Positions 1 to 64,000 of a stretch of DNA of 64,000 bases are shown piece by piece. The notes beneath the pieces are model-generated. The model was not told the origin of the DNA. It saw only the letters and a program-made list of their open reading frames with translations, and searched no databases. A program made the translations under genes and the position numbers. Position 1 is the first letter of the stretch, and each line of letters opens with the position of its first letter. Origin of the DNA: Tetrahymena thermophila SB210 (taxonomy: Eukaryota; Ciliophora; Oligohymenophorea; Hymenostomatida; Tetrahymenidae); contig NW_002476500.1 in assembly GCF_000189635.1 (NCBI RefSeq), positions 62,001-126,000 on the forward strand, read 5' to 3'.

Positions 1-1092
1 AGGATAATTGGTGATGCTTTAGAGTATGAACGCTAATTTTTTGAGTCTTTATCTTTTCTATATCCAGATTGATTGATTAATTAATTAATTAACTAAGTAA
101 GTAAAAATTCAATAGATGGGATTGTTCGATTGTAAATTTTGAAGAAAATTAATATTAATTAAATATATCAAAACTAAACGTTACTAATTTTTAAATAATA
201 TTCACAAAATCTCCCAATAACTTTATGTGTTTTTGGGCAATTTTATACGAGCTAACAAAATTATTTTAATGTAAAAATAATAATTAATGTCTATTAAAAT
301 TAATAGTTAACCCTTGCTGGCTCTATTCAAAAATATTGTTATATCTTTTTTGCATTTACATTTCATTTATTTCACTCATATTTAATTATTTACTATTTGT
401 GTCCTTAATCAAAAAATTTACTAATTTTTCTAAACTGATAAGTTGGAATTTTTAAATTAATAATAAGATTTTTCACTATTTGGTAATTGATTGATCATAA
501 ATAATTTTTGATGTCAAGTTAAATGATTAATTTTATTTATTTAAAGTAATACTGAATGATTTTAATTTTATATGAAAAGTGTATGTACTAACTAACTAAC
601 TAACTAACTACCCTCTGATAAGCGCTAATTCTCAATTTTATAAAAAATTTCTACTATATTTTGTATTTTTGTTTTATACTCATTTTATTTCCACTTCAAA
701 ATCTAATATATAATAAATAATAGGATTCCTTCTATTACATATTTTTTTAATTAAAGATTAGATTTGCTCAGTGATTTATTTGTTAGGGAGGTAGTGTCAT
801 TAAAAATGTTTAGTGGGTGTGTTAGTGGTACATAATTTTAATAGATTATATATATCATGTAATTGCATGTTGACCTAAATAATATAAAACATAGACCAAG
901 TAGGTCTTCAAGAAATATTTGAATAAATAAATAGTTACTTACCTCCATTTAATGTATAACCAAGCCAATACTTAGATCTTAAACATAAAAACAAAAATAT
1001 ATAAGGAAACATAATGATAAAAAATCAAACAAATTACAATAACTTTTTAGTGAAAATAATAAGTTAATTCTACTAAATATATTATATAAATC
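1..1092. other. AT-rich intergenic stretch
   Basis: No reading frame of convincing coding character was found on either strand, even with TAA/TAG read as Gln. It holds a short (CTAA)n run at 587-610. Its right edge, 1085-1092, is the left copy of the TATAAATC target duplication of the neighbouring element. Confidence 0.5.
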
Positions 1093-2169
1093 GGATAACT
1101 CTCCCTAATCAAACACATGGACTCAAAAACTTTCTTTTTACATCCATAGCTAAAATACAAATATCTAATCTTGCTCCAAAGTAGTTAAATATACACTTGT
1201 GGACTTAATTCATTATATATGTACTCTTTGTATATTTAGTAAATAATTAAATATTTTTTTTAATTTTGAAAAATAAAACTTTTTTTAAAAAAAACAATGC
1301 TTTTCATATTAATCACACATTAAACATTTTAAAGAGAGATATTTAATAAATATCATGCTTATATAAAATTTAAAAGTAAATACATCAAATTTACTATTTG
1401 CAGAACTTATTCGTATAAATTTAAAATCATTTTAATGAATTGTTTTGTAAATCAGTTTTAAAAGATAAGTAAAAAAGACATTCTTATATTATATTTCAGA
1501 CAAGCAGTTTTATCTTTTTTCCTATTGCTAGTTTTAATTTATCTTTCAAATGTTTCCATTTATTTTCAATGGATTAAGTATGAATGGATTCACTCTAAAA
1601 TAGTTTTAATTTTTTTTTTTAGGGTTTTTTTCATTTTTTGCTTTGATTGATCTTAAAGCGCCTATATCCTTTGCTCTTTAGAAAGACTTCCCTCGCTCAC
1701 TTATCCGAAAGATCCACTAGATTCTTCTAATTAAGCTTTCATAATTATACTTTCTCTTTAATGCCCAAAGGCTAAACTCAATAGATCTAATCTTTTTTAT
1801 TAAATCTAATTTTTTACTAGCAATCTTTATTTTTCATTTTTAAGGAAAATAACTGCCTAAATTCGTCCATTTCTTAAAATTATGATTTTTAATGTTTTTA
1901 AATTATAATTTTTTATCAAAAAAATATAGAGTTTAATTTAATATGAAGATAAACTTAATTTTATTCAAAAATCTATGATATAAGAAATGCTCAGAATTGT
2001 AAATAATTTAATAATTAATTACAACATTGATACCCTAACTTTTTGAACATAAACTTATATTTCTAAATACTAAAAATACACCGGAGTTGATATTTAAATT
2101 TTAGTGATAGATGTAAACATAACATTTTTGAGTTCATGAGTATATGTGTATGATTAGGGAGAGTTATCC
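1093..2169. mobile_element. DNA transposon relic with TIRs and 8-bp TSD, Merlin-like
   Basis: Both ends carry the same inverted sequence GGATAACTCTCCCTAATCA (1093-1111, and reverse complement ending at 2169). The similarity continues more weakly for about 20 further bases. The element is flanked by a perfect 8-bp direct repeat, TATAAATC (1085-1092 and 2170-2177), which is what a cut-and-paste transposase leaves. The interior minus strand contains broken frames, one of which holds H-T-Q-S-I-E-N-x-W-x-x-L-K. That motif resembles the H-T-x-x-I-E-x-x-W-x-x-(L/V)-K block near the end of Merlin/IS1595-type transposases, and Merlin elements make 8-9 bp duplications. Seen: TIRs, TSD and motif. Inferred: the Merlin assignment. 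The element cannot be autonomous because the frame is broken. Confidence 0.7.
1496..1870 (-). pseudogene. Broken transposase-like reading frame inside the TIR element
   Basis: Reading right to left, an ATG at 1870 opens a charged frame that hits TGA after about 30 codons. The coding-like signal then moves between frames until a final segment ends at the TGA at 1496-1498. The last segment carries H-T-Q-S-I-E-N followed by W and LK (about 1544-1582), the part that looks like an IS1595/Merlin transposase C-terminus. GC content is locally raised around 1650-1790, as in coding DNA here. No intact protein can be read. A gene fragment of another kind captured by the element is the alternative. Confidence 0.4.
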
Positions 2170-2177
2170 TATAAATC

Positions 2178-3309
2178 CTATCACAATAGTCGATAGACCT
2201 CAAAATACGTAAAATAAATTCCAAGGATTCAAAGAATTATGAGATCAAAATAAAATTCCTGACAATCATTCACATAACCTACAGCTTAAAGTTCACTAGA
2301 AATGGCAGTAGAAGCACAATCAAATCTTTAAAATTAAATATTACTACAATGATAGTAATAATAAAAAATAAGCCTATAAAAACAAAATATAAAAGAAAAA
2401 AATACAAATTAACCCAAATCCAGATAAAAAATACCCTGGTATAGTATCCTTCCTTGAATCCACCTAAGATAATATGTATAAAATCCTTCATAATGAAATA
2501 AAATAATCATAAGAGAGTAAAATAAAGTAGAAGTCAATTTAAGAAAAATCAATAAAATTAGCATATTAATGTATGATATAAAGGATATTGGCAACACGAC
2601 GTCAGAAATAAAGTCCACCATTTTTTCACTTTTACACGTTTTTATTTGTAAAATCTAAAATACCTAAAATTTCAATAGTCCTAATTTTTTAATTGTCCAA
2701 AATACAAAAATGCAAAAATATACAATATCTCCCAATGTTTTATAGTCCAAATTTTTTATAGTCCAAATTTTTTAATTGACAAAATTGATCCTGACTATAA
2801 TTGAATTAGCATATCCAATAAAAAGGCAGAATTATAGGATTGAAATCCATATATATATTAAAAGAAACCTAACTTATATGCTTATTTATCGATTTTCAAG
2901 GAGGGGGAAACGTTTTTGAAATATGATTTTCTTTAACTTTGCTTTTGAAATATGAATTTGAATTATTTATATTTTTGAGATCATCATAATTTATAAAAAT
3001 ATTTAAAATCTAAAATTGTTTTATTTAATATTACTAAAAACGTAATCATATATGAATTAAAAAAATCAAATTAATTATTTTTTGAGAATAGAATGGAATT
3101 AAGCAAACAATTAATAATATGAAAAATTTAAGATTAAATTATTAATTTATTTTCATTTATAAATGTGCGAAACATTTTTTATTTAAAGTTAGTTTTATTA
3201 AATATTTATTTATTTATGGATTGAGTATGTTTGTTTTTTAAATTATTTTATTTTATTATTTGTTTGATTGTTTATTTTGATACCAGGTTGTTCATTTGGC
3301 TGAAATTGA
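2178..3309. other. AT-rich intergenic stretch
   Basis: Overlapping hydrophobic frames on the minus strand at 2229-2621 exist in two different phases, as expected of T-rich sequence, so neither is accepted as a gene. A short GC-richer tract (GGAGGGGG) lies near 2900. Nothing else was recognised. Confidence 0.4.
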
Positions 3310-6009
3310 TCATTTTAATTCAGCCCTCATTCTCTCTCTTCTTAGTTTTCTACATGGTCCACATAATTCAGGGAAATCTGTTCTTTTCATTAAGAACCAG
3401 TATGTTGAAGATTTGAAAACTGTATTGCAAGAAGTGCATTGTGCTGATTTTAAAGTAGCTTGTCTCTTTTAATCGCATGAAGGACAGTACTTTTCAAAAC
3501 ACTGCTCTCTCTTGTTGTACAAAAATCCTGCTGTTGTTTAGAATGGAACTTTGCACAGATCACACATGCAATAGACCTACTTTTTAGGGTCTGAGGGTTT
3601 AGTCAAAACATTATCAAAGAATTTTAAGTTCTTAGGAATTTAACTAATGTTGGGATGTACTAAGTTCAAGTTTTGACAATATTTGTTGCACTAGTGAGAT
3701 AAGAAGAATTTAAACATACCCTAATATCCAAGATTTCCAGCACCAAAACGGTGTTGGTCAAGACAATGAATTTAAGGGTCAGTCAAAAGACCACCTACTC
3801 CTTGTAAGTCTACAATCATGAGATAGCCTTCTGTTAATTGATAAGAGAAATGTGATAAAGCTTGAGAAAGAAGACCTGGTTCATCGAATCTGAGGTTTGT
3901 CCAGCCAGCGTTGTTATTGAACTTTACATATTCTCCTTAAATATAGTTTTCAGCAGAATAATATTTGTAGTTACTTCCTGGGTTTTGTAATTCGTAAATG
4001 AAACAGTGGACAAAGTTCTTTAGGTTAGCAGTTGTTTGAACATGCTCAGAAACGCGATCGTTAAAGCAGTTAACAATGTGCTAACAAAGGAACTAGCTTT
4101 CTAAATCCTTGATCATGTCTTCCTTGTCCTATTCTGGGTTGTTTAAGTTCTACTTTTTGTTTAACTTAGCAACCAAGTTCTACTTCAAAAGAGTGTCTTC
4201 AGCGAAGAAGGCGTATCTCATAGCACCTTCAGCAAAAGGAGTTGTGTTGATTCTGATACTGGTCTTGATTGAGGAGTTCTAGACAAGAGGTTTTCTCCAG
4301 TTAATTGGGACACCTTTATCTTGAACAATGAAATAGGTGTGACAAATAGCTTTCATAGATTGAACGCTATTTGGAATATTAAAAATCTTGGAAGGAGAGA
4401 CAGTAAAAGTAACTTCTTTTATATTTTTGTTATGTCTTGCTTAGTCTTGTCCTACTTCTTCGTTAGTGTTAGTCCTGAAGTTATACCTTTCAAAGAAATT
4501 CACGCTCTAAGCTGTTTACATTCCTTCGCATATTTTCATAGCTTTGAAGAAAGCTCCTTCAGGGTCATCTTTGCTTTCCTTTGTGTAGGATTAAGATAAT
4601 GTTTAAGAAGCGGTCTAAGAAATGAATTGACCAAATCCTTATGTGCTATTTCCTAATTTAGTAATGTCTAATTATTATCCATTAACTTCTTTGTTATATT
4701 GTTAGAAAATGTCGTACATCATTTTAGTAGAATTCATAATCTCGACAGCATACAATTTGACTCCTTTTTTAATTAAATTTTAGAACTCTTTTTTCAAGTC
4801 GATGCCATCTGGATCTCCTTTGGGATATCTATCATAGAAATCAGCTTTATCTCCATGATATTAGATACCATGAGCAGGAGCATCAGCAAGAAGGACAGCG
4901 TATTTAGCTTATGATTTCCAATTTTGGGAATTAGCTTGTTTGAATCCACCTGCTACATCTTCAGCTGCGTCATTACCTCCACAAGCTTGGACTTTTGAAA
5001 TAAAATCTTAGAACTTCTCCAAATCTTCAGAAAAGTTAAAGATGCTGTAACGCTCAGAATCTCCATAATCACGATAACCAACAAAGCTAACCCTGATTTA
5101 ACTGCCATGGTGTTAGTTCTTAATAGCTGCAACAATGCCTGTAATTTCAAGCTTGACTGCGTCAATCCAAGAACTCATAGAACCAGTACAATCAACAATA
5201 AACATTAAATCGAGTTCCATTTTTGGGAACAAACTTTAAAAGATTGGAAGGAAATAAGTCATGTCATCTTTCAAGAAATGGAAGTTAGTAATGAAATTTC
5301 TAGCTTCTTCATTCTTTGAGTAGTATTAATCTATAAATTACTTGACTTGGGCAGGTAATTCCTTCTTAATAACTACAGTTTTTGGTGTTTATTTGACATA
5401 ATCTTATTTAGTTTCTTCAATCTCTTCTTACTATTCGTTCTTAATTTCTCTCTTTTTAGGATTTGTTGATCTACTTTTTTAATTATTTTGTGATATATCT
5501 GAATTATTATTGATTTCTGATTTCTCTTCTTCTCTTCTCTTTCCTTTTGTTTCATCAAAATTCTTGTCCTTGTTATTGCTTTTATTATTTGTATTTCTTT
5601 CAGCCTTGTCTCTAAAAGTTTTTTTTGGTTAAGATTCTACTTTCTTTTCAACTACAGTGATTGGTTTAACCTCTCTAAAAATTTCAGCTTCACCCCAGCC
5701 AACCATAGAAGTAGAAAAAGCAATAGGCTTGCTTATTTTAGGAACCTCAACTTTTTAACTTCCATCAACGACAGAGTCGTCTTTAGATTCTTCTTTGTTT
5801 TATTTTCTAGACTTTCTCTCCTTCTTTTGTTCAGTTTAAGGTCTTTTAGGCACTTCTTAGTGGACAACCTTAATGGGACATCTTGATTCGTTAGGGCAAA
5901 AATCGATGGTTTAGTCATGTAAAAATTCACATCTTTCTTCTTTCTTGCATGATTTAGTAGTTTAAAAATAATGGCAATACAGCCTTGAAGATTTAGATCT
6001 ACCGCTCAT
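3310..6009 (-). CDS. CCCH zinc finger - vWA - alpha-kinase protein
   Basis: Single exon, 899 aa, ATG at 6009, TGA at 3310-3312. It is an atypical serine/threonine kinase of the alpha-kinase (MHCK/EF2K, VwkA-like) class. Domains in order: a CCCH finger with canonical C-x8-C-x5-C-x3-H spacing (C12, C21, C27, H31); a Lys/Glu/Asn/Gln-rich linker to about 240; a vWA domain whose MIDAS-like motif D-C-T-G-S-M starts at D273; an alpha-kinase domain from about 560, with GAMR at 595-598 and the expected nucleotide-binding lysine K615 in VAK; then LTDPQIH and the FGAGNLG glycine-rich loop near 755, followed by a CN...C zinc module. The last 80 residues hold further C-x2-C pairs, like a zinc ribbon. vWA-alpha-kinases are known in Dictyostelium and ciliates; adding a CCCH finger suggests RNA or nucleic-acid contact. 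No intron was needed. Substrate is unknown. Confidence 0.9.
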
Positions 6010-7153
6010 TTTATTTTCAAGATTAAAGTAAAGATAGAATTTTTATAATGTTTTTTAATTATTTATCAAAAAATATTTGGTTCTGTTTCTTAGAATATAA
6101 AGCAAACAATACGATATCTAATGTGTCTATATATCTATATTTTGTTGTTTCTACTCAAATTTATTGTGTCTATAAAGATTAAATAAAATTATAAATTTAA
6201 ATAAATCCACATATTGATTTATTTTTTTTTAAATGTCTCTTTATTAACTACCTACTTTTGTTAATCTTAATATTTACCATCATAAAGATAATTCAATAAA
6301 TAAAGTGGATCGAAATGAATATCTTTATTTTTGAAATAATAATAATTTTAAACTATTAAATTTTATTCAAAACTAATTAAATGTCTAAAAAAAGTTAGTT
6401 CTACTAACTTATATATTCAAATTTAATTTTTTTATTATATAAATACTTTTTGATTTTAGCTTTCAGATAACAATAAAATAGGATCATTTTAATTTTATAT
6501 TTTTTTTAAATATGTTCAAATAAAAATATTTTAAGTTTAATTAAATTATTTCATTCATTTAAAATAATAATAAATAATTTAAAAAATTATTAAATAATTA
6601 TAAAATGTTATAAATCATACTAAAAAATAGTAAATTTAAACATACTTTAAAATTATAAAAAATTAATTTACAAAAATAAAATATTTTTTCGATTAAAGTA
6701 ATCATTTAAAAAAATTTAAAATCTGAATTTTTTTAAAATATTTTAAATCCTATCTATCTATCGCCTGCCTATCTATCCTTCCATTTATCCACCCATCAAT
6801 CAATCAAACTTACTATACCCTAAAATAAAAGTGTATTTTGCTTTAATTATTGTTATTAATTCAAGTTGTAATATTTTTCCAAAAATTTTTAGCTTTTAAA
6901 AATGTTTGTATGGCAACTTTCAAAATTTACATGAATTAAATTTGGTTCTGTTGTAAAATCAAGACATATTTATGGCTTGAATATAGAAGGATGCTAATTA
7001 AAAGGTATAACTTAATTGTAAATTCCTAAATATTACTTATTTGTTTTTTAAGTTGAAGCATTTGTAAATGACAAATAATAAAAACGAATAAACAATTAAT
7101 TAATTATACTAAAATTTTATATTCATGTAATTTCTTTTCCAAAGCATTTTATT
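6010..7153. other. Intergenic stretch between kinase start and TmcB-like gene end
   Basis: Very AT-rich. A degenerate tetranucleotide tract (TATC/TCAA types) lies at about 6748-6808. The left part should hold the promoter of the minus-strand vWA-kinase gene, but no specific element could be identified. Confidence 0.5.
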
Positions 7154-10100
7154 TCACTCATTCTATCTAAGATATGACATTATGTAGGTGTTTTAAATCA
7201 AAACTTACTAAGGAAAAATGTCAAGAAGTTCTTTTGTTGAAAAAATTAAATTATTAATTACTCTTATGTAATAAAACCAGCTAACAGAGAAGATCAATGC
7301 CACAAAAGTCACCTAAAAGATGAAAAGGATTATAGAAATACTTTAATAGTAGTTATATAGCTATAAATTTTGGTCTTAAAAAAAATTTAAGAGATACTCA
7401 TGGGCCTTAGATAATTCTATTTTAAACTGAAATTATTTCATAGCAGGAGTATTAGAATTAAAATTATTAAAATTTTGTTAAAAGGCAGCTGCATTATAAC
7501 TATATATAAAGGAAGTAAAATCTTTGTAGAGATTTATATAGAAAATGATCCCATTAAGCAATCCTTATTTGAGAGAACCTTTAGCCACGCTATTGCACTG
7601 ATCATAAAGAAAATCTCCGTTTTAGTATTGAGTATAATTTTACATAGTATCACACGCATTTCCAGAATAAACACCAATTAAATAATCTATAAAAATTTAT
7701 TTGTTGTAAATTGAAGTTGATTCTACTTTTCCAATATTCTAATTAATTAAATTAGGTAATGAATCTATATACGTAGTAACATCTTCAAACAGTCCTTAAA
7801 AGCTTGATATTGCAATAGATTAACTCTGAGGTAATAAGAAAGCAGTAGCCAGACCTTACCTGGCTCTAAGCGAATTAACAATTGTAAAGTACGACAAGCA
7901 GACAGTGTCTTAAAATTTATTTTATAAAATTAAAATTAAATATAAATTAAAATTAAACATATAAATTAATTTATAAATTACTGTTGAAATCGTAGATAGT
8001 TGTTGAGTTATCGATGAAGATTTTTATGATTATGTAGTTAACAACAGGATAGATCATAATAAGACAGAAGATAGTAATTAATCCTATTGCAAGGAATTTA
8101 ATTGAGTATTATAAAGAAGAAGTTCTACTAATATTTAGTTTTTTTTCTATAATCACTTAAGCTTATGCTTATCTGGATATATGAGTTTGATTCATATTTG
8201 AATAGTTTGATCTTGATCCAATAGTCTAGTTTTTATCAAATCCTTGATAAAATGATAGTTGATAAGTTAATTGCCCTAAGATTTCTTTGAGAGATTATGG
8301 ATCAAAGGTTGCGAATAACTCCAATATTTTTTGTTATCGAAGCTTGGCAAATATGTAGCTTGGAATTATGCTACATAAAAATATAAAAGTAACCAATAGG
8401 ACAACGTATAATTGGATAAGACTTTGATTTTAGATAGAATCAAATTAATTTTAATATTAACTATTTAGCGATTATATGACAGACTGAACTTAATTATTCA
8501 AATTAGGATAATTTTGCTCATTTTATTACTCAAATAGTCTAGTTGGATCTTAATTAGAAGCTAAATAGTAAATTCCAGCACTCTGTAAAAGTAATGAATA
8601 CGTAAAAGATAGGTTATATTGATCGTAACGTTATTTGTTGTAATAAATATTTTAAGAAATTAATTTACTTTAAATGATTTTAAATACCTAAATATCAGTA
8701 GAAGTAGTGTTATACTATACAGCTATAAAATCTTTTGTTAAATTAATTCTTGATTAATATTAAGTCTTAAGAAGCTAATTAAATGCTTAAAAGGAAGATG
8801 AAGGAGTTTTTAGTAGTCCATTTTAGTTTAGCTCATAAATGTAGTGCTCTGATAATGCATAGCTCATCTAAATATTGATCAAATAAATCCAGTTTATGTA
8901 TTTAAAATTCTCCCTTTAAGAAATCAAGCTTGTGAGAAAAGTAAAGAAACCAGAAAAGGTCAAAGAAAGTGTTACTAAAACTGAAATTATCCCAATAGCA
9001 TTTATTATTTTTAGATAACTCATTTATTTTTTAGCATGAATCATCTCAAATAAATACCTTTTTTTATATTTTATTTATCAATTTTTTTGAAATTATAATA
9101 TTAAAAAGTTAAAATTTCAATTATTTTTAATTAAAAGTTTTCAAAAATTTGTTAAAACTTGAATTTTCTGTACCTATACAGTTGATGATATTTTAATTTC
9201 AGGAATAGTAATACAATTTAAATAATTTGATTTTGTAAAAAGCTGAAAAAAAATAAATTAAATAGTATTTAAATCTATCATTTGTATTATTTACTGTGTT
9301 TGCACAGATTTTGTTGAAGATGAAACCGACTGCAAATCTTTGTTTTATCTTTTCTGACTCTCTTCTTGGGTTATTGGAACCTTGCTTTCTTTTATCGTTG
9401 ACTTATCTTTCTCCTTTTCCCCTTACATAGTTTGATTTTAAGCTAAAGTTTTTTATTTTCTTTTAAATGCTGTAAGTTAAAATGCGCTCTTTGTAGATAG
9501 TAATTAGTTATGAGATTGCTCTTTTGAGTTCTAAATCTAAAAATCCTTTTCCCTTGAATCTAAGTTATCTTTAAATAGTGTTGACTTTAAATTAGAATTG
9601 AAAAGAATATCCTAGCTATTTAAATTTTCATATTGTTATCCATTTTTGTTAGTGTCTTGAGCTGCAGAGATGTTAAAAATTTATTCAGGTAGCTTGCTAT
9701 CATCGAATAAATGTTATTGATTATAATTATTTGATATTTCTTCTTGGTGCAATTTATCAACTTTTAGATTTTATTCAAAAAAATCTGGTGTAGAAACTTC
9801 TATTTTTTTTTATGTTATACTCATCTCTTAATAAATTACTTCTTCGTTATTTTTACTTTCAGGAGAATCGTTAACTTATTTACTTAAATTTTATTTCAAA
9901 TTTTGATAGTCTTATTATTTATTTTGCTCTACTTCAATTACATTTTATTTTAGAGAATGTAGCAAATTTAATTAATCTTAATTTGAGATAAGTATATTTG
10001 TAGAATTCTAATTGCTATCTTTGACTTAGATTTAATTTTACTGCTAAAATTAATCAGATATATTTTTGGCTATTTAGCTACTCTACTTTTAGTAAGCATT

Positions 10101-13083
10101 TGAATTGTCAATACTACTATAAAGGTTTTGTATTGGTAAATAATTTTCATTATTAAATTAGTTATTTCCTCTAATTTCTGATTCTTAGAAGCTTTTAACT
10201 ACCTCTAGATTATATTTTTAATATTAATCATTATTTTACTAATAAGACTTCACTCTATAATCGCTTAGCATATCTTCTTCGTAGCTAGAATCAAAGGGTA
10301 ATTAAACACCACAAAACTCTTTAATTTGATTCTAAAATAGCTAAATATATTAAACTTTATCCTTATAAGTGTAGAGACACTAATAATTTTCAATGATCAC
10401 ATTCACAAAAGAAGCTAGTTTTGTGTCAAAACATTAAATTGATAAGGTGATCATATATAATTAAGCAAATTTCAAACTGTTGAGAAAGTTATTGTCTTTC
10501 AAATTAGCCTTATTTTGTGCTTCGAATTTATCATATGGCTAAATTAAAATGGTTTCAAATTTCTTGCCTTATTCTATTTTACTTACCTTGATTAAACCAT
10601 CAATAATAGGAATTAAGCTGTCCATCCTAACGTTTTTCAAATTTTAAAGTGTAAAATTTTCATACAAAAACTCTTAGCAGAAAATTTTGCTAGCAACTTT
10701 TATTTGGGAGTGGTCTTTGTAATCTAGCATCACATATAAATTGTCATCTTTAATTGGCTTAGCCCAGATTGTTACTCCAAAATCTTAGGAATCAATTATT
10801 TGACTTTGAAATTTTAATTAACAAGGAATAGAGTATCCCTAACAGTTTTGAGCAATAAAAAGAGGTAGATTGAATATTTCGTTGTAAAGAGACAAGAAAT
10901 TTTCTGTAATTATTTAAGAAGCCATGTTCTCAGTTTATTTTTTTAAAAAGTTGTCTGGCAAAACTTACTTTATAGATTTTCCAACAAGTTAAGATTTATT
11001 TGCAAAGCCAAAGGACTTAATAAATGACCTGTTTGCTTTATGTACCATGCCAAAATTCTTTTCAAGGAGTGAAACAAATATAAAACAGCTCGATTTGCTG
11101 TAGTATTCTTTGTTTTTTAATTATTCACTTTGTATCCGATTGTTATTTTCATAAAATTTTAATAAAGATCTCTTGTGCAACATATAAAAATCAAAGTTAA
11201 TACAGAGATTTTTCAGAGTCTCACTCAAACTATTTTATTTCAACTACTATATAATGATTTTTTCTAACAATACTCTTTCTGCTCTGTACTACTTAAGAAG
11301 TTCAAGCATTTCATTTATGTCAACATAGTTCATAGATAATTTTTCTACTACAATTCTGTACTGCCTCATACACTCAAAATATGACTATTATATTTTGTTC
11401 ATATCCTCTTCAAATTATAAAATATGCTATAATTGAAATTATTCTTTCACTTTTAATCTGCTATTATTTAGCTGGGCTTGAATTTCTGCTTGATTCATTA
11501 TTGTTTGCATCTTCTGTAAATCTTTCAATCCTAGTCGCAGTTTTTAGTTTGATTTTATATTGAGGATTTGTATGTAAGACATGCAGGAATTTAAACTGAG
11601 AGTAGACAGGAAAGTCAAATATGAAAAGTGAAGATCAGAAAGATTATTTTTAAATTTTTTAGAATCAGAGTTATCTTTATAGATTTTAATAATTGTATTC
11701 ATTATATTTTCGTTAAATATTTCACTGACGGTTTCCTTTTCATCATATATTTACTTGATTTGATTGATCAATTTTATATTTTCCTGTTTATTATTTAAAA
11801 CCTTTAAAATTAAATAATTTTCTATCATTTTGAATTTACCTTTTTTGTGCTTCCAAAGAATCCAGTATTTGCTTGTATTTCTTAGCTTTCTAATTATTAT
11901 TATTATTCACCCTATAAAATTTGATGAGATGCAAAGACAAAAGCCGAATCTTAAATGGCAGAGACAAATTTTGTCTTCTCTTAGATACTATGGAAGAGAA
12001 GCCTACAAAATATATCAGTCTTTTTATTTTCATCATCCAAAATATATCTAAATATACTGAAACTTTGGATTTATTAATTATTTTATATAATTTCTAAGTT
12101 AATGTAGTTGTACCAACTAACAAAAATGTAATTTCCTAATTTATATGAAATTGGAAAGATGACCAAGCAAGATAAAAATAAAAGACTCTGCTATTCATCA
12201 TCCCTTGTGCAATAGACAATCATGGGAAGAATTAATGTAGCTCTGAATAAAGAAAAATTAATACTCCATCTACATATCTCTCTATTTAAATAGCAATGAG
12301 TTTTTAAGATGATGAACAACTTCAGCATGTTTATAACAAAAAAAACACCTGTTAATATATAAATATCGAAAAAACAGCTTGCTATAGACAAAGTCAAATC
12401 AAGGTGGAACATAGTAGGATTTAAGTGAGAATCACATTTCTGTAATACATCTGAATTGCAAAACTTGTAATCATAATCTAGAGAAATAAGTAGAGATCCT
12501 AAGAGTTTATATATGATAAAAATGGATGAATTTTTTGTAAAACCTAAACAAATATGTGAATAATACCTATAAAAACTGTTAAAATTGCATTTATTATTGA
12601 GAGGACATGTTAGTAATTGGAAAGAGAAATGTAAATTGAAGGCAGAGCAATTAGATATTCATAGCATTGCAATAATTAAGACATAAATTCAAATGAGTTT
12701 CTCTTAATTCTACTTTTGAAAGAGAAAGTAATCAAGAAAAATAAAATAATAAAACAATTTATAAAGAAGAAAATGAGAACAGCTGTGTAAAGTTAGTTTT
12801 ATGAAGAATTGCTTTGTGAAAAATCTTTTAAGAAAAATAAGTATTTGACAAACTAAGAAAAGATTTGCTCATTGCTAGCTAAATCTTCATAAGTTTTGTT
12901 GTCGATACATAGCTAGCATAATACAAGTTAATATATAGAAAATATTAAAGTAGAAAAAAGAGCGTTCCTTCTACTTTACTTGAAAAGGCGATATATATCA
13001 TTTATATAATAGTGTTTTAATTCCTAAATTATTGGATTCGCCATTTGCTAATCTATTGTTTTAAATTAGAAGAAACGTTGCAT
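7154..13083 (-). CDS. Giant multi-span membrane protein with PAS domain, TmcB/TmcC-like (copy 1)
   Basis: Five exons: 13083-12567, 12498-11840, 11801-9295, 9057-7982, 7908-7154. They total 5,514 nt and 1,837 aa, ending at a TGA. The N-terminal ~390 residues contain several hydrophobic spans. A helical, Gln/Lys-rich region follows, then a PAS-like domain at about 625-780 with the hallmark order seen in ciliate TmcB/TmcC proteins (KANRSFIKSFGF, then VGKSI, LPDNF, GYSIPC). A long Asn/Gln-rich linker precedes a C-terminal part with four more spans (near 1245, 1430, 1545 and 1790) enclosing extracytoplasmic loops. Start choice: the upstream ATG at 13083 aligns with the only available start of the paralog (both begin 18 residues before NPI). 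Splice sites are supported by the paralog, which has identical lengths for exons 1 (517), 4 (1,076) and 5 (755). PAS would suggest sensing or scaffolding; the ligand is unknown. Confidence 0.85.
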
Positions 13084-14268
13084 TATTTTGATAATCTTTA
13101 CTGCTTTTCCTGCTACAAAACCTTTATATATCTACTTAATAGCTTTTACTTTACTTGTTATTTTATTTGTTTTCTTTGTTATTATTAGCTTTATAGTTAT
13201 TTTGCATGTATTAATAAAATTAGAAGCTATTTAAATTTCAATATTAATCCTTATTTAATTCAAATGAAAACTGAAAACAATCAATAGAAGTTTAAAAGAA
13301 AATAGTTGACATTAATTCTTACTAAGGAATTTAACAATATTCAAAAAAAAATTTGACTTATTTAAAAATCATATAAATTTATTAAGAAAAGTTATTAATA
13401 AAATACTGAATTGAGTTATTAATATAAAGTTGATGTAACATTAATTTTTTTGTCATAAAAACTGACTGATTGACTATCTCTATTCAAGTTATTGCCTTAT
13501 ATTTTGAAAAGGATTATTTAAATATTTTTTTCTTCTAAAAGAAAAACTTTAAAAGAAAGCAGCAATTAATCTATCTTTTCATATAAATAAATTAATAAAT
13601 AATTCAGTTAATAAAACCAAATTATATTAAGTGAGTACTAACTATTTATATTTATTGTTTGATAAAATAAATTTCATAAAAAAAGATTAAGAATGTAGGC
13701 TAAGGAAACTATAATGCAAATCAAAGGTTCTTAAGCGCTGACATTTTCATAAATTTAGTTCATAAAATTAAAACTAAAAGTAGCCTCACAATAATTTACA
13801 GTTGATAGGTTTTTGGATCATTTAAAAAATAATAAAGTAAAAGCATGTAATCTAATGATCTATATCTAAGAAAAATGTATTTTTGAAGCTAAATAAAAAA
13901 TACTTTTCATATTTAAGTTTAATAGAAGGTATTAAAGACAATAAATAATGAGTAACGCAAAATAATTATTTTTATAAATACTTAGTGAATAGCTTTAGTA
14001 CTTCTTTTTCAAACCAAAAAACATTTAAATAGAGGGGACTTAATCATTCTATAACTTATATTTTATAAAATTTGCAAACAAAGAAAAGCTAATAAATTGC
14101 AAAAATTTGAATTGAATTTGAAGATAAATCCCTCTCAAAAACAAATTTAAAAAAATCGTATTTGTAAGTAAACTAAAAAAGTCGATTAAAAAGGGTTAAC
14201 AAATATTTCTACAAATAAGTAAAATACAAATTTACACTAACTAAAAGCTTTTCATTTGAGAACACTGA
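13084..14268. other. Intergenic spacer between the two TmcB-like paralogs
   Basis: AT-rich, with no coding signal on either strand. It must contain the 5' region of copy 1 and the 3' end of copy 2, both transcribed on the minus strand. Confidence 0.5.
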
Positions 14269-17200
14269 TCATTCATTTTTACGTAAATATGACATTATAT
14301 AAGTATTTTAAATTAAAGTTGTTTAAGGAAAGATATCCAAAAGTTGTTTGGTACTAAAAATGATATTGTTTATACTGCTAAAATAGTAATACCAACTAAC
14401 TGAAAAGATTAATATGACAAAAGACACTTAGAATGCGACCAAGACTATAGCGATTTTTTCATAATAATCGTAAAGCTATTAGTTTTAATCTTAAAAGAAA
14501 TTCATGATATACTCATGAGCTTTAGACAATTCTACTTTGAAATAAAATTGCGAATAAGCAGCGCTGTTAGCATAGTATTATTTTAAACCAGCTTAAAAAG
14601 TTTAAAGATCATAGCTGAAAGCAAAAGATGCAAAATCTTTCAATACAGAAATGAATTAAAATACACCATTAAGCAGACCTTTTTAAAGGGAACCTTTACC
14701 TACTGAGTTACACTAACTGTAAAGAAAGTCATTATTTTAATATTGTGTAAAATTATTCATTGTATCACATGCATTTCCAGTGTAAACATTCTTTAGAAAA
14801 CTCTAATAAATTTGGTTATTATACAAATTGCTTTAATCTATTTAGGTTAAATTTTGATTTATCATGTCAGGTAAATCTTTTAATGTATCAAGAATATCTT
14901 CTAAGGAACTTTAATATTAAGATACAGTTACTGCTTAATCTTAAGGCATCAGAAAAGCTACTAACAAACCTTACCTTGATCTGTTAGTGTTGGCAACAAT
15001 AAAATATGTTTTGCACACAACATCTAATTTATTATTGAAATTAAACATTCAAATTTGTTTATGAAAAAATAAAGAGTTCTTTTTAAAGTAAATTTAAATA
15101 GAAATTGACTTATTTTTAAAAAAATAAATGAAATTTAAAGTAAAAAATTAATTAAAATTATGAATAAAAAAAGTATTTACTGTTAAATTAGAAGATGATA
15201 TTTGAATTATTTATGAAATCCCTAACTGTAACATAGAAAACGCTTGGGTATATCATAATTAGACCAAATATCAAAATTAGGGCTAATGCGAGATACTTGA
15301 CTGAATATTAAATAACTGATGTTCTACTTATATTCAATTTCTTTTCTACATTAACAATTGCTTATGCCTGTTTAGAAATGTGAGTTTAGTTCATATTAGA
15401 AAAGTTAGATTTCGACCCAATAGTTTGATTTTTATCAAATCCTCCATAGAGTGTTAATTGATAGGTTAGTTAGCCTAGTATTTCTTTCAAAGTAGCAGGG
15501 TCAAATGTAGCAAAGAGCTCTAATATTTTTTGTTACCTAAGTTTGGTGAAAATAAAGCTTGGGATGATACTGACTAAGAAAAGTAAGGAAACAATAAGAA
15601 CAACATAAAGCTGAATTAAACTCTAACTCAAAATGGAGTCCAGTTATGTTTAATACTGGGTACTCAACTAATCAAAAACAGCTGTGACTTAATTATTAAT
15701 TGTTGGGTAATTAATTCTATTTTGTTTGTATATAATTCTGTATGGATCTAAATCTTAAATAAAATAAAAGAGACCTTCTATTTACAAAAGAATTGAATAC
15801 AGCATAGAGATATTGTATTGTTGATATGTATTCAGACTTTAAAAAATTTTTTGAGGTAAATACTTTTACTAAATAATATTAAACACTTAGATATCTGGAT
15901 TGGTGTTATTATAGAGTAATAGCATTTCTTACGAGCTTTTATTAATTCTAGATAGGTTTTCTTACATAAGTGATTCACTAAATGTTTAATTCATAGATTA
16001 TGGAGTGTATAAAAAGTTATTTCTATTCAGTTCTATTAAGTAGCGTTCTGATAAAGCGTAACTTAAATTTATATTTATCATATAAACCCAGTTTATGAAC
16101 TTGAAATTCTCTCTTTATGAGATCAAGCTAAAAAGAAATGTAAAAAATCCTGACAAAGTCAAAGAAAGAGTTATTAACACAGATGCAATACCAATAAAGT
16201 TAATGACTTTAAGATAGCTTATTTATCTTTTAGTATGAATCATTTCAAATAAATATCTTTTTTATTTTAAATAAAAATTTATTTTTTTATTTCATCAGCT
16301 TATTCAAAAAGTTTTTAATTTTCTTTTTTTTTATTGAAAAATTAATTTAAAATATTTTTGCTTTTTTCACTTTTAAATTGAAAAAATTTTCTTTTAATAG
16401 AAATCAAGATGTTTTTATTAAATTTTCTCTATCTAAATTAATTCCAACCAAATAAATTTATTTTAAAGGTTTATGCCAGAAAATAAAATAAATAAATTTT
16501 ACTTGTTTTCAACTGATTTACTTGACGAAGAAACTGATTGTAGATCCTATTTTTTTTGTCTTCTACTTCCACCATCTTACGTGAAAGGATTTTTGCTTTC
16601 CTTCAGATTACTTTTTTCTTTATCTTGCTCTTAATTATCTTCTTTTTTAGTACCAATTGTTTGCTACTTTGATCTAAAGGCACTATTAAATTGTAAACCA
16701 TGCTTACTAGAAAGTAATTGATTAGCAGAATGCTATCTTGAGTTAAATTCTTAGACATTGAAAGTGTTTTTCGAGTTAAATTCTTGGTTTTCTTCTTAAA
16801 TAACCATAATATCATCATATTTAGCTGCTTAATATTTTTTATTAGAATGATATAGAGCTTCGTTCGAATGGTGGACATCATTAAAGTTATTTAACTAGCT
16901 CTCATCTTTTGTTAGCTATTAGTCTTGTTAAAAATTATTATTGATCAAGCTATTACCTAAAAATAGACTGCTATTTAAATTGCTTAACCTATGTTGCTAA
17001 TTAAAATTTTAATGGTTGCTATTGCTATTGTTATGGTTGTTCTAAACCTTTTCATTCAGTTCAATTCTATCAGAACTCTAAATATTTATTAACTTGCTAT
17101 CATTAATATTATCGATGGGATTTTCTTTTTACAATGAACCCAACAATAAGATTTCTTAATTTAAATCAACAATTTTTTGAATGTTCTTTATTTCAGAAGT

Positions 17201-20200
17201 TTCCTTAATGTTGTCATTTGTTGAGTAGCGGCTTGGTTTTAATTTCAAATTTGAATTACTCTATTCTGTATTTATATTACTTTGCATCAGATTATCTGCT
17301 GTAGACTCATTTTGGTTCGTATTCTAACTAACTTTACGAGTTTACTGCTTTACAACTCTGCTCTTAAAAGAATTTTCAAAATAATAAGATTTTGCTCTGA
17401 TATCGCTCATATTATCTTCTTCGTAGTTAGGATCGAATTACAATTAAATTCCACATAATTCTTTTATTTGATTTTAATACAATTAAATATATTAAATCTT
17501 ATCCTTCAAGTAGTATATTGGCTCGTAGTTCTCTATGATCATGTTTACAAACTGCGCTAGCTTTGAATCAAAGCTCTAAAAGTGAACAGTCACTTAGAAG
17601 ATATTCTAAAACTTCAAATGATTTAAGAAATTCGGGTCTTTAATATTCGATCTAGACTATGCTTCAACTCTATCAAAAGGTTAAATGAGAATGGTTTCAA
17701 ATTTTTTTCCTACTTCTATCTTGCTTGTCTTAATTAAATCATCTATTATGGGAATTAAGCTGTCCATTCTCAAAGCTCGTTAGAATTGCAAATTAAAATT
17801 ATCATACATGAATTCATCATAAAATATTTTGCTAGCAACTTTAATTATTGAGTGGTCTTTGGAATCAAGAAGGACGTAGAGATTATCATCTTTAATTGGC
17901 TTTGCCCATATAGTGACTCCAAAGTCGTTTTAGTCCACAATCTAACTTTGAATCTTTAACTGTAATGGTATCGCATATCCTAAGGAATTCTTGCCTATAA
18001 AAAGGGGTAAATGAAAATATTAATTATACAGAGAAAGGAAGTTCTCATTTATTATTTTTGAAAGCACGCTTTCTTACGATTTTTTAAAGAAGTTATTTGG
18101 GAATATTTACAAAATAGATTTGTTTAAGACTTGAGACTTATTGGCAAAGCCGAATGCTTATATAAATGCTCTGTTTGCCTTTTAGACAATACCAAATGAT
18201 CTCTCAAGCAGCGAAACATAAATAAAACAGCTTTGCTTACTGTAATACTCTTTGGTCTTAAGCTGTAAAATCGATTATCTGTTTTGCTTTTCATAGAACT
18301 TAAGCAGAGACTAATTATGGAGCATATAATAATCAAAGTTTATGCACAGATTCTTTAATGATTCGCTGTGACTGTTAAACTATAACTACTGTTTGATTTT
18401 ATTCTCTAAATTACCTCTTTCATCTCTGTATTACTTCAAAAGAATTAAAATTTCGTTGATATCTATAAAACTCATAGACAACTTTTCAACAGCCATTTTG
18501 TATTATCTCATGCACTCAAAATATTGCTTTTAAATTTTATTCATTTCCTCTTCAAATTTTAATATGTGGTACAATTAAAATTCATCACCTTTTTTAATTC
18601 TTTTTTAGTTTAGCATAGATTGAATATCAGCAAGTTTCATAATGTTTTTCATCTTTTGTTAGTCTTTCCATCCTAAACGAAGCTTTGTGTTCGACTTGAT
18701 ATTCAAGATTTAAGTGTAAGAAAGACAAGAATTTAAGTTCAAAGTAGATAATAAAGTTAGGTAAGAAAAATGTAATTCAGTTAACTAAGAACTTTTAGAT
18801 TTTTTTTTATTCAAAATAGAATTATAAATCTTTATTATAACCTATAAAGACTTTGAATTAAATGTATCATCGACATTGGCTGAGTTATTTTCAATAAATT
18901 CTTCTTTCTCTTTAAGCTTGTCTTTAAGCTTGGAAATGGTTTTAGTTATTTACTATTATTTAAAAAAATCATTTTTTTCAAGTCATAATTTAATATTTGA
19001 TTTAAAGAAATTATTTATGAGTATCGAGCGCATTTTTTTTTGCTGTATGTGAGCACAAAAAATTATTTTCGATATTTTTTATTTTAAAAAGGAATAAAAT
19101 GAAAATAATTTTTGTGAAATAAGCATAGGCAAATTAGAAATTTTCACTAAATAATTAATAATTATGAAATTTAGTTAATAACTTAAAATGATATTATTTT
19201 AATAGAAAATTTTACACAAAAAAATATTTAATTATTTAATAATAATAATAATTTTAATTTTAATTTATTACTAAAGCAAATATTTTGGTTTAGATAGAAT
19301 TAAAAAAATCAAGAAAAAAATAAATTGATTTTATTTAATAAAAGCAATATCAAAATTTATATAATAAAAAGAAATTAAGTGAAAAGTTCTATTAATAATG
19401 AATAATTTATTAATTTTTTGATTTACATTTTTTTTATCAGTAGGATTTCTGAGGAGTAATTAAGTTTCTTCTTTTTTTGAATTTTCTTTCTCTTCTTCAT
19501 CTAAATAATATACCTGCTAAGCAAATATGAATGTTGAATTCTTTACTTAATTTGAGAATTTAATTTTTTCTTTCAAATTATCAACTAAAAGTCTGCAAAA
19601 TATATCTATTTTTTTATTTTCGTTATTTTCATCAAGAATATTATTGAATAGGCTAAAACTTGATACATGATTTTCATCAGCTACACTATCAAGGCTAATA
19701 TAGTTATACCAATTAACAAATAGTATATTTCCTAACTTATACGATATCGGAAACATAACTAAGCTGACTAAAAATAATAATTCTTGCATTTCTCCCTATA
19801 GACAATAGACTAGCAAAGGAAATATCAAGCATATTTTCATTAAAGAAAGAATAATCATCCATCGACATGCTTTTTTATTGATATAAGTGTGGTTTCTTAA
19901 ATTAATAAATAACTTCAGCACGTTTATAACAAATGAGCATCCTATATTCACATAAATGTCAAAAAAGCAACTAGTAATACAAAGAACTAAATTCAAGTGG
20001 AAAATTGTTGGGTTTAAATGAGAGTCGCTTTTTTACAATAGGTCTTCTTCTAAGAATTAGTAATCATAATCTAGAGACACTATTAGTGATCCTATTATAA
20101 TTCAAATGAGAAGAAATGAAGGATTTTTGCTATATTGATAGTGTTTTACCTATAAAAATAGTTATTGGAATGTTAACGAATGACAAATAGAACTAGTAAT

Positions 20201-20666
20201 TAGACAGAGAAATATAGAGTGAAGGTAGAGAAATGATGTACTCATAACTTTGGAGCAGTTGTGAAACTATTTCAAACTTATCCTTTCTAATCCTGTCTCT
20301 AAAAATCAAATTTATGAACAAAAAAAGAAGAATAAAGCAATTTAATGTAAAAAATGCTATAACTGCGTAATCCTATTGATGCTAATTCCTTGTACTATTT
20401 GTAAATTCTTTTAAAAAGAAGACATACTCAATAAAGTTAGAATATATTCCATTATTTGACGTTAATTGATTATAAGTGGAGTTATCTAACTGCATTTAGA
20501 CGAGCGTTAATTAGTAAAAGCAAAATAAAAGAATGGAAAAGTGAATGTTCCTTTTGCTATTCTTTACGATCTCGTATATATCATTTATGTAAAAATTTTT
20601 AATCTCTTCAACTATGGGATTTGCCGCTTGCTAGTTATTTCCTTTAAATTAAATATGAGAATTCAT
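14269..20666 (-). CDS. Giant multi-span membrane protein with PAS domain, TmcB/TmcC-like (copy 2)
   Basis: Tandem paralog of 7154-13083. Exons: 20666-20150, 20091-19427, 18952-16503, 16256-15181, 15023-14269. Total 5,463 nt and 1,820 aa, closing on a TGA. The same order of parts is visible: N-terminal spans, coiled region, PAS domain with KANRAFIQAFGF and GYAIPL, Asn/Gln-rich linker, C-terminal spans with the conserved LELFATFDP and ELSKAHEY motifs. All four introns are at the same positions and phases as in copy 1. Intron 2 is 474 nt here but only 38 nt in copy 1; its donor is chosen by alignment and is the least certain splice site. The position matching the second Met of copy 1 (its residue 14) is not an ATG here, so the start at 20666 is well constrained. 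The linker is the most diverged segment. Confidence 0.85.
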
Positions 20667-21892
20667 TTGATAATAGATAGAATTTTGTTTGTTATTCTTA
20701 AATTAATTGCGAAATAAGTTAATTAAATCTTCTTTTCTTTCTTTTTTGTTTGCAAATAAATTTCCTTTTAAATTAAAACTTCTACTTCCAAAATCAATTA
20801 AATCAATCAAATCAAATCAAATAAATTACTAATTTAAATTTGTTGGAAGTCTTTAACTCAGTTCAATTACACTTTTGGTGATCAAACACTTAATAATTCA
20901 TTCATCGTTTAATCATTTATTTAAAACAAACATAACAAGAAATTAATAACAGTAGATTATGCAAGTCAATTTTAATTAACTTTTTTGAATGAATAAACAA
21001 AACAAATCATTCATTTTTAAACTTTTCAGTTTAATCGATCTACCTTTCATTATTCATTTTTATTATCATCATTTAAAATTCAATAAAAAAATAAAGTGAT
21101 TTGATTTATCAATATATCAAAAAGTAGTAATTTAAATATTTATTTTTATTTTTTCATGCATTAAGTTATTTAAAATAATTCATTAAATTTTACAAAATGT
21201 TAAAAAAGTGTACTTTTAACTTAAATCTAACATTTTAAATAATAACTAAAAAATGATATGTTGTCTTATTACTTTGAATGAAAATATAATAAATAGCACT
21301 CTTTATGTATGATGAATAATAAATATATTAAAATTTTATTAAAACAAAATAAATTACTTTTCAAGCAAAAAAATAACTTTTTAAGATTTTAAGAAAATAA
21401 AATTATTTTTAAATTTAATAAATAAAAAAGAATAAAATTTAATTAAATAAAATTTTAGTTGATGAAAAATTAAAATAAATTAATAAAATGAAAGAATAAG
21501 CAGTCATAAACGAACGAAACAAGCAAATCACTCATTCAACGAATGAATGATATTGAAATTCAGAAAAAATAGAAATGGATTGGATTAGATTGATGAATGA
21601 ATGAACTGATGTAAGGAAAAAATAAATAAAATTGAAGAATGATTTTAAATGTGAGAAATGAGATAGAAATGTGGGTATACAGACATAATTGTATTTATAT
21701 ATATACAATAGAATAATTTTGAATTTTATTATGAATATTTATATTATTAAATAAATTTAATAATATAGTAGGTGAGATTATTTATTATTGGAAGAATTAT
21801 AAATTTATTGATTTCTAATAATAAATTTTAGAAGTAAGAAGAAAAATTGGATTTGTTCAATTAATCATTTCACTTAATACTAAACTATTAAC
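20667..21892. other. Intergenic stretch with GAAT/TCAA-rich simple sequence
   Basis: AT-rich spacer between the minus-strand TmcB-like copy 2 and the 3' end of the transporter gene. TCAAA-type repeats lie near 20795-20825 and GAATGAAT-type repeats near 21485-21615. No gene was recognised. Confidence 0.5.
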
Positions 21893-23513
21893 TCACTCCT
21901 TAGCAAGAGGAAGAGCAAGGAAAGTACCGATAGCAATACCGAAAGTAATAGAGAAACCACCAATGAAATTAATTAAATTAATAATTTTGGGATCTTTGCA
22001 TTTACGGGGACCAAGGTTCATTAAACCAGTAGTGCAGAAACCGTTGGTAATAGCGAACATGAGTTAATTAGTCCAAGCGAAAACATCGTTTTGGAAATTT
22101 TCTCCTCCCTTTTCATTAGCAGTCATTAAGAATAAGACATAGTAAACAAATCTGAGCATGACAACACAGTAGATGAAATATAATTTTTCTAAGGCCTTAA
22201 CACTACCAAGATATTTGCCAACCAAATCACCGAAATTGTAACAAGTAATCATCCAAACTCTATTTTTTAATTAAATTAAAATTTAGTAAAAAAGATTCTA
22301 AATTTTTAAAAGGAAATGAAAAAATGTAAATGTTTAATTAAAAATAAATTTATTACGCTGCGTAGGGGTAGGGAATGATAGTGTAGGTGGGTTTTTAGAA
22401 AATGGAGACACCAGGGAACATCATGAAAGTTTAGATGTAGATGAAGACAAGGAAGACGGGGATGGCACCAGCATATTTGAAGACTTGAGAGAGATAGATA
22501 AGATATTAAATGAAAGAGTTTTGTAACAACTTGGCAACGAGTCCACTCTTCTTTGATTTCTTTTGTTGTTCAAGATTAACTTAAGACAAAGCTTATTCGG
22601 TTTTAAGTTGATTATCAGAACCGGTGTTAGCATTGTTGTTTTCAGCAGCCAACTTTTCCTTCATCATTCTGGCCATATCTATTTCAATTTCTCTGTTTTC
22701 AATTTTTGACTTGATGTTGTGTCTGTGTTCAAGAGCCTTAAAGTATTCAGTTTTGGTGAAGGCAGCTTGCATAGAGGCAGAGACGATATAAATAAGACAA
22801 GCGAAGGCGAAGTAAATTGCTGTGCAGACGTTCATAGAAGAGGGAGTATCACCAGCAGCGCCTAAGGCAATAAGTCTAATGAAGTTCATGACCAAACCAG
22901 AGGCGGCAGTGCAAGTCCAGTAAATGGCATTGATTTCGTGGGAGATCATACCAGCGAGGGCGATAAGAGAGTTGGTAACAACTGATTCAATGAAACCTTA
23001 GAAGAAAAGGAGAGTGAAGGAAATCCAAAAACCAGCCTTAGTATTGTAAAAGATAGCAATCAAAGTGATAGTAATTAAGAAACAGCAGACAGCAACAGAA
23101 AGATAAGCAATTCTTTGGTTATAGCTGAAACGACGGGCAAGAGCAGGACAGGCGAGACCAGCAAAGAAGTTGGTAATCATAATAGGGATAGGGAAATAGA
23201 AAGTGATATCGAGGTAACCTTAATCTTTGGGATACTTGGCACCGAAGAAATCGAATGCAGTAAGCATAGCATTCCAACCAGCTAAGGAGGCAATACCTAA
23301 AAAGACGAAGGTAATTTTGTACCAAAACTTGACTGGAGGAAGAGGCTTAGCCAATTCTTATTCTAATTGCTTGAACATTTCATCAATTTCAGAATCGACC
23401 TTTTTTAATGGGATTTCAGCTGGGTAAACTTAAGCGTTGCAGTTAGAGTCTTCCAACTTTCTGGGAGATTTGTTTCCCTAAACATCTTCAATAGGATAAG
23501 TTTCTTGGGTCAT
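21893..23513 (-). CDS. Equilibrative nucleoside transporter family protein (SLC29/ENT)
   Basis: Two exons (23513-22357 and 22259-21893) give 507 aa ending at TGA 21893-21895; the 97-nt intron is GT...AG. ENT proteins carry nucleosides and some bases across the plasma or vacuolar membrane. The first span holds the family-type GWNAMLTAFDFF signature (residues about 80-90). About ten further hydrophobic spans follow, with a long charged cytosolic loop between spans 6 and 7 (Glu/Lys/Asn-rich). Span 8 contains CYNFGDLVGKY, matching the conserved F-N-x-x-D-x-x-G-(R/K) motif. Length fits the family (450-530). Codon use is strongly biased to GGT, GCT, ACT and CTT, unlike the neighbours, suggesting high expression. 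Which substrate it prefers cannot be read from sequence. Confidence 0.93.
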
Positions 23514-26500
23514 TGCTAATGATTTAGATTCAATATTCTATGTTGGTTATTTATTTATATAATTAGATTTATTTATTAAATTAATTAATTATAAATCGCT
23601 TAATAGTTGAGATTTATAGCAAGACAGTAAAAATTAAAGAAATATAATTGAGATGCATTGCTTTAAGCTCAAATTCATTTATTTCCATGAGCATTATAAT
23701 TAATTTTTTTGTAAAATTTGGTAATAGTGCAAATCATTTAATGTTGGGGGATCACAAATCCAATAAAATCTGAATTAGCAAACTCATTTAAAAAAAGAGC
23801 AGCCAATAAAATTATTAATTAAACAAATGATAATAGGAGTTAGTATCTATTTATCCATATAATATGTTACTATGAATAAAAGGGGGATCGGTTAATCAAT
23901 TGATCATATCAATTAATCAATAAAGCAATCAATCTATCTATCGATCAATCAATCAATCAAAAAACAAACAAACAAACAAAAAGGCTAAGCCAATTTATAA
24001 TTATTGACATTATTGTCTAATTTTTAAGAAAGACTTTATATGAAATGTTATTGATTAAGTTATCCATTTATTATTATCCTTCAATAATGAAAGTTTACCC
24101 ATTTTTCAATATAAAAATGCAATATATTTTATTTTTTAAATGACTGATGTTATGTGGAAAATATCAGATATTCAACAAAAATTTAAAAGCACGCATGTTG
24201 AAAAATAATAACCATTTATTATATAAGAAGTAATTCATTGAATTATTTTATAGATATCAATCAATCAATAATTATTACAAATAAGTGCTACTTAATGTAA
24301 AAAAATTTACTATTTATAAACATTAAAAAATTTTGAATTTGTTCGTTGTTCGGGATTAACTCCTTTAATTATTGATTATTAATCAAATATAATGAAAGAA
24401 TGAATGAAAAATCGATTGCATTAATTATTATAAAATTTTGGCTGTATGCTTTTTATAGTTAATCAGTAAAAAAAATTGTTAATTATAATTATATATAATA
24501 ATTTAATTTGTATCCCTCATCTGCAATTAAATTTAATCTCTACTTATTATTTTAAATCTAATACAAATTTATTTGAGCCTTTAAAGACTCATCGCTATTT
24601 TAACTATTAATTTAAAGATCAAACAATCTTTGAAGATGTTACACATTCCTTTTAATGTTAATGAAAAATTAAAAGCGTTTCTTTCCTATCAAAAATATCG
24701 TATGTTAAGTTAGCCAAAGTAAAATGAATGATGTATTTAAAAATATCAATAAGTTGCTTGGAGGTATAGAAAAGGCTTTTCTAAGCCTTAATTAAATTAC
24801 GCTAGAACTGATCATTTAACAATGTTAACACAATTAAAGAGGACCCCAAAAAAAATTTTTACAAAATATAACCAATACTCAATTTGTATGCTATCTTGTA
24901 ATTAAGATGAATCTCTATCAGAAAATATTTACTATTATCTAATTGAGGTTGTTGTTACTTAATATTTAATTACAAAGATGCTTTTTTTTTAAAAAGTTAA
25001 GAAGCTCTCTTTCTCTGTCTTTATTTGCTTTTTAAATTATAAGCCCTCAATTTTTGTTTACTAAATTTGAAATGTGTTTAGCTCCAAATAAATTTTGTTT
25101 TGAATAACCATTTTACGATGTATTCTAACGCCTATATTCAATACTTACTATTTGTTTGAAAAATTTAATTTGAAAAGTGAGTATTTAGAATTTAATATAT
25201 AAAAAAGACACAAAAAAACATACAGGAAACCATATAAAAAAAATCTTGGCTTTTTAGTTGAATTTATGTCTTAATAATTATAAAATTGTATATTTTTATG
25301 GAAAACGATTGAATGAAAAGATTGCATTAAAAGCACATTTTATATATTTATTTATTAATAATTTTTTAATTTACTACAAAAGCATTATTTTAGCCTTGAT
25401 TTTTTTATCTAATCTTTCTTTTAATTATTAAGCAGTTGATTTGAAATTTTGCATTTTCGTTAAGATAATTACAAAGAAAATCAATTATTTTGATAATTAC
25501 AAATTAATTAAATGAGATATTGTTATACCAAAATTCAACTGGCTGTATTAATTTACTTTCTTTTAAATTAAGTCAAATTTTAAATTTGATAAGCATTTTA
25601 TCAGATCTCGCTTATGTTTAAAATTCTTTTTAGCTGGACATAAAAAGGCAAAACTATCATTTTTGGGGCTCAACTTCACACTAAAAACATTTTTTTTAAA
25701 TGGAGACCTATTGACAGGCGGACAAACAAATAATTGCAAGCTAAATATTTACTGAGAGGAGAATTGTCAAAAATACTTAACTTTTAGAAAATATTAAATT
25801 AAATGAATTCTACTACTTCTAGTAATTCATTCATTGATTGAAGTTAATAAAAAGCGATTTATTTAGACTTTATTAAATCTAATACGTCATGAGAAATACA
25901 ATGTAAGATTTCTTTCTCTTTAATCATTCACTTTATAAAAATTCTAAAAAAGTAATCTTATGATATTTCTTAAATATTTATTTAACTTGACATTGAAATA
26001 TATACATTTTATCCACATTATATTTCTTTTATCAATTTCAATTCTGATTTTACCATTAAAAAAGCTCTAATTGATATAAAAATAGATCAAGCACTCTCAT
26101 TTGCATGCAATAACAAACAATAACAAAATAAAGCAATATTTAAGCAATTTTTAAAAGATACACATTCTTATTCTTAGAGATCTTCAATATTTTATTTAAT
26201 CAATTAAGCTTTTATTTGAATGAAAATAAACTCCCATCATTTAGGTACTATCACAACATCATTTTAAAATATGAATTATTTTTCTACTAAATGATTGTGA
26301 TTTGTTTATTTTACGTTTATTATTGTCTAGAACTAAATGTGAAATAAATTTTTATCAAATAATACAAAAAAAATAAATACTTAATTTCACATTCACAAAA
26401 ATGGTAGAAAATCTTAATTTCATAAAGAATTTCTTTACAATACCAAAATAGTAAAAAAAAAATATTCTATCACAATTTAGCAAAAGGTTGAAATTTAGTA

Positions 26501-29500
26501 GCATTCGAATATGTAGGTATGAATAATTTATAAAATATAACTAAATAATTAAGCTTAACAATTAATTATATGGTTGTTTTTAAGCAATATTTTAAGATTA
26601 GAAATCCACCTTAACTTTCCCTTTTTTGTAAATCAGAAGTTATTTCGATTATTAAAAAAAAAGATTGTGAATTATAATTCATGTGGTTTGTTTCTGTTTA
26701 CTATAAAATTGATTTACTTCATTCATCTGTAAAAAAAGTATAACAAAATAAGAAGAATCTAACTTGGTCTTTGCTAAAATTGTTAGCTTTTTCTACTTAA
26801 GAAATAGGCAAATAAGTAAAGTGTTGTAAACTTAGAAAAATCGTTGTCTGGAATAAAATGAAATTAAAATTAGATAGTACTCTATTTATTTATATTGGAT
26901 CATTTCCTTACTCGTGTTAGACAAATCTTAATTATTTTACTTTACATACTACTTCATTTAGTTCTATTAGTTATGTGTTTATTTATATATTATTTCTTAG
27001 TAGTTCACAACTAGTATTTTCTTTCAAACAAACTATCCAAATAGAAAAATAAATCAATAAAATATAGCTATAGAAAAATCTTAACACTAAACATATTTTA
27101 TAATATCTTTATTTTGTTTTTAAAAATCAAAAATCTGCTCAATATTTTCATTTTTTATTTGATATTTATCTTCATTTTATATAGAAAAATATTTGCTTCT
27201 ACAAATATAGAAAAGATGAAATAAATGACTGAATTACTTATAAAGCAAAACTAATTTGCAATAATATCTTAATTTTAAATTTAAAAATGGTATTTAAATT
27301 TCATTTAAAAGCCAATAAATGGCGTAGCCGCTTGATAAGTCTTTGTTTTATTTTAAAATTTTAGAAAAATAATTTTTTGATTCGAAGATGAAGGATCGCT
27401 TAATTCTATTAAGAAATTGAAAACCTTTCGATTTTGTTTAACCAAAATGAATAAATCTAAAATAGAAATATTCTTACTTCGCATTTTATAAAGTATTTTA
27501 AAATGATATTTATTTGAATTTGGATGCTTATTATAGTTAACAAAGAGTTATGCAAAATATTATAAAAAAAATCAACCACTTTTGTATTCATAAGTTAAGG
27601 AATTTAAAATTATCTATGTAATTATTTAATTGCTTTTCTTTTTAATACAGAAATAATCTTGCCTGCTTGCCTGAAGAAGAAAAATGAAGCTAAAAGCTCT
27701 AAGCATCAGAAGTAGCAGCAGCTAATTTCTATAAAAACTAACAAATGCTCTTTTTTAAATATAAATTTATTATTTAAATTAGAAAAGGTTATTTATTTGG
27801 CGTTTAAGCAGCATTATTTTTATTCATAGTAGTTACATAGCAAATGGTGGGTACCCCTATTTATTTTTTTTAGTTAAAAAGTAAATTATTTGATATTTAC
27901 TAATAAAAAATTAAAGAAAGATTCTGTCAATTTCTATCTAAACTGTTATTAATGCATCACATTTTGAAGCTTTACTTTCTTTAAATTAAAATTTCAGAAT
28001 TAAAAGAAAATCAAGAATAATTTAACAAGAATTTTCTTTATTTATTGATTAATTAATTGATTGATTGAGCTTAAGGTTAATCAAGTTAAGTATCTAGACT
28101 TATTATCATATTTTTGATATTTAATGCACATTTTAATAATTGGTATAAAGTTATTATACTACGTTGTCGATGATGTTAAATTCTTAGTGAAAGCCTTCAT
28201 ATTTAATTAATCCTACATTCCTAATTCATCATAAGTAAATATATACCACACCATAATTTTAATTAAATACATGCCATAAAATACACTCAATCTAATTCAT
28301 ACAATTTCTTTCAACTTATTTTTTCTTGATAGAAATAAACTTTTGAGTTCAACAATAATAAAATGAATTATTATTCAAAACCAAAAAATATTCTAAAATA
28401 AATTATTTAAAATCCATAAAATTATTTTTTTATTATTCATTTTTTTAAAATCAATAAATTTGTGTTTCATTTTGAATTATTTAGAAATAAAAATGAATTA
28501 GTTATTTATATTTTTATCATTTCTTTTAAATAAATAAAAATGAATTATTAATATTTTAATAATTTCCTGTTAAATAAAATTATTATAAAATTAAATAAAT
28601 AACTAATTTCTAAAAGTCAATTATAAACTCCTTTCTTTGTTATTCGCTACTATATTTTCATTTTATTTTGTATTTTTTTTATTAAAGAAAGAATGCTTCT
28701 TTTTTTTTGAATTAAATAGAATTTTATACTTTGAATAATGAATTAAAATGAGTAACTAGCTTAATAACTCGAATTAATCATTAAAAAAATATGTATCATT
28801 TTAATTTTCTATGATTTATAAGTGATTAGATGTCATAGTATCAACTAATATTTTACTCGTACCAATTTTAGCAATAAGAACTTATTATAAATTGATTACT
28901 TTTTGTTCACTCGTTTAAATAGATTTTTAGGATATCATGCTAAAATCATCAACTACATTAAATAGCTTTTAATTTTAACAAACTTTTGTACTCATTTCAT
29001 GTAAATATATTTACATTTTAAGGATATTTTTTTTGGTATTTGGATGTTTGATTTATATCAATTGATACAAGATAAATAATATTAAATTTACAGTTAAAAA
29101 GAGAGAAAAAATTTGATAATTTTAGTTTGTTATTTTTAAAAAATTTAAAAGCATATAAAATAATTTAATAAAAATGAGAGTAATAATAATGAGGGATAAA
29201 ACAAAAAAAGCTCAAATACAGCTTTGATTATCAGTTTATTATTCCAAAAACTATTTTCTACTTTATAAATAATCAAAAAAAATTTGAAGAAAAAAGGATA
29301 ATTTTAATAATCGAAATTAATTCTGTTAATATTAATTTTTATTTTTATATTTGAACGATTTAAAAACAAATATGTAATTAAAATGAGAATGATATAGTCT
29401 GATAGTTAAATATTAATATATGTGTTCTGAAACAGTAAAAATAATTTTAAAAAAGCTTGCTAAAATATTATAAATTTGAAAATAAATTATTGAAATTTTA

Positions 29501-30259
29501 TTCATTTTATGTATGAAATCAGTTTAATATAAAAATAATCTAAACATATTTATAAATAATGAAAATGTTAATAGGATAAGTATCAAAATATATATTAGAT
29601 GACTTAGCAATCACCATAGAGGAAATCCTAAAAATAGAAGCAATAGTTAAATAATTTAAAAGTACAATTGTATGGACTCGAATAAAATTAGAGTAAAACT
29701 AATAAATGAACATTTTTATTATAGAAAATACCTAATTATACAAATTAAATTAAATTTAAAAGGAATTCTTATAAACTCAATTTAATCTAAATTAGTGTTT
29801 ATTTTAATGCTTTAAAGCAAAAATGTATTTAAAACTCAAAAAAATGTAACATTAAAAAAATAAAGAAGTTTAATGCTAAAAAAATAATCATTAAGTTAAA
29901 TATTTATTTTATTTATTTAAAGAGTTTTGTCTAAAAAATTTAATTTTTACTTTTATTTTTAATATTATAATAATTAAAATAGAGATTCGTAATAAAAAAA
30001 TATAAATTTATATTTAATATTATATATTTATTTATATAAATTTATCTGATATTTAAAAATATTGAAATAAAAGTTTTCAATTACTTAAAATAATAATTTA
30101 TCATTTAAAAATTTATTATAAAATATGAATTTATCATTTAATAATTTTATTAATCATTTTTTCAAACCAAAATAAATTTATTGTTAAAATTTTTAAATAT
30201 TGAAAAGAAATATGAATGCATCTATATTAAGAATTCAAAATTAAAAATCAAGATAATAA

Positions 30260-30265
30260 ATATAT

Positions 30266-30300
<35 letters not shown>

Positions 30301-30302
30301 TT
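30260..30302. repeat. (TTTA)n microsatellite
   Basis: About ten near-perfect tandem copies of TTTA, 600 bases upstream of the EF-hand-like gene. Confidence 0.85.
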
Positions 30303-30735
30303 AATTCATTGATGCAAACATGATTTAATCAATTTGATCAATAAATAAAATTTTATAAAGATTTGCTATTTTTTTAATAAGCGAGCTGAACCATTTAGAT
30401 TCAAAAAATAGATACTTATTTATAAATCATTAAATGAATAAAGGTAAATAAGAATTATTTGAAATTTAATAATTCACTAAGTATATGAAAAATGAATTTG
30501 AAAATAACAGAATTAGTATTAATATTGAAAATTAAGTTGTAGTTATTCATTGATTTTTTGCTTGTATGTTTTTATTATTAATCAAAAATAAAACAATCAC
30601 TGAAGATAAATTGGTAAACCTTTGAAGAGCTCTAAAAAATAAATAACTAATTAATGAATAAATGAATAGCTTTGATTTGATTGATGGATTGCTTTATTTA
30701 TTTATTTGTTGTTATTTAATTAATAAATATATATA

Positions 30736-30812
30736 TATGTATGTATATATGAATGAATGTATGTATGTATGCATGAATCTTTATTAATAAAAAGTATATA
30801 GATAGATAGATT
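30736..30812. repeat. ATGT / GAAT / GATA simple-sequence tract
   Basis: Adjacent short tandem tracts of different tetranucleotides directly upstream of the coding start at 30882, so probably within the promoter or 5' untranslated region of that gene. Confidence 0.7.
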
Positions 30813-30881
30813 TCTTTAAATAAACAAGTTTGAAATAAAATTAGATAGATAGAGTAACTCTATAACAAACAATAGGAACAA

Positions 30882-33796
30882 ATGGATTAGAAGTTAGTAG
30901 CTGACATTTTACAAGCCGAGATTTAAGTAGGCCGCAAAATTAAGTAGAATTAAAACAACTTAAAGCAATTCTCAGAGTTCAATCCTGAACATGCATTCGA
31001 AACTTTGAAGAAGTTTTACATAAACTCTTACAATTTGAATAGCTAACAACTTTAAAACTCTATGGCTCAGTCTAGGTTCTCTAATGTTCCTGGTTCAGCA
31101 TACAAGGGAGTTGTTGATATCGAAAAACTCACTTTGCTTTATAGACAATATGAGGAAACTGTTTCTTCTTTTGAAATTTAGGCAATTCTTTCTCGCCATA
31201 GTGCTGCAAGTGATAAGGGAATGGATTATGATTGCTTTTTGAAGTTTATTGGATTCAATCTTGGAGATACAAAACGCAAAAACACCATTTTCGATTCTTA
31301 AGCAAGAACAGAAAGATCTTTAACTGAACGTTGTATGAAGGCTCTCTCAAGTATCTTCCTTCTTGAATTAGATTTGCTTCGTTTCACAGAAGTTCATAAA
31401 GTACTCTATTTTTTTGTTTTTAAATGATTCATTCAGTCAATATATAATAAAAGATCATTGGGTGAAAAACATGTTTTTAAAAAGCATTTTCATTCAATAA
31501 AATAAAATAATAGAATAAACTTCGAAAGCTATTCGATAAGATTGCTAAAAAATCATGAAATTTGCTAATTTTATTTGGAATTAGTTTGAGAATAATAAAT
31601 AAAACATAGTAAATAAAAATTATTTAAGAAAAATAAATAAAAAAAAACAACCAAAAGTTCTTTCAATATGTCTTAAATAAGCAAATTTTAGCAAGGAATA
31701 AATTGATAAATAAAAATAATAATAAATTTTTATTAATTTGAAAGAATTTATTGTCTGCTTAATAACATTTTATTTTTTAATGGAAATAAATTCAAAAATA
31801 AATGAATAAATTGATTTATCATTTATTTACTAAAAAAATCAATTCTACAATCGTCTTAATCTATTATACTTATCAAAAACAAAATATTGCTCAAATATTA
31901 TTTTACAAAAACATCAAAAATGTTTACATTTTCTAACAAAAAATATTTATTATCTAAAATAATGTTTAAATTACTTATTAACAGGTTAGCTTAGTTAATA
32001 ACTATGGATTTGACTCTGCTAGCTTCTTTGCTTAAATTGATTATAGAAATCAATCATAAATTGACTTTGAGTTATTATAATAATTCTTTAGAAGAAATGG
32101 TCAAGAAATATCTCTTTAGGACTACTAAATTCTCCTTTCCAGACTCAAAAGAAACAAATAGTAGGAAAATCAGTTCATTAATCGTTAAGAATTCATTTAG
32201 TTGATCAGTCCTCAACTTCCTTACAGAGGAAAGAATTAGTAGGGTTAGTCAGTTCTTTTCCAAAGTCAAGCTGGTTAAAAGTCTTAGGTCCTAGGATCCA
32301 ACGAAAAAACAGTAAGATTCCAAGACCAATCTGTTGTTCACAATATTAATCAAAGCAGCAACAATGTGTTGGCTCAATCTCAAAATGTTAATTTGATAAA
32401 TTAATAACAAAGCTAAATTTTATCAGGTGGCAATACTAAGATTCTATAGTCTCAAGTCTAATAAGATGCACTTAATTCTAACTACATCTAAAATGGATCA
32501 CTTGGTTTAACTTAAAGATATGAACCTAGAATGAGCTAGGTTGTTTCTGAATAGAAAAACTACGCTTTTAACTAATTTGATTAGTAGTAGCAACAATAAT
32601 AGCCTTTATACAATTAACAATCTTAGATTCTTGTTTAATAACCCCAATAGGTCTTCTAATAATAACCCTAAACTATTATATAGCAATAACCTTTATTACA
32701 ATCTTAGCCTATATTTTTATAGAGTACTTAGTTTGCTTCTCCTCAAAACCCCTAAGTTTTTGCTCAATAAGGAGTCTAGGGATAAGTTGGACTACCATTA
32801 ATTCCTGGTTAGCAACAAAGCATCATTATTGGAGAAATTCCTCCTCCACCTCCTGGATACGTATTGGTTTAGAACCCTCCACAAACTGTATTATTACCTC
32901 CACCTATCTAGTAATAAGGATTTGATCCTTAATTTAACAATACTGCTTTGCAATAACAATAATTTTAACACCAATAAGAACCTTAAAATGATAACAGATT
33001 GCTAAATGAAAAACGCCCTAACGCTGTCCTTGAAGCTATGAATTAAATTCTCCAAAAGGATAATGATAAACTAAAAAGAGATAATGAGGAGTTACTCCAA
33101 AAAGTTTTGAAATACGAACAATACCAACAAAGAGAATCCGAGGAAGAATAAAAAAGATAAAGAGAAGCTGAACAAAAAAGATAGCAATAACAATAAGAAT
33201 AAGAAGAATAGCAAAGAAAGCAATAATTCCTTCAATTCTAGCAGTAATAAAATTAATTATCCCATGTTGTTAAATTCCCTACTCATGTTACATTTGGTGT
33301 TCCTCCTAATCAAATTAATTAACCTGGCGTTAGTGTCTAGAGTGTGCCTCTAAATCATCAAATTATTTAATCACCTGTCCAATCTTAAATTTTAGCTTCT
33401 CCTCCTATGAGTCCAATTAGACTAGTCCCAGCTGCTATTCAACCTCCTGAAATCTAATAAAGAGAGTCAGTTATTGCTTAGTAACTTATTTCTTCATAAC
33501 CTCCTCAACCTTAAGCTCCCACTTACATCCTCGATCCTAAATAGGTACCTACATATGTAGTAAATGATCAACCTTTTATAGTCAATTAGCAACCTACTTC
33601 TTAGTTCGCTCCAAATTTATTACCTAAATACAACCCTCAAAATCTCGAAATCAGAGAGGCTATAAACTAATAATTCCTTCCTCCTTTGCCATTCATCTAG
33701 TAAGGTTTTAGCACTCATTCAAAAAATCAACCTGTTTAGGATCCCTATAATGGATAGGCTGTTACCTCTCACTATCCAAACAGATTAAATTATTGA
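30882..33796 (+). CDS. EF-hand-like, Gln/Pro-rich protein
   Basis: Two exons (30882-31400; 31985-33796) flank a 584-nt intron and give 776 aa ending in TGA 33794-33796. Residues 1-250 are helical and resemble degenerate EF-hand pairs: FEIQAILSRHSAASDKGMDY and, after the intron, FFAQIDYRNQSQIDF, with acidic/polar loops but no fully canonical 12-residue calcium loop, so calcium binding is doubtful. From about 260 the protein is low complexity: Gln runs encoded by mixed CAA/TAA/TAG, proline-rich stretches (PPPPPGY), a short coiled coil near 490-550 (KDNDKLKRDNEELLQKV) and a Gln/Pro tail. This layout is common in ciliate cytoskeleton-associated proteins. Start: first in-frame ATG after the tetranucleotide tract. 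No specific family name is justified. Confidence 0.85.
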
Positions 33797-34344
33797 TTGA
33801 TCGATTGATAGGTCTTATTAAAACTAAAATTATAAATATCAAAATTCTCTCTCGATTAGGTTTTATTTTAATAAAAAAACTGACTGGTTAATATTTCCAA
33901 TTCTATATATCAAAATATTACATTTTATGTTAATTTTTCATTTTTGTTTTTAGCTATTTTTCATTTAGTTTGAATATTCCTTAGTAAATTTTCATCACTT
34001 TTGTAATTAAATAAGCAATTTTTAAAAACATAAATACATACTGTAAAGAATACTTTTTGATAAATGATAATATTTATATATTTGTATGCAAAAAAAGTTT
34101 TTTTGATATTTTAATTCATTTCTAAAATACTAAAATAAAAGATCTTTATGCAATATATTTAAGGTGTATAATAAAACATACATATATATATATATATAAA
34201 TTGAAACATATATAATAATGCAAGAGAGAAAACAAAAAGTAAATATGTTTGTTTGTAATTTAATATAAAGTGTAAATTTATTTATTTATTTATTAATTTG
34301 TTTATCTTTTATATAAAGTATATTCTTCTTATGATAATCTTAAT
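33797..34344. other. Convergent 3' intergenic region
   Basis: Lies between the plus-strand EF-hand-like gene and the minus-strand kinase gene. It holds (TA)n at about 34182-34199 and short ATTT tracts. If the kinase gene is not spliced near its 3' end, its frame would run into this region as far as a TGA at 34116. Confidence 0.4.
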
Positions 34345-36006
34345 TCAGTAATCCTAATTTCTAGGAAATCTATGGTTTTAATATTTATAATAAGTGAATA
34401 AGTAAAAAATTTAAAATGATTTTAGCTTATCTTTAAGTTAAAATAAAATTTAATAAATTCTAAAAAAATAAAAAATTGATATAAAAATAATTGGTTCTTT
34501 CTTTCTTACTTGCTAAATGGTAGTTTACTATATTGTTGCTATTAGTAAGGGTTACTAGAACCAAAAGGCGTTTAATACATTTGACCATTAAACTAATTTG
34601 GTTAGCCAAAGCCTTAATTGATAGGTGTCAAAGTTGTTATTCGTTAAAATTTGAAGACACGATATTATTTTCCATTTGGAGGTAGGACACTATTGAGTAA
34701 ATTCAAGTTTTATAGTGACAAATTCTTATATAAAATAGGAGTTTGTTGTACCTATTGGTATTATATATGTTCACATTATTAAAAGCTACTTTTTTATGTT
34801 TAAGAATTATAATTAGTTTGCTATTGTTATGAAGCACTTTTTTTAAACTTTGATTGACTGAATTCTTCTTTTTTTGGTAAAACAAGTTTACTCAAACAAC
34901 TAACATCAACTTTTTAAAAACTCTTTAACTTTTAGATCAATCTAAGAGGTTCAAGCCTTTCTTATTTGTTAAAATTTACCATATAGCTTACTATTTTCTC
35001 TATAAAATCATAATTTGGATGACTTTATATAGAAGGAATGACATCAACTAGCAATGAAGTTTTTAAAAAAATGATTTATTCTGGTTTCAATTATTCTCCA
35101 AGCATGCATTATAAGATTACAACTCCTATAGAAAATACGTCTGCCTAAATTAATTTTATCAATTTACTTTAAAATAAAAATAATCTTTAAAACTTACCTT
35201 TATCGTGTAAGGCTTATCTCCATTTGAGACTTCAGGAGACATATATATTAAGTTTCCTTATAAAGACTAATTATTAAGGATGTTAATTATTTATTTAATA
35301 ATTATTTAAATATTTATAAAATACTGAGTTAGTGTGATCTAATAATGGGTCCTTCAATGAATGAGACTTTCCAAAATCACCTTTTATAAAATAGATATCA
35401 TTTTATTGATTAGATTAGCGTATTAGAATAATATATTAAAAATTTATTAATTTTTTACATAAAGCAAAGGTTAGCTTATTTCTACTAAATAATATATTTT
35501 ATGGCTTCACATCGCTATGTATTATACCGTTTTGATGAAAGGTAAGTAACGCTTTTAGTAATTATTCTGTCAGAGCCAATATTTGCTAAAAGGAAAGTTT
35601 GTTCAATTACAGAATCGTTTTCAAATTACCTAGTTTGATATATTAATAATTCATACTTATGTATTAATGATGTAAATTACAAATAAAGAATAGTAAAAGA
35701 TGTTGGTAACTTACAATCATACAATTCAGTGACAATAGCATACATATTTAAGTCAGGGTCAATAATAGTTGAAATTATTTGAACAATTTAATTTTCTCCT
35801 TAAAGCTTCTCAAAGATTTAGATTTCTTTTTCAATATCTTAGTCCTCATCATTAAATATTTTGACCGCAACTTCAATTTAATCTTCATTAGAGTACGCCT
35901 GGACAACAACTGAATAATCACCTTTTCCTAAAAATCTCTAAAATTAGTAGTTGTTATCCTAAAGAAAAATTTTTATTTCTTCAATGTTTGGTAAGTTATT
36001 TTCCAT
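34345..36006 (-). CDS. Serine/threonine protein kinase
   Basis: Five well-supported exons: 36006-35715, 35629-35459, 35380-35325, 35266-35198, then from 35144 leftward. Kinase landmarks are all present: glycine loop FLGKGDYSVV, VAVK lysine, E in the alpha-C helix (EKEIQIFEKL), catalytic loop HSDVKPQN (HSD instead of HRD), DFG (in ALCDFGKS), SPE in place of APE (NLIYMSPEV) and DVFSIGV. Three introns interrupt the domain exactly where splicing restores these motifs, so the phases are reliable. The domain spans nearly residues 15-270. A Gln/Asn/Ser-rich tail follows to about 34500. The 3' end is uncertain: the best model splices at a GTAAGA donor near 34510 and stops at TGA 34345-34347, whereas unspliced reading runs to 34116. 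The start region is compact, with no N-terminal extension. Subfamily not assigned. Confidence 0.82.
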
Positions 36007-36862
36007 TTTATTGTTTCTTATTCCTACACAATTAATACTATTTAAATTACCTAAAAAACTATGAATATTTATTTTTTGATTAATTTTAAGCTGATTTATT
36101 TATTGTATTTTCAATGAAATATCTATCTAAATCTCTATTTTTGTAATTATAATGACTTTGTATTAAGTTGAATATAAAATATGCACTTATTTTGATCAAA
36201 AATAGATTGATATTTAAACTTTGGTTTTTATAAAATTAAAAAAAAGAGAATTAGTTAAAAATTATCATAACCTGATTTAAAAATTTTATGATTTTAATTA
36301 TATTTGCTAATTATAAACAATCATTCAAGTTAAAGTATTAATCTGCATGACAATTAATTAAAAATTTATGTTATTTACTAAACAGACCAAATTCATTAAA
36401 GCTTATTAGTCATAAATTGGAATATTAGGTTTGATTTTGCAAAATAATTCCTTCAAAAAAATGATTAATTAATAAGGTACAATCACAAAAATAATAGAGA
36501 AGTACAAAAGTCAAAATAACATTTATAATATAGTATGTAATGTTGATTCGTTTCTGAAGTCGATTCGATGATGAACCATTTTTTATAAAATTTTTTAGCT
36601 CTATATGATATTATATTTTATACAGCGTTTCTGATTTCCAATAATCAAGGACGACCTATATATTTTTAAGTATATATTTTAAATACAAATATTAAGATTA
36701 AATAATTAATGTTAAATTAATTTTTTTGTAATATCTCTCCTTAAAAACTAATTTATTAATTAATATTTGATAATTAATGATTATATTTTATTTGTTCTTT
36801 TTATCCATTTATAATTAAATTCCATAAATTGCTTGCTATTCAATATTTTTGAAAAAAAATAA
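36007..36862. other. Divergent intergenic region with snoRNA-like segment
   Basis: Shared 5' region of the minus-strand kinase and the plus-strand LRR gene. Its right end (about 36760-36862) is similar to the sequence just upstream of the second LRR-array gene (about 49855-49956). A GC-richer island at 36541-36655 contains box C/D-like motifs (see separate entry). Confidence 0.45.
36558..36645 (+). ncRNA. Possible box C/D snoRNA
   Basis: ATGATGA (36568-36574, a box C match) and CTGA (36631-36634, box D) lie 56 nt apart in a GC-richer island. The terminal stem is weak (GATT at 36562-36565 against AATC further out) and no target was checked, so this is only a candidate. Confidence 0.2.
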
Positions 36863-39800
36863 ATGAAATAATAGATTTATTATTACAGAGAATTAGAAGA
36901 GGTAATTATTAATTTTTTTATTCATATCCTTTAAATTTATTTTTATTATTTAAAAAAGTTTTTAAACTCTTCACTTTTATCTCATTAGATTCTCCATGTT
37001 GATCTATAGTACATTTAATTTATAAATATTTTTTTATTATTATATTAACATTTTTTAAATATTTAACTTTCAATTTATTTAAAAAAATAATTTTACTAAT
37101 AGAAATTATCATTATTATTCATTCATTCATATTAAAATAAAAATATGATAGCTATTTAAACTTAATTTTAATTTCAATTTTTAATTATTTATTATTCTTT
37201 TTTTATTATTTGATATTTTTTCTCCATTTTTTGCTTTTAACATTTACACTCTATAAAAACAATTTATTTGTTTTGTATTGTAATGATTTTAATTATAAAA
37301 ATTAATTTAAAACATTAAAGCTCATTTAACTTATTTTCTTTCTTTTGCTTGTTTTTATTTTCCTTCTTTGTTAATTTAACTCGTTATTTTATTTTCAACT
37401 TTTGTTTTTATTATTAATTAATTTATCTTATTATTTCATATTTTTATTCATTTTCTCCTTCTAATTAACTATTTAATTATTTATTTTTTCTTCTATATTT
37501 AAAAAGTGACAATTAAATTGGTGATGAAAGTGCATCAGTCTTAGGTTCTGCTTTAGCAAATTGCATTAATCTCTAAAATTTGATACTTAGTCTTTAGTAA
37601 AAATAGTTTATTTTTTTGGATTGTGATATTTGTAATTATAAAATCTAATTTAAAACAATAAGCTCTTTTTTCTTTTTCTTTTTAATGTGCTTACTTGCTT
37701 TTTCTTTCTTTGTTAATTTAATTCATCATTTTATTTTCAACTTTTGCTTTTATTATTAATTAATTAATATTATAATTTCATATTATTTCTTCATTTTTTC
37801 CTTCTAATTAACTTTTTAGTTATATATTTTTTCTTCAATATTTAAAAAGTTACAATTAAATTGGTGCAATCGGTGCATCAGGCTTAGGTTCTGCTTTAGC
37901 AAATTGCATTAATCTCTCAAATTTGACATTTGGTCTTAGGTAAAAACAGTTTTTATATTTTGGATTGTGATATTTTTAATTATAAAAACTAATTAAAAAC
38001 AATAAAGCTCTTTTATCTTTTTCTTTTTATTGTGCTCATTTTTTTTTCTTCCTTCTTTGTTAATTTAACTCTTTATTTTATTTTCAAATTTTGTTTTTAT
38101 TATTAATTAATCTTGTTATTTCATATTATTTCTTCATTTTTTCCTTCTAATTAGCTATTGAATGATATATTTTTTCTTCAATATTTAAAAAGTAACAATT
38201 AAATTGGTGATGCAGGTGCATAAGGCTTAGGTTCTGCTTTAGCAAATTGCATTAATCTCTCAAATTTAACACTTGGTTTTAGGTAAAAACAGTTTTTTTA
38301 TTTTGAATTGTGATATTTTTAATTATAATAATAAAGCTCTTTTTTCTTATTCTTTATATTGTGCTTGCTTTTTTTTGCTGTTTATTTGTTAATTTAACTC
38401 ATCATTTTATTTTAAACGTTTGCTTTTATTATTAATTAATCTTATTATTTCATATTTTTTCTTCATTTTTCCTTCTAATTAACTATTTAATTATACATTT
38501 TTTCTTCAATATTTAAAAAGTAACAATTAAATTGGTGATGCAGGTGCATCAGGATTAGGTTCTGCTCTAGCAAATTGCATTAATCTATCAAATTTGACAC
38601 TTGATTTTCGGTAAAAACAGTTTTTTGTTTTAGATTGCGATATTTTTAATTATAAAAATTAATTGTAAACAATAAATCTCATTTTTCTTTTTATTGTGCT
38701 TGCATTTTTTTGTTCTTTATTTATTAATTTAACTCACCATTTTATTTTCATCTTTTGTTTTTTAATATTAATCTTATTATTTCATATTATTTTGTCATTT
38801 TTTCCTTCTAATTAACTATTTAATGATATATTTTTTCTTCAATATTTAAAAAGTTCTAATAAAATTGGTGCAATGGGTGCATCAGATTTAGGTTCTGCTT
38901 TAGCAAATTGCATTAATCTCTCAAATTTGACACTTGAACTTTAGTAAAACAGTTTATTTGTTTTGTTAGGATTGTGATATTTTTAATTACAAAAACTAAT
39001 TTAAAACAATAATGCTCTTTTTTTTCTTATTATTTTTATTGTACTTCCTTTTTTTGCTGTTTATTTGTTTATTGATCTCATCATTTTATTTTCAACTTTT
39101 ACTTATATTATTAATTCATTTTATTATTTCATATTTTATCTTCATTTTTTCCCTCTAATTAATTAATTAATAACATATTTTTTCTTCAATTATTAAAAAG
39201 AAGAAATTAAATTGGTGATGCAGGTGCATCAGGATTAGGTTCTGGTTTAGCAAATTGCATTAATCTCTCAAATTTGACACTTGATCTTAGGTAAAAACAG
39301 TTTATTTGTTTTGGATTGTGATATTTTTAATTATAAAAATTAATTTTAAATAATAAATCTCTTTTTTCTTTTTCTTTTTCTTTTTATTGTGCTTGCATTT
39401 TTTTGTTTTTTCTATGTTAATTAAATTCACCATTTTATTTTCAACTTTTGATTTTATTTTTAATTAATTAATCTTATTATTTCATTTTATTTCTTCATTT
39501 TTTCCTTCTAATTAACTATTTAAAAAGTAGCAATAAAATTGGTGATGTAGGTGCATCAGGCTTAGGTTATGCTTTAGCAAATTGCATTAATCTCTTAAAT
39601 TTGACACTTGATCTTCGGTAAAAATAGTATATGTATTTTAGATTGAGATAATTATAAAAACTAATTTAAAACAAAAAAGCTTTTTTTCTTTTTCTTTTTA
39701 TTGTGCTTATTTGTTAATTTAACTCATCATTTTATTTTCAACTTTTGCTTTTATCATTAATTAATTAATCTTATTATTTCATATTTTTTCTTCATTTTTC

Positions 39801-40253
39801 CTTCTAATTAATTATTTAATTATATATTTTTTCTTCAATATTTAAAAAGCATCAATTAAATTGGTAATGTAGGTGCATCAGGCTTAGGTTCTGCTTTAGC
39901 AAATTGCATTAATCTCTCAAACTTGACACTTGAATTTCGGTAAAAACAGTTTATTAGTTTTGGATTGTGATATTTTTAATTATAAAATGAAAATAAAACA
40001 AAATATCCCTTTGAATTTATTTGTGAGCTTTGATTTTATTTTTTTTATTATCTTTTTTATTCCACAAATGTATTTAATTTATTCATTTAAGAAATAATTT
40101 TTAATTTAAAAGTTTATCTTATTTAATATTTACTTAAATTTTACACAAATTTATTATAAAAGTTTTAAATAAATGAATGAATCATAAAAATTCAAAGTAA
40201 AACGCAAGTGTCTGAAATCAAAAAGATTAGTTGTCTTTAAAAAAAATTTATGA
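36863..40253 (+). CDS. LRR-array protein 1 (8 tandem one-repeat exons)
   Basis: Eleven exons: 36863-36901 (39 nt, M-K-Q-Q...LEE), 36959-37008 (50 nt), eight 90-nt exons (37507-37596, 37850-37939, 38193-38282, 38521-38610, 38854-38943, 39201-39290, 39528-39617, 39850-39939) and a terminal exon 40163-40253 ending in TGA. Total 900 nt, 299 aa. Each 90-nt exon encodes one 30-residue leucine-rich repeat of ribonuclease-inhibitor type, for example NNQIGDAGASGLGSALANC followed by INLSNLTLDL. All eight start after AG with one codon base and end with two before GTAAAA, so any number of them keeps frame. Repeats would stack into a curved protein-binding solenoid. The tail ends KCLKSKRLVV plus a few basic residues, shared with gene 49957-54681. 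No signal peptide or membrane span is seen, so it is probably intracellular. Partner unknown. Confidence 0.88.
37507..39939 (+). repeat. Tandem exon+intron array, 8 units of 322-347 bp
   Basis: Unit starts at 37507, 37850, 38193, 38521, 38854, 39201, 39528 and 39850. Not only the 90-nt LRR exon but also the following intron is repeated: after the donor each unit has CAGTTTATTTGTTTTGGATT-like sequence, a pyrimidine-rich middle, TTAATTTAACTCATCATTTT, then TTCTTCAATATTTAAAAAG at the acceptor. This is tandem duplication of whole exon-intron modules rather than exon shuffling. Confidence 0.9.
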
Positions 40254-40885
40254 TGATTAACAAGTAGCAAAGAGAAGATGAATAAGTATAACCAAATGCC
40301 ATTCAAAAATTTAGTGATTTGAGATCACTATTTTTTTGAATGGCTGATGTGTTTGAATATAATTTATATAAAAATAAATAATTTTATAATTGAATTTAAT
40401 TATCAATATTTATAATTTTAATTTATATCAATCAATATTTATAATTTTCAATCAAATTTTTAGTTTTTGATTTTCATTTATTTTTTAACATTTTTTAAAA
40501 CCAGGAACGGCTATATTTAATAAATCTTCTATTAATTAAAATTTGATTTGTTAGATTGATCTTCAATCTATTGATATTTTCATTTTCAAAAAATTTAAAA
40601 TTAAATTAATTCTTTTTTATACTTTCTATTGTTATTTTTAGTATTTTAAAAGTGTAACAGTTTTTGTTCAAATATTAAAATATTATATAAAGACTAATCA
40701 TTTCTTGAGAATATCTCCATATAATTTACATACATTTTTATAATTTTAATTTAATTATTTTAAATATGTAATCATATTAATTTAATGCACAAAACTCTTG
40801 ATGAGCTTGGAGATGTTCATATTTAGTTAATTAGTTAGTTATCTAAACTACAAATTTGATTTTTAGATACCTTCTGTGAGTGAGA
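40254..40885. other. Convergent intergenic region with conserved hairpin
   Basis: Between the 3' ends of the plus-strand LRR gene and the minus-strand Zn-finger/LRR gene. Contains the hairpin at 40299-40343 and, from about 40660, the start of the segmental duplication shared with 45227 onward. Confidence 0.5.
40299..40343. repeat. Long perfect hairpin
   Basis: CCATTCAAAAA pairs with TTTTTTGAATGG, and TAGTGAT pairs with ATCACTA around a 5-nt loop. A second hairpin with the same outer stem but different inner stem lies at 45150-45197. Both lie downstream of paralogous minus-strand genes. Confidence 0.7.
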
Positions 40886-43800
40886 TCAATTAAATCTATG
40901 AAATAAATTTGATTAAAATTTAAATAATAAGTATACTTTAAATTACCCAATGAAATCTAAACTTTACTAAAGATTTATTTTGGAATTTAATATATTTTAA
41001 CAAAATAGTAAAGACTCCATAACATCGTTAGCAATTTCTTAGTTGCAATTATTAAAGCTATTTTTAAAAAAATTAATTAATTTAATTCTAAAACAAATTT
41101 AGTAAAAAAATAATCTTTAAATTCAATTAAAAATATTCTAAAAAATAAAAAGATTAAAAAATATTTTAGTTAATAATTTTTTTGTTATTTAATTAATTGA
41201 TTAAAAATACCTCATGTCAAGATCCAAATTTTCTATACTAATGCACTTTAGTAAAGAGTTTGATATGCAATTAATTCCATCATCATCAATTTGATTCTTA
41301 CTAAAATTCATAAAATATATTAATTTTTATAAATAAACTCCATTATCATAGGAAATTTCTATTTAATTCATCTTTCTAGCTTCTAAGAATTAATTTTAAT
41401 AGGAATTGATAAAACAATTATTTACGATAAGTTAAGATTTAAACTTTAAAAAATTTTAAATGCATCTAAAGTAGTAGCTAGGACCTATACTTCATTACTA
41501 CCAAGGGTCATAAAACGTTATGTGAAAGAACTTCTAATTTAAATAAATGAAAAAATATCATAAAAACAAACTATAATAAAAACCAAAAAATAGACAAATT
41601 AAATATAATAAATACGTCTGTAACTAAAGGAATAAATTTGATAAATTAAGATTCAATGAAGTAATGTTTCGGCATTTTTATAAAGCACTTAGAATTTTTT
41701 TAAGCCCTTCTGGACCAATCTCGTTTTAGCTGTTTAATAAAAAATAAATATTTTTTGTTTGTTTATTTGACAAATTATTTATTTATTTGTTACTTTATTA
41801 AATAAAATTGAAACATGAAAATTAAAATAATATTTATATTTATTTTGGGGGGGAGTTGGGAGAGGGGGAATTTAGATAGTCTAAAATTTTCAGTGGGATG
41901 AATGAGAAACATTACTTTTTGATAAATTATTATACTGATAGATTAATTAATTTGTGTATTTGACTCTCTAGTGAGGGTAATAAGTATATTTTTACTAAAT
42001 ATGAATTATATTAAAGTTAAATTAATTATTTTTCAGTATTTGTTAGATGTTATTTTTTTAATTTTGTAATTACAATAAATTTGATTAAAATTAATCAATT
42101 TATGTAAAAGGTTACAATTTTTTAATTTTCTATGTTCTATACTTTTTATTCAAATTAATTCATATTTTTTAGTAATGATAATATATCATTAAATATCCCT
42201 AACTATCTAAAAATAATAAAAAGCAATCAATGAAGTAACTTGAAGACTTTAAAANNNNNNNNNNNNNNNNNNNNNNNNNNNNNNNNNNNNNNNNNNNNNN
42301 NNNNNNNNNNNNNNNNNNNNNNNNNNNNNNNNNNNNNNNNNNNNNNNNNNNNNNCCCTTTATTTTAATTAAAATATAAGATATAATAAATTTTAAATTCA
42401 CAATTACCTTAAATTAAGATCCAGTTCAGTAATATTTGGAAGCTTTTATAATATTTCTGCAATACTGTTAGATATGCTTAACCAAAACTGACAATATTGG
42501 TTATAGTTAAAAATGTTCTCTCCTAATAATACATTGCTTTCCGTATTGAATTAGTTTACTGATATTTCTTAAAGATCAAGCTTCAAATATCTAATATTTT
42601 GGCATTTTTCTAGGCAACAGCAAACACCTTTAAATCCATCTGCACTAATCTAACTCTTACTTTAATAAATTTACTTTAGTTCTAAATTTCTATAAAGCTA
42701 ATTAAGCCAAAACAAAACATAAAATTTATGAATACCTTAAATTAAGGCTAAAACGAGTGATATTTGGGTTATTTTCTAAGGTTCTTCGAATTCTTGTAGC
42801 TTCATCTGTATTTATTAAGCTTTAACTAAACCATTAAAAAAAAATTAATATAGAGAAGATAAATAAAAAAAATGAACTTAAAATTAATACATTTAAAAAT
42901 TTAAATAAAAAAATATTTGTTGTTTGACTTATATTTACATTATTTTAAATCCATCCAATTTATATAGAAAAAATTTTAAATAGAAAAATACTAAGCAGGA
43001 AAGATTTATCTTTGAAAAGTAATTAATTAATGATAGAAAGGCTTATTTTTTATCAAATGATTAAAAACATAATAGATAAATATTATAATCAGTTATTATA
43101 TCTAAAGATTCAATATTTTATTAAATTAGGAATACTTATTGTTAGTTTAAGCATTTAAAAAATTTAATCATCTGTTTTTAATTAATATTTAAAAAATTTA
43201 AAATTCAAAAATAATTAAAAAAAGTTTAACCTAAGATTAATATCTACATCATTTTGATTAATTGAGAGATTGTCAGGATAATTAAAACTGGACATATTAT
43301 TTTGATTTAAGATGTCTTATTATTGATCAAATATTTTTAGCTACCAATTCTCATTCTCTATTACATCGCATAATTTATTTTCAACTCTGCTATAAACATC
43401 AAGATCTAAGTTTATTATTTTATTGAAATTGTTAATCTAATTTAGTAAATTTTGTTTATTTATTTCATAATTCAAGTTGTTTTCTTTGATAATTTCTTTT
43501 AGCATCTAATTTTTTTTTTCAAAATCTTAATTCATACTTTTCACTATATCAATTAGTTTTTCCTTTTAGCAAATTTGATTGTATTCTTCTTAAGCTTTAT
43601 TACATTAATCTATGAATTAGAAAATTTCCTCTTGCTTTTCTTCTAATTTGGAGTCAATTTTCATTCTGATATTTTTAAAAATAATTCTAATTTTTTCTTT
43701 AATTTCAATAGGTTCTGATGCTTTGCTAGTTATTTCTTTTAATCTTTCTAAAATTTCAGGCTCCTATGAAAAAGGCCATCCTTCAAAGATAGTTTCATAG

Positions 43801-43994
43801 TCGCTATCAAGCAAATCTTCAATATAGATACAATTTTCAAATTCAGTCTTATCTAAGCATTTAGTACATTTTAAAGCATATGGATCGCTACCTTCTACTA
43901 GCTTGATCCACTCAATATTTTTGTTTAAATGTTTAGGGCATTTAAAATTATATTCTGAATGTTGATTTATATAAGGTTAGTCGATGATATCCAT
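40886..43994 (-). CDS. Zinc finger / coiled-coil / LRR protein, copy A
   Basis: Eight exons: 43994-43231, 42825-42736, 42659-42408, 41729-41625, 41533-41426, 41300-41211, 41057-40968, 40895-40886. Total 1,509 nt, 502 aa if nothing is hidden in the gap. Exon 1 encodes everything but the repeats: a B-box-like zinc motif (CPKH at about residues 20-23, then CTKC 26 residues on), the conserved ETIFEGWPF segment, and a coiled coil at about 90-230 rich in Lys, Glu and Gln. Exons 2-7 encode LRRs. Four of the exons are 90 nt, with the same codon phase as the plus-strand LRR arrays, and one 252-nt exon carries two repeats. The last exon adds only Gln-Phe-Asn and TGA. The order zinc finger-coiled coil-repeat recalls TRIM-like proteins, but no RING was seen. 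Intron 3 contains an insertion and an assembly gap. Confidence 0.83.
41847..42357. mobile_element. Intronic insertion with 8-bp TSD, element or IES
   Basis: The intron is 678 bases long here but 142 in the paralog (46262-46403). The extra DNA lies between two copies of TTTATTTT (41839-41846 and 42358-42365); the paralog has this octamer once at the same place (empty site). The insertion begins with a G-rich polypurine run (GGGGGGGAGTTGGGAGAGGGGG) and ends, after the gap, with CCC, hinting at inverted G/C-rich ends. No coding frame was seen. Either a non-autonomous transposon or a ciliate internal eliminated sequence would fit. Confidence 0.65.
42255..42354. other. Assembly gap (100 N)
   Basis: Exactly one hundred N, the usual placeholder for a gap of unknown size. 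It sits inside the intronic insertion, next to its G-rich/C-rich ends, which would be hard to sequence or assemble. Confidence 0.99.
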
Positions 43995-45411
43995 AATCTA
44001 AAAGATAATATTTCCTTTTTAATCTAATATTGTTTCACTTTAATTAAGCTTTTTTTTTTTGTCTTAAGATTGTTTTTTTTAATAAATAATTATAATAAAA
44101 ATATTCAAAATCTTTTCCTTTCAAGCGGAAATTAAATTAGTAATTAATTCAATTACAAATTATTATTAAAAAAAAAAATACTTTTATTTTCATTATTATT
44201 TTATTTATTTAGAATTACTTTTCAATGAATTACTTAATTAAAATAATCTGGTGAAAGACGATAATTAAAAATTTTTGATTACAACGAATTTTTTCTATTT
44301 TAATTAGCTAATTATTCATAAATAAAATCAAAATATTGAATACGTTTTTAAACTGGATGAAGCATTTTTTCTATCAAAATTTAAATTTGTTAGAAGATAA
44401 ATTGTATTAATAATTTTATTTGTTTATTCAATCAAATTAAAATAGTTATAAAAAATTTTATTTAGTTCTTAATTAATTTTAAATAGCATTTTGCAATATT
44501 AAAAATAATAATCATTATTTATTAAAGATGATTAAAAAAGTATTTAGAAATAAACATAAATAAATTAAAGATAAAATATAAAACAATAATTTTTTTGATA
44601 TTTTAAATTGAAAAATAACTACTATGCTATCAAAATGTTAAAAATTTTGCAGAAAATTACTATCTAAATTTTCAAAATTCTTTTAAATTTTCCAAGAATT
44701 TTTATTTAAGCTGAAATATTTTGGAAAGTTTTAAGATTAGAAGACAGATATAAATTATAGTGATATAGCTTAGGTTGGGAGACAAGACCATATAATAGCT
44801 ATTGATTCAATTAGGGTGAGGTATTTATGAATCATCCTATTAAGCACTCATATTATTAGCATTTCAAGAATATTGAAATATTCTGGGATTAATATATTAT
44901 TTTCAACTTGAGTTATAATTGGATGGGGGTTATAATTGAATAAATTTTGACAAAAGAAAAATCTTTATTTAATTTTTATTTTAGCCCAAACCAAAACCAA
45001 AAAGTTTAGTGTATGCCCCAATTTGTCTTGTTGTATTATTTTTTATTATGTATTTTAATTCAATCAAATTAAATGCTTTTTAAACTTTCTTATTTCTACT
45101 TAGCTTAGCTAATATGTTAATTAATTAGATTAAATATAGATAATTAAATACCATTCATTTATCTAGCTTTTTGGAAACGACTAGATTTTTGAATGGTGTT
45201 TTGCTATATTAAAAGTATAAATAAAAGTTTTTGTTCAAGTTTAAAATCTTTAATAAAGACTAATCATTTCCTGAAATTAGCTCTTTTAATTTTGCATACA
45301 TTTTTATAATTTTAAGTAAAATATTTATTAATAAGTAATCATATTAATTTAAATTTAACTGGTTAGTCAGCTAAATTATGTGTCTGATTTTTTGAATATC
45401 TTCAATGTAAA
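43995..45411. other. Intergenic stretch between the two duplicated Zn-finger/LRR genes
   Basis: Contains the 5' flank of copy A (duplicated up to about 44541), a non-duplicated island at 44700-45010 that is richer in GC than its surroundings, and the hairpin at 45150-45197. Within the island, TAGCTTAGGTTGGGAGA (44767-44783) resembles a tRNA A-box, but no matching T-arm or cloverleaf could be built. Confidence 0.4.
45150..45197. repeat. Hairpin related to 40299-40343
   Basis: ACCATTCA pairs with TGAATGGT and ATCTAG with CTAGAT. The outer stem is the same as in 40299-40343 while the inner stem differs in sequence yet still pairs. It lies 215 bases downstream of the minus-strand gene ending at 45412. 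Confidence 0.6.
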
Positions 45412-48400
45412 TCAATTAAATCTATGAAATATATTTTGATTAAAATTTTAATTATAAGTATTCTATAAATCACTCAAGAAATCTGTACTTTACTAAAGAT
45501 TTAGTTTTAAATTTATTATATTTTAACAGTATGTTATAGAATCCCTAATTTCATTAGCAATTTCTTAGTCGCAAATATTAAAGCTATTTTTAAAAATTTT
45601 TAATCAATTTAATTCTAAAACAAAAGGAATAAAAAAATAAATTTAAATAGAATTTAAAAATATTCTCAAAAATTTAAAGATTAAACTAAATATTTTAGTG
45701 AAAAATTAATAAATTATTCTATTATTTAATTAATTTATTAAATAATACCTCAAGTCAAGATCCAAATTTTCTATACTATTACACTTTAGTAATGAATCTG
45801 CTATACAACAAATTCCATTATCATCAATTTGATTCATACTAATAATCATAAAATTATATTAATTTTATAAGCTTCATTATTATAATATATTTCCTTTTAA
45901 TTCAGGTTTCTAGTTTCTAAGAACTAATTTTAATAGGAATTGATAAATAAAGTATTTACGATAAATTAAGATTCAAACTTTAAAAATTTTTAAATGCATC
46001 TAAAGTAGCAGCTAGGGCCTATACTTCATAACTACCAAGGGTCATTAAACGTTATGTGAAAGAGTTTCTAATTTAAAGAAATTAAAAATACATAAAAAAA
46101 GACTAAAATTAATACAAAAAAATAAGCAAATTAAATATAACAAATACATCTGCAACTAAAGGAATAAATTTGATAAATTAAGATTCAACTAAGTAACTTT
46201 TCGACATTTTTATAAAGCACATAGTATTTTTTTCAATCCTTCTGGACCAATCTCATTTTAGCTTTTTGATAAAAAATTATTTTTTTTGTCATTTAATTAT
46301 TTAATTAATTAACTATTTATTTTTAAATTGAAATATAAAAAATAGATATAAAATTTATTTTAATTAAAATATAGATATAAAAAATTTTAAATTCATTAAT
46401 TACCTTAAATTAAGATCCAGTTCAGTAATATTTGGAAGCTTTTATAATACATCTGCAATACTATTAGATATGCTTAACCAAAACTGACAATATTGGTTAT
46501 AATTAAAACTGTTCACTCCTATTAATACATGATTTGCAGTATTGAATAAGTTTACAGATAAATCTGAAAGATTAAGCTTCAAGCATCTAATATTTTGGAA
46601 TTTTTCCAGGCAACTGCAAATGCCTTTAAATCCATCTGCACTAATCTAACTCTTACTTTAATAAATTTACTTTAGTTCTAAATTTCTATAAAGCTAATTA
46701 AGCCAAAACAAAACATAAAATTTATGAATACCTTAAATTAAGGCTAAAGCGAATGATATTTGGATTATTTTCCAAGGTTCTCGTAATTATTTTAGCTTCT
46801 TCTGTTTTAATTAGTTGTTAACTACATTTTAATAAAATTTAATATTTATTATTTTATAAATAAAAAATTAAACTTAAAATTAATACATTTAAAAATTTAT
46901 ATTAGTATTTGTTTGATTTATATTTACATTAAAATATTATTTTTTTTTAAAAATTAATTCCTTTCAGACTTATTTAAGATCATTGAATTTATTTACAAAA
47001 ATTTTTAAATGAAAAAAAACTAAGCAGGAAAGACTTATCTTTGAAAAAGTAATTAATTAATGATAGAATGACTTTTTAACAAATGCTTAAAAAACATAAT
47101 AGATATTAAGTAAATATCATAATTATATATTATATCTATAGATTCAATATTTTATATTAGTTAAAAATTTATTATTGTTGGTTTAAGCATTTAAAAATTT
47201 AAACATTTGCTTTAATTAATATTTAAAAAATATGAAGTTGAAAAATAAAAATAAAAATTAAAACCTAAGATCAATATCTACATCATTTTGATTTATGCAT
47301 TAAGAGAGATCATCAAGACATTTAGCAATGAAAATATTATTTAAATTTGAGATTTCTTATTATTGTTCACATATTTTTAGCAACCAATTCTCATTCTCTA
47401 TTACATCGCATAATTTTTTTTCAACTCTACTATAAACATCAAGATCTAAGTTTATTATTTTATTGAAATTGTTAATCTAATTTAGTAATCTTTGTTTGTT
47501 TATTTCATAATTTAGGTTATTTTCTTTGATGATTTCTTTTAGCATCTAATTTTATTTTTCAAAATCTTAATTCATACTTTTCACTATATCAATTAGCTTT
47601 TCCTTTTAGTAAATTTGATTGTATTCTTCTTAGGCTTTATTATATTAATCTATGAATTAGAAAATTTCCTCTTGCTTTACTTCTAATTTGGAGTCAATTT
47701 TCATTCTGATACTTTTAAAAAATATTCTAATTTTATCTTTAATTTCAATAACTTCTGATGCTTTGCTAGTTATTTCTTTTAATCTTTCTAAAATTTCAGG
47801 CTCCTATGAAAAAGGCCAACCTTCAAAGATAGTTTCATAGTTACTATCAAGTAAATCCTCAATATTGATATAATTTACAAATTCAGTCTTGTCTAAACAC
47901 TTAGTACATTTTAAAGCATATGGATCGCTATCTTCTACTAGCTTGATCCACTCAATATTTTTGTTTAAATGTTTAGGGCATTTAAAATTAGATTCTGAAT
48001 GTTGATTCATATAAGGTTAGTCGATGATATCCATAATCTAAAAGATAATATTTCCTTTTCAATCTAATAATGTTTCACTTTAATTAAGCTTTTTTTTTGT
48101 CTTAAGATTGTTTTTTTTAATAAACAATTATAATAAAAATATTCAAAATCTTTTCCTTTCAAGCAAAAATTACATTAGTGATAATAAAATAGTAATGAAA
48201 ATAAAAGTATTTTTTTTTAATAAATAAATAAATACATCTATAAAAATTTGTAATTTAATTAAATCTTTTCGATGATTAAATTATTTAATAAAAATAATCT
48301 TGTGAAAGACGATAAGTAAAAAATTTTGAGAAAAACTAATTTTTGAAAATATTAATTAGCTAATTATCCATAAATAAAATCAAAATATTGAATGATTTAT

Positions 48401-48662
48401 TTGTCCATATTTTGTTTTTAGTTAATAGATTCTTATTATCCTAAAAACAAAAATAGTTTGTTAAATAAAATGAAGCATTTTTTCTATCAAAAAAATAATT
48501 TGTTAGAAAATAAATTGAATTAATAATTTTATTTATTAAGTCAATTAAATTAAATTAAGTTATAATAAAATATCTATTTATTTAGTTCACAATTAATTAT
48601 ATATAGAAATTTGAAATATTAAAAATAATTATCGCCATTTATTAAAGATAATTTAAATAGTA
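45227..48662. repeat. Segmental duplication, copy B
   Basis: Partner of 40660-44541, lacking the intronic insertion and so providing the empty-site reference. Confidence 0.85.
45412..48034 (-). CDS. Zinc finger / coiled-coil / LRR protein, copy B
   Basis: Eight exons: 48034-47265, 46821-46732, 46655-46404, 46261-46157, 46067-45960, 45838-45749, 45583-45494, 45421-45412. Total 1,515 nt, 504 aa, TGA at 45412-45414. Every exon after the first has exactly the same length as in copy A (90, 252, 105, 108, 90, 90, 10). It has the same B-box-like Cys/His motif (CPKH...CTKC), ETIFEGWPF, coiled coil and LRRs such as KLPNITELDLNL and FKNFQSLNLNLS. The 105-nt exon uses a GTTGCA donor (GTTACA in copy A), unlike the GTAAxx/GTATxx donors of most other exons. 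Start ATG is shared with copy A (MDIIDQPY). Intact, so both copies may be active. Probably cytoplasmic: no signal peptide or span is visible. Confidence 0.87.
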
Positions 48663-49394
48663 TAGGGTTGCACAAACAAAATGCGTCTCAGTAGAAATAT
48701 ATTTATTAGATTTTCTTAACATTCAAAAATTTAGATTGTAAATACATAATTAAATTTACTCAATTAAAATAGTAAAATTCTAGATAGAAAAGTGATGAAG
48801 GAAGGAAGTGTTAAGAAAAATTTTAAGAAAGAAACATGAATATTTATCTATATGAAAAAATAATTCTAAATAAAAATATTGAGTTAGCGAGCAGGAAAAG
48901 AAGAGTATTTTCTATTATATTTCTTAGATCAATAGGATTTATAGCTTAAAATTTGAGTGGTTAATATTTAGGTTTGAAATACCTATGTAACATTCACTAT
49001 TGATTATCAAAAATCACTAATCAAAACAAGATTTTGATAGATATCTATCAATCTTTGGGTTATGATTAATTTTAATGCTGCTGAATCTATCATTAATAAG
49101 AAGGAACGTTTAATTCAATAATTAGTATAAATTTATGAATCAATCCTATTTATCTAAAGCCTTTTCTGAGAATAATTAAATCTTACAGTTTGAAAATGCT
49201 AGTTACTTACTATAAATCAAAATATACTTAAGTTACTTTGAAGATATCTCAATGATAAAGCAGGAATTGAAAGATTTATAATTCAATCAAAATAAAAGCA
49301 GCAATTAATTATTAAAACATATTAATCTTAAAATGATTCTTTATTACAAAAAAACAAAAATTCTTATCAGCTTTGGTTTGGTTACTCTTCCATA

Positions 49395-49454
<60 letters not shown>

Positions 49455-49956
49455 ATATAAGAGGAAAAGTGAGGTCTGGCGATTGATTTTTTAGACTAGC
49501 TTTTTAAAACAAATTTATAATTTTCAGAATTATCTGACAATTTGAAAAATTTTAATCTTAGCAATATTCAAATAAAAACATAATATATAATCATGATAAT
49601 GTATCTAGTGAAAATTTATGCAAAATACATAAAAATAGAGCAAAAATTAATTATAATCAATTCAAGATATTTTTTTACCTCAGTTAATTTAATTTTAGTA
49701 TTGCATTATTTCTTTCTATCTCTGCATATGTTTTCCATAGAAATATTCAGATTTAATAATTTTACAATAATTTTTTGTCATGTCTCTTCGTAAAAGCAAA
49801 TTTATAAATTTATATCTGATAATTATAGTGACTTATTTGTTGTTCTTTTTCAAATTAATTTGATAAATAATTACTTTATTTGATTTATTTATTTATTTAA
49901 ATACTAATAATTGATTAAAATTCCATAAATTGCTATTAAACAATTTTGAAAAAAAA
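48035..49956. other. Divergent intergenic region with (CTAA)n tract
   Basis: Between the divergent starts of the minus-strand Zn-finger/LRR copy B and the plus-strand LRR-array gene 2. Holds the end of the segmental duplication (to about 48662) and a perfect (CTAA)n tract at 49395-49454. The last 100 bases resemble the region upstream of LRR-array gene 1. A small frame at 49593-49793 is T-rich and not convincing. Confidence 0.5.
49395..49454. repeat. (CTAA)n microsatellite
   Basis: Nearly uninterrupted tandem TAAC/CTAA for about 60 bases. It differs from the ciliate telomere unit CCCCAA, so it is not a telomere remnant. Confidence 0.95.
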
Positions 49957-52900
49957 ATGATATAATAGAATATCTATTTTAATAATCTAGAAGAAGTATG
50001 TATTTATTTTTTTATTAAATACGCTTCAATTTATTATTATTAATAATAAAAGTTTATAAACTCTTCACTTTAATCATATTAGGTTCTCACAATTAGTTTG
50101 ATGTATATTTAATTTATTATTATTATTATTAATTTTTACTTATTTAATTTTCAAGTTCTTTACAATATTATTTTTCTAAAAGAAATACTCATCTCTTTTC
50201 ATTCATTTTTATTTAAGCAACATTTTTTTATTTTCAATTATTGCTTTTATTATAATTAATTAATTAATTTATTTATTTCTTATTATTTCATATTTTTTCT
50301 TCATTTTTTCCTTCTAAATAGCTTTTTAAATAATATTTTTTCTTCTATATTATAAAGAGATAAAAAAATTAGTTCAAAAAAGGCATCAGGATTAGGTTAA
50401 GGTTTAGGAAAGTGCTCTAATCTCTTAAATTTGACACTTAATCTATGGTAAAAATAGTTTATTTGTTTTGGATTGCTATTTTTGAATATGAAAATGTAAA
50501 GAGAGCAAAAAATTAACTCTATTATTTATTTAACAGCTTTTTATTTGATTTCTTTTTTTTTAATTTTGTATATATTTTTTTTTTCTTTGTTTACTTGTTT
50601 GCTAATTTAACTCATTTTTTCATTTTCAATTTTTACATTTCTTATTATTTCATGTTATTTCTTCATTTTTTCCTTCAAATTAACTCTTTATTTTTTTCAA
50701 TATTTAAAAAGTCAAAATTAAATTGACGTTTAAGGTGCTTCAGACTTAGGTTCTGGCTTAGGAAAGTGCTCTAATCTCTAAAATTTGACACTTGGTCTTG
50801 AGTAAAAACAGTTTATTTGTTTTGGATTGTGATATACTTAAGTATTTGAATAAAGGATGTATTGAAAACAATACAACTAACTCTTTTAATTTATTAATTC
50901 ACTTTTTATTTTATTTATTTTTCTTTTTTTTTGTTTTACTTGTGTTTTTTATATCTTTTTTTTAATTTGTTAGTATAAATCAATTTTATTTTAAATCTTT
51001 ATTTGTATTATTTATTTATTTATTTTTTATTTTTTTCTTCATTTTTCCTTCTCTAACTAATAAACTATATATTTTTTCTTGAATATTTTAAAAGGGGAAA
51101 TTTAATTGGTAATGGAGATCTATCAGGCTTAGGTTCTGGTTTAGGAGAGTGCACTAATCTCTAAAATTTGTCACTTTTTCTTTAGTAAAAATAGTTTATT
51201 TGTTTTGGATAGTGATATTTTTGAATAAAGAATGTATTGAAAGCAATACAGCTAACTCTTTTAATTTATTTATTTAGCTTTTTATTTGATTTATTTTTCT
51301 TTTTTTTTATTCTACTTTTGTTTTTTACATCTTTTTTTTATTTTATTTTTTCTTCATTTTTCCTTCTCTAAATAATTAGCTTTTTATTTTATCTTCTACA
51401 TTTAAAAAGTTAGAATTAAATTTCTGCAATTTGTGCATCAAGCTTAGGTTTTGGTTTAGGAAAGTGCACTAATCTCTAAAATTTGATACTTTATCTTATG
51501 TAAAAACAGTTTATTTGCTTTGGATTGTGATATTTTTGAATAAAGAATGTATTGAAAGCAATACAACTAACTCTTTTAATTTATTTATTCACTTTTTATT
51601 TGATTTATTTTTCTTTTTTTTGTTGTGTTTTTATATCTTTTTTTTATTTATTTGTTAGAAAAAATCAATTTTTTTTTTCCAATCTTTACTTGTATTATTT
51701 ATTTTTTCTTCATTTTTCCTTCTCTAACTAATTAACTCTTTATTTTTTCAATATTTCAAAGTTAAAATTAAATTGATACTTAAGGTGCTTCAGACTTAGG
51801 TTAAGGTTTAGGAAAGTGCACTAATCTCTAAAATTTGAAACTTTATCTTAAGTAAAAACTTTTTTGCTTTGGATTGTGATATTTTTGAATAAAGAATGTA
51901 TTGAAAACAATACAACTAACTCTTTTAATTTATTTATCCACTTTATATTTGACTTATTTTTCTTTTTTTTGTTGTGTTTTTATATATCTTTTTTTTATTT
52001 TTTAGTATAAATCAATTTTTTTTTTTCCAATCTTTACTTGTATTATTTATATTTTCTTCTCTAACTAATTAACTATATTTTTTTTCTTGAATATTTGAAA
52101 AGTGAAAATAAAATTGATGATGGAGATCTATCAGGCTTAGGTTCTGGTTTAGGAGATTGCACTAATCTCTAAAATTTGACGCTTTATCTTTCGTAAAAAC
52201 AGTTTATTTGTTTTGGATTGTGATATTTTTGAATAAAGAATGTATTGAAAAAAATACAAACTAACTTTTTTAATTTATTTATTTATTCACTTTTTATTTG
52301 ATTTATTTTTCTTTCTTTTTTATTTTACTTTTGTTTTTTACATCTTTTTTTATTTGTTAGTATTAATCAATTTTTCAATTTTTACTCATATTATTTATTT
52401 TTTCTTCAACATTTAAAAAGGAAGAATTAAATTTCTGCAATTTGCGCATCAAGCTTAGGTTCTGGTTTAGGAAAGTGCACTAATCTATAAAAATTGACAC
52501 TTTCTCTTGAGTAAAATCAGTTTATTTGTTTTGGATTGTGATATTTTTGAATAAAAAATGCAATAACTCTTTTAATTTATCTATTCACTTTTTATTTGAT
52601 TTATTTTTCTTTTTTTTATTTTACTTGTGTTTTTTTTTATTTGTTAATATGAATCATTTTTTTTTCCAAAATTTATTTATTTATTTTTATATTTTTCTTC
52701 ATTTTTACTTCTCTAACTAATTAACTATGTATTTTTTCTTGAATATTTTAAAAGGAATAATAAAATTGATGTTTAAGCTGCATCAGGCTTAGGTTCTGGT
52801 TTAGGAAAGTGTACTAACCTCTCAAAATTGACAATTAATCTTATGTAAAACAGTTTATTTGTTTTCGATTATGATATTTTTCAACATTAAAATTAATTTG

Positions 52901-54681
52901 TTTTATTTTTTTTTCTTTTTTTTCTTCAGCTTGTTTATATTTTTTTTATTTTTGTTTGTTTGTAAATTTAAATAATTTTTTCATATTTTTTGCTTGTGTT
53001 TTTTTTTTCTTTCTTTATTTATTTGTTAATTTAACTCATTTTTTTTATTTTCAACCTTTGCTTTTGTTATTAAATTAATTTATTCATTTTTATTATTTCA
53101 TATTTTTTCTTCATTTTTCCTTCTTACTAACTATTATCAATATATATTTCATTAAATATTTCAAAAGGCACAATAAAATTGGCAATGGAGATTTATCATG
53201 CTTAGGTTCTGGTTTAGGAAAGTGCACTAATCTCTCAAATTTGGAACTTAGTCTAGGGTAAACCAGTTTATCTGCTTTTAATTGTGATATTTTAGAATAT
53301 AAAAATGAATTGAAAACTATATAACAAGCTAACTCTTTTAGTTTATTTATTAGTTTTCTTTTTATTTATTTACTAATTTAATTCATTATTTCATTTTCAA
53401 CTTTTACTTTTATTAATAATTAATTAATAAAAATTCATTTCTTATTATTTTATATTTTATCTTCATTTTTTCCTTCTAACTAACTAATTAGTTATATATT
53501 ACTTCTTGAATATTTAAAAGCCACAATGAAATTGGTGATGAATGTGCATCAAGCTTAGGTTCTGGATTAGGAGAGTGCACTAATCTTTCAAATTTGACAC
53601 TTCGTCTTGAGTAAAAACAGTTTATTTGTTTTAGATTATGATATTTTTGAATATAAAAATGAATTGAAAACAATATATCTAAACTCCAATAATTTATTTA
53701 CTTTTTATTTAATTTATTTTTATTTTTTTTATTTTGTTTGTTTGTTTGTTAATTTAACTTATTTTTTTATTTTTAACTTTTGCTTTTATCATTAATTAAT
53801 GATTTTATTTCTTAGTATTTCTTATTTTTTCTTCATTTTTTCTTTCTAAATAACTAATTAAAGATATATTTTTTTCTAAAATATTTAAAAAGCAATAATT
53901 AAATTCGTTCAGAAGGTGCATCAGTATTAGGTTCTGCTTTAATAAAGTGCTCTAATCTCTCAAATTTGGGACTTTATCTCAGGTAAAAGCAGTTTATTTG
54001 TTTTGGATAGCGATATTTTTGAAACTAAAAATTAATTGAAAACAAAATTATAAACTCTTTTAATTTATTTATTAGCTTTTTATTATATTTATTTTTCTTT
54101 TTTTTTATTCTACTTGTGTTTTTTATTTATCTATTTCTTTGTATGTTTCATATTTAATTTGTTTTTTCATTTTCAGCTTTTGTTTTTATTATAATCAATT
54201 AATCCATTTATTGTTATTTCATATTTTTTCTTCATTTTTTCCTTCTAACTAACTAATTAACTAACTAACTAAATAGTTAATTAATAATATATTTTTTATT
54301 GAATATTTAAAAAGCCGCAATTTAATCTGTTTACAAGGTGAATTAGAATTAAGTTCTAGTTTAGCAAAGTGCACTAAACTTTCAAATTTGACAGTTGAAC
54401 TTAAGTAAAAACAGTTTTTTGATATTTTTAAAAAATAAATTTAATTTAAAACAATAAAACTAATTCTTTTATTTATTTATTGGCTATTTATTTGTTTTTA
54501 TTATGCTAAAATTTTTATTATTAAGAGATTTAAAAAATAATATTTTATTCTATTTATTTTTTTATTTTAATTTATACTAATTTATATTAAAAGAAAGAAT
54601 TGTATCAAGAAATCAAAATATATGAAAACAAAGTGGTTGAAATCAAAAAGATTAGTTGTCTTAAAAATAAATTATAATTGA
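49957..54681 (+). CDS. LRR-array protein 2 (12 tandem one-repeat exons)
   Basis: Fifteen exons: 49957-49995 (39 nt), 50053-50102 (50 nt), twelve of exactly 90 nt (starts 50358, 50712, 51095, 51410, 51762, 52103, 52421, 52755, 53168, 53521, 53893, 54315) and terminal 54594-54681. Total 1,257 nt, 418 aa. First two exons have the same lengths and related sequence as in gene 36863-40253 (M-I-Q-Q...LEE; then INSSLQSYQVLTISL). Each 90-nt exon is one 30-residue LRR (for example IDVQGASDLGSGLGKCSNLQ), all in one phase, with GTAAAA-type donors except where the donor is GTAAAC or similar. The C-terminal exon ends KWLKSKRLVV and a short basic tail, the same signature as gene 1. Repeats here are more diverged than in gene 1, and the last one (ICLQGELELS) has lost the consensus. 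No disabling change was found. Confidence 0.88.
50358..54404 (+). repeat. Tandem exon+intron array, 12 units of 315-422 bp, with 3-unit higher-order period
   Basis: Introns are homologous between units (TTATTTGTTTTGGATTGTGA after the donor, GAATATTTAAAAAG-type acceptors). Repeat types recur every third exon: IDVQGASDLG / IGNGDLSGLG / ISAICASSLG at 50712-51499, again IDTQGASDLG / IDDGDLSGLG / ISAICASSLG at 51762-52510, and more loosely at 52755-53610. So blocks of three exon-intron units, about 1 kb, were copied together. Confidence 0.85.
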
Positions 54682-55584
54682 TGAAATTACGAATATAAAT
54701 ATGATAGAGAAGGGTACAGAATTTTTTGTCCTGGCTTCAAGAAAAATTTTTTTACACAAAAAAATAATAATTTTTGAAAAATGAATAACTATGATAACAG
54801 AGTATTGCATTTTGTCTACAGCAAATTAATTAATAATAAAAAAAAAATTAAGTTTAGCAATTTGGGGTGAATTAAATCTTAGACTGGATCAATAATTATT
54901 AACTATAAGTATATAAATCATTGAATCAAATGATCAAGTAAAAGCCTGAAAAGTAGATTAAATAGTTGAAAGAGAAGTAGAATGAATTAAATAAATGAAA
55001 GAATAATATGATGAAAAATAAACAAAATGAATTGAATGAGAATTGAGAAAAAGGAGCAAAAAATACCAAAATAAAAAAAGGGGTGTATATTATCAAACTA
55101 AGTTAAGAATATTATACGAAAAATTGAATGATAAAAAACCTGCTAGAAAGAAAGAAGTAAGAGTAGAAAGATTGGATATAACTATATTATGTAGATTTAG
55201 AGTGTTATTTTAGATTTAAAACAGAAGAAGAAAATTATAAATAAACCATTTTATTTATAATGTAGGTATTGCTATTTGCAGCAAATTTTTTCTGTAGGGC
55301 CGGAAAAATAAAATATTTTTTTTTACTTTTTTTCTAGGACAGAAGGCACTTTTTTCTATATATAATATTCATAATAAGTATTTGCATAAATTTTAAATTA
55401 AATATAATTTTACATTCTTGAATATGATTGGATACAAATTTTAATTTTGGATATTGAATCTATTATTTAATTTAATATTAAAATAAAAAAATTAAAAAAA
55501 TAAAAAAAATAAATCAAATAAAAATTTGTTATAAAAAAAATAAATATATTTGATTAAAATTTATAGTGAATATTTCTTAAGATA
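54682..55584. other. Intergenic stretch
   Basis: Between LRR-array gene 2 and the Zn-finger pseudogene. AT-rich, with a short GC-richer patch (TGTAGGGCCGG) near 55290. No gene was seen, and none of the LRR exons expected downstream of the pseudogene's first exon are present. Confidence 0.45.
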
Positions 55585-56031
55585 TTATTTAGTTTTTCTT
55601 TTTAGCAAATTTGATTATATTCTTTTAAAATATTCATTAGTTAATCTATAAATTTATATATTTCATTTTGCTTTTCTTCAAATTTTAAATCAATTTTCAT
55701 TCTTAGATTTTTGAATATAGTCCTAATTTTATCCTTAACCTCATCAAATTCTGAGGTCTATTAGTTATTTTTCTTAAATTATCAAGAATTTCAGGTTTAT
55801 TTAAAAAAGGTCATCTATCAAAAATGGTTTAATCGTTGCTCTCAAACAACTCATCAATATAAATACAATTAGAAAATTGCATTTTTTATCTAATTGTTTA
55901 GAGCATTTGAAAACACACTATTCTTTATCTTCTACTAATTTTATCCATTTAATCTTATTGTATGTGTGTATTAGGCATTTATAGTTAGTTTCTTATAGCT
56001 AATTATTTTTGGAGATAGCAAAATTATCCAT
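55585..56031 (-). pseudogene. Truncated Zn-finger/coiled-coil relic of the LRR family
   Basis: From the ATG at 56031 it matches the first exon of gene 56865-59763 (KWIKLVEDKEQCVFKCSK, then a segment like the TIFERWPF region), but it is broken in several ways. The frame shifts just after LDKK. The fourth zinc ligand (second Cys of CTKC) is replaced by Gln, and the Pro of CPKH is lost. The conserved Trp codon of ERWPF is TGA. A second shift precedes the IKFKNLR-like segment. Similarity fades near 55585, within the coiled coil, and no LRR exons follow. It is a dead fragment left by duplication or deletion in the cluster. Confidence 0.8.
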
Positions 56032-56864
56032 ATTTTTATAGTATTATAGTTATATTGTTATTCTTATTTTCTTTTTCTTTCTTTAAAACTTTTGTTTAAT
56101 AACTATCTTTGATTTCTATTTTATTTTTTTAATTAATTTTTATAAGTAAAAGCAATCGTAGCCTTGAATAAAAGATGAATTTTAATAAATAAGATATTTG
56201 TAATTCTTACATAAAAATATTAAATACTCACTTAATTGATAAATTTTCATCTGTTTAACTTTTAAATTTATTATCAAATAGAAAAATTGATTAAAGTAGA
56301 CTTCTTTTACATATCTAAAAATTATATCATTTTATTATAAACTCTATTAATATCTGATAAGAAAAAAATTAGCAACTGAAACTTTATTAATAAAGTAAAA
56401 TAAAATATTTCTAATTATTTTAAAAATTGATAAATAAAAAATAGATTTTTCAATACAAAATTTTTTACTTTTTAATTATTTAAAAGAAATAGGTTTTCTA
56501 TATTTAAATTTTAATTTAATTTCATGTCATTAAAAAATTCTATTGAATAAACAAAAATCATAAAAAATATTCTATCATTTCCAAAAAAGTAAATAAAAAG
56601 GAATTTATTTTAATAAAAAATCAAATCAATTAAAAAATATATTTATAATGTGAATTTTTTTTATTAATACTTCAATTAATAGCTATTACTTTAATACAAT
56701 GTTTTATTTATTTTTTTTAACTTTAAGCTGAATATTTACTTAATTTGTTTGCATAAAAAATACTTAAAAACTATCATGGATGATTATGTTTTACATATTT
56801 ATTATTCAAATTAAATATTAATTTTAATCAGCATTCAATTTCTACTCTTATTATTAATCATCAA
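56032..56864. other. Intergenic stretch
   Basis: AT-rich sequence between the 5' end of the pseudogene and the 3' end of the next minus-strand LRR gene. Nothing was recognised. The 3' end of the neighbouring gene is itself somewhat uncertain. Confidence 0.4.
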
Positions 56865-59763
56865 TCAATATATTTATTAAAGGGATTGCTATTTTTTTTA
56901 AATTAATTATAAATATATGATCATAACAAAGCAAAAAAATAAAAAATTAAAAATTAAAAGCAAATATATTAGGTTTATAAAATTTTACTTAACTAAACCA
57001 ATTTATTTTTATTTTAGATCAATATCTAAATTAATGAATTATCCACTGTTTTATAATCTACTCCTAATGCTTTGAACCGTATCATCTGATAAAGAATTAT
57101 AGCTTTATAAATAAATAAATAATTTAATTATTAGAGCAAATAAAAACTAAAAACAAAATTATAATAAAAAGGTCATTCTTATTTTTTAAAAATTGAAAAC
57201 TTTCAGTTAGATAGAGTATAAAAAAATACCTTAAATTTATTTTCAACTTTGAGATATTTTTGCATTTTTATATGGCATCAATAATCATGTTAGCTCCTTC
57301 TTAACCAATAATATTTTAGCTAATATAAAATATTAATTTTTTAATATTTTAATCAGTATTAAGTTATAAATTAGGTGTTAGAAAATCTATAATATAAAAA
57401 CTAAACACAGTAAAATTTATTGTATCATATTACCCCAAATTAAGATTCAAATTGGCTATTTTTGAGCATTTTTCTAAGCCTTAAGCTAATTCTTTAGCTG
57501 AAGCATCACATATAAAATTATTGCTAATAATATTATTTTAAAGTTATTTTATAAAAAAATAATAATAATTTAAATAAAATATCTATCTGATTATTTTATT
57601 ATTTTGAAACCAATTAATTTTCTTTATGTTAAATAGTATTGAAATAATATCGAGAAAAAATAAAGTTAAAATATTTGTTTTTTTTTAATTTATTACCTCA
57701 AATCAATGCTTAAATCAGTGTTTTTTTAAAGTATTGATAATGCATCTGCTAAATTCTTCGCTTCTAAAGAGGTAAAATTGTTATTTTATGTTTGAATCTT
57801 AAACATTCCACTATAACTATTATTTATTTTTATAAGTATCATAATAAAAAAATTTATAAAATTTTTTCAATTAATATACTACCTCTACTTCATTTCAAAT
57901 GTATTTGATATGCTTAGTTATAAATCAGTAATATTTTAACAGCATTATATAGAATTTAAAACTGTCATTAATCCTTATGTACCTATTTTATTTTTACTTT
58001 AAAAATAATTTATTAATTTTCTTTTAAAGCCTAAAAAACAAATAAATAAAAATAAAGATTTGCTTGCATATTTTTTCACAAGAATACAAAGAATTTGTAA
58101 GATTACCTTAAATTTAGATTCAGTTTACTGATATGTTTAAGCTTTTTTAAGACATTTGAAATGCAATTAGCTATGTTAGCAAAAAATTACATATAGCCCT
58201 AAACATTAATAGGTCCTCCAAAAACAGAATTATTTCTAATAAAATAACATTAACTCTGAATAATTTAAAAAATTAAAATTATAAATAAAAGTTACTTAAA
58301 TTTTTCATGTGAGAATTCCTAGACATTAAGATTAAAGCAAGAAATATTTTGGAAATTTTCAAGCACACTTGCTATCCTTTAAAATTATACTGCATCGATT
58401 TAACTTTAGCTAAGTATAATTTATTTATTAATAAAATTAGATTAATATATTTCACTAATAGTTAAATAAATTAGAACCATAAATTAAGACTTAAGGAAAT
58501 CACATTTTGACACTTTTCTAGATCACTCACAAATTTTGTTATATCAGAATTATTCATCGTCTTTTAACTAAAAAAATTTTTATTTTCAATAAATAAAATA
58601 GAAAATTTAGTATTTTTATTTTTTTAAGATACTTCAAAAGTTTTATCTATTAATCTATTTATTATAATTCCTCATAAATAGATAAAAATAAAAATTCGAA
58701 AAAATTAAATCTTTTTATATTTAAAAAATATTAAAATTCTGCTGCTTGTAAGAGAGTCTATCCTACTCAACTAGATAAATTACAATATTTATTGTTAATA
58801 ATAAAATAAATGTTTTTTCTTTAATAATTAAAAATTATCTTTCTATAACATCTAATCTATTTTGTAAAATATAAAAACTAACTAACTAACATACCTAAAA
58901 TCAATGTCTATTCTTCTTTTATTAATACAATTAGAGAGTTCATCTAGATTTTTTACTTTGAAAGACAATTCTTCTTATTCATCCTTTATTTATTTAGCTT
59001 CTTCATTGGGTAATTTAACTCCATTTGAAATAATTTCTACTTATTATTTTTGCAACAAACTTTAATTTTAAGCTTGAAATACTTATACATTTTCTTTTAA
59101 TGGTTACCAATTCTTATCATGAATGTATTTGCAAAAGCTATTTTCTATTTCATCGTAAGCACTAAAATCTATGCTAATTATTTCATAGAAATTGTTAATA
59201 TAATTTACGAAAGTTTATTTATTCTTTTCATAATTCATATTATTTTCAGCAACAATATCATTAAGCATCAAGTTTTATTTTTCAAAGTCTTAATGCATGT
59301 TTCTTATTATATCATTTAGTTTTTCCTTTTAGCAAATTAGGTTGTATTCTTGTTAAGCGCTCTTTTACTTATCTATGAATTTAAAGATTTCCTCTTACTT
59401 TTCTTCTAATTTTGAATCGATTTTTATCCTTAGATTTTTGAAAATAACTCTAATCTTATCTTTGATCTGATCAACTTCTGATATTCTGCTAGTGATTTCC
59501 TTTAGTTTTTCTAAAATTTCAGGGTTATTTAAAAAAGGCCATCTTTCAAAAATAGTTTCGTTGTTGCTTTCCATCAATTCTTCAATAAAGATGCAATTTA
59601 AAAAATCAGTCTTTTTTTCAATGCATTTTGTACATTTCAAAACTTATGGATCGCTATCTTCTTCTAACTTAATCCATTCTATTAATTTATTTGTATGCTT
59701 TGGACATTTATAATTAGTTTCTAAGAACTGATTTATGTCTTATCCGTTTTCAGATTAATCCAT
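56865..59763 (-). CDS. Zinc finger / coiled-coil / LRR protein, copy C
   Basis: Nine exons: 59763-58895, 58567-58478, 58409-58296, 58235-58107, 57996-57883, 57816-57697, 57523-57434, 57319-57230, 57102-56865. Total 1,854 nt, 617 aa. Exon 1 has the same parts as copies A and B: CPKH...CTKC zinc motif, ETIFERWPF, and a long coiled coil to about residue 285. Eight LRR exons follow, all in the shared phase. Where copies A and B have one 252-nt two-repeat exon, this copy has two exons (114+129 nt) split by a 60-nt intron, so an intron was gained or lost. The ninth exon, after its LRR, reads on into a hydrophobic segment (NLIYLLLIFNFLFFCFVMII) before TGA 56865-56867. This could be a real C-terminal membrane anchor, or read-through if a last splice was missed. 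Confidence 0.8.
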
Positions 59764-60626
59764 TAATTTACTTTATATTAATTGATTGATTTACTTTCTT
59801 CAATTTTGATTTTAGATTTTCAGCTAAAAGTTTGTTTTGGTTTAATTATTGTAAGAAAAATTTTTTGATATTTTCTGGATTAATTAAAAATAATCAATTA
59901 ATAAATTAAGAAATATAAATTTCATTGATGCATTGATTTGGAATAAGATTTCTTTAAATTAATATTGATTTTGCTTAACTTTTATTTTTATTGATAACCT
60001 GATGGTTAAAGACAAAAATAAATAAAATATTGAGCATCAGTAATCAACCAATAATTTCTAAGAAAATATATATTAAAATAAATATCTTTTATAATTCTCA
60101 GATTTCCCTTTTCAATCAAATATCTTTTAGTTTTTGAGATGACAAACAAATATCTTGCAGCGTAAAAATAAAATTATAAATATAGCTAATCCTGTAATTA
60201 AAATATCACGAACTGTGTAGGTACAGATGGTGATATGTCATTTAATTTTTATGATTTTAAGCTAATTTTACACTTTCTATTTTTTAATTTTTTTTATCAA
60301 CCTACTTTTATTAAATTTTGAAAAATTAAAATTTGTTGGAGTAATAAAATAATTTGAAGGGTGTTAACTTAGGAATTTTTTTTTGAGCAATTAATTGTGA
60401 ATTTTTAATATTTTAAAAAATAAAATAGAAAATTTATTATTGTCTTAATTATAGTTTTAAAGAAATAGCTTTTTTTTTAATTTATTATATTAATGCTTAT
60501 CTTAAAGAAATATAATATTTTTGATTTAGGGAATTTCTTAAATTAAATAATTTTACATTTATTTTTTATAAATTAATTTTAGTATATATAATGCAATTTA
60601 TTATAAATATTTATTTATTTATTTTT
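59764..60626. other. Intergenic stretch with a small hairpin
   Basis: AT-rich region between the start of the Zn-finger/LRR copy C and the 3' end of the surface-protein gene. A compact two-step inverted repeat lies at 60204-60235 (TATCAC/GTGATA outside, CTGT/ACAG inside). No gene was found. Confidence 0.45.
60204..60235. repeat. Small palindromic element
   Basis: TATCAC..CTGT..ACAG..GTGATA around a 6-nt centre (GTAGGT). It is more GC-rich than its surroundings. A binding site or a minor RNA hairpin are both possible. Confidence 0.4.
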
Positions 60627-63600
60627 TCATTTCATGCGCAGTGGTTTAGAACTAGACTTAGAAGAACTTAATATATCGCTGATCATTTCTAATAGTTTAA
60701 AAAATATTAATATACTATCAAAAAGAAAGTTAATTGTTTTACCTGTATCTAATTATTTGGGAATTTAGTCCATGCTGATTTAATTATTTATTTTTGCACT
60801 TCTATTATAGTCATTTTATTTTAGACATCTTAAAATTTGTTAAAAAATTGAAACATAAACATAAATAGACTGCAGGATATTCTGTGTCACTAAAAAAAAC
60901 ATAGCAATAATTATCATAACATCTACTGTAGTAGGTTATTAGTAAATAATATCACTTATTATATCTTCCTCTTGATTTAAAGTTAGTGTCATCATTATTA
61001 GAATGAGTAAAAAGAATGTTTCTGAAGTTGTTATTAAGAATGTGTGAGTTTTAGATATAAAAGGTTTATACAAAAGCTAGACTATTATAAAGAAGCAAGT
61101 TATTACTATTGCAGAAATAAAACCCCATTTTGTATCATTAAAATGGTATATCAAATATATTGTTGCTGCTTTGCGGATTTCTAATAGGACCCAAATAAAG
61201 CTACTAAATGTTTTAAAAATATTTAAATCAATAGTGAAGCATAATGGTTTGTTTAAGTTGATTTCTTTTGAATAAAGCTTGATAATAAAATCTTCGCTTC
61301 TGCTCTATAAATTGATAAAATCTTTTTATCTGCATAATTGAATAGATTCAAAACAAATAAGCAAAAAATAAATAATTAGAAGGAAGCATGTTGCAAAAAA
61401 GTATATTTTGAAGCTTGTTTGAAATTAATTTATGAAATCAAACAGGTAAAATATTATGAATAGAGCTAAAATAGATACAAATCTACCTGTTAAAATGAAT
61501 AAATTATTTTCAATTACTTCAAATAATGTATTCATTTTTTTTATTATTTGAACTTTTAGGAGAAGATTTATCGACAAAGCTATGAACAAAACTAATGAGA
61601 TAACTTATAATTACTCTATTAGACTTTAAGTTAATTAGGTTTAATCTCCTTATGGATTACTGTAAAAATTGTATCTGTTAAAATATCCAGTTAATTACTT
61701 TCTCAAATTTTTTCCTCTATTCTCTTACAATAGGGAGAGTATTCCAATGTATTATTGAAGATGAAAAGAATATTATGCAAAAGCGAATGCTGGAAGGAAA
61801 ATAAATGGCATTTAAATATAAAAGGAGGCCTCAAAATAATTAGTCAAAGAATTAACTAAGCTGCTACTAATAGGATTGGGTATTTATTTGCAGTCAACTT
61901 CTCCACTTTCTTCATAACCGTCTACACAATCACATGAGTTAGTTTTTAAATTAAAAAATCTAGTTTTAGAAATGCAAGAACTACACGAATTTTTCGAATT
62001 CGGAATAGTACAAGAGGAACAAGCATAATAACAAGGTATGCTATCATCATATTATAAACAAGAAGTACTGTTTAAACAATTAATGCAATACTGAGGGCAT
62101 TTGCCAATGCACTAATTGTCATCTGTAGCATAATATCCTCTTTTTTTTAAATAAAAATAAAATTATTGATTTATTTGCTAATAAAATTATTTTATCATAA
62201 ATTTAAGTTTAAAATTTTTAAATATTTAAGAAATGAATTTTTAATTCACTCTTTAAATATTCAAAATTAATTAATTAATATTTTGTAATTTTTTACTTAT
62301 GAATTAAATTTAATAAATGAGAATATTCTCATTAATAGAGATGGGAATCGAAGGTATAAATATCATCAAAATGAATGGAAATTGAATAAAAAGTAGCTAT
62401 TAGCTTATATTTTTTCTTAAATTTCTATTCATTTTTATGATATCGAAACTTTCGACACCTTAATTATTAAGTATAAAATTCAGTTTATAAAAAAATTAAA
62501 ATTACTTGCTGCATAGCTTACAAATACCTTAAATGTTGTAATATCCTTCCAGACATTTATTGCAATACAAGTTATATGAGTATGGTTATTAGCAATTTAT
62601 TAATTTGTATTATGTTGCACATTGGTTGAGTTCACTCACGAAATTTTAAGAAGGATCTTCACAATCACAAGCTTAGTTATTATTTAATTTCATTCCTATT
62701 TAACATGTTTAACATATCTTATAATTTAGAGAACAATCTTGGCAACCTTAAGCTTGGCATGTTTAACAGTTTCCATTTTAAGTGTTAAGACCCTTAGTTT
62801 GATCTGTACAAAAACACATCGAATTACTTACCAGGGTAAATTAAGTTGTATCACAACTATTGCATTCTTAATTTGAACCTCCAGAACAAGTCAAGCAAGA
62901 TATGTGACAATCATAGTATTCTTTTTAGTTTTAGTCGTAGTACGTATTTGGAGGAGGATTTCCTGTAAAACATTATTAATGATAATAATATTAGCCGCTT
63001 GGACATTTTATACAATTTCCATCTTTATCACAAAAATTAGGACAGTCAGTAGGGCATTTACTGCATATGTATTAATCTATTTATTAAGAACAATAAGTGT
63101 TTTAAGGTTATTTTTCTTGGCAATTCTATTCAAACAAAAATGGGGTATTGGACTAGCAACTAGTACAAGAATCTTAATTACATGTCAAGCACTTCTAATT
63201 TGTGCAAGGTTAGCAAATTTATCTGGAGTCATTCGTTGTATCAATAACTTTTTATCCAACTGGGCAAGTATCTACGCATTGATCTTAGTAATTAACTTAT
63301 TATTGATTATTGTTTAGATAGCAGTTAAGCATTTAAAACTACAAAAAAAAACTCGTTATGCTTTTAATTTATGAGGTCCCCCAAGTGCTGTAGTTGAAGT
63401 AATTAGTTTTGTAATCAAAAGAAATTTTAGCTCTTATACCATCACAAATTTATGGATCTGAACAAAAATTAAATCCACTTATGCTATAGAGAGTGTTAAC
63501 ATAATTTTTAGTGCAGAATGAAATAGAAATACGACTGTTTGTTGTTGATCTAATTTTATCTAAATTAACTGATGAATAAATTGGATACTAATTTTAATTC

Positions 63601-64000
63601 ATATCAATTTGACCATATTAATAATCTGATTGAATGCTATAGTAGTTCTTATACTATTAATTATCACTGAAATAGATATAATTAAAGTTTATTTCTTTAA
63701 TTTAGCTTTATGATCTAGTTGAGAATCTGAAATTAAATCCTGTAAAATTGGCTGAACTTTATTCTAAATATAAACTGTAATCAGTTGATTTTGATGAAGT
63801 AAAACCTGTTATAAATCCATAAGCTCGCATTCCTTTAATAAAATTTGTAGGTTTTTCATCATAGAAATAATACTATTAATTTGAGTCAAAGACTGGATTT
63901 ACTATTTTAATTTGCTTTACATAAGCATTTTTGAGACATATTTCTGCTATTTAAAAAGAAATTTTATATTCGTTTGTTATGCTAAATGCTACTTGACTAG
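60627..64000 (-). CDS. Cysteine-rich multi-span surface protein (5' end beyond the window)
   Basis: Three exons visible: 64000-62506 (open at the window edge), 62139-60743, 60688-60627, ending in TGA 60627-60629. 2,954 nt, about 983 residues. The first ~220 residues seen are an extracellular, cysteine-poor beta-rich region. Furin/TNFR-like cysteine repeats follow, with many C-x2-C pairs (CVDTCPVG, CLTCNQDSCTSC, CSKCPTDCPNFC, CQDCSLNYKICQTC) and a last set in exon 2 (CIGKCPQYCINC). After DCVDGYEESG come about eight hydrophobic spans with short loops and a charged 60-residue tail (SDILSSSKSSS). This layout is a large Tetrahymena/Paramecium family of predicted surface receptors or adhesion proteins with 7 or more spans; no ligand is known. 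Frame was checked across 64000-62506: it is continuous, with no intron. Confidence 0.85.
62344..62460. repeat. Imperfect inverted repeat in intron, MITE-like
   Basis: Arms of about 40 bases (62344-62386 and 62421-62460) share ATCGAA...ATATCAT-x-AAAATGAAT-x-GAAATT in opposite orientation around a short loop. It lies in the 366-nt intron 62140-62505 of the surface-protein gene, which is longer than most introns here. A small non-autonomous element is the simplest explanation. Confidence 0.5.

Follow-up and report, generated by a model that had tools for sequence, protein, structure and literature searches.

A gene in which each repeat of a leucine-rich repeat (LRR) protein is encoded by its own exon of 90 nt could be identified in the 64,000-nucleotide stretch of DNA analysed here (the window). 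It belongs to the group III 90-bp-exon LRR genes of Tetrahymena thermophila, and we consider it likely that it is shaped by exchange within introns together with diversifying selection on the exposed strand of the repeat, and that its product presents a variable face, probably for recognition. The gene family has conserved caps, a variable number of units, homologous introns and phase neutrality, and its diversity is gathered in three codons of the thirty. If each repeat indeed has a fast-changing binding strand, the family would be a candidate for an innate repertoire of a ciliate.

The window sequence has the character of nuclear DNA of a ciliate in which TAA and TAG specify glutamine. Read with this code, a single open frame runs through eight exons at 37507-39939, each exactly 90 nt long and bounded by AG and GT. 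The array and its accompanying features are as follows.

36700-37253, + strand: conserved 5' cap, running from upstream sequence through exon 1, intron 1 and the micro-exon into intron 2
36863-36901, + strand: ATG exon of 39 nt, the first to be coding, MKQQIYYYRELEE, phase 0
36989-37008, + strand: 20-nt micro-exon between AG and GT, encoding ILHVDL plus 2 nt, sets phase 2
37507-37596, + strand: 90-nt LRR exon 1, between AG and GT
37850-37939, + strand: 90-nt LRR exon 2, between AG and GT
38193-38282, + strand: 90-nt LRR exon 3, between AG and GT
38521-38610, + strand: 90-nt LRR exon 4, between AG and GT
38854-38943, + strand: 90-nt LRR exon 5, between AG and GT
39201-39290, + strand: 90-nt LRR exon 6, between AG and GT
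39528-39617, + strand: 90-nt LRR exon 7, between AG and GT
39850-39939, + strand: 90-nt LRR exon 8, between AG and GT
39940-40290, + strand: conserved 3' cap, made up of the last intron and the region of the terminal exon (tail of the family: KCLKSKRLVVFKK)

The introns of the array are in phase 2, splitting the codon after its second base, and measure 253, 253, 238, 243, 257, 237 and 232 nt in order. They are alike (mean pairwise divergence 0.113, range 0.074-0.163), and TRF reports one array at 37254-39987, with a period of 343, 8.1 copies and a score of 3256. These measurements bear out the preliminary description, which had claimed eight equal 90-nt exons in one phase and mutually homologous introns of about 230-260 nt. 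Among 244 strong exon matches from 19 loci of the same genome and the window, 232 are exactly AG-90-GT and 12 depart from this pattern. An in-frame TGA is found in 2 of the 232 exact exons, the other 230 being free of it, and the array pattern is therefore not due to chance.

Both ends of the gene are conserved within the family. Thirty-five distinct 5' caps could be aligned, including those of the window gene and of a second array in the window; 33 of them have an ATG exon of 39 nt followed by a GTAA donor, and 30 keep the whole phase arrangement of 39 and 20 nt. As the ATG exon is in phase 0, the frame closes only via the 20-nt micro-exon, which encodes the end of an LRR strand and does not figure in the preliminary description. 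Splicing of the leader exon straight to the array was rejected, since it gives the wrong phase and an immediate TGA, both of which are remedied by the micro-exon. Codon 5 of the micro-exon specifies D, N, Y, S, H or G and has T as its third base in all 35 rows, and the adjoining Leu codon 6, which lies beside the split codon, is found as CTC (13), CTG (12), CTA (4), TTG (3), CTT (2) and ATC (1; n = 35).

The stretch 36700-37506 matches at least 39 other places in the genome with 80-85% identity (40 scored of 1593 candidates). At the other end, the first ~350 nt of 39940-41000 have at least 39 other matches, mostly at 82-86% and a few at 77-81% identity (40 scored of 828 candidates). The family tail is preceded by an acceptor read as AG in 23 of the 28 comparable 3' caps (29 rows, one of which could not be placed). 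The window copy has CG instead of AG at this acceptor, at about 40195-40253, so that its last exon is uncertain; the acceptor is also missing in four other copies.

In kind, the window gene is known. The group III LRR genes described by Xiong et al. (2019; PMC6564038) have exact 90-bp exons, phase-2 introns of ~257 bp in T. thermophila, and conserved leucines; according to the text of that paper there are thousands of such genes, with 1 to 51 exons per gene, and eight of ten Tetrahymena species have more than a thousand LRR genes. The group is delimited by at least three consecutive exons of exactly 90 bp, and the window gene has eight. Its introns are likewise in phase 2, with the eight exons and the micro-exon joining into one open product, and their lengths of 232-257 nt lie near the ~257 bp peak. 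The six conserved leucines are found at positions 12, 16, 22, 25, 27 and 29, in 92-99% of the 232 exact exons, and the unit is repeated genome-wide at the nucleotide level in searches with one exon and with one unit as queries. The array architecture and unequal crossing-over, which PMC6564038 proposes as its cause, were thus already known; the same text suggests a role in recognition, of bacteria among others, and leaves the function open. The earlier reasoning that repeats can be gained or lost without disturbing the frame is right, and it had been in print since 2019 (PMC6564038).

Selection on these genes is given in PMC6564038 as purifying or relaxed, with a median Ka/Ks of ~0.4 for young LRR genes; a signal residing in three or four codons out of thirty would be diluted by a whole-gene Ka/Ks. 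The text of the paper mentions neither positive selection nor hypervariable positions, and neither a first exon nor a promoter, and its supplements with exon logos may show the variable positions. Relative to this text, the hypervariable codons, the caps and the micro-exon are new here. In a full-text literature search, beyond the reach of which most subscription papers lie, PMC6564038 was the sole report on the 90-bp-exon LRR family, and the hypervariable-codon pattern was unreported in Tetrahymena.

The genome searched comprises 101,022,631 bases in 445 contigs. Using one 90-nt exon as query, at least 40 matches were obtained (40 scored of 1806 candidates), and one unit of exon plus intron gave 210 matches; introns in the fetched loci have a median length of 249.5 nt (n = 242). 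Sixteen complete capped genes, from the fetched 10-kb loci and the window (locus L052, which is the window gene again, was left out), have 5, 7, 7, 8 (window), 9, 11, 11, 11, 11, 12, 13, 13, 15, 17, 17 and 19 exons, counts that include matches other than exact AG-90-GT. Paralogues with homologous caps differ in repeat number, from 5 to 19 exons. A TERT stretch of the same genome shares 102 of 102 residues with PDB chain 2r4g, which we take to be from T. thermophila, and this makes the genome that of T. thermophila or of something very near it; the ~30 residues preceding it match poorly and are taken for an intron that was read through.

The second array of the window, with 12 exons of 90 nt, is located at 50358-54404 (+). 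Its units are more diverged than those of the first array, as is its 5' cap at 49853 (72%), and it is probably an older member of the family. A perfect (TAAC)15 is present at 49395-49454, ~0.4 kb before this cap.

In the 232 exact exons (score at least 60, the 12 strong matches that are not AG-90-GT being left out), the variation gathers in codons 1 and 28 together with codon 30, which the intron splits into bases 88-89 and base 0 of the following exon. Seven of these nine bases have an entropy of 1.6-1.9 bits and the other two ~1.0 and ~1.1 bits, compared with means of 0.44 bits in the rest of the exon and 0.48 and 0.37 bits in the 60 nt of flanking intron on each side; the nine bases were picked after viewing the entropies, and contrasts with the rest are in part circular. 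The independent part of the evidence is the fit of the nine bases to the strand motif. This motif reads L27 x28 L29 x30 x1 N2 in the family (LxLxxN), and codons 28, 30 and 1 are its x residues, probably forming the binding face, with exposure assigned by the motif. Concentration of change in the x residues of the strand is a mark of recognition LRRs, and it is found here with the same motif-based assignment of exposure. The proposal of the preliminary description that this is a recognition gene is strengthened indirectly to that extent, diversification falling mainly on x residues of the strand motif, and we retain recognition as a probable rather than an established role.

At the level of residues, entropy amounts to 3.72 bits at codon 1 and 3.15 bits at codon 28 among 323 unique units (24 edge matches and 20 non-90 matches left out, duplicates merged), with 43 and 39 distinct codons in use, respectively. 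The next most variable are codons 7 (2.42 bits), 6 (2.24) and 3 (2.03), of which only codon 3 belongs to the strand motif; the third base of codon 3 is A in 93%. In 173 adjacent exon pairs, 148 distinct triplets of residues 28, 30 and 1 occur, and N, D, Y, G and S are frequent in them. Within the window array divergence reaches 0.52 at the nine bases, compared with 0.113 for introns and 0.095 for the exon outside these bases, and across the family the nine bases differ almost as strongly between repeats of the same gene (0.543) as between repeats of different genes (0.603). In 39 lower-scoring, older exons, positions 1 (3.22 bits) and 28 (2.99 bits) are again the most variable, and positions 3, 11, 17, 20 and 26 reach 2.6-2.9 bits; since other positions come this close, the contrast in variability is a feature of young units.

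A decaying tandem array devoid of function, with neutral variation, is hardly credible in the face of this distribution, for neutral drift would not gather variation in three codons, and both the near absence of in-frame TGA from the exact exons and the retention of the six leucines speak against it. In its favour are the acceptor that most relatives keep and the window copy lacks, and the 12 strong matches departing from AG-90-GT.

The nine bases change much faster than the introns. Between units whose introns (~250 nt) differ by less than 1% (7 pairs) they already differ by 33%, at intron differences of 1-3% (55 pairs, making 62 pairs under 3%) by 47%, and beyond 3% by 57-67%. Pairs picked by intron similarity are biased, and therefore pairs were selected by one flank plus the exon backbone and the neutral rate was taken from the other flank. 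With this held-out flank, the ratio of nine-base to intron rate is 11.9 in one of the closest sets (CI 7.8-20.0; 11 edges), 6.3 in the other (3.4-13.9; 13 edges) and 4.5-9.6 in wider sets, all of which are lower bounds as the nine bases are near saturation. The closest tree edges (<3%) derive from nine locus records, of which three lie on a single contig, and the pairs overlap, so that they do not represent independent tests. In the 12 unit pairs closest by total distance, codons 1 and 28 differ in 20 of 24 comparisons, every time with a change of amino acid and never silently; codons 2, 27 and 29 are identical in 12 of 12 pairs, and codon 3 differs in 1 of 12.

Such an acceleration could be an artefact of pair choice if the differences at codons 1, 28 and 30 were old and gene conversion had recently homogenised introns and backbone, a scenario that seems to us quite improbable. 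That units do recombine follows from the closest sets, in which divergence is 3-9 times higher in the held-out flank than in the exon backbone used for the choice, and in pairs chosen by intron similarity the backbone in turn diverges 2-4 times more than the introns. The identity of codons 1 and 28 in 4 of 24 comparisons of the 12 closest pairs is, moreover, near the 5-8% of the pool, and some pairs may seem younger than their true age because of exchange in introns. However, several of the closest pairs are near identical across both introns and backbone (all or nearly all 81 backbone bases alike) and yet differ at codon 1, 28 or 30, so that conversion tracts would need to stop beside precisely these codons. 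The share of single-base changes at codon 1 is also higher in the close pairs, at 6 of 12, compared with 22% for the pool, which argues against old differences; codon 28 shows no excess of single-base changes in the 12 closest pairs.

Selection at the amino-acid level is supported at the third base of codon 1, at base 0 and at codon 5 of the micro-exon. C-T changes, which are always silent at third bases, number 12 versus 79 others at the third base of codon 1, compared with 640 versus 578 in introns (p 5e-14), and at base 0 they number 5 versus 14 others, again rarer than in introns (p 0.035); A-T changes were left out of these tallies, and the tests are sensitive to base composition, in which these sites and the introns differ. 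Codon 3, with its nearly constant third base, and codon 29, where silent differences are absent from 90 young pairs, likewise favour selection. The third base of codon 28 shows no shortage of silent C-T changes (58 versus 54 others, OR 1.03). Taking codons 1 and 28 together, third-base-only differences within two-fold families are not clearly short of silent ones (8 of 23 and 22 of 40 silent in the widest sets), and the silent deficit at single-base changes has p values of 0.01-0.6, varying with threshold and model. A two-rate codon likelihood prefers selection when the base frequencies of the site are used, and does not reject equal rates when flat frequencies are used; given this dependence on the frequency model, it does not serve as proof. 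Because silent change is frequent at codon 28 and at codon 6 of the micro-exon, selection alone does not offer a full explanation. The variability of exon codons 6 and 7, which lie off the strand, and the small lead of positions 1 and 28 in the older exons also weigh against the preferred explanation.

It is conceivable, though in our judgement unlikely, that diversification is targeted, with a mutagenic or templated short-tract process swapping codons 28, 30 and 1 as blocks and selection filtering the products. Along the 11 closest tree edges, 17 codons have changed at positions 1 and 28, 11 of them at two or three bases, and one pair differs at seven of the last eight exon bases with 5 differences in 249 intron positions. 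Silent C-T changes at the third base of codon 28 stand in much the same proportion to other changes as they do in introns, and per site they are far more frequent (58 of 203 edges at one base versus 640 over at most 250 intron columns). The Leu codon of the micro-exon, adjacent to the split codon, changes silently as well, which speaks for and not against regional mutagenesis. A regional mutator should, however, also strike codon 29, where 90 young pairs of array units show no silent and five amino-acid differences; with no silent change between the variable codons 28 and 30, regional hypermutation of the array units is disfavoured. Adenine-directed mutagenesis as performed by diversity-generating retroelements, in which adenines are generally mutable, should strike the A's of codons 2-4, yet these are conserved, and this form is disfavoured too. 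Finally, the third base of codon 1 and codon 5 of the micro-exon resemble the outcome of amino-acid-level selection rather than of a mutator.

Codon 28 is associated with bases 88-89 in a manner that fits exchange of short blocks between units (mutual information, p 0.001, one of five uncorrected tests). This association counts in favour of targeted diversification as well. The remaining tests of the five gave p 0.019 for bases 88-89 versus the next codon 1, p 0.067 for codon 1 versus the next codon 1, p 0.15 for codon 1 versus codon 28 of the same exon, and p 0.87 for codon 28 versus the next codon 1.

Under the preferred explanation, intron exchange combined with diversifying selection, unequal exchange in the long homologous introns would add or remove repeats, and diversifying selection would drive amino-acid change at residues 28 and 30, at residue 1 of the next exon and, more weakly, at residue 3. 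Point change and exchange of short blocks may both feed this selection. Since the strand motif is interrupted by the phase-2 intron, an exchange within an intron would re-pair half-strands, joining residues 28 and 30 of one unit to residues 1 and 3 of another, and residue 30 itself would be formed anew. The protein would thereby present a variable binding face, probably for the recognition of changing targets. A bolder version, in which Tetrahymena has a targeted process that renews the recognition residues of its LRRs, and in which introns are placed so that exchange re-pairs the halves of the binding strand, appears to us decidedly improbable; if true, a targeted process would amount to a repertoire-making system in a single-celled eukaryote.

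Lamprey VLRs, TAL effector repeats and diversity-generating retroelements all have a small number of hypervariable residues set in a repeat backbone that is otherwise nearly constant. The array gene differs from these systems in that there is no evidence for somatic assembly at this gene. There is also a likeness to plant NBS-LRR proteins: variation at the array gene falls on the residues of the LRR strand predicted to be solvent-exposed, and for plant LRR resistance proteins one study reports positive selection only at the solvent-exposed x residues of xxLxLxx (PMC3113787). By analogy with these, the likely role of the product would be the binding of variable partners. In contrast to the plant proteins, the array product has a 30-residue repeat, one per exon, and up to exon 8 no NB-ARC domain was found in it.

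Up to exon 8 the product has 259 residues, which match LRR_6 in Pfam with an E-value of 2.7e-19 and also LRR_5, with LRR_1 just under the cut-off; an NB-ARC domain was not found in the Pfam search, which returned LRR families alone. Among solved structures, those nearest in sequence belong to LRR proteins of the RI-like kind; the best of them include 5irm (listed as an uncharacterized protein; we take it to be NOD2) and several LRR proteins of cilia. The array gene differs from these RI-like proteins in having one exon per repeat and a unit of 30 residues.

Several other features could be identified around the array gene. Directly upstream of it, on the opposite strand, lies a partial protein kinase domain (35232-36110, -), and a 684-codon open frame with 101 TAA/TAG (glutamine) codons, for which Pfam gave no match, is found at 31742-33796 (+). 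A comparison of the ORF at 22227-23783 with PDB produced no match, and scans of the window with Rfam and with ARAGORN (run with the bacterial code) found none of the features they search for. The gene at 3310-6279 (-) encodes an alpha-kinase that also has a von Willebrand A domain, with Pfam E-values of 1.1e-53 and 1.1e-8, respectively. The contig of the window also carries the telomerase RNA gene (G000:C67:213644-213808; Rfam RF00025, 161.9 bits).
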